Below, in pieces: positions 1-31,206 of a DNA stretch of 31,206 bases. The translations under genes were made by a program, and so were the position numbers. Numbering within the stretch: the stretch's first letter is position 1; every line of letters starts with the position of its first letter. Under the pieces are notes generated by a model. The model was not told the origin of the DNA. It did no database searches and was given only the letters and a program-made list of their open reading frames with translations. The DNA comes from a virus: the IMG/VR virus record IMGVR_UViG_3300013285_000048, positions 1 through 31,206 of that record. One strand, 5' to 3'.

Positions 1-267
1 TTCGTTATACAAACTAGCATTAGTTCCGCTAGTGTTTGGGGTCAAATATGTAATAATTCCGGTAGGATCAATAGTAGTTCCGCCATTGCCAAATGCCATT
101 TGGTAAACAAAACCGTTACCGCTATCGGCTAGACTTTGCGCTAGGGCTATACTAATGTTTTCATAGTGAATAGCGTTGCGCTTATCCATGTAGATTTCTT
201 TAGATTCAGGGTCAAATATCTTAATATGTCCCTCAATATGAATTCCTGTTGCGTCTTTAGTCTGCAT
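1..267 (-). CDS. Conserved phage protein, probable virion component (C-terminus outside window)
   Basis: The first 89 codons of a gene that runs off the left edge. I translated it from the ATG complementary to 265-267. The protein begins MQTKDATGIHIEGHIKIFD and later reads YQMAFGNGGTT and TPNTSGTNASLYNE. The pattern 'NAIHYEN... QMAFGNG..T...TG.I.Y..PNT.G.NA.LYN' is one I recognise from a conserved, functionally unassigned family in phage tail or structural gene clusters. The start is supported by a purine-rich AGAGAG a few bases upstream and by a late-promoter octamer 20 nt before the ATG. Because it opens a new late unit after the fibre and peptidase genes, a virion role is likely. The exact role is unknown. 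Confidence 0.6.
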   Translation of the reverse strand, partial: MQTKDATGIHIEGHIKIFDPESKEIYMDKRNAIHYENISIALAQSLADSGNGFVYQMAFGNGGTTIDPTGIITYLTPNTSGTNASLYNE

Positions 268-287
268 ATCAATCTCTCTTTATCTTG

Positions 288-295
288 TATTTAGC
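288..295 (-). promoter_or_regulatory. T4-type late promoter octamer (GCTAAATA)
   Basis: Read on the minus strand the octamer is GCTAAATA, sharing the TAAATA core with the T4 late consensus TATAAATA. It lies in the 49-nt gap between the end of the S53 peptidase gene and the start codon at 267, 20 nt before the ATG. Its placement matches the two other octamers in the window. The presence of gp55 in this genome makes a gp55-dependent late promoter a sensible reading. There is no experimental proof. Confidence 0.6.
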
Positions 296-316
296 TGGTT
301 TCATTATATGCTAGTT

Positions 317-1981
317 TTAATATAATTTAGGGCTAGTTCTGCCGCTAATTCCGGTAGTTGTCCTAGGGTAAGCAGGTGCGGCTGAATTACTTTTTGCTCT
401 AAAAGCATAGTTTTGTTTAGGATATGTAGCTCCGGTTCTGTATAAAGCATAGATAGCGGTACCAATTGGTGTTCCTAATCCGGTGGCGGCATCCCAACCT
501 GCTGTACCTACATACCCGACTGTATTGCCTCCATGATTATCGCCGGTAGTAATATCATTAAATGCATTAGTATTTGAATACCATTTTGAATTAACAAACC
601 CTATCCGTTGGCCGCTTAGTTGATTAATCCTAGCTACCATGCCGGCCATTAAAGGTGCGGTAGCACTAGTTCCAACAAAACCAGCTCCATAGGTATTGGC
701 AGATCCATAATAAAAACTGTATCCAATAGCATGTGCCGATACATCTGGTATACCACGGCCTGTTAGTGTAGTAGCAGTGCTAGGTGTTGGATATGTTTTA
801 CTAGTAAGGCCTGTTTGCCAGGACGGAACACTAATCAAAGTACTAACTCCGCCGCCGCCGGCAAATGACCCTCCGCTTGTTCCCCAAGGTGTTTCTGCGG
901 TAATAATGTAACTACTATTAAGTGTAACTACAGTGCCTCCTGCACAAAGAACTAACGGACTAGTTCCAGGATATTGAACTGTATATGTGGGGCCGCCACT
1001 AATTGCTCGTACACCGTAGTCGCCGGCCGCAACAAATACTGTTATTCCTTTTACTGCACAACTGGCTAATGCTGTTTCAAAAGATGACCGCTGGCCGCTG
1101 GCCCAATTAGTATCAGTAGTACCCCAACTAATACTAAGCACACTAGGATTATAGGTTGTATCGTTAGCTACTGCGGTTATAATATCTATAAATCCCTGAA
1201 AAGTGTTTGGAGCAAAATAAATGACTTGCTTGGCCAATGGTGCTACGGAACCAACACACCAAATATCAAGCATAACTTCTCCGCTAGAATTGGCATCAGC
1301 TCCGCCGTCGTTGACTCCACCGTCAACACTAACATCCGATATGCTGGGGTTTGCCCAGCCGATTTGTCCAAATGTACTAGTTAGATTTGCCTGAGTCCAG
1401 CCACCTCCTAATTCTAAAATAGCTACGCAAGCACCTTTACCTTGTTCATTATCCCCGACTGCCGGATCTTTAGGAAAATTATATCCCTTGGCCAGTTCAT
1501 TAGGAAAAGGACTACTGTAAGAATTAGCTTCTAGACTGGGATCTTGTTTAGCATCAAATGTAAAAGTTAATGAATTATCTAATCCAAAAACTGATTCTAC
1601 TACTGTAGAAATTTCTGTAGGTATAGTTAGTTGTCCGCTATGTGTATAATAGATTCTGGTGTTGTCTGTAACAGTTTCTAATGTTATAGAAAATAGATTA
1701 TTAAATTGCTCTGCGGTACCTATTATTTTTACTACAGCTCCGCCGTGATGTGCTTCACTAACTGTTAGACCATTAGTACTGGCCCACTCTACAACTTTTT
1801 TTAAATTTTTATCAGTAGCTCCAAACTGGTAAACAAATTCGTTGTGATCTAAAATTGGATGATCTCCATCGCAAACACCACTTACATACTCTTCTAATGT
1901 CATGCCGTTGTCATGCGTATCTCTCACGAGATAGACACTGATCATCAGATTATCAGTTAACAAAGTATTAGTAGTAGTCAT
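317..1981 (-). CDS. S53 family serine-carboxyl peptidase (sedolisin/kumamolisin-like), phage-encoded
   Basis: A 554-residue endopeptidase in the layout of secreted sedolisins: a pro-kumamolisin-type propeptide (about residues 12-140), a short linker, then the catalytic domain (about 166-515). The S53 signature residues are visible. Glu235 and Asp239 lie in GEVMLDI with the family's E-x3-D spacing. The oxyanion Asp321 is in VAAGDYG. The nucleophile Ser439 is in GTSATAP. The C-terminal calcium site is represented by FNDITTG (Asp476) and AGWDAATGLGTP (Asp497). The enzyme therefore looks intact. No signal peptide is seen at the N-terminus (MTTTNTLLTD), which fits release by lysis or packaging in the virion rather than secretion. 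A 40-residue Ser/Thr/Pro/Lys/Arg-containing tail follows the domain. It is the last gene of the gp6-giant protein-fibre unit; the ATG is 1 nt past the fibre stop, with a weak AGAAG ribosome site. The substrate is unknown: host surface protein, environmental protein or virion precursor are all possible. Confidence 0.9.
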   Translation of the reverse strand: MTTTNTLLTDNLMISVYLVRDTHDNGMTLEEYVSGVCDGDHPILDHNEFVYQFGATDKNLKKVVEWASTNGLTVSEAHHGGAVVKIIGTAEQFNNLFSITLETVTDNTRIYYTHSGQLTIPTEISTVVESVFGLDNSLTFTFDAKQDPSLEANSYSSPFPNELAKGYNFPKDPAVGDNEQGKGACVAILELGGGWTQANLTSTFGQIGWANPSISDVSVDGGVNDGGADANSSGEVMLDIWCVGSVAPLAKQVIYFAPNTFQGFIDIITAVANDTTYNPSVLSISWGTTDTNWASGQRSSFETALASCAVKGITVFVAAGDYGVRAISGGPTYTVQYPGTSPLVLCAGGTVVTLNSSYIITAETPWGTSGGSFAGGGGVSTLISVPSWQTGLTSKTYPTPSTATTLTGRGIPDVSAHAIGYSFYYGSANTYGAGFVGTSATAPLMAGMVARINQLSGQRIGFVNSKWYSNTNAFNDITTGDNHGGNTVGYVGTAGWDAATGLGTPIGTAIYALYRTGATYPKQNYAFRAKSNSAAPAYPRTTTGISGRTSPKLY

Positions 1982-1982
1982 A

Positions 1983-3284
1983 TTAAGCTTCTAATTTGAG
2001 ATAAGTTAAAGTTATAGTAATACTAGACTGCGTTACTCCGCTATTGTTATAAACTTTCAAATACAAATTAGTAGTTACTGGAGAATCAATATTATAACCA
2101 ACAGCGGCTGGTGAGAAATTTGTGTTAGTTGTAGATGCGCCGGTTGTTATAGATTCAGCAACTATTCCACTTCCTGGAGTTGGATCAGTTGTAATACTTC
2201 TGCTACTATCGGACGCCATTGCGGCACTATTTGTATAAATGGTTACCCAAGATCCTACACTAGCTTGTATGTTATACAATGCATATCCTTTAGCAACTGA
2301 AATTGTAACAGTTGAACTTGTTTGGTAGGCTAAACTTCCTGTAGTTGCTACGGCCGTTGTACGACTTTGCAAACCCGATACAGGCAAATCTGTAGCTACT
2401 AATGCACGGAAAGTAGGATTGCCAGCACCTGAACTTGGTGCGGCATACACATAATTTTGTGTTTGACTTCCAAATGTTGTATTAATATCCGATGCCGCGG
2501 CAATAGTTAATACGCCTGTACTGGTTGTACTCTTTACAATACCGGTTGCTAATGCACTTGTTCCCGGAGCATAATCTGTTCCACTAGTTGCGGCGGTAAG
2601 TGTATTTGCTCCATTACCTTTAGCTATGCCGCTAATTGTTCCAATAGGTGCCTGGTATGATAGTGCTGGAATATCTGTAGCTACTAGTGTACGAAATGTC
2701 GGAGCGGCTGCGTTGCCTGAGATTGGGCCTGCTAATACATAATTAGCTGTTTGTGTGTTCCATGCGGCTGTCAGCACACCAGTTGTAACTACAGTACTAG
2801 TGGTTATATTAAATTGTGTAGGTAAACTTAAACCAACACTAGTAACAGACCCCGAGCCAGTTGGTACTGCCCAACTTAAAGTTCCGTTAGTAGAACTTGC
2901 TAATACATAGTTGTTACCGCTAGGATACGCACTAGGAAGAGTGTAAATTTGAACTGCTGGCGCTGTTCCTGCTTGTAAAGTTATAGTGCCGCTAGAACTT
3001 CCTGATAATATTAAATTGCCAGGAAACGTAAATGTACCGTCAGAACCAAGACTAACTGTATATCTTCCGTTAGTCAAGACTGATCCAGTTACACCCCAAT
3101 ATAATAAAGATCCATCTGTATATAAAGCCTTTCCAGCATTGCCGGTTTTACTAGGTAGTGTACTGGCTGCTAAAGTTGTATATAATTCTGCAAAATTAGC
3201 ATTTATTTTTTGTGCGCCAACACGCAAGGGATCCCCGGTTTTATCGCCTGGGGTCGCTCCTATGTTTATGATTTGTTGTGTCAT
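1983..3284 (-). CDS. Tail fibre / receptor-binding protein
   Basis: A 433-residue tail fibre. The N-terminus (INIGATPGDKTGDPLRVGAQ, then KINANFAELY) is the attachment-end signature common in T4-like marine phage fibres. The shaft (about 80-300) is Gly/Ser/Thr/Ala-rich and low in charge. It contains a duplicated module ending TFRTLVATDIP (about 176-206) and TFRALVATDLP (about 272-301). The C-terminal domain (about 305-433), ending ITLTYLKLEA, resembles a globular tip found on other phage fibres. I chose the ATG at 3282-3284 rather than the TTG at 3300-3302. AAGGGA sits 7 nt upstream of the ATG and would lie inside the coding region if the TTG were used. That ribosome site overlaps the stop codon of the giant protein gene, so the two are probably translationally coupled. 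Host specificity is expected to reside in the C-terminal domain. Confidence 0.8.
   Translation of the reverse strand: MTQQIINIGATPGDKTGDPLRVGAQKINANFAELYTTLAASTLPSKTGNAGKALYTDGSLLYWGVTGSVLTNGRYTVSLGSDGTFTFPGNLILSGSSSGTITLQAGTAPAVQIYTLPSAYPSGNNYVLASSTNGTLSWAVPTGSGSVTSVGLSLPTQFNITTSTVVTTGVLTAAWNTQTANYVLAGPISGNAAAPTFRTLVATDIPALSYQAPIGTISGIAKGNGANTLTAATSGTDYAPGTSALATGIVKSTTSTGVLTIAAASDINTTFGSQTQNYVYAAPSSGAGNPTFRALVATDLPVSGLQSRTTAVATTGSLAYQTSSTVTISVAKGYALYNIQASVGSWVTIYTNSAAMASDSSRSITTDPTPGSGIVAESITTGASTTNTNFSPAAVGYNIDSPVTTNLYLKVYNNSGVTQSSITITLTYLKLEA
2382..2471 (-). repeat. Tail-fibre shaft module, copy 2
   Basis: Encodes fibre residues about 272-301 (GSQTQNYVYAAPSSG... TFRALVATDLP). It is the second copy of the shaft module, about 96 residues downstream of copy 1. 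At the DNA level the copies share the stretch atctgtagctacta and diverge elsewhere, so this is an old duplication or one kept by selection on the protein. Confidence 0.7.
2667..2759 (-). repeat. Tail-fibre shaft module, copy 1
   Basis: Encodes fibre residues about 176-206 (NTQTANYVLAGPISG... TFRTLVATDIP), the first copy of the shaft module. The order Q-T-x-N-Y-V-x-A-x-P-x-S-G then PTFR-LVATD is the same in both copies. Confidence 0.7.
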
Positions 3285-3294
3285 TTTAAATCCC

Positions 3295-6200
3295 TTAATC
3301 AAATGTTAAATTAGTACCGTCTAATGTATCACCGGCACTATCAAATTGTTCGGTTGCTATAGTACTTATTGTTTTATACTCTTTATACCAAATGCCCGGA
3401 GTTGCACGTAGGAATTCGCTGACCTTTCCTGAGTCGTATAACACATTTGTAGTTTGATCCCAACTTTGTCCTGTAGTTTTAATTACAGTAATTTGTGTTC
3501 CAAATGATATTGCATTAGTTAATGTTATTGCCGCAGTTGTACCGTCCACAGTAAAGTCTGCTGTAAACGGAACATCTCCTTCTGGGCTGTATGGTGCTTG
3601 GTTGATATTAAATGCACTATAAGCTGTTTTCTTCAAACGAATATTTCCAATAAAGAATTTCCATACTTTACTGCTGGCAATACCTGTAGACAGAACAGTA
3701 TTAGTTCCATCAGCATTAACTATCACAGTGCTAACTATATCATAGAAAGTTGCGCCGCTAATATGGCTTGTTAAACATCTATAAGTGTAAACTCCAACAT
3801 TAACAATCATGCCTGCTGGGTAAGTTGCACCACTTTCCCATATAGTACCGTCGTTATAGCCGCCGACAAACACTTCAATTTCATTTACACTCTTTGGAGT
3901 AAAATCTAAAGGTACAATTAAACTACCATCGCTGATAATTTGTTTAATAACTTGTGTATCTAAATATGGTAATGTTTCACTAGTACCAATATCTTGTACT
4001 GCGGTTCCTTGTAAAGTTAGTGTTTGTACACCAGTACCAAGTGTACCTCTACGTAATTTACTTAATGTGTTTCCATCCTTGGCAAAATACTCAATGCGTT
4101 CTCCGCGAATTTCAACTACGCCGGGACGGTTGTTTGCCGGATTAGGTAAATCAAATGTAGATGCATTATCTACTAGTATCTGTGTATCATTCCAATGTAA
4201 ATCTCTTGCTAACATAGCTTGTTTATTTGCACTTAAACGCTTATAGCTTACACGGTTTAGCATATCTTTGAACTGCATGTAAGCAATACCAGCACGTAGT
4301 ATATTGCTACCAAATGTAATCAGTGTTACTTTATCAGTCTGTATCAAATTAGCACCAAGTGTAATACTTTGATGGTCATCGTTAAGTTTATAATCAATAC
4401 TAGGTGTTAACAATGTAGTGTTCTTAATCACCCAGATATAATTGTCGTTAACAACTGGTCGATCTAGCTTTAATAAGCCTCCAGACATATTCTGATAATA
4501 GTAGTAATCAGAAGTATCTGCAATTAAAGTTGCACTAGTACTAACACTAATTGTAGTTCTTTCAATATCTAAAATATCATGTTTATAACTACTAATAACT
4601 TGTACTAAATGAGTATTGTCATAGGCAGTTTTAAATGTAATTTGATTTGTAGCTGGATTATACAAATAACTTTGATTAGTTATTACACTAATAATCAACT
4701 GTTGTCCAGTATAATTTTTATAAATGTTTTTATTAATCTTAATTGTAATACCGCCAAGATCTACAAGATAATCAGTACCCTGGGTCAACAATGTATTTCC
4801 AACTATTACATGAATGTCAGTTGCCGGGATCGAATATGGAACAAATTTAGTTTTATCGATTGAATAATTTAATCTATTGCTACCAATTGTAAAATATGTA
4901 TTACTTGGTGCTTGTAAAATATTCTGATCTACACGCACAATCATATTAGATTCATTAGGCAATGCATTACCAATTGTGTTTTGTAATGTATAGGTGGTTG
5001 CCCCAGTTGTTGCAATAGTTTCTACCTTAGTAATAGAGTATGCTTGATCGATACCATTAACAATAATAAAATTAATTACCGATCCGCTGGCCGGTGGTAG
5101 TGCGAATCTAAATGCTATTGCATTTGACAATTCATAGCTTGCATCAGTTTTAAATATACCAGGGTTAGCTACTGCACCATCAACATATACTAGACTATTA
5201 ATCGAAGATACCCAAGAAGCATTCGTAACAAACTCAGTTGTCGATCCGTCTGCAATAAAATAATCAATATCTAATACATTAGCACCGTTAAACCCAATGC
5301 TGAATAAAGTAACAGTTGCATTAGCGGTTGGGGCAGTTGTAAATACTACTTGATTATTTGGATAATCTACAATATAATCGTTAGTTATAGTTGTTGTAGA
5401 CATTGTTTTAATTAAATTATCGACTTTAACAATAACTGCACCTGGACTATTTGGAGTCTGTGTCAACTTGAATGTTTTAGTAGTACCGTTTGCTAGATAG
5501 TTGTCTACTTTTATTTGACCAGATCCGGTATTTGGTTTATCAAATACCTTAATAGCTACAGTATCTACCACTTGCCCTGGAACAACTTCTTCTGGTGCTG
5601 GACTTGTAGTTGGAGATACTAGATCGTCGCCGTCAACAATAATGTCGTCTGCGGCAATACCTGTAGCAGTTGCGTATGCACCACTTAGTGTACTGATATC
5701 GCCGCCGCTTAAACTTGTATCGTAGTCTGCATCTTTAGGTTTAACACTACCATCGCTGGTAGTTTCTCTAATAATAAACTCGTCTCCAGTTAATACAGTA
5801 AATGCCTTAGCAGTTGCCGAGTTACCATCTACTACAATGTCGGTTATTCCACCAAATATTGTGCCAGCGGTTCCGCCGTCGTCTGTAGTGGCATCAATAA
5901 TATCTGTACTTAAACCGCCATCGACAACCGTATAAGGGCTAGGTAAAGTAAATGTATCAGTTGCACCATCTGCTAAGAATGTATTAACAACTGCATTTGG
6001 ATTAACTAAGGGTGTTAATGTTGTCTTGGCCGCTAATATAGCAGTTGCGCTGGCATTCAATGTAGCTGTTGGTTGTGTTACCACCGGTTGTGGACTTGCC
6101 GCACTAGTTACAACACTTAACAATGTAGTAATATTATTACTAATAAGTGTACTAGCTAATCCACCATTTGTCCATGCTGGTGTAACTCCTGGAGGAGTTT

Positions 6201-9200
6201 TAACTTGGAATATTGCTGTTTGCAATCTTGTTACAGTTGCAGTAGTTATAATAGATTGTGCTAATGAATTTAACTTGGCAAATAACCCAGTCCAGAATGT
6301 AAACGGTTGTAGGAAACCATTATTGTTAATATAATACCAGTAGTCTATACCTTGATAGATTGTTTCTCTATTTCCACCTTTAAACAAATCATAAGTCAAC
6401 CCTTCAACAATATGCTGAATTCTTACTTGGAAATCGGTATGATCAAACACAACACTTGGATAGTTTGCGGTTATCCATGCAATTAATTCTGCTTGAATAA
6501 AATTAATATTCTCATCTAATAACCAACCTGCTTGACCGCCACTTGGATCCTGTGGATTCGATGCTGATAATGCTAACCATGTTGGAACTACTCCGCCTGA
6601 TACAATATTTTGTATTGTGTTTGTTATTAAAGTATATCCACTAGCGAATGTAGGATCTGTCAGCGCAGATATTACTGCTGGTAATTTTGCTATATTAGCA
6701 ATAATATTATTAATACTTAAATTAATTTCTTTAGATCTATAACCATAAGTTGTAATAAGATTTCTTAAAGTTAAACCAACTCTAATAGTTTGAAATTGCT
6801 GGCGGTCGTATGCAAGATCATAGGCTAATGCTTCAATTATTTGTCCAATATATAATGCAATATCATAATTAGGATCATCCAATCTAATTGGATTCAAACC
6901 GCCAATAATACTAATTGTAGTACCGGCTATAATCTTAGTATTAGTCAAATTAGTTAAACTAATATGCCCGTCAGTATGTATGATAACATCGGTCGGTTGT
7001 GCTAAATCTCGTTCAAATGTTACATAGATACCGTTAGGAATATTTCTATATAAAATAGAACTTATTTTAACTTTAGTACTGTTAACAATAGATGTAACTA
7101 CTGTGCTATAGCTAAATGCATGTACATCATTGCATGATACTTTGTCGCCGACTTTAATTCCGGCTGTACTTGTTACAGTTACAGTTGAACTACCTTTTAT
7201 ATTTTCTGAGAATACCAAAGAGCCGCTAGGTAATGAGTCAGGGGCGGCACTCAATCTTACTGTAACCAAATCAACTATACTGAATACGGTCTGGCCGGAT
7301 GCGAATCCAGTACCAAGTACTTGCATACCAGCTACAATATTTGCTGTGCTGTCTAGTGTCAGCACGTTTCCGTATACACCCGACACTTGATTAATACTAA
7401 CAAAGTTATGTGTGATTCCACTAGTAGCTAAAACAACTGATGCAGTAACATAAGGATTGATATCATGTATATTATATGTGTAGCTATTGGTAACACCATC
7501 GCTTACGTAGGATTCAGTATTAATAGCTCTCTTATAAATGTTTAATTGAGTATTATTAGTAGGAACATACGGCAATGTAAATGAATTTGTTCCGGCAGTT
7601 ACTACAGTGATATAATCTTTAAATGTTTCATCATAGCTATCCCACTTGTCTGCAAAATATGGTAAACTATCCCAACCATTCGAAATTTGGAAGCCAAGGC
7701 CGTTAATAATTACACCACCGTAATCAATACCAGTCATTAACTGAGCCAGGTCTTTACCTAGTTGTCCAGATTCAGGATTATAATAATACTGTATTCTATC
7801 GGCAAATCCTAAGAAACTTTCATCGATAATATAAGTTACAGCAATAGTAGAACCCTTTGCAGGCGCAGTTGTAAATGTTATAGTACCAGAGTAGCTTGTA
7901 AAACCTTTACTAGTGTTAGAAACAATATTTAATACATAATTATCGCGAAGAGCCGGTACATTATTAACTGTTACAACACTTTGTCCAATACGATTATCTG
8001 GAGCCCAGATTAACGGCCATTGAACACGAGATCCTGTACCTGTAAATGTTTCAACTTTTTGTAATTGAGTAATATAATACTTACGATCAACTCTATCAAA
8101 CTTTATACCAATCTTGTTAGAACGTACAACACTATTGCCAATAATAGCAACAGCATTTGCCTGAACTCCGTCTATACCAAGACCACCATTTAATACAACT
8201 TTAGGTGCGGCATAGTATCCAGTGCCTGGAGTAATGAGTACAACTCTGTTAACTGCTCCGTTACTGATATATGCCTTAGCAGTTGAGCCAGTGCCGCTAT
8301 TGCCAACAAAAACAACATCAGGAGCTGTTACATATCCCGAACCGTTGCTAGTTAATACTATTTCAGTAATTTCATAACCAGCATTATCTAACCAAAATTT
8401 CCAAGGATATGTACTGATGGCAGGATCCCCTGCTACAAGCTCTCCGTTCGTTACAAATGCTTGTACAAGTGTGACAGCATCTTTTTCAAATATTGGTTGT
8501 AGATCAAAGTCGGTAATTGGTAATTGAGCAGTATCTAAACTATCATAGTTGCTAATGTATTCTCTAATTTTAGTTTTATAAGGTTTAACTTCAGCAATAT
8601 AATCTTCAAAATTGCTTAGATTATTAGGTTGATAAGTTACTGGCTGGTCTAGTGCTCCAACATTATGTTGTGCTTTTACAAAACTAGTTTTAAATATCCA
8701 GTCAACGTATGGCTGTTCGCTGTGTACATATCGTACAGTAGCAAAAAATAAATTTGACCAGGCACCGTTTAAATCGTTAATGAAAATATTTTTCTTTAAC
8801 GTATCAAGGATAATTCTTAATTCAGTAACTGCTACTGCATCGAACCCAGCTTCGTCGTAGATAAAATTATCAAAGCCCAATGTTGTGTTAGCTACTTGAT
8901 ATAAATTAGAATTTAATTGTATTGTACCATTTTGCATACCTACAACATTATAACTTTGTGTCCAGTCTACACTTACAATATCTGCATATTTTTCTAGTAG
9001 AAGCCAGCCACCAGCATTGGCAGTTCTAACTTTAACTACTTCACCTATCTTAGGATTAATAGAATTTAGTTCTACAAATGTAGCAACAGAAAAATCTGCC
9101 GCAGTAAACTGACTAAATCCAGTTGCATACCAATCGGCATAACTCCAGAAATTTCTAACATCGTAGGCTTGTGTTAATGTTCTATTCCAAGTTCTTTGTA

Positions 9201-12200
9201 TTGGATCATATGTATAGATACTCCAGTTGCCATTTGCTTGACTATCACTTTTTACTAATGCACTATAATCACGTATTGATAATGTAGTAGAATCTGTATA
9301 ACCAGCACCGCCAGAAATAATAGTTACCCCAGTAATTTGTCCTTTGGCATTAATTGTTGCGCGAAGATTTGCTCCTGCACCTGTGCCGTTTACACTAACA
9401 TACGGAGCAATTACATAGCCCTTGCCAGCAGTAATTATATTAATTCCTACAATTTTACCATCAGTTATTACAGGACTGATATTAGCTCTTGTAAAACTAC
9501 CAATGTTAGCATAAGTTAGTTCAGCGTCTGTATCAAATGTAGTATCGTATAACCCAGATAATGCACTAGGTTGGGGATCGTAACTTTCTAATTTAAGAAT
9601 GTTATCGTTTTCTACAATTTGATTTACTATCAATACTTGATTAGCTAATTCAATAAATTGTTTCAATGCTTCAAAACGATTTATAAACATTCCTTGACGT
9701 GGACGATTTTCAACACCGTAACGTAGTTTCACTGGTAATGCTGGGTCTGGCACTAGGCGGCCTGCCGAATCTCTTCCGCATAAACTATCAATCCATTTTT
9801 GTTCGATGATAGGCGGAATATATGTAGTAGGGTCATTACTAATAATTTTCCATTGGCTATGTACATTTTGATCTGTTTTCTTACCTAGCCAATATTCTAC
9901 ACTTAGAACAACATCTGTAGATTTTAGATACTGTTTAGTATTAATAAGACTAAATGTGTTTAATCCAGTTAGTGCAAGATATGTATATCCATATCCTCGT
10001 GGATTACCAATGAGATTTGCAACATCTTGTGCGGCTAAATGTCTACCTGGAATATTTGGAATAAACTTTTTATTTTTAACCCAGTAATAGTATGTAGTTG
10101 CAAATGTTTGTGTTGTACTATTATATGTTTGTTTTATACTGTACACAGAATCACTATACAAACTTTGTCCACTAATGCCTAAAGCTATTCCGGCAGGAGT
10201 ATCTGCTTGGGAATCCCAATCGCTAGGTTTTAATTTTGAGCTAACCCACTCGTATATATCAACACTTGCACCGGGTGCAAGTGTAGTCCAGTTTGTATTT
10301 CTATAAACAATATCGTCTTCGTATGCATTTAAGAACTTGGCTGTTCTTAAATCCCACCATAGCATACCTACTTGGTCAGTAGTCCATGCAGACGTTGGGC
10401 TAACGTTTACTCCATCAATTCCAATAGAATAAGATGCGGGATCGTAGAATGATTTATATTTTAATTCTTCTTCAGCAACTCCTGCAATTTTTCCCTGGGC
10501 TGGATCAATAACATCAATATATGTTACAAGGTTGCCAGTCACCCTATTGTATAAGAATGCTTTTTTAATTTTACTAACATCTGGTTTTTCAATTTCTTGA
10601 TGTGCAATTTCCCATGTAAATTTATTTGGTTTCTTGCCGTAGTTGTATACTAATCCAGATTGCAGGCCTTGATCTAATCCTGCTGGAGCACTAACTAATA
10701 TATGGTTAGATCCAACTGCAAATCCAGTACCGTAACCGTCTAAAACTAAAGATTCTGAAGTTATAATTGCCGCGGTGCCTGTACCTGAACCATCGCTGGT
10801 TGCAGTAAATTGTACTCCTACTGCATTTTTTGCGGCTCCAATTTTTGTAAAATCAGTTGTGCCAAGCGATAGTATAGCATAAGTGTCGCCTGCTACAAAA
10901 CTGCCAGCAGTAACTACTGGGTTTACTTTTGTCAACGACTCGCTGAATACCCACTTATTAGCATAACGATCAAAGACGTCAACGCGACCACTATTAATTT
11001 CTGTTACAGTAAACGCTGTAGTATTTTTATCAAAAGTAGTATTAGTTTTATCAAATGTAGTTGTAATGGTAGTATCGCCGTACTGACTATAAACAGCTAG
11101 TGTTTTATAATTGTTCATGAACGAAACATTTACACCAAATAAACCATTTTGTTCTGGCTGGTGATTTACTATGTTGCCGGTATTAACATATAAACCTGTA
11201 GAAGAATTTATACTATAAATTCCTACTCGGCCTTGATTTGTAATTGCTGGTGTAAATCCAGAATATACTGGATCCGATATAGCAATATATGTAGCATCAT
11301 TGCTAATAGAAACACTTTGGCCAAATAACGAAGTACCTGCTTGAGTTATTGTTTGGAACAATACATCGTTTTTATATATAGCAACTGAAGATCCTGTTGT
11401 CGGATCATTCCAAGAGCTGATAGCGAGAGTAGTTTTATCATTACTAATAGCTAGTGTATTTCCAAATTTTTGTCCAGCAGTATTACCAGTACGAGTCCCT
11501 GTTAAATCGTATCCCCAGCCAACGACTGCAAATTTAATAACGCCATCAGGTGTGGAATTAGGGCTACCACTTAGTAACAAAGTTGTTGAGTCAACAACGC
11601 CAACTACTATTTGATCATCAGTAAATCCTGTACCTAGCACATACATACCAGCACGAATACCAGCTGTATTTGTGACACGCAATGTTGCACCAGAACTTCT
11701 AACTGGATTGTAAGCCGATTGTGCTTGTATTACTGTTGAATAAACTAGTTTGTAAACCTTACCAGTATTACTATTATAACCTGGAGCAGAAATATACAAT
11801 GTATCATTACTAAATGCAAAGGCAGATCCAAAGTTTTCATTTGCCGCAGGATATGGACTTACTATAGTATCTACTAAATTAAAAATGTTATTAGCATCTT
11901 TTTTATATAGACTAATTGCACCTTGTCTTGCTGGGCCAGCTTGTGTTGATAATTGTGTCCACTGTCCGTTTCCAGAATCTGGAGACAACTGGGGTTGCTG
12001 TGTACAAGTCATCAGACCCGATGCGTATGTTAGTGTTACTGGAATTGAACTACCTTGTGTTGCAGTGATTCTAAAATGTTTAGAATCAAGGATATCTAAT
12101 ACATAATATATCACACTAGCAGTAACACCGCCGTATGTGTTTCCTGAAAAAATTACTTGATATCCTGGAGCTAATACACTAGTGTCTGCGGTAACTAACT

Positions 12201-15200
12201 GATTACCTGCAATAGTACTTGTAACTGTTACATCAACTTGTCCATAAATTTTTCTTGTTGATGTGTATACTTTACCTTTAAAAATTACCACTGTATTAGT
12301 TGGATAAATTACTGTTCGGTCCCATGTACCGTAACTACTAACTGGAATATAATATACGGGTTTCCAATATGTAGATATTGCTGTTGGGGCTGTGTTGGCC
12401 GGCACTACTACAACTGCTTGATAAAATAAACTATTGTAGGACACAACAGCGCCAGGTCCGTAGATTACCGTAGTATTATACGATCCAAAATAATTTGTTA
12501 CAGCATATCCAGCAAGTGGACTTCCTGTAACCATATAGCTGCCATCATTAGAAATCAATATATTAGTAGCACTTGCACTACTTGGATTCGGATTTGTAAT
12601 AATAGTATATGTACTATTTGTATTAGTCGATACTGCTTTTTGTCCAATCGTAATACTGACACCAACATTAACTGCGGTAATTAGTGTATCTACTGGAACT
12701 CCAGATCCTTCTATTACGCCACCTATCATGTAAGTTTGTGCAGAAGTCATTGCTACAGTTTTACTTCCAGTAGTAGTACTTCCTATTGTTACAGATACTG
12801 TGTTGATTGCAATAAACGGTGCTGGAATTACCTGACGTTGCACCCAGTCTGCATCTACACTTGCTTTGTCATATGTGATAATTTCGCCGATTGACGATCC
12901 AATTGCGGCAACATTGCCCTGACTGTTAATAGCAATCACTTGTCCAAAACGTAATTGATCTTGTGGAGAACTATTGTTTATATTAGAAATAGCATAAACA
13001 GGATTGTATTTCCAAGTAGTCCATTTGCCAGATCCGTTATCGTCGGTCCATATTAATTCGTTAGGGTACAATTTGCTAGTAAGAACTGCATCAATTGTAT
13101 CAATCGATTGTGTACGCTGTGTGATTAACGCACAAACTACTAGCTGACCATTTTGTGTAAATGTACTTGGAAACCCAGTAATATCAGCCGAAACTGTAAA
13201 TGAATTTAAAGATACACTAAGGATTTTATAAAATCCTTTTAGTAGAGGTACTTGAGATAGACCGATATAAGAGCCGACTGCAAAGTTAACAATATCATGT
13301 GTGGTTATTGTTAATATTTTTGTATTAGTTGCATAGGTAACATTTGTTACTATAGTATGTGTATCGGTAAATCTATAAACATTCCAACTTGGGCCATCAA
13401 ATGTTACCCAAATATACGATCCTTCCTGGAACGTATCAATATCATAGTTAACAATTTCTGCAACATAACCAATACTTAAAAATACTTCTGAGGCGTTTAC
13501 ATACCCAGCACTACGTAAAAACGGAGCATAGTTTTCAAGCATTGGCCACGGAGTTGAATTATAGCCTAAAGGTTTTAGATACACATCCGAAGTCTTTTGT
13601 TGTATAATAAATGTGCCAAGCAAATCTGTGTTTGTACTATTGAAAAGTGCAAAACCTTGAGGATTAAGTTTAAACAATCCTTCGTCTAGAATAAATTCAA
13701 TATTATCAAATGAATTTGCCGCGCCATACTGCCCAACACGTAACGCCCATTCTTCATAGAATGTTAAACTTTCTTTGTTATCGCTACTAAGAACATCAAA
13801 TAATTTATTTAAAACATTCAATGTACCTTTTTCTCGAATCATACCTTGATAAAATTTAAACTCACTAACATCGTCTCTAATAATATTATCAAGATACTGG
13901 CGTTTTTGATATCCAATTAAATGCTGAGCAACTTTTTGTTGGTCTGAATCAAAATTATCGCTGTCTAAATTATAAAAATCTGTAAACTGACTTGCTTTAT
14001 AAGTCCAGTTTGGAATTAATTTTGCTGTTGGTTTCTTGGTCAGACGTGTCCAGCTCGATGCATTGAATGTTTCTGTACCTGGCAATGCGATAGTTGCACT
14101 ATAGTAGTATCCTTGGAATCCTACAATATCACCCAGTGCATAATCTTGCCAAGGTTGCCAAGTTTGAATATTGGCTTGGTCGAATATAAATCCTGGAACA
14201 TCGAGGCCGCCGTACCAATCGATACTAGTATGTCCGGATACTTTAATTCGTTCTTGTCTATAACCACTTTCTGGATTATAAACAACATCATTAAAGATTG
14301 TATTATTATCTAATAATACTACTTGCTCGTTCTGTACTAGATAAAAACTTGCGCCATATATTCCATCTGTTGTTCTCGGGGTGTAACTAACAATATTACC
14401 TTCTCTGTAGCTATCTAAAAATAAGGAAGATATAGGTGTACCGTCAACTTTAAAAATTTCATAGTCGTAGAATGGATTGCTAATATTATCAACTACTGCT
14501 GTTGGTGTTTCAAATGTTAGTTTAATTGCGGCTGGGCTTAGACTAATAACGCTAGCACCTACTTCACTTAACCCTTCTAGTTTATTATACTTTTCAGGTT
14601 CAAAAATATCAGTAGGAGAAATAGCATATAACGCACTGTAGTAATCTCCGTTATAGCGAACAATACTACCGTATGGTACTGGCTGATTTGCTCTCCAATC
14701 GCTCCACTTATCTTGACCTGAACTCCAATTCTGTGTAGTCCAGAATAAAAACTCTTTAACACTTGTTTCCCAGTTGGATACGGTTGCTAGTGTATTATTA
14801 AAATCATCAAATATAAATCCTTGATCTTTTAAGTATTCACCATACCCTTGCAAGAAATCTACAACATCTTGTATTTTAGCAAACTCAGTACCGTAAGGAA
14901 CTGTAACGACATCGTTTTTATCCCATAACTTTCTTAAGGTAGCAGTTTGTCCGCCGACTATCGGTAAACTAGATAATTTTGCAAAATATGAAGGATCAAA
15001 CCCGGCTCCTGCTGTAGTAGTAACAGTTGCTCGATAGAATACACCGCCATACTGAACAACTGCACCCATTGGGTACTGTTGTCCTGCGGTCCACATACTA
15101 TAGTTCTCACTAATTCCGCCTACATTTATTGTATTACCCGATTGTATCCATGTATAATAATTAAAATAAGGCTGTGTTTTACTATATCCCTTTACTTCAA

Positions 15201-18200
15201 ACCCACTTTGAAGTTTGGTAATAATAACGCCACTATATGTTATTTTCTTTATTGGACTAGAAGTGTTTAAAGAAACTTTAAAATTTTCTTTTGGAACAAA
15301 TACACTACCGGTACTCAACGGTGTTTTACTATCCAATAATAAATTAAACTGATCTTTACTACTAAATGCTCCAAGTCTGTATGACAACTGAGCTTGTATT
15401 GTTTTTAAATCAGAAACATAGGTATTATAAGATTTTATGTTGTTACTGAAAATAAAGTTTAAAATATGATCAACAATATAATTAACAAGTCCCGCAGTTT
15501 GAACACGAACAGTACTTGTATAAATGCTCGGTAGCATAATTTCCGTTGGATTGATACGTAATCTTGTATCCTTATAAATTAATTGTCCTGCTAGGTTACG
15601 TACGACTCTAGAACGATCTAATAAAATACCAAAAGTTTTTGCAGGTGTCAATATTGTTGTAGATAAAATTACGCTAAAAGGATAATGACTGCTCCGACGC
15701 CAAGCGGCTTCGACTGGGCTTACATCTCCGAATACAAAATTTGCATCAACTCCGCTAGTAATAGGACCTAGTGCTAGGCCACAGGCCAACGGACTTTTTA
15801 ATAGGCCATCACTATCTACAGGAATACGTCCCATTAAGAAAGGTTTAGCATACTTGGGAACTTTAATTGGTGCTTTACCGGGTTCACGAATTATGCCATC
15901 TGCAATATCCTGCCACATAGGCAAGTTATCGCCTGTGTATGGAGACGGACCGTATACCGCTACCCACCAACTTGGTTGTAAACTGTACCCTAACATTTCC
16001 CAAGGAGTTAGATTAGGACGATCTGTATCTAAAAGATAACGATATACTCCTCTCCAATATCCCGGTACACTTGTGCCATCTGGTGCTGAACTGTTTGTAT
16101 AATTGTAAGTAAACGAATTATTAATATCATAGCTTAGAGGTTTAGTAAAATCTCTACCGGCTAAACTAGTCCACTTATAAAAACTAGGAGCTAATACTTG
16201 ATTAAACTCATCTAAACTATAATCGGTTGATCTATTATAACTAGGAATGGTATCTGCTATATCAAAAATAGCAGGATCATAATCAACTTTGATGTTGTTA
16301 AAGATACGTTTTTCTAATTCTAAAATTAAATTATCACGATAATCTCCATATGCTAGTACTTGACTGCCATCGTGTCCTTGAATCATTAGACGGGGAGTTA
16401 CTAAACTAGTATCTGTATAAATCTGTGGAACATATTTTGGCCACATACCCATCTTTGTAGGAGTTGCTGGAACATAGCATCCGTCTGTATTATCGTATTC
16501 AATTGTAGTAATAATATCACTGTTGTTCATAATAACCGAAGGAGTTATTACGATAAATCCTTGACTACTAAACGTATAATCTTGACCGTATATTAATTGA
16601 TTCCCGTTTAAATAAACTCCAACAGCTTTATTTGATAAGTTATCTAATGTAAAAACATTAGACAAAGGATATGTTTTAATTCTATAGTCAACTACAGTTA
16701 GATTGGTTTTAACAGAAGCACCGTATGGCACCATGTCACTAAAATAATAAGGACTTGTTTTTGGTTTATCTTTGTTAATTGTTTGTAAAACTAGTTCCAC
16801 AATAGTAACAGGATCACCGTCGACACCAAGCGATGCGGCTATCTTTACAAAGTTTCTTTTAAAGCTATTATAATTATCTCGTGCTTGTTCAATACTTCTT
16901 ATAATATTATTAGATTGATTTGTAATATGGTACAGCGAAAGGCTCATAGGGCCGCTGTGTTGTACAAATTTAGTACCATATTGTGTAACGTTTCCGAGGT
17001 CTCTTAAATTACCAGGGCCTGGGAATGTTCCTACAAACATATCAAGATTATCTACAATAGAATTTACATGATCAATCACTTCGCCCAATGTAAAATCTCC
17101 CATTGCATTATTCAATGGATTATTTTGTAGACTAACCGGCACTTCATAATAGCCATTTTCATTAACCGGCTGAACCGTAAATGTACGGATAGTTAGTACA
17201 TCTCTTAATGCAATATCAGTGTTTAATACAACTTGTTTGTAATAACTACCGTCAATCACTGACCAGTTTGCTTTGTCTAATCTATGTCCATTGACATAGA
17301 CTTTAACAACTAAGTCTGTTAGTTTAGTAATATTATCAAAAATATCAATATCAAAATTATTAATTTTTCCAGAATTTTTATAAATTCTAATAGCGGCTTG
17401 TAGATTTGGAGTTGTGCAAGTTTGCCAGCCATTAAGATATTTTAATGCACCTGCAAATGTTTGACTTACAAGATACCCGTTATTTGTATACTTGGTAATA
17501 ATATTAATAGTTTGTTTATATTGAAAACTATCAGTAGCAAGATTAAAATTAAAAACAATGTCTCCAATATTACTGATATTTCTATAGGACAACGGAAACC
17601 CTAACATGCTATCTGAAATACCAGATCCTATTTTATAAGAAAATAATTTTGTACCTTTAAATGTTGAACCATTATATACAGTATTATCTCCGTAACTTAC
17701 ACTGTTTTCATCTACAATATCAAATAGAGGTGCTTGATTGACTGTTATTTTTTGCTGTGCTTCAACCCAGCTAGTACCGTTGTACCAATAAGATTTTCCT
17801 TGATTTGTTATGCCGGTACGAATTAATGCAACTTGATTTAGTTCAGGTTGGCCAATTTCAACTAGATGAATTTGCTTACTTCCTGAACTAAGATGAATTA
17901 CATCAACAAAATCAATTCGATAAATTTTATTCTTTACTAATCGATCTTTTTCAGCAGTAAAAATAATGTGTTGGCCGTTAGTTACCAGTTGGCCGTCAAC
18001 GTGATAGCCGAACGCTCCTTCAACGTCTGAAAATGCATCTGTAGTAAAATGGTCTATTACATCAATATCAATTATTGATGTTGTTCCAGAATTAAACAAT
18101 TTTAAATTAGCTTCAAATTCTATAATAGGTCTAACTGCTCTGGAAGTTTGATCTAAACTTGCTACCTGTCCGTTGTATGCGGCGCTAGCCATAAGTACAT

Positions 18201-19374
18201 CTTTATGAAACCAACGATTATAACGACTCCAGTTATTTTTATCTTGACTAGCACGATTAATTACAATATAATCATGCTCGCCTGCAAAACCTGTAGCATC
18301 GCTAAATGGATTGGTGTCGAATTTGTCGCTATCAAAAGGTATAGTGTGTTCTGCCGTATATGCATTGATTAATTCTAAGTCTTTAGAAGAAATTAACCGA
18401 ATAGCAACACCAACTCTCTCGACATAAAATTCTCCAACAGAATATACTTCAGGGGTTACATTCCCAGAGAAGCGCAATTTCATTCCGTTACTTAAAGGTG
18501 TACCATTTGCTAATTTGTAATATTTCTTTCCTAAAATTTCTGCAGATACATCAATATATGTGTCTTCTTTAATTGATAATATTTGTATTGCGCCACCAAG
18601 ATTTAAGTCTGATTCGCTTTGATAGTACAAAATTGTAGGAGCATCTAACGGTATCTTAAATGTGATACTTCCAGATTCTACTCCATAACTGTCAATTGCA
18701 TCAGTTATATAACGATTATCTTTACCTAAACTTCTTTCAGTTTTTATACTAAAAGGATTGCCTGGGCTATTAATTTCAAAAGTATATGTTTGGCCCCTGT
18801 ATAGTTTTAATACAGGATTACGTGTAAATCCATTAGGTGTAAACAAGTACTGGTTATTATTAATCTCGTGTTCAATTGTTACAGTATACGTACTTTGTAT
18901 ATTTTTCTGTTGACCAAGTACTTCGATAGTATCAGGCCCGTATGGCAACCAATAATAATTTTGAAAGTTTACAAACTTATCCCAATCAATATGCGGATCC
19001 CAAGAATAGAATTCTTGTTTGTTTAATCGTGCATGGTTCTTAGTATTACCACCAAACACATTTATTTGATTAATATAATCGATATAATCTTTAAAAAATG
19101 TTGTATTACCAATATTGTCAGTAACAGTCATACCAGGTTCTAACTGATAGTTTTGACGGACTGAGCTAGCCGCAGTAATATATAAATCATTACCTGTGGC
19201 ACTTTTTGCATTTTCTCTACCTACATATCCGTTGATTTTCTTAACTGTACCTGGTTGGTATAACTGGTCAAGAGTTGCCTGTAAAAATTTCTTATTAGCA
19301 GGAGTCTGATAAAAATCAGGAAGAAAATTTGCCGTTAGGCCGTTGTTTCCAGTTGGGTCCGTATTATTGGCCAT
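3295..19374 (-). CDS. Giant multidomain virion protein (5359 residues), baseplate/tail-fibre region
   Basis: One uninterrupted 16,080-nt gene. The N-terminus (LPDFYQTPANKKFLQATLDQ, INGYVGREN, DWDKFVNFQNYYWLPYGPDT) matches, from memory, a very large structural protein of marine T4-like phages encoded just after gp6, where T4 has gp7. It is mostly beta-rich and modular. I see a cupredoxin-like domain (about 188-267); chitinase-type carbohydrate-binding-like modules near 1428-1470, 1559-1600, 1739-1782, 2296-2338, 2350-2376 and 5175-5248; and an FG-GAP-like propeller (about 2138-2925). Further on are GSGY-type repeats near 3311-3370 and 3669-3730, helical repeats near 4159-4336, 'F-ADG-T' modules near 4462, 4620 and 4704, and a conserved C-terminal part with RGERIEYFAKDGNTL. 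The start has GGAGT 6 nt upstream, inside the last codons of gp6 (11-nt overlap). It is probably a baseplate-anchored fibre or adhesin; assignment as the gp7 equivalent is positional only. Confidence 0.8.
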   Translation of the reverse strand: MANNTDPTGNNGLTANFLPDFYQTPANKKFLQATLDQLYQPGTVKKINGYVGRENAKSATGNDLYITAASSVRQNYQLEPGMTVTDNIGNTTFFKDYIDYINQINVFGGNTKNHARLNKQEFYSWDPHIDWDKFVNFQNYYWLPYGPDTIEVLGQQKNIQSTYTVTIEHEINNNQYLFTPNGFTRNPVLKLYRGQTYTFEINSPGNPFSIKTERSLGKDNRYITDAIDSYGVESGSITFKIPLDAPTILYYQSESDLNLGGAIQILSIKEDTYIDVSAEILGKKYYKLANGTPLSNGMKLRFSGNVTPEVYSVGEFYVERVGVAIRLISSKDLELINAYTAEHTIPFDSDKFDTNPFSDATGFAGEHDYIVINRASQDKNNWSRYNRWFHKDVLMASAAYNGQVASLDQTSRAVRPIIEFEANLKLFNSGTTSIIDIDVIDHFTTDAFSDVEGAFGYHVDGQLVTNGQHIIFTAEKDRLVKNKIYRIDFVDVIHLSSGSKQIHLVEIGQPELNQVALIRTGITNQGKSYWYNGTSWVEAQQKITVNQAPLFDIVDENSVSYGDNTVYNGSTFKGTKLFSYKIGSGISDSMLGFPLSYRNISNIGDIVFNFNLATDSFQYKQTINIITKYTNNGYLVSQTFAGALKYLNGWQTCTTPNLQAAIRIYKNSGKINNFDIDIFDNITKLTDLVVKVYVNGHRLDKANWSVIDGSYYKQVVLNTDIALRDVLTIRTFTVQPVNENGYYEVPVSLQNNPLNNAMGDFTLGEVIDHVNSIVDNLDMFVGTFPGPGNLRDLGNVTQYGTKFVQHSGPMSLSLYHITNQSNNIIRSIEQARDNYNSFKRNFVKIAASLGVDGDPVTIVELVLQTINKDKPKTSPYYFSDMVPYGASVKTNLTVVDYRIKTYPLSNVFTLDNLSNKAVGVYLNGNQLIYGQDYTFSSQGFIVITPSVIMNNSDIITTIEYDNTDGCYVPATPTKMGMWPKYVPQIYTDTSLVTPRLMIQGHDGSQVLAYGDYRDNLILELEKRIFNNIKVDYDPAIFDIADTIPSYNRSTDYSLDEFNQVLAPSFYKWTSLAGRDFTKPLSYDINNSFTYNYTNSSAPDGTSVPGYWRGVYRYLLDTDRPNLTPWEMLGYSLQPSWWVAVYGPSPYTGDNLPMWQDIADGIIREPGKAPIKVPKYAKPFLMGRIPVDSDGLLKSPLACGLALGPITSGVDANFVFGDVSPVEAAWRRSSHYPFSVILSTTILTPAKTFGILLDRSRVVRNLAGQLIYKDTRLRINPTEIMLPSIYTSTVRVQTAGLVNYIVDHILNFIFSNNIKSYNTYVSDLKTIQAQLSYRLGAFSSKDQFNLLLDSKTPLSTGSVFVPKENFKVSLNTSSPIKKITYSGVIITKLQSGFEVKGYSKTQPYFNYYTWIQSGNTINVGGISENYSMWTAGQQYPMGAVVQYGGVFYRATVTTTAGAGFDPSYFAKLSSLPIVGGQTATLRKLWDKNDVVTVPYGTEFAKIQDVVDFLQGYGEYLKDQGFIFDDFNNTLATVSNWETSVKEFLFWTTQNWSSGQDKWSDWRANQPVPYGSIVRYNGDYYSALYAISPTDIFEPEKYNKLEGLSEVGASVISLSPAAIKLTFETPTAVVDNISNPFYDYEIFKVDGTPISSLFLDSYREGNIVSYTPRTTDGIYGASFYLVQNEQVVLLDNNTIFNDVVYNPESGYRQERIKVSGHTSIDWYGGLDVPGFIFDQANIQTWQPWQDYALGDIVGFQGYYYSATIALPGTETFNASSWTRLTKKPTAKLIPNWTYKASQFTDFYNLDSDNFDSDQQKVAQHLIGYQKRQYLDNIIRDDVSEFKFYQGMIREKGTLNVLNKLFDVLSSDNKESLTFYEEWALRVGQYGAANSFDNIEFILDEGLFKLNPQGFALFNSTNTDLLGTFIIQQKTSDVYLKPLGYNSTPWPMLENYAPFLRSAGYVNASEVFLSIGYVAEIVNYDIDTFQEGSYIWVTFDGPSWNVYRFTDTHTIVTNVTYATNTKILTITTHDIVNFAVGSYIGLSQVPLLKGFYKILSVSLNSFTVSADITGFPSTFTQNGQLVVCALITQRTQSIDTIDAVLTSKLYPNELIWTDDNGSGKWTTWKYNPVYAISNINNSSPQDQLRFGQVIAINSQGNVAAIGSSIGEIITYDKASVDADWVQRQVIPAPFIAINTVSVTIGSTTTGSKTVAMTSAQTYMIGGVIEGSGVPVDTLITAVNVGVSITIGQKAVSTNTNSTYTIITNPNPSSASATNILISNDGSYMVTGSPLAGYAVTNYFGSYNTTVIYGPGAVVSYNSLFYQAVVVVPANTAPTAISTYWKPVYYIPVSSYGTWDRTVIYPTNTVVIFKGKVYTSTRKIYGQVDVTVTSTIAGNQLVTADTSVLAPGYQVIFSGNTYGGVTASVIYYVLDILDSKHFRITATQGSSIPVTLTYASGLMTCTQQPQLSPDSGNGQWTQLSTQAGPARQGAISLYKKDANNIFNLVDTIVSPYPAANENFGSAFAFSNDTLYISAPGYNSNTGKVYKLVYSTVIQAQSAYNPVRSSGATLRVTNTAGIRAGMYVLGTGFTDDQIVVGVVDSTTLLLSGSPNSTPDGVIKFAVVGWGYDLTGTRTGNTAGQKFGNTLAISNDKTTLAISSWNDPTTGSSVAIYKNDVLFQTITQAGTSLFGQSVSISNDATYIAISDPVYSGFTPAITNQGRVGIYSINSSTGLYVNTGNIVNHQPEQNGLFGVNVSFMNNYKTLAVYSQYGDTTITTTFDKTNTTFDKNTTAFTVTEINSGRVDVFDRYANKWVFSESLTKVNPVVTAGSFVAGDTYAILSLGTTDFTKIGAAKNAVGVQFTATSDGSGTGTAAIITSESLVLDGYGTGFAVGSNHILVSAPAGLDQGLQSGLVYNYGKKPNKFTWEIAHQEIEKPDVSKIKKAFLYNRVTGNLVTYIDVIDPAQGKIAGVAEEELKYKSFYDPASYSIGIDGVNVSPTSAWTTDQVGMLWWDLRTAKFLNAYEDDIVYRNTNWTTLAPGASVDIYEWVSSKLKPSDWDSQADTPAGIALGISGQSLYSDSVYSIKQTYNSTTQTFATTYYYWVKNKKFIPNIPGRHLAAQDVANLIGNPRGYGYTYLALTGLNTFSLINTKQYLKSTDVVLSVEYWLGKKTDQNVHSQWKIISNDPTTYIPPIIEQKWIDSLCGRDSAGRLVPDPALPVKLRYGVENRPRQGMFINRFEALKQFIELANQVLIVNQIVENDNILKLESYDPQPSALSGLYDTTFDTDAELTYANIGSFTRANISPVITDGKIVGINIITAGKGYVIAPYVSVNGTGAGANLRATINAKGQITGVTIISGGAGYTDSTTLSIRDYSALVKSDSQANGNWSIYTYDPIQRTWNRTLTQAYDVRNFWSYADWYATGFSQFTAADFSVATFVELNSINPKIGEVVKVRTANAGGWLLLEKYADIVSVDWTQSYNVVGMQNGTIQLNSNLYQVANTTLGFDNFIYDEAGFDAVAVTELRIILDTLKKNIFINDLNGAWSNLFFATVRYVHSEQPYVDWIFKTSFVKAQHNVGALDQPVTYQPNNLSNFEDYIAEVKPYKTKIREYISNYDSLDTAQLPITDFDLQPIFEKDAVTLVQAFVTNGELVAGDPAISTYPWKFWLDNAGYEITEIVLTSNGSGYVTAPDVVFVGNSGTGSTAKAYISNGAVNRVVLITPGTGYYAAPKVVLNGGLGIDGVQANAVAIIGNSVVRSNKIGIKFDRVDRKYYITQLQKVETFTGTGSRVQWPLIWAPDNRIGQSVVTVNNVPALRDNYVLNIVSNTSKGFTSYSGTITFTTAPAKGSTIAVTYIIDESFLGFADRIQYYYNPESGQLGKDLAQLMTGIDYGGVIINGLGFQISNGWDSLPYFADKWDSYDETFKDYITVVTAGTNSFTLPYVPTNNTQLNIYKRAINTESYVSDGVTNSYTYNIHDINPYVTASVVLATSGITHNFVSINQVSGVYGNVLTLDSTANIVAGMQVLGTGFASGQTVFSIVDLVTVRLSAAPDSLPSGSLVFSENIKGSSTVTVTSTAGIKVGDKVSCNDVHAFSYSTVVTSIVNSTKVKISSILYRNIPNGIYVTFERDLAQPTDVIIHTDGHISLTNLTNTKIIAGTTISIIGGLNPIRLDDPNYDIALYIGQIIEALAYDLAYDRQQFQTIRVGLTLRNLITTYGYRSKEINLSINNIIANIAKLPAVISALTDPTFASGYTLITNTIQNIVSGGVVPTWLALSASNPQDPSGGQAGWLLDENINFIQAELIAWITANYPSVVFDHTDFQVRIQHIVEGLTYDLFKGGNRETIYQGIDYWYYINNNGFLQPFTFWTGLFAKLNSLAQSIITTATVTRLQTAIFQVKTPPGVTPAWTNGGLASTLISNNITTLLSVVTSAASPQPVVTQPTATLNASATAILAAKTTLTPLVNPNAVVNTFLADGATDTFTLPSPYTVVDGGLSTDIIDATTDDGGTAGTIFGGITDIVVDGNSATAKAFTVLTGDEFIIRETTSDGSVKPKDADYDTSLSGGDISTLSGAYATATGIAADDIIVDGDDLVSPTTSPAPEEVVPGQVVDTVAIKVFDKPNTGSGQIKVDNYLANGTTKTFKLTQTPNSPGAVIVKVDNLIKTMSTTTITNDYIVDYPNNQVVFTTAPTANATVTLFSIGFNGANVLDIDYFIADGSTTEFVTNASWVSSINSLVYVDGAVANPGIFKTDASYELSNAIAFRFALPPASGSVINFIIVNGIDQAYSITKVETIATTGATTYTLQNTIGNALPNESNMIVRVDQNILQAPSNTYFTIGSNRLNYSIDKTKFVPYSIPATDIHVIVGNTLLTQGTDYLVDLGGITIKINKNIYKNYTGQQLIISVITNQSYLYNPATNQITFKTAYDNTHLVQVISSYKHDILDIERTTISVSTSATLIADTSDYYYYQNMSGGLLKLDRPVVNDNYIWVIKNTTLLTPSIDYKLNDDHQSITLGANLIQTDKVTLITFGSNILRAGIAYMQFKDMLNRVSYKRLSANKQAMLARDLHWNDTQILVDNASTFDLPNPANNRPGVVEIRGERIEYFAKDGNTLSKLRRGTLGTGVQTLTLQGTAVQDIGTSETLPYLDTQVIKQIISDGSLIVPLDFTPKSVNEIEVFVGGYNDGTIWESGATYPAGMIVNVGVYTYRCLTSHISGATFYDIVSTVIVNADGTNTVLSTGIASSKVWKFFIGNIRLKKTAYSAFNINQAPYSPEGDVPFTADFTVDGTTAAITLTNAISFGTQITVIKTTGQSWDQTTNVLYDSGKVSEFLRATPGIWYKEYKTISTIATEQFDSAGDTLDGTNLTFD
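3640..3850 (-). repeat. Carbohydrate-binding-like module F of the giant protein
   Basis: Encodes about residues 5175-5245. The pattern is IWESGATYPAGMIVNVGVYT, then YRC, and a closing VWKFF (Trp5179 and Trp5238). This is the W...Y..G..V...G..Y.C...W arrangement of chitinase-type (CBM5/12-like) modules. It stands alone near the C-terminus, far from the other copies, and has a longer loop before the closing Trp. Confidence 0.45.
8185..8370 (-). repeat. GSGY-type beta repeat pair, second site
   Basis: Encodes about residues 3669-3730 of the giant protein. Two consecutive units are visible, GSGYVTAPDVVFVG and GTGYYAAPKVVLNGG, linked by an Ala/Asn-rich strand (AKAYISNGAVNRVVLI). The same two-unit pattern occurs about 360 residues earlier in the protein. 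Confidence 0.6.
9265..9440 (-). repeat. GSGY-type beta repeat pair, first site
   Basis: Encodes about residues 3311-3370 of the giant protein. The units are GKGYVIAPYVSVNGTGAGA and GAGYTDSTTLSI, joined by ATINAKGQITGVTII. The pattern G-x-GY-x(2-3)-P-x-V-x-V is common in bacterial and phage surface proteins. Confidence 0.6.
12245..12330 (-). repeat. Carbohydrate-binding-like module E of the giant protein
   Basis: Encodes about residues 2350-2376 (TWDRTVIYPTNTVVIFKGKV, then YTSTRK). The W...Y..N..V.F.G.VY half of the module is clear. The closing aromatic part is displaced; a possible match, GNGQWTQLS, comes about 100 residues later after an insertion. Confidence 0.4.
12355..12490 (-). repeat. 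Carbohydrate-binding-like module D of the giant protein
   Basis: Encodes about residues 2296-2338: YNTTVIYGPGAVVSYNSLFY, then QAVVVVPANTAPT and a closing TYWKPV (Trp2337). The Y..G..V.Y...FY.A....W.P order is that of CBM5/12-like modules. It directly precedes module E, within the loop between propeller blades 1 and 2. Confidence 0.45.
14028..14160 (-). repeat. Carbohydrate-binding-like module C of the giant protein
   Basis: Encodes about residues 1739-1782: WQPWQDYALGDIVGFQGYYY, then SATIALPGTETFNASSW and TRLTKKP. The opening Trp pair, GD-x-V, Gly-aromatic-Tyr-x-Ala and closing F-x-x-x-x-W-x-x-L agree with the CBM5/12 chitin-binding pattern. It is the best-formed copy in the protein. Confidence 0.6.
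14575..14700 (-). repeat. Carbohydrate-binding-like module B of the giant protein
   Basis: Encodes about residues 1559-1600: KWSDWRANQPVPYGSIVRYN, then GDYYSALYAISPTDIFEPEK and YNKLEGL. The W..N.PV.YG..V.Y.G.YY.A....F....Y..L order matches modules A and C. It is preceded by a Trp-rich stretch (EFLFWTTQNWSSGQD). Confidence 0.55.
14965..15093 (-). repeat. Carbohydrate-binding-like module A of the giant protein
   Basis: Encodes about residues 1428-1470: MWTAGQQYPMGAVVQYGGVF, then YRATVTTTAGAGFDPSYFAK and LSSL. The W..G..Y..G..V.Y.G..YRA.....F.P..F..L order gives the same module as B and C, each about 130-180 residues apart. Confidence 0.55.
18574..18813 (-). other. Cupredoxin-like domain of the giant protein, copper ligands absent
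   Basis: Encodes residues about 188-267. The strand pattern LKLYRGQTYTFEIN ... ITFKIPLDAPTILYY ... GGAIQIL matches a cupredoxin-like fold often seen in marine phage structural proteins, which typically carry HPF and a C-x2-H-x2-M ligand set. Here the corresponding positions read Asn206 (NPF), Ser253, Asp256 and Leu259. No copper site is therefore predicted and the domain is probably purely structural. The comparison is from memory. Confidence 0.5.
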
Positions 19375-22300
19375 TAGTTACTCCGAACGATGCACTAGTT
19401 ATGTTTTGCGATGATACTACAGAATTCAAACCTGCTCCTGTTACAGTCTTAATATTGTCAGATGTTAGGCCAGCTACTACATTAATATCTGTTGCAGTAG
19501 CACAACTAACAAATATCTTGTTGCTAGGGCATTGAATTTCAAATAAACTACCAAAATATAAATTACCTTGTTTAGGAACAATAACGAAGCTAGTAATATC
19601 TGGACTTAGTTTTGTTAATACATAAGTTGATAATTCTGTAAAATAAAATGTATCGCCAAAGTTCCAATTTTCTAAAGCAAAGAATTCATTAAATGCTGTA
19701 ATTATGCGGGCAATAATATCATTGTTACTAGCAGTACTGCTGGCATTTTTAACTACGTTAAAACTTGCTTGTAAATTAAAATCAGCCTTACTACCAAATA
19801 ATAAAATATAATCAACAGGATGATATACAATCTCGTCCGATATTGATTTAATTAAATTTAGACCAGTTGATAGTAGACTATTCAGTTCGCTACTACTAGG
19901 CGGAAGAGGTTCAGAAATATTTGCGCCTAACAGCCATTGTCTAAATTGTGTATCGTAATCTTTAGTTAACACATATACATCCATAATATTACTTGCACCT
20001 GGATCAATTCTGCTATCATAGTCTGCATTGTGAATATATTGAAACTTTAAATTGTCGCGGCCAACATAAACTTTATAATCTAGTGTTGGAATTAATGTAC
20101 TAGTAACGGCATCATATTTTTTAACAACTTGTTTATCTACAAAGTAAAAATACTGGCTGGCTATATATTGAGATAATGCGCCCACATTGCTTTGTGTAGT
20201 GAAAATCATAACAACATTGGTTGCATTACTAATATAACGATAGTCTTCTTGTCCTTGACTTATTAGATATTTTTCCTGAATAATGTATTTTGTTAATGGG
20301 TTTGTGCCAGGAGAAACAATGTCTAAAAACAACTGTGGATTATCAACTACGCCGTCATTATTTGAATCTGCAAATGTTACAACAATTTTACTTGGGTCGA
20401 TGTAACCATCAAGCCCGTTATATTCTGAGACAATTTGCCAAGTAGCATCAACTGTGAATGGGCTAGTATTATCTGGTTGTGTATTAATACTTAATACCTT
20501 TAATTGATCTACAATAGTATTACTAGATACAGTATCGTAAACCTTAACAGTAGTATCAAAATAGAATGTTACTTCTCGATTACTTTCGAATATATATCGC
20601 AATAGTCTACTAGAAATTGTGTATATTTCATTGTTAGTTGTAAATAACAATATCCAACTAGAATCCTGTTGTGTGTTAGTTGTATCACCTTGACTACCAA
20701 GATTAAATGCGCCAGATGCATTAAGGTTGGTTTCAAAAATTATTTGCCAACTTTGAATAGTAGCATCATAGCGCAATCCAAATGGTTTATTGTTGAATAT
20801 TAAATCTATCATTGTAGTGATTACACTACTTGTAATTGTTATATTTAACTTTGGAATAATTTGACTTACAACCGCACCCGATGGGATAATTGTACTCATT
20901 GTTATTGAACCAAATCCTGTAGACAATACACCTTTACCAGTACCGGTTCCATCAGTTGTTACTGAAACGACTTCAGCCCACAAATAACTAACTAGTCCTT
21001 TCATATTTGAACTAGCAGGAACTATTGCGTTGCCATTAGTTGAATCAAAGTATCTTGGTACGCCATCAACCGATGCGGCTGTAAATTTCACCAGGGCACC
21101 GGCTGTAAAATATTTTAAATCTGTACTAGTATAAGAACCTACTTTATAAGGTGCGGCATCAACTGCCGATCCAATATAACCAGTAGAACTATTACTATCT
21201 GTAGTTTTTTTGTACCATGCAATGTTTAAACTTTCAGTAATATAATTAATAAAATTTGAATAATAAAAATTACGTAAGTTTGGATCATCTAACAATTTAA
21301 ACACAGTATTGTAAACAATACCTTCAATGTCTGTTTTAGTTAGATAAGAAAAATTTGTAGTAGAAATATAAGGCTCTTGATATAAGATACCATCGTCTGC
21401 AAATAAGTTTGTACTTGAATACTTTCCAGTCGGGTCTACTAAATCAAAATATCTGCTAATACCGCTACTAGAACGATTAATTGCTTTGACTTTTGCAACT
21501 TTTTGTGTAACTGCTAAAGGACTAATATTATAGTCTTCGCCAGTAACCATTCTATTTTGTGTATAGTAAACTTGCGGAGCATTAGTTTTAATATTAGCAT
21601 TAGTTTCAGCTATGCTGGCATTATTAACACTGGATGCTAAACTAAGAGTAACCGATAATGTTTCAACTTGATTTCTTGCTGAATAATAAGGAATACTTAT
21701 TGCTACATTTATAATGTCGCTTGGATTGACAGTATATGTTAAACCATTACTAACACGATAGTAAGCTCTAAAATTACCTAACGGCAAATCTCCAAATGTT
21801 CCGTCGCCAAATCCAAGGCTGATAGAATCACCAGCTCTCGTAATCACACTATAGATAGATTTTATTTTTTTATTTAAACTATTATAGATAACATTATTGC
21901 CAGACAGCGAAGGAACTTGTGTCCATAATGTATCTTCACTACCGGTATTTTGATTTAATTTATATAACCACACATCAGAGTTGTTAATATTCTGTGTGTT
22001 AATATCTATGATTTCATTTGTACTAGGTTGAGTGACTTGAAATGTTCCTTGATTTAATGAACCTTGTGTAAAGTTTAAAAAGAATCCAGTGTTAGTACTT
22101 CCAGCTCCGTAGCCATCATCTTTATATATAAAAGCTAGACCGTTACCAACTTTAGGAGGTTCTTCATAGATATAAGATTTTCCCTTAAAGGTTGTGCTGG
22201 TTATTTCAAAATTCATACTACGACCGGCAACAGTTTTAGTAAAAGAAAATACAGGAACATTTGTATTAGTGCCGTTAAAACGATACTGGCCAGTTGCAAT

Positions 22301-22843
22301 ATTATAAATGCTTGCTTGATCGATTGGGCTGCCGAATTGTTGAGTCTTAGGCAAACTTGCATTGATTACTTTAATAAACTGATCATACCAATTAGGATTA
22401 CTTGGATCATTCCAAGTAATAACTTGCCCACTCATGTTGATGCCGTTGCTATCTAATACTGTTTCAGTTGTAGAAACTGTATGAAATTTTAGTAGGCCTT
22501 TTGCTGACATGTTTCTGTTAGCATTATATCCTATCATTCTCGATAATCGTAATACGCTGTCGCGGCGCTCTGCTAGTTCTAAAAAGTTTTCACGAGCATT
22601 TAAGTCGGTACGGAACGCAATACTTTGTCCTACAAATGCAATAATGTCAATTAAAGCCAAGTACTCCGAACTTTCTATATAATCATTAAAATCTTCTGGA
22701 AAATTTGTACGGATATAATCAATCATAGTGCGGCGTAGATTTTCAAAGTCGTAACTTTGGAAGTCTGCGTTCTTAAATGACTGATAAATTTTATGCCAAT
22801 CTTGGTTTACTAGCAGGTTATTTTGTCTATCCGTGGCGCTCAT
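19364..22843 (-). CDS. gp6: Baseplate wedge protein gp6-like (enlarged)
   Basis: A 1159-residue homologue of T4 gp6, which forms the inner ring of the baseplate with gp7 and gp53 and drives sheath contraction. The N-terminal 120 residues are the clearest match: YEFNL-type helices seen here as SYDFENLRRTMIDYIRTNFP, then SSEYLALIDIIAFVGQSIAF and NFLELAERRDSVLRLSRMIG. A second conserved segment, QNRMVTGEDYN, lies at about residues 429-439. T4 gp6 is about 660 residues, so about 500 are extra, mostly beta-type sequence in the central and C-terminal parts. The ATG has AGGA-type pairing 8 nt upstream and a late-promoter octamer 18 nt upstream, making it the first gene of its unit. Its last codons overlap the start of the giant protein gene by 11 nt. 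Confidence 0.88.
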   Translation of the reverse strand: MSATDRQNNLLVNQDWHKIYQSFKNADFQSYDFENLRRTMIDYIRTNFPEDFNDYIESSEYLALIDIIAFVGQSIAFRTDLNARENFLELAERRDSVLRLSRMIGYNANRNMSAKGLLKFHTVSTTETVLDSNGINMSGQVITWNDPSNPNWYDQFIKVINASLPKTQQFGSPIDQASIYNIATGQYRFNGTNTNVPVFSFTKTVAGRSMNFEITSTTFKGKSYIYEEPPKVGNGLAFIYKDDGYGAGSTNTGFFLNFTQGSLNQGTFQVTQPSTNEIIDINTQNINNSDVWLYKLNQNTGSEDTLWTQVPSLSGNNVIYNSLNKKIKSIYSVITRAGDSISLGFGDGTFGDLPLGNFRAYYRVSNGLTYTVNPSDIINVAISIPYYSARNQVETLSVTLSLASSVNNASIAETNANIKTNAPQVYYTQNRMVTGEDYNISPLAVTQKVAKVKAINRSSSGISRYFDLVDPTGKYSSTNLFADDGILYQEPYISTTNFSYLTKTDIEGIVYNTVFKLLDDPNLRNFYYSNFINYITESLNIAWYKKTTDSNSSTGYIGSAVDAAPYKVGSYTSTDLKYFTAGALVKFTAASVDGVPRYFDSTNGNAIVPASSNMKGLVSYLWAEVVSVTTDGTGTGKGVLSTGFGSITMSTIIPSGAVVSQIIPKLNITITSSVITTMIDLIFNNKPFGLRYDATIQSWQIIFETNLNASGAFNLGSQGDTTNTQQDSSWILLFTTNNEIYTISSRLLRYIFESNREVTFYFDTTVKVYDTVSSNTIVDQLKVLSINTQPDNTSPFTVDATWQIVSEYNGLDGYIDPSKIVVTFADSNNDGVVDNPQLFLDIVSPGTNPLTKYIIQEKYLISQGQEDYRYISNATNVVMIFTTQSNVGALSQYIASQYFYFVDKQVVKKYDAVTSTLIPTLDYKVYVGRDNLKFQYIHNADYDSRIDPGASNIMDVYVLTKDYDTQFRQWLLGANISEPLPPSSSELNSLLSTGLNLIKSISDEIVYHPVDYILLFGSKADFNLQASFNVVKNASSTASNNDIIARIITAFNEFFALENWNFGDTFYFTELSTYVLTKLSPDITSFVIVPKQGNLYFGSLFEIQCPSNKIFVSCATATDINVVAGLTSDNIKTVTGAGLNSVVSSQNITSASFGVTNGQ

Positions 22844-22861
22844 AATGTATCCTAATATCAG

Positions 22862-22869
22862 TATTTATT
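22862..22869 (-). promoter_or_regulatory. T4-type late promoter octamer (AATAAATA)
   Basis: On the minus strand the octamer reads AATAAATA, seven of eight positions identical to the T4 late consensus TATAAATA. It lies in the 47-nt gap between gp25 and gp6, 18 nt before the gp6 ATG, and would start the gp6-giant protein-fibre-peptidase transcript with a very short leader. This is the best consensus match of the three octamers. Confidence 0.65.
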
Positions 22870-22890
22870 GATTAAAATTCTATGCGCACT

Positions 22891-23325
22891 TTATTGTGTT
22901 AGCAGGCCGTTAGCTTGATCAAATTTTAATTTCAGGGTCTGACTAATATTGTACGGAATATATTTTAAATTTGCTTCAATTTGTAAACCAGTGTCGTAGG
23001 GTGTTATAAGCACATTACCTGCTTGAATTCGAGGATCATAATTAAGGATTTCATTAACATTTTGCAAGATAAGATCTTTAAGTTGCTCTGTCAATGGCTC
23101 GAATAGAAGATCCCAAATGATGGTTCCAAAGCCCGGTTGCATTAGTCGTTCGCCTTTGCGAATATAAAAATGATTGATCAAATCTTGCTTAATTAAATCA
23201 AAATCGTATAGTGTAAAATTTTGCGTATTAGTTGCAACTGTGCTAAAACCTCGATACATTTGAGGAGTAGCTTGTGTTGCATTAGGTCTTGCTGGAAGAG
23301 TTACTTTACTATATAGTTGGCTCAT
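22891..23325 (-). CDS. gp25: Baseplate wedge protein gp25-like
   Basis: A 144-residue member of the gp25/W family that links baseplate wedge and sheath in contractile tails and related secretion systems. The family core is clear: YDFDLIKQDLINHFYIRKGE at about 40-59, then RLMQPGFGT (60-68), FEP (75-77) and the strand pattern LQIEANLKYIPYNIS. The length is close to the T4 protein (132). The start is set by AGGAG 8 nt upstream of the ATG. The ATG overlaps the stop of the gp5-like gene in a TAATG arrangement, pointing to coupled translation. It is the last gene of the first late unit. Confidence 0.92.
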   Translation of the reverse strand: MSQLYSKVTLPARPNATQATPQMYRGFSTVATNTQNFTLYDFDLIKQDLINHFYIRKGERLMQPGFGTIIWDLLFEPLTEQLKDLILQNVNEILNYDPRIQAGNVLITPYDTGLQIEANLKYIPYNISQTLKLKFDQANGLLTQ

Positions 23326-24611
23326 TAGTCTGCTCCTTTAACCTTATTAAAGGTATCTGTTTTGGTCGTATATTTTAATGCGGCACCATGTAAATTTTCA
23401 TGCCCTGACCAAGGTTCTGCATCCGGTACTCTACTAGCGGCTGTGGCTGATCCAGCTGTACCAGAATTTAAATTAATAGTTCCGCCGTCAATACTAGTAT
23501 TGGCTGCTTTAATATTACAATCTCCGCCTGGATTAATATTAGCTTTACCGCTAGATTTAATATTAACATCTCCACCTGTACTAGTTAAATTAATATTTTT
23601 ATCAGCAGTTACATTAAAATTACCTTTGGTATGCATACTAATATCGTCGGCCGCATAAATGTCTATTTTACCATTGCTGGTTAATTCAATCCATGTAGTT
23701 CCTCTAGCATTGCCTATGTAAATTAAATCTTCACTATTATGTAGAAGAATTTGATGGCCGGTGCGAGTGCGAATACGCACTAGTTCGTTATGCGGTATTG
23801 TATTAAGACCACCAGTTTCACCTTGCTCTAATGCGGCATATTCTGGAGGGCCATCGCTTGGTGTTGTCTTACGCAAAAATTTATCATCGCCATCGTCCAT
23901 GACAAATGTTGATCCGCCAAGTCTGCTGACAAATGCATTAGGGACTCTACTAGTAGTACTACCAATCGCTCCTCTAGTTGCACCAGGACGTTTATCCACT
24001 GGGCCTGGAGTGCTAATACCAAATACTGCACTGGGAGTTTCTCTACGAGCACTACTAGTTGTGATCCCTCTAATATCATCTTTTAATAACCCTTGTGTTT
24101 TTAATACATCAGCTAACGGATGTTTAGGTTTTTTAAATTGTGTTGGGTCTGCACTACTATTATTCAGTTTTTTATTATACTCTGCTACAGGTGCACGATC
24201 TCCGCCTTCTACTACATTTTGAGTTGCGGCGATTCCAGGAACCATAAAGTTCATATTTTCATCAGGAACACACCCTATCCAGTAACCACGTTTTGGATCT
24301 CCGTCAATAAAAATTACAATAACTGTAGAACCAATATCAGGAGGTACCATCCACAGTCCATAACTTTTTTGCGTATTATTATAGTTGTCTGGATCTTCTT
24401 TAATAAAGTCTGCACTTGTTTGCCCCCAGAACGGACTCATATATTTTACTTGATGTGTTTGGCCGTCGGATCCAGTGTTACCTGTAGGTCTTAATATCTG
24501 TACTTGTAACACACCCATATAGGTACTATCCATATGGCTCATAACTTTGGCCAAAAACGGGCCAGGGCGTTGTTCAGCTGATTCAGCCGATACGTAATTT
24601 TTATCTCCCAT
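23325..24611 (-). CDS. gp5: gp5-like baseplate spike protein without lysozyme domain
   Basis: A 428-residue central spike (needle) protein. Residues about 17-116 form the gp5/VgrG-type OB-fold, with GPFLAKVMSHMDSTYMGVLQ at the start and PPDIGSTVIVIFIDGDPKRG (91-110) plus YWIGCV at the end. Residues about 290-382 form the triple-stranded beta-helix needle, seen as short repeats such as ISMHTKGNFNVTADKNINLT and STGGDVNIKSSGKANINPGG. The C-terminus has EPWSGHENLHG. The T4 protein (575 residues) has a lysozyme domain between these parts. Here the middle (about 130-230) is Ser/Pro/Lys-rich linker and no lysozyme motif is visible. It overlaps its neighbours by TAATG junctions; GGGGT about 10 nt upstream is the probable ribosome site. 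Confidence 0.88.
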   Translation of the reverse strand: MGDKNYVSAESAEQRPGPFLAKVMSHMDSTYMGVLQVQILRPTGNTGSDGQTHQVKYMSPFWGQTSADFIKEDPDNYNNTQKSYGLWMVPPDIGSTVIVIFIDGDPKRGYWIGCVPDENMNFMVPGIAATQNVVEGGDRAPVAEYNKKLNNSSADPTQFKKPKHPLADVLKTQGLLKDDIRGITTSSARRETPSAVFGISTPGPVDKRPGATRGAIGSTTSRVPNAFVSRLGGSTFVMDDGDDKFLRKTTPSDGPPEYAALEQGETGGLNTIPHNELVRIRTRTGHQILLHNSEDLIYIGNARGTTWIELTSNGKIDIYAADDISMHTKGNFNVTADKNINLTSTGGDVNIKSSGKANINPGGDCNIKAANTSIDGGTINLNSGTAGSATAASRVPDAEPWSGHENLHGAALKYTTKTDTFNKVKGAD

Positions 24612-26857
24612 TATGGTGTTACCCCGTCTGGATCCGTGTTAGGAGGTTCTTCTTTTTTGTTTGAAATTCCAAACATTTGGTCAGGTGTTGTTTCAAATAA
24701 ATCTCCATAAAGTGGTCTGCGGAAACCTTTAAGCACTTGTGTAAAAACTCCGCCGCTAAATTTGCTTGTAAGATCTGTTACACAATATAATCCGCTAAAA
24801 TGTTTCAACGGTACCGACTTTGATTTGCCAAAGTCATATAATCCAGTACTTTGATTAAGATCTACCGGAGTTCTAAAATTTATTTTAATATCTACTTCGC
24901 CATTTTCGTAATTTATAGTGCCGTCAGAATTTAAATTTTTATATTGAGTACATGCAGATGTATAGTTACCTGTACCACTTTGTGCAATGTAATAAGGATC
25001 CCCAACAATTTCCATTTCTAAATTATACATGTCGAGAGGGTTTTCCAGTGCCATTTGGAACATTTTTGCGGCACGTTGAGCTTGTCCTTCTGCTCCGCCT
25101 CCGCCACGACGATCCTGTCCAGTAAGAGTATTGACCCACCGTAGTATTGTTGGCATAACTCCAATCTTTTTACTAGCGTCTTGACCGTCTGGCATTGCTT
25201 TAATATTTTTCTTTGTTTTTTCTTCTGCGCCGCCTGATTGTTTTTCTGTAACACTATCTTGAGTTCTTTCTAAAGCATCGGCGCCCATGACCATTGTAAA
25301 ACCAGCATCATATTTAATTTCAAATTTTATTATATCAACATTTTTACCAGTATAGATATAGTTGTATTCCTTCACTGCTTCTTGCTCTAATGGGCCGCCT
25401 TGACTTAACCCGATTCCTGGGGTATTGGGAGGTGTTAATCTACTGCTATGTACTGCATACGGAACTACTCTATAGACAATTAATTTAGGTTTTATGCCGC
25501 TATTCTTATTTACTGGTCCAATATTATATACTTTAGTATCAATTCTATACCAACCCCGGTAACCTTCAGGTGTAATATTATCGTTATCTAATGCATCATT
25601 AACAAATCCACTTTGTAGTATTACTTGATTTATAGCAGTAGTAATTTTAGTATCTTGCGAAAATTTCATTTCACTTATTTTGATATCAGACTTTAATTTA
25701 CTTCTATCAAAAATACCAGTTTTACTATTATAAATTTTATCAGTGGCTCCGCTTGGTGCAATTCCTTTTCTTATTTCGTCAAAGCCAAGATCTGCAATTC
25801 CTATGTTGTTACAAGTTGCAGGGTCTTGAATAAGATTTGGATTCACTGTACTTCTAGTAACTCCTAGTTGATCGTATAACGCATCTGCACTTGCTACATC
25901 GGATTGACTTACTGTCGCCGCATCTTTTGTTTCTGTATTATCAGAACTTTGACTAGGACTAGACGCACTAGCAACATCTAAAGGAAATAATATCAAATAT
26001 TCGTCTGCTGTTTCTAAATTTGCTTGTATTTTTGTTTGTTTTGCACGTTCGTTTAGTACTGCCTGTAAACTATTATCTCCAGATTGCAAAACTTCTTGTA
26101 TGTTTTTTCCACTAACAGAAATATCATTTTTGAAATCATTCACATCGTCTGTAAGACCAAACACATTATAGGAGGCCGCTGTACACTTGTATACCGATCC
26201 TTTTTCATTAACTGTCATATCCATAGTTTGGAAACTAAAAGGTATCTGTCTACTGCATCCTGGAATTTTAATCATCTTTCCAGATTCTGTATTACCTCTA
26301 AAATCAATAGTAAGGATAAAAGGGGCTTCGCGCCAGTTATCATGACCTAACTCCTGTGCTATTGTTTGACAACTAAGTGGAAACAATCCCATACTATAAG
26401 GTTCGATAATATTAAAACTAAAATTTTGTACGTTAGTTTGATCACATGCGGCCATAAAACCTATCTGTTGTTCGCATACTAAGTTATCAATAAAAAAATC
26501 AAACTTGCCGTAAGGCGTGTTAACTCGATTTGACGGATCGGTATTAGCAGACTTGCATACTAACGCAATTTTCTTTCCTATTCTATAGGATTTATCTGGA
26601 TAATTTAACTCATCATCTGTAAGACAACCGATACCTAATACATAAGTGTAACTAGCATAACCAAATAAAGGATTTGGAAGAGGCAATTTTATACCTCCTA
26701 ATTTTTTAATAAAATTGCCAAGGTCGCCTAAACTACCAGTTAATTTTGTCAATGCGTTTGCTGGGCCTTCTGACAAGAAAGTTTTGGCGGCATTAGCGCC
26801 GGCTTCGGCAGTACGGGTCGCTGAATTGATTACACCTGGGATTCCATCAAAACTCAT
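24611..26857 (-). CDS. Baseplate hub-region structural protein (748 residues)
   Basis: A large structural protein encoded between gp53 and the gp5-like spike. Recognisable stretches are LPLPNPLFGYASYTYVLGIG (about 58-77), YGKFDFFIDN (116-125), EPYSMGLF (152-159) and ILTIDFRG (181-188), which I associate with a conserved virion protein of marine T4-like phages. The C-terminal part (about 687-716) reads FSGLYCVTDLTSKFSGGVFT followed by QVLKGFRRPL. That resembles the closing strands of hub proteins of the gp27/late-control-D type, where a Gly-Tyr strand and an Arg-rich end are common. Next to the spike gene, a gp27-like hub role is a fair inference but not demonstrated. The N-terminus is Ala/Gly-rich. 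The start has AGGA 9 nt upstream, and the stop overlaps the spike start. Confidence 0.62.
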   Translation of the reverse strand: MSFDGIPGVINSATRTAEAGANAAKTFLSEGPANALTKLTGSLGDLGNFIKKLGGIKLPLPNPLFGYASYTYVLGIGCLTDDELNYPDKSYRIGKKIALVCKSANTDPSNRVNTPYGKFDFFIDNLVCEQQIGFMAACDQTNVQNFSFNIIEPYSMGLFPLSCQTIAQELGHDNWREAPFILTIDFRGNTESGKMIKIPGCSRQIPFSFQTMDMTVNEKGSVYKCTAASYNVFGLTDDVNDFKNDISVSGKNIQEVLQSGDNSLQAVLNERAKQTKIQANLETADEYLILFPLDVASASSPSQSSDNTETKDAATVSQSDVASADALYDQLGVTRSTVNPNLIQDPATCNNIGIADLGFDEIRKGIAPSGATDKIYNSKTGIFDRSKLKSDIKISEMKFSQDTKITTAINQVILQSGFVNDALDNDNITPEGYRGWYRIDTKVYNIGPVNKNSGIKPKLIVYRVVPYAVHSSRLTPPNTPGIGLSQGGPLEQEAVKEYNYIYTGKNVDIIKFEIKYDAGFTMVMGADALERTQDSVTEKQSGGAEEKTKKNIKAMPDGQDASKKIGVMPTILRWVNTLTGQDRRGGGGAEGQAQRAAKMFQMALENPLDMYNLEMEIVGDPYYIAQSGTGNYTSACTQYKNLNSDGTINYENGEVDIKINFRTPVDLNQSTGLYDFGKSKSVPLKHFSGLYCVTDLTSKFSGGVFTQVLKGFRRPLYGDLFETTPDQMFGISNKKEEPPNTDPDGVTP

Positions 26858-26858
26858 A

Positions 26859-27161
26859 TTATAATCCTAACACTGTGTTTAAATTTTTACCTTTAGGAAT
26901 GTAAATTTGTACACCTGGTACAAAATCTAAAATAGGATCTTGCAAGACGTCAAGATTACGTTGTATAAACACCCACCATAAATTACTTTGACCGTATAAG
27001 TCGTTAGCTAATAAATCTGGTCTATGTGAATACTGAGGTTGTATAGTGTACAAAAAATCGTCATTATCGGCTGCAACAGGCCTGATAGTCAGGATGTCTA
27101 GATAATTTTGTTTTATCTTAGTATTGTACCAAGGACTGGTATTTGTGTATTGTGCTGGCAT
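26859..27161 (-). CDS. gp53: Baseplate wedge protein gp53-like
   Basis: A 100-residue homologue of gp53, the small protein that clamps adjacent wedges in the T4 baseplate. The family pattern is plain: SPWYNTK near the N-terminus, HRPDLLANDLYGQSNLWWVF at about 46-64, then an Asp-Pro-Ile stretch (LQDPILD) and a closing G-x-Q-I-Y-IP. It is shorter than the T4 protein (about 196 residues), lacking the extension beyond this core. It sits between gp48 and the hub-region gene with gaps of 2 and 1 nt. The nearest ribosome site is GGAT about 11 nt upstream, inside the last codons of gp48. Confidence 0.88.
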   Translation of the reverse strand: MPAQYTNTSPWYNTKIKQNYLDILTIRPVAADNDDFLYTIQPQYSHRPDLLANDLYGQSNLWWVFIQRNLDVLQDPILDFVPGVQIYIPKGKNLNTVLGL

Positions 27162-27163
27162 GA

Positions 27164-28162
27164 TTATACATATCCAAATGAATTATTCAAATAGCCGCCG
27201 CCTACAAATCTATCAAGACTAAAGTTGCGAACACTATTTCTACTGTATATTGGTTGTACTATAACTTGTATTGTACTTTTAACCGGAACATGAGCAACTC
27301 CACCACTAGTGGTTCCACCAATACCAAACGATCCAAGTAGTCCTGCTACTTGTCCGACACCGCCGGCAATACTACTAACACCGCTTAGTATTCCTCCTAG
27401 TGCTGAGTCACCGCCAAGTAGTCCTGCGCCCATACTGGCTAGACCGCCAATACTATCTGCAACACCTTCTACTGCTCCAGCGGCACTTCCAACTACATCA
27501 CATCCAATATAGTCGCAATCATTTGGAAGTGTAATTTTAACATCTGTTACTATTACTGGAATATTTTTAAACACGTAATTTCCATAACCGTTAAGGAAAA
27601 TAACAGGAGGAGGATTTCCGGCCTTAGGATCATTTCCTGAAAACATTTTGGTAAGACTACGTAAATAATGCACCGCGGCAATCCAGTAAAGACCTTGAGT
27701 TGCATCTTCTGCATAGAAAGGAGCATCGATAGTTATGTGTCCTGGATCGCTATTTTTAAATGCTTGCATTAGATAGTTGGTATGTATTGTCTCAACAGCT
27801 TGATAGTTAGCCTTTGTACCAAAAGAAACTTTAGGAGTATATGGAAATACTAAACCGCCCGCATCTTTCAATGGTTTTAGCACAGGACTTGTTTTGAAAG
27901 CTGTCCAGTTAGCCATGCTTAGTCGAACACGCCAATCATTTGCATTTGCATCGCCACCAAAACTAGCAACAGCACTGGTAAGATCACCAATTGCTTCGCC
28001 GGCTGCTGGCAAATCAACTGCTCGAATTGCGGCCATTACATCACCGCCACTAGAGCTATATGCTGTATCAATTGCGGCTCCTAGATTTTTAGCGGTGTTT
28101 ACTGCACCCGAAGCGGCGCCTAACAACCCGCTTGATGCATTTAATGAGTCTAGTAATCCCAT
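27164..28162 (-). CDS. gp48: Baseplate tail-tube initiator gp48-like
   Basis: A 332-residue protein matching the gp48 (related gp54) tube-initiator family, which caps the hub and nucleates the tail tube. Diagnostic stretches are WRVRLSMANW (77-86), LVFPYTPKVSF (104-114), IHTNYLMQAFKNS (126-138), YLRSLTKMFSG (166-176), PPPVIFLNGYGNYVFKNIPV (184-203) and a C-terminal PIYSRNSVRNFSLDRFVGGG (304-323). Two Gly/Ala-rich hydrophobic stretches, at about 1-70 and 225-290, are unlike the rest. I chose the ATG at 28160-28162 (MGLLDSLN), with AAAGGA 9 nt upstream, over the in-frame ATG at 28184-28186. The latter overlaps the late-promoter octamer and would lie upstream of the expected transcript start. 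First gene of the baseplate unit. Confidence 0.75.
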   Translation of the reverse strand: MGLLDSLNASSGLLGAASGAVNTAKNLGAAIDTAYSSSGGDVMAAIRAVDLPAAGEAIGDLTSAVASFGGDANANDWRVRLSMANWTAFKTSPVLKPLKDAGGLVFPYTPKVSFGTKANYQAVETIHTNYLMQAFKNSDPGHITIDAPFYAEDATQGLYWIAAVHYLRSLTKMFSGNDPKAGNPPPVIFLNGYGNYVFKNIPVIVTDVKITLPNDCDYIGCDVVGSAAGAVEGVADSIGGLASMGAGLLGGDSALGGILSGVSSIAGGVGQVAGLLGSFGIGGTTSGGVAHVPVKSTIQVIVQPIYSRNSVRNFSLDRFVGGGYLNNSFGYV

Positions 28163-28185
28163 AATTAATATTCCTTTTGGTAACA

Positions 28186-28193
28186 TATTTAGT
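28186..28193 (-). promoter_or_regulatory. T4-type late promoter octamer (ACTAAATA)
   Basis: On the minus strand the octamer reads ACTAAATA, with the TAAATA core of T4 late promoters, 23 nt before the chosen gp48 start. It lies in the 83-bp divergent region between gp48 and gp55. It shares one base with the -35 box of the plus-strand sigma70 promoter, so binding at one should exclude the other. Confidence 0.6.
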
Positions 28194-28221
28194 TGACTTT
28201 ATTAAGTGCGTAGTTTATAAT
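28193..28221 (+). promoter_or_regulatory. Host sigma70-type promoter for the gp55-gp47-gp46 operon
   Basis: TTGACT (28193-28198) and TATAAT (28216-28221) are separated by exactly 17 bp. The -35 box has five of six consensus bases and the -10 box all six, with optimal spacing. Initiation would fall near 28228, about 18 nt before the gp55 ATG. This is the pattern of an early or unmodified host-polymerase promoter. It is the only strong plus-strand promoter I see in the window. Confidence 0.75.
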
Positions 28222-28245
28222 TAACCATTAGAGGACTGAAAAAGG

Positions 28246-29076
28246 ATGACTGCAAAAGTAAATTACCTAAACAACAAGGATATGTTGTTAGAGATACACA
28301 GAAGTAAAACATCATATTGCGTGTTTACCCAACCCGAATATCACCAATATGATATAATTTTGCCCAGCGTAGAAAAAATCAATATTAGGACTGTTGCAGA
28401 GGCTAAACGAAATCGAGCAAAACGTATAGGCGATGCCGATTACCAACAGCGTAAAAAAGCTGGTGAGAAAATCAAACAAGCCGAGTGTGAAATTGATTAT
28501 AAAAAAATACCAAAGACAGATTTAGTCTTTAGGATTATGACATTCAATCATATTCCACTTAACAACACTCGTAAAAAGAATCCAAAAAGTCTTGCTGATC
28601 ATAGAGACAAAGTAAATTTTCCACCGTTCCAACATTGGAAGTTTGACGAAAAAGACGAACTTATATGTGTGGGAAAAAGTCACTGGAAGGGAGATTTAGT
28701 CAAGGGCAAGTTTGATAAAGATGCTGGCCAAATAACTAACACTTTAGCTAGAATGATGTTAAAATTATGTGAGAGGTATGCTACTCGCGGTAATGTTCGT
28801 GGCTACACATATAATGACGAAATGAAGGGTCAAGCTATTTTGCAATTAACACAAATAGGACTACAATTTGACGAATCTAAATCTGATAACCCGTTTGCAT
28901 ATTTTACTGCCGCGGTTACTAATAGTTTTGTTCGTGTTATTAATATTGAAAAACGCAATCAAAATATTCGAGACGATATTTTAGAAATCAACGGTATGAA
29001 TCCTAGCTACAGTAGAACTGGTGCAGGTGAACATGCGGCGGCATTGAAACGACATAACGAGGATGCTAGTGAGTAA
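28246..29076 (+). CDS. gp55: gp55-like sigma factor for late transcription, N-terminally extended
   Basis: A 276-residue homologue of T4 gp55 (185 residues), the divergent sigma factor that directs host RNA polymerase to TATAAATA-type late promoters. The sigma region 2-like core is at about 160-245: ITNTLARMMLKLCERY, RGYTYNDEMKGQAILQLTQI, and NPFAYFTAAVTNSFVRVINI with EKRNQNIRDD. Residues 1-155 are an extension not found in T4 gp55. It is rich in Lys/Arg (for example AEAKRNRAKR at 51-60) and contains the conserved-looking FRIMTFNHIPL and NFPPFQHWKF. A ribosome site AGAGG lies 11 nt upstream, with AAGG immediately before the ATG. It is the first gene of the operon, and its 3' end overlaps gp47. 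Three TAAATA octamers in the same window are candidate targets. Confidence 0.85.
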   Translation: MTAKVNYLNNKDMLLEIHRSKTSYCVFTQPEYHQYDIILPSVEKINIRTVAEAKRNRAKRIGDADYQQRKKAGEKIKQAECEIDYKKIPKTDLVFRIMTFNHIPLNNTRKKNPKSLADHRDKVNFPPFQHWKFDEKDELICVGKSHWKGDLVKGKFDKDAGQITNTLARMMLKLCERYATRGNVRGYTYNDEMKGQAILQLTQIGLQFDESKSDNPFAYFTAAVTNSFVRVINIEKRNQNIRDDILEINGMNPSYSRTGAGEHAAALKRHNEDASE

Positions 29077-30082
29077 TTTATTTAAAAAAGTTGCCTGTTT
29101 TACAGATATCCATTTTGGATTAAAATCTAATAGTAGTATACACAACCAAGACTGCGAAGATTTTATAGATTGGTACATTGCTAAGGCCAAGGAGCAAGGC
29201 TGTGATACAGGAATCTTTATGGGCGATTGGCATCACAATCGCAATAGCCTTAATATTACTACTATGGATTATAGTCTCAGAGCACTTGAAAAACTCGGCC
29301 AGGCGTTTGATAATTTTTACTTTTTTCCTGGCAATCATGATCTGTATTATAAAGACAAACGAGACATTCACTCAGTGGAGTTTGGAAAGTATATCCCCGG
29401 AATCACAGTGGTCCACGAACCGACTACCACTGGGGGTGTTACACTCTGTCCGTGGCTTGTAGGCGACGAATGGAAAAGTTTAAAAGGGTCTAAAAGTAAG
29501 TATATTTTTGGGCACTTTGAACTTCCATTGTTTTATATGAACGCAATGGTACAGATGCCAGATCACGGCGAGCTACAGTCCGCAGATTTGAAGGGCCCAG
29601 ACTATGTGTTTTCTGGACACTTTCACAAACGTCAACAACAAGGCAACATTATCTACATTGGTAATGCTTTTCCGCACAACTATGCAGACACCTGGGACGA
29701 CGAACGCGGTATGATGATTTTAGAGTGGGACAAGGAACCAGTATATCATACTTGGGATAATCAGCCTACTTTTCGCACACTAAAATTAAGTGAATTAATC
29801 GATGGTGCTGATACCATTCTTAAATCCAAACAACATTTACGTGTTACCTTAGACATTGATATTACTTTTGAAGAAGCAAGTTTTATTAAAGAAAAGTTCA
29901 TGGCAGATTACAACATCCGAGAACTTACACTTATTGCTGAAAAGAAAGAAATTGAAATCAACACAAACATTGATATACAGGCTTTTGAAAGTGTTGATCA
30001 AATTGTAAGTAGTCAAATTATTAATATCGATTCCGATACTTACGACAAAAATACACTACTGGCCATTTATAACAGCCTATGA
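29069..30082 (+). CDS. gp47: gp47-like recombination nuclease (SbcD/Mre11 family)
   Basis: The phosphoesterase subunit of the gp46/gp47 complex, which resects DNA ends for recombination-dependent replication and host DNA breakdown. The five metallophosphoesterase motifs are in order (numbering from the GTG): TDIH with Asp13 and His15, MGDWHHNR with Asp53, GNHD with Asn89 and His90, GHFE with His149, and GHFH with His184 and His186. The length (337) equals T4 gp47 (339). I favour the GTG at 29069, because GAGG lies 6 nt upstream of it. The ATG at 29063 is immediately after that site with no spacing; it would add only Met-Leu. Either start overlaps the end of gp55. The stop TGA overlaps the gp46 ATG in an ATGA junction. 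Confidence 0.92.
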   Translation: MSNLFKKVACFTDIHFGLKSNSSIHNQDCEDFIDWYIAKAKEQGCDTGIFMGDWHHNRNSLNITTMDYSLRALEKLGQAFDNFYFFPGNHDLYYKDKRDIHSVEFGKYIPGITVVHEPTTTGGVTLCPWLVGDEWKSLKGSKSKYIFGHFELPLFYMNAMVQMPDHGELQSADLKGPDYVFSGHFHKRQQQGNIIYIGNAFPHNYADTWDDERGMMILEWDKEPVYHTWDNQPTFRTLKLSELIDGADTILKSKQHLRVTLDIDITFEEASFIKEKFMADYNIRELTLIAEKKEIEINTNIDIQAFESVDQIVSSQIINIDSDTYDKNTLLAIYNSL

Positions 30083-31206
30083 TAAAAATTAAAGAACTAA
30101 CCGTTAAGAATTTTATGAGTGTGGGCAATCAGACTCAAGCAGTAAACTTTGCTCAGCAGAACTTAACTCTTGTGCTAGGCGAAAACTTAGATCAAGGCGG
30201 AGACGACAGCGGTTCACGTAATGGTACAGGTAAAACAACCATTGTAAATGCGCTTAGTTATTCACTGTTTGGTAATGCATTAACTAACATTAAAAAAGAT
30301 AATCTTATTAATAAGATTAACAATAAGGGTATGTTAGTTACGTTAGCGTTTGAAAAAGACGATATAGACTATCGTATAGAACGTGGACGTAAACCTAATA
30401 TTTTAAAGTTCTTTGTCAACGATCAGGAACAGGAAACATCTGAAACAGATGACGCACAAGGCGACATGCGTGAAACCCAGAAGGACTTAGATGACTTGCT
30501 GGGTATGAGCCACGATATGTTTAAGCATGTTGTTGCGCTTAATACCTACACAGAACCGTTCTTAAGTATGCGGGCTAACGACCAGCGAGTTATTATTGAA
30601 CAGTTGCTAGGTATTACACTACTGTCTGAAAAAGCCGAAACACTTAAAGAACTAATTAGACAAACTAAAGACAGCATTACACAAGAAACTGCTAACATTG
30701 AAGCGGCAAAGAAAAGTAATGAAAAAATACAGGTAAGCATTGACGGATTACTAACAAGACAAAGTGCTTGGAATACTCAGCACGAAGAAGACTTGGAAAA
30801 GATCGGCCGTGCTATCATTGAGCTTGAAAGCGTAGATATTACAGCTGAGCTTGCAAAGCACAGCGAGCTCAGAGAGTTCGATGAAAAAACAGCGAAGCTG
30901 AAAAGCCTAAATAAGGAACGAGCTACGTTAGATAGCGCGACAGCGCAAGCGGAGCGAAGCGTCACGAAGTACGACGGCGAGCTCGCCAAACTGGCTAACA
31001 AGACCTGTCATGCTTGTGAACAAGCTCTCCATGACCATAAGCATGAAGAAATGACTCAGCTAGCACAAGGGCACCTTGATGAAGCGAGAAAATATTACAA
31101 CAAGGTTACTAAAGACAGAGCAAAAATTCAAAGTGAAATAGATAATATTGGTGAAGTACCTGCTAGGCCTGTTACTTACTATGACACTATCGAACAAGCA
31201 CTTAAA
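30079..31206 (+). CDS. gp46: gp46-like recombination ATPase (SbcC/Rad50 family), 3' end outside window
   Basis: The first 376 residues of the ATPase partner of gp47, truncated only by the window edge. I translated it from the ATG in the ATGA junction with gp47. The N-terminus IKIKELTVKNFMSVGNQTQA is typical of SMC/Rad50 proteins. Walker A is SRNGTGKTT (46-54, Lys52), and the Q-loop region is near HVVALNTYTEP (150-160). A long coiled coil follows from about 180. A CxxC zinc hook (Cys310, Cys313; NKTCHACEQ) marks the hook that dimerises two complexes. Between LVLGEN and GTGKTT there is an extra Asp/Gly/Ser stretch (DQGGDDSGSRN) longer than the usual P-loop. A G+C-rich patch (30935-30987) encodes the coil just before the hook. 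Confidence 0.9.
   Translation, partial: MIKIKELTVKNFMSVGNQTQAVNFAQQNLTLVLGENLDQGGDDSGSRNGTGKTTIVNALSYSLFGNALTNIKKDNLINKINNKGMLVTLAFEKDDIDYRIERGRKPNILKFFVNDQEQETSETDDAQGDMRETQKDLDDLLGMSHDMFKHVVALNTYTEPFLSMRANDQRVIIEQLLGITLLSEKAETLKELIRQTKDSITQETANIEAAKKSNEKIQVSIDGLLTRQSAWNTQHEEDLEKIGRAIIELESVDITAELAKHSELREFDEKTAKLKSLNKERATLDSATAQAERSVTKYDGELAKLANKTCHACEQALHDHKHEEMTQLAQGHLDEARKYYNKVTKDRAKIQSEIDNIGEVPARPVTYYDTIEQALK

Follow-up and report, generated by a model that had tools for sequence, protein, structure and literature searches.

Gene Organization of the Locus

The window, i.e., the whole stretch of 31,206 nucleotides analyzed here (positions 1 to 31,206 of IMG/VR virus record IMGVR_UViG_3300013285_000048), carries on its minus strand genes for gp53-, gp5-, gp25-, and gp6-like baseplate proteins, a giant protein of 5359 aa, a gp9/10-like fibre protein, and an S53 (kumamolisin-type) peptidase, followed by the start of a gene that encodes 202 aa in related phages. 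The plus strand contains a gene for a gp55-like late sigma factor and then two genes placed like gp47 and gp46 of Klebsiella phage RaK2. The gp6-like baseplate wedge subunit (19364..22843, minus strand; 1159 aa, phrog_10646) is succeeded by the giant virion protein (3295..19374, minus strand), which is syntenic with the large genes of RaK2, Atu_ph07, S-CREM1, and S-H38 and lies upstream of the fibre gene (1983..3284, minus strand). The fibre protein has a gp9/10-like N-terminus; its probable ATG is at 3284, and the listed open reading frame starts with TTG at 3302. Its last ~125 aa (1986..2360, minus strand) form a C-terminal domain that precedes proteases in related phages. The S53 gene occupies 317..1981 on the minus strand as an intact open reading frame for 554 aa, with its ATG at 1981 and its stop at 317, and the place that it takes behind the fibre gene is referred to below as the slot. 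The conserved right flank of the slot is the 202-aa gene (phrog_11259), of which the N-terminal 89 aa lie in the window (1..267, minus strand). The gp5-like protein (23325-24611, minus strand; 428 aa) gave a match to the baseplate OB-fold and a weak one to DUF2345; it has no Pfam lysozyme domain, despite the PHROG name "hub and tail lysozyme", and its RaK2 counterpart is about twice as long.

Regarding the identity of the phage, the gp6-like protein is nearest to those of Sinorhizobium phage Phosso, Agrobacterium phage Atu_ph07, and RaK2 (32-36% identity). The gene order of RaK2 (gp46, gp47, gp55, baseplate genes, gp6, giant protein) matches that of the window up to the RaK2 giant gene, and Atu_ph07 likewise has gp6 and a large structural gene, of 13 kb, at this place. 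The gp6 matches and the RaK2 gene order therefore point to the RaK2/Atu_ph07 jumbo group and not to T4 itself. The preliminary description of this DNA had placed the peptidase in a late unit of a T4-like phage; the order of gp6, giant protein, and fibre holds, whereas the affinity has to be moved from T4 to RaK2 and Atu_ph07. In the corresponding stretches of these two phages, no S53, no slot-type S8 peptidase, and no fibre end domain of the kind described below was found. The window record is a 31-kb fragment; relatives in which S53 and a gp6 homologue occur together are as long as 223 and 354 kb.

The S53 Peptidase

A Pro-kumamolisin activation domain (Pfam PF09286, Pro-kuma_activ, 9.6e-15) covers residues 25-136 (1574..1909, minus strand), is modelled with high confidence, and falls within the alignment to pro-kumamolisin (PDB 1t1e). 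The catalytic domain, at about residues 160-516 (434..1504, minus strand), was delimited by a phmmer match to kumamolisin and by Foldseek (6e-46) and VIA-align matches to 1t1e; a Pfam Peptidase_S8 match (2.9e-9) also runs across it. The closest solved structures by sequence in the PDB are pro-kumamolisin 1t1e (8e-80), kumamolisin-As (2e-66), and sedolisin (8e-17), and PHROGs contains no family for the protein. The alignment with 1t1e assigns Glu235 and Asp239 to the E-x-x-x-D catalytic motif (GEVMLDI; codons at 1265..1279), Asp321 to the oxyanion aspartate (AAGDYG; 1019..1021), Ser439 to the nucleophile (GTSATAP; 665..667), and Asp476 and Asp497 to the calcium-site region (NDITTGDN ... GWDAATG; 491..556), all on the minus strand. 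Each of the six residues aligns to the homologous position of 1t1e, the chain of which has Ala at the Ser position. They are kept in 63 of the 63 viral-contig S53s that are complete over these sites, within a set of 71 distinct sequences that includes a few from outside the phage clade.

The structural model was built from an 85-sequence alignment, used in place of a 6-sequence alignment that had given a pLDDT of 37, and has a mean pLDDT of 90.9 and a pTM of 0.91. Aligned with 1t1e by VIA-align across residues 1 to 516, it gives Z 54.9, with 495 residues superposed at 2.5 A; Z is 45-53 against other bacterial S53s and about 27-29 against subtilisins. Nearly all of residues 519-554, the last ~36, have a pLDDT below 50, and the rest is ordered. 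This part, disordered in the monomer model, belongs to a phage-specific C-terminal tail (320..433, minus strand) that includes the tag discussed below (YPKQNYAFRAKSNSAAPAYPRTTTG). S53-like-fold proteins of the giant viruses Barrevirus and Homavirus (BFVD A0A3G4ZQ87 and A0A3G5A7D9) are also close to the window model. The gene is under purifying selection: dN/dS is 0.07-0.23 in eleven S53 pairs (0.14 for the window and the related locus L048) and 0 in one near-identical pair, as rough ratios with high dS in several pairs.

As judged from sequence and predicted structure, the window protein is a genuine kumamolisin-type S53 proenzyme, and the conservation of its residues indicates that it is apparently catalytically competent. 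The intact gene, its propeptide-plus-catalytic layout, and its six signature residues had been noted in the preliminary description, and all were borne out, with the coordinates correct and the gene on the minus strand. In common with kumamolisin and kumamolisin-As (MEROPS S53; PDB 1t1e, 1sio), the window S53 has a propeptide and a catalytic domain, the E/D/S triad, the oxyanion Asp, and the calcium-site Asp. It differs from kumamolisin, with which it shares about 33-40% identity, in being a phage protein encoded behind a fibre gene and in its extra disordered, tagged tail, and the propeptide is absent from some phage relatives.

The propeptide is missing from about nine slot S53s (407-416 aa), which retain the catalytic residues and the tag. 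Since these proteins occupy the slot without it, the propeptide is not essential in this setting, a point that modifies the preliminary reading of an enzyme made inactive and cutting itself. Loci of this ~408-aa kind are L078, L080, L083, L219, L220, L225, L230, and L249, in which the usual intramolecular chaperone is missing.

Distribution of Phage S53 Genes

Searches of IMG/VR yielded 6, then 20, then 75 S53 loci in overlapping sets; the window-type S53 is not rare, having relatives at the corresponding position of dozens of uncultured phage contigs. The S53-bearing contigs extend up to 354,680 bases. A T4-type capsid gene is present in 5 of 10 examined and a gp6 homologue in 8 of 11, and exactly one pro-kumamolisin domain was detected in each of the eight contigs searched. 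Three S53 queries run by tblastn against 50,697 phage records gave zero matches, in agreement with the earlier statement that S53 is not a standard T4-like component. In a catalytic-domain tree, obtained by a quick method and unrooted, 40 viral S53s (33 from slots, 6 fused, and L093) lie on one side of a branch with an SH-aLRT of 100, and 41 bacterial and 4 other viral-contig sequences lie on the other. Scanning genome contigs with propeptide patterns returned no S53 matches, and scanning them with catalytic motifs recovered bacterial S53s.

S53 is mainly a cellular family, which would speak for a host gene that mis-assembly has fused to phage DNA. The likelihood of such an origin is negligible, because this gene neighbourhood turns up repeatedly in independently assembled contigs, of which some measure as much as 354 kb and combine a T4-type capsid gene with a single S53, the phage S53s form a separate clade, and nucleotide similarity between the window and the related locus L002 runs unbroken across the S53 gene. 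The chimera of host and phage DNA that, according to the preliminary description, would have refuted its claim was rejected on these grounds.

Fibre Coupling and the Protease Slot

At the junction TAATATG in the window, the stop codon of the fibre gene lies 1 nt ahead of the S53 start. The earlier suggestion was to look for S53 genes beside fibres in marine phage genomes; in the IMG/VR contigs, the S53 start follows the stop of the preceding gene by exactly 1 nt in 52 of 75 viral loci, and nearly all of the genes preceding these 52 share one fibre end domain. The preceding genes vary in length and kind (collagen-like or gp9/10-like); the common domain comprises about 120-125 aa and finishes with Leu-Glu, Met-Glu, or Thr-Glu plus one more residue. 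A search of solved structures with this domain gave one insignificant match only. A Shine-Dalgarno sequence was considered as the cause of the conserved fibre end and dismissed as a general explanation, with a GAGG-like motif in just 14 of 35 loci. In one S53 lineage (L015, L016, and L018), a collagen-like fibre precedes the S53 gene, and DnaK-, ClpX-, and ClpS-like genes were seen nearby by eye.

Among the 80 best IMG/VR matches to the fibre end domain, the next gene encodes S53 in 48, S8 in 29, and neither in 3. The first figure overstates the share of S53, as the query alignment was drawn from S53-linked fibres, a bias that does not explain the S8 cases. In cultured phages, the same domain query matched 48 records, 43 of which are Synechococcus phages. 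An S8 gene stands next to the domain in S-CREM1, S-H9-1, S-H38, S-RSM4, S-WAM2, ACG-2014h, ACG-2014j, Sf-FR1, and S-CAM1; the S8 catalytic motifs are intact in eight of these nine, and S-CAM1 departs at the Asp site. The slot is therefore usually filled by a protease, either S53 or S8, in related phages. The cyanophage S8 proteases (S-H38, S-CREM1, S-H9-1, and S-WAM2; phrog_9158) stand in the slot behind the fibre end domain like the window S53 and share the tag with slot S53s (the window has a divergent form), and those of S-CREM1 and S-H38, with their common order of giant protein, tail pin, and protease, stand behind the giant protein as the window S53 does. They differ in belonging to an Asp-His-Ser family, in occurring in cultured phages, and in being annotated as proteases.

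In S-SCSM1, ACG-2014i, S-BM3, and Sf-CH1b, the slot gene encodes a non-protease protein, and a small gene comes next. Proteins of this type at loci L188/L283 (S-SCSM1), L194, L197, L201, and L199 are of one family with similar ends, and each is followed by a tagged protein of 77-120 aa. In the siphovirus-type phages S-CRES1, PSS2, and S-CBS2, neither a protease nor a non-protease-plus-small-gene pair is annotated directly behind the domain. At two loci carrying the nearest relatives of the window S53 (L001, 3300006117_000049; L002, 3300013093_000118), the S53 gene follows that of the giant protein immediately, without an intervening fibre gene, and the stretch examined showed no fibre end domain; a fibre partner is accordingly not universal.

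The C-terminal Tag

The tails of most slot S53s contain a tag, RPxxGxx[YF]PR, which also occurs in several slot S8s and in the small proteins behind non-protease slot proteins. The tag was absent from the bacterial S53 open reading frames recovered. In the window it has the divergent form RAKSNSAAPAYPR, as in its nearest relatives and in L048 and L053, and most relatives have the consensus form. Searched as a DNA pattern, the tag gave 14 occurrences in 13 of 17 phage records, about once per genome, and the reversed pattern gave none. By position, 12 of these fall within the slot gene or its small immediate successor; of the other two, one belongs to a 77-aa gene in a further group of this kind in S-H9-1 and one sits at the extreme end of tail-fibre protein SSCSM1_235. 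Because a further domain follows the tag in some S8 proteins, the tag is a motif and not a strict C-terminal signal. In the slot S8s of L184 (S-H9-1, 4371-6377), L195, and L189, the segment after the tag is cupredoxin-like, and this segment also matches the end of the baseplate-fibre connector phrog_677.

Exchange of the Protease Cassette

Nucleotide comparison of the window with the S8-bearing locus L202 gave ~76% identity in the fibre gene up to window position 1975 and ~80% from position 317 onward. Between these two positions, which correspond to the limits of the S53 gene, similarity is absent, and L202 has an 879-aa S8 gene instead. Because similarity stops and resumes at the boundaries of the S53 gene, the slot protease is an exchanged cassette: the flanks stay, and S53 and S8 replace each other. 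Exchange is also seen within the S53 family, since the flanking proteins of L019 and L020 are 74-97% identical, and their S53s only 44%.

Probable Association with the Virion

Four S-SCSM1 proteins are marked as virion proteins in the GenBank record: 231, the fibre that has the end domain; 232, the product of the slot gene; 235, a fibre protein with the tag; and 228, which combines S8 and laminin-G. In S-SCSM1, 45 proteins were detected by mass spectrometry in CsCl-purified particles (PMC9602691), and we read the virion notes of the record as referring to this detection. Single proteins combine S53 with Ig-like and cadherin-like segments at L047 and L085 and with collagen-like repeats at L087, as expected of particle-borne proteins. 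The coupling to the fibre gene, the common tag, the protease-fibre fusions, and the virion-protein annotation of the related cyanophage modules together indicate that the window S53 is most likely virion-carried. The preliminary description had left the choice between a virion-carried and a lysis-released protease; the former is favoured by these observations, and the latter found no positive evidence.

Proposed Function of the S53 Protease

Considering these features, the window S53 is probably an active, self-maturing protease borne on the fibre of the phage particle, docked by its tag and cutting protein of the host surface. The S53 would be translated directly behind the fibre gene, with a single nucleotide between stop and start, and after folding would cut itself out of its propeptide, like kumamolisin. 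Its flexible, tagged C-terminal tail may then attach it to the tail fibre or tail pin, probably via the conserved C-terminal domain of the fibre. On the host, it would cut a surface protein, such as an S-layer, outer-membrane, or pilus protein, thereby clearing a path or exposing a receptor. The slot is a cassette in which S53 and S8 substitute for each other. Counting against a fibre-borne protease are L001 and L002, with their S53s in place and no fibre partner seen, the non-protease slots of S-SCSM1, ACG-2014i, S-BM3, and Sf-CH1b, and the acid pH that S53 enzymes usually require.

The strict adjacency and coupling to the fibre gene would also suit an assembly factor, i.e., a protease that makes limited cuts to mature the adjacent fibre or giant protein and would not have to sit on the particle, and proteases are commonly used in phage assembly. 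Such processing had been put forward in the preliminary description, but it is unlikely to be the main task: the fibre end domain has the same conserved last residues whether S53, S8, or a non-protease follows, and fibres with this domain thus occur without any protease in the slot. Moreover, the giant protein is present in RaK2 and Atu_ph07 with neither S53 nor slot-type S8 found beside it, some phage S53s are fused to Ig-like, cadherin-like, or collagen-like segments, and a docking-like tag would be without a role. The adhesin-like, non-protease proteins in the same slot of several cyanophages, as well as cassette swaps between close relatives that resemble the exchange of host-range determinants, could instead suggest a receptor-binding or structural tip in which catalysis is secondary. 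This is somewhat less probable again, as the catalytic and calcium residues are kept in all 63 complete S53s, the S8 motifs are intact in all the cyanophages examined but S-CAM1, and the S53 genes are under purifying selection.

An intracellular or lysis role, in which the enzyme degrades host proteins for the phage, would be in line with synthesis in the cytoplasm, as no secretion signal stood out when the N-terminus was inspected. It is nevertheless very improbable: the S53 gene lies in a block of virion-protein genes and travels with the fibre domain and the tag, and S53 enzymes usually need acid pH, unlike that of the cytoplasm. Beyond the fibre-borne, surface-cutting S53 favoured here for the window, a broader scheme for aquatic tailed phages has about an even chance of being correct. 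It would be a general plug-in system in which one fibre C-terminal domain takes interchangeable effectors (S53, S8, or an adhesin-like protein with a small adaptor) via a short tag that evolved or spread independently of the effector fold.

Relation to Known Systems and Significance

The S53 family itself and annotated S8 proteases in cyanophages are already known. For Prochlorococcus phages P-HM1 and P-HM2, peptidases at the same genomic place, though in separate gene clusters, have been described (Sullivan et al. 2010; PMC3037559); in that passage, S8 is named, S53 is not, and the peptidases are not described as fibre partners. In the Melnitz paper, the word "subtilisin" appears solely in the name of a sheath gene, and the similarity in fold between tail-fibre proteins and a protease given in the HFTV1 paper is no more than weak. 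In literature searches combining sedolisin or S53 with phage, or subtilisin or subtilase with tail fibre, which covered few subscription journals, no such module was found, and neither the phage version of S53, the common tag, nor the swapping of protease families behind a single fibre domain was found described.

Capsule depolymerase tailspikes offer the closest functional parallel to the proposal made here, as enzymes at the tail tip that remove a surface barrier and are exchanged as cassettes. The difference is that the target would here be protein and the enzyme a separate, tagged subunit, not part of one spike polypeptide. To our knowledge, phage fibre enzymes attack polysaccharides; the conserved slot for an active protease suggests a similar attack on the protein barriers of aquatic bacteria. 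As all three elements (slot, fibre end domain, and tag) are recognizable in sequence, the S8 version occurs in cultured Synechococcus phages, and virion proteomes exist, the idea is directly testable. If the tag is a docking peptide, it would explain how unrelated proteins come to be on one fibre and would provide a way to find further fibre-borne effectors.
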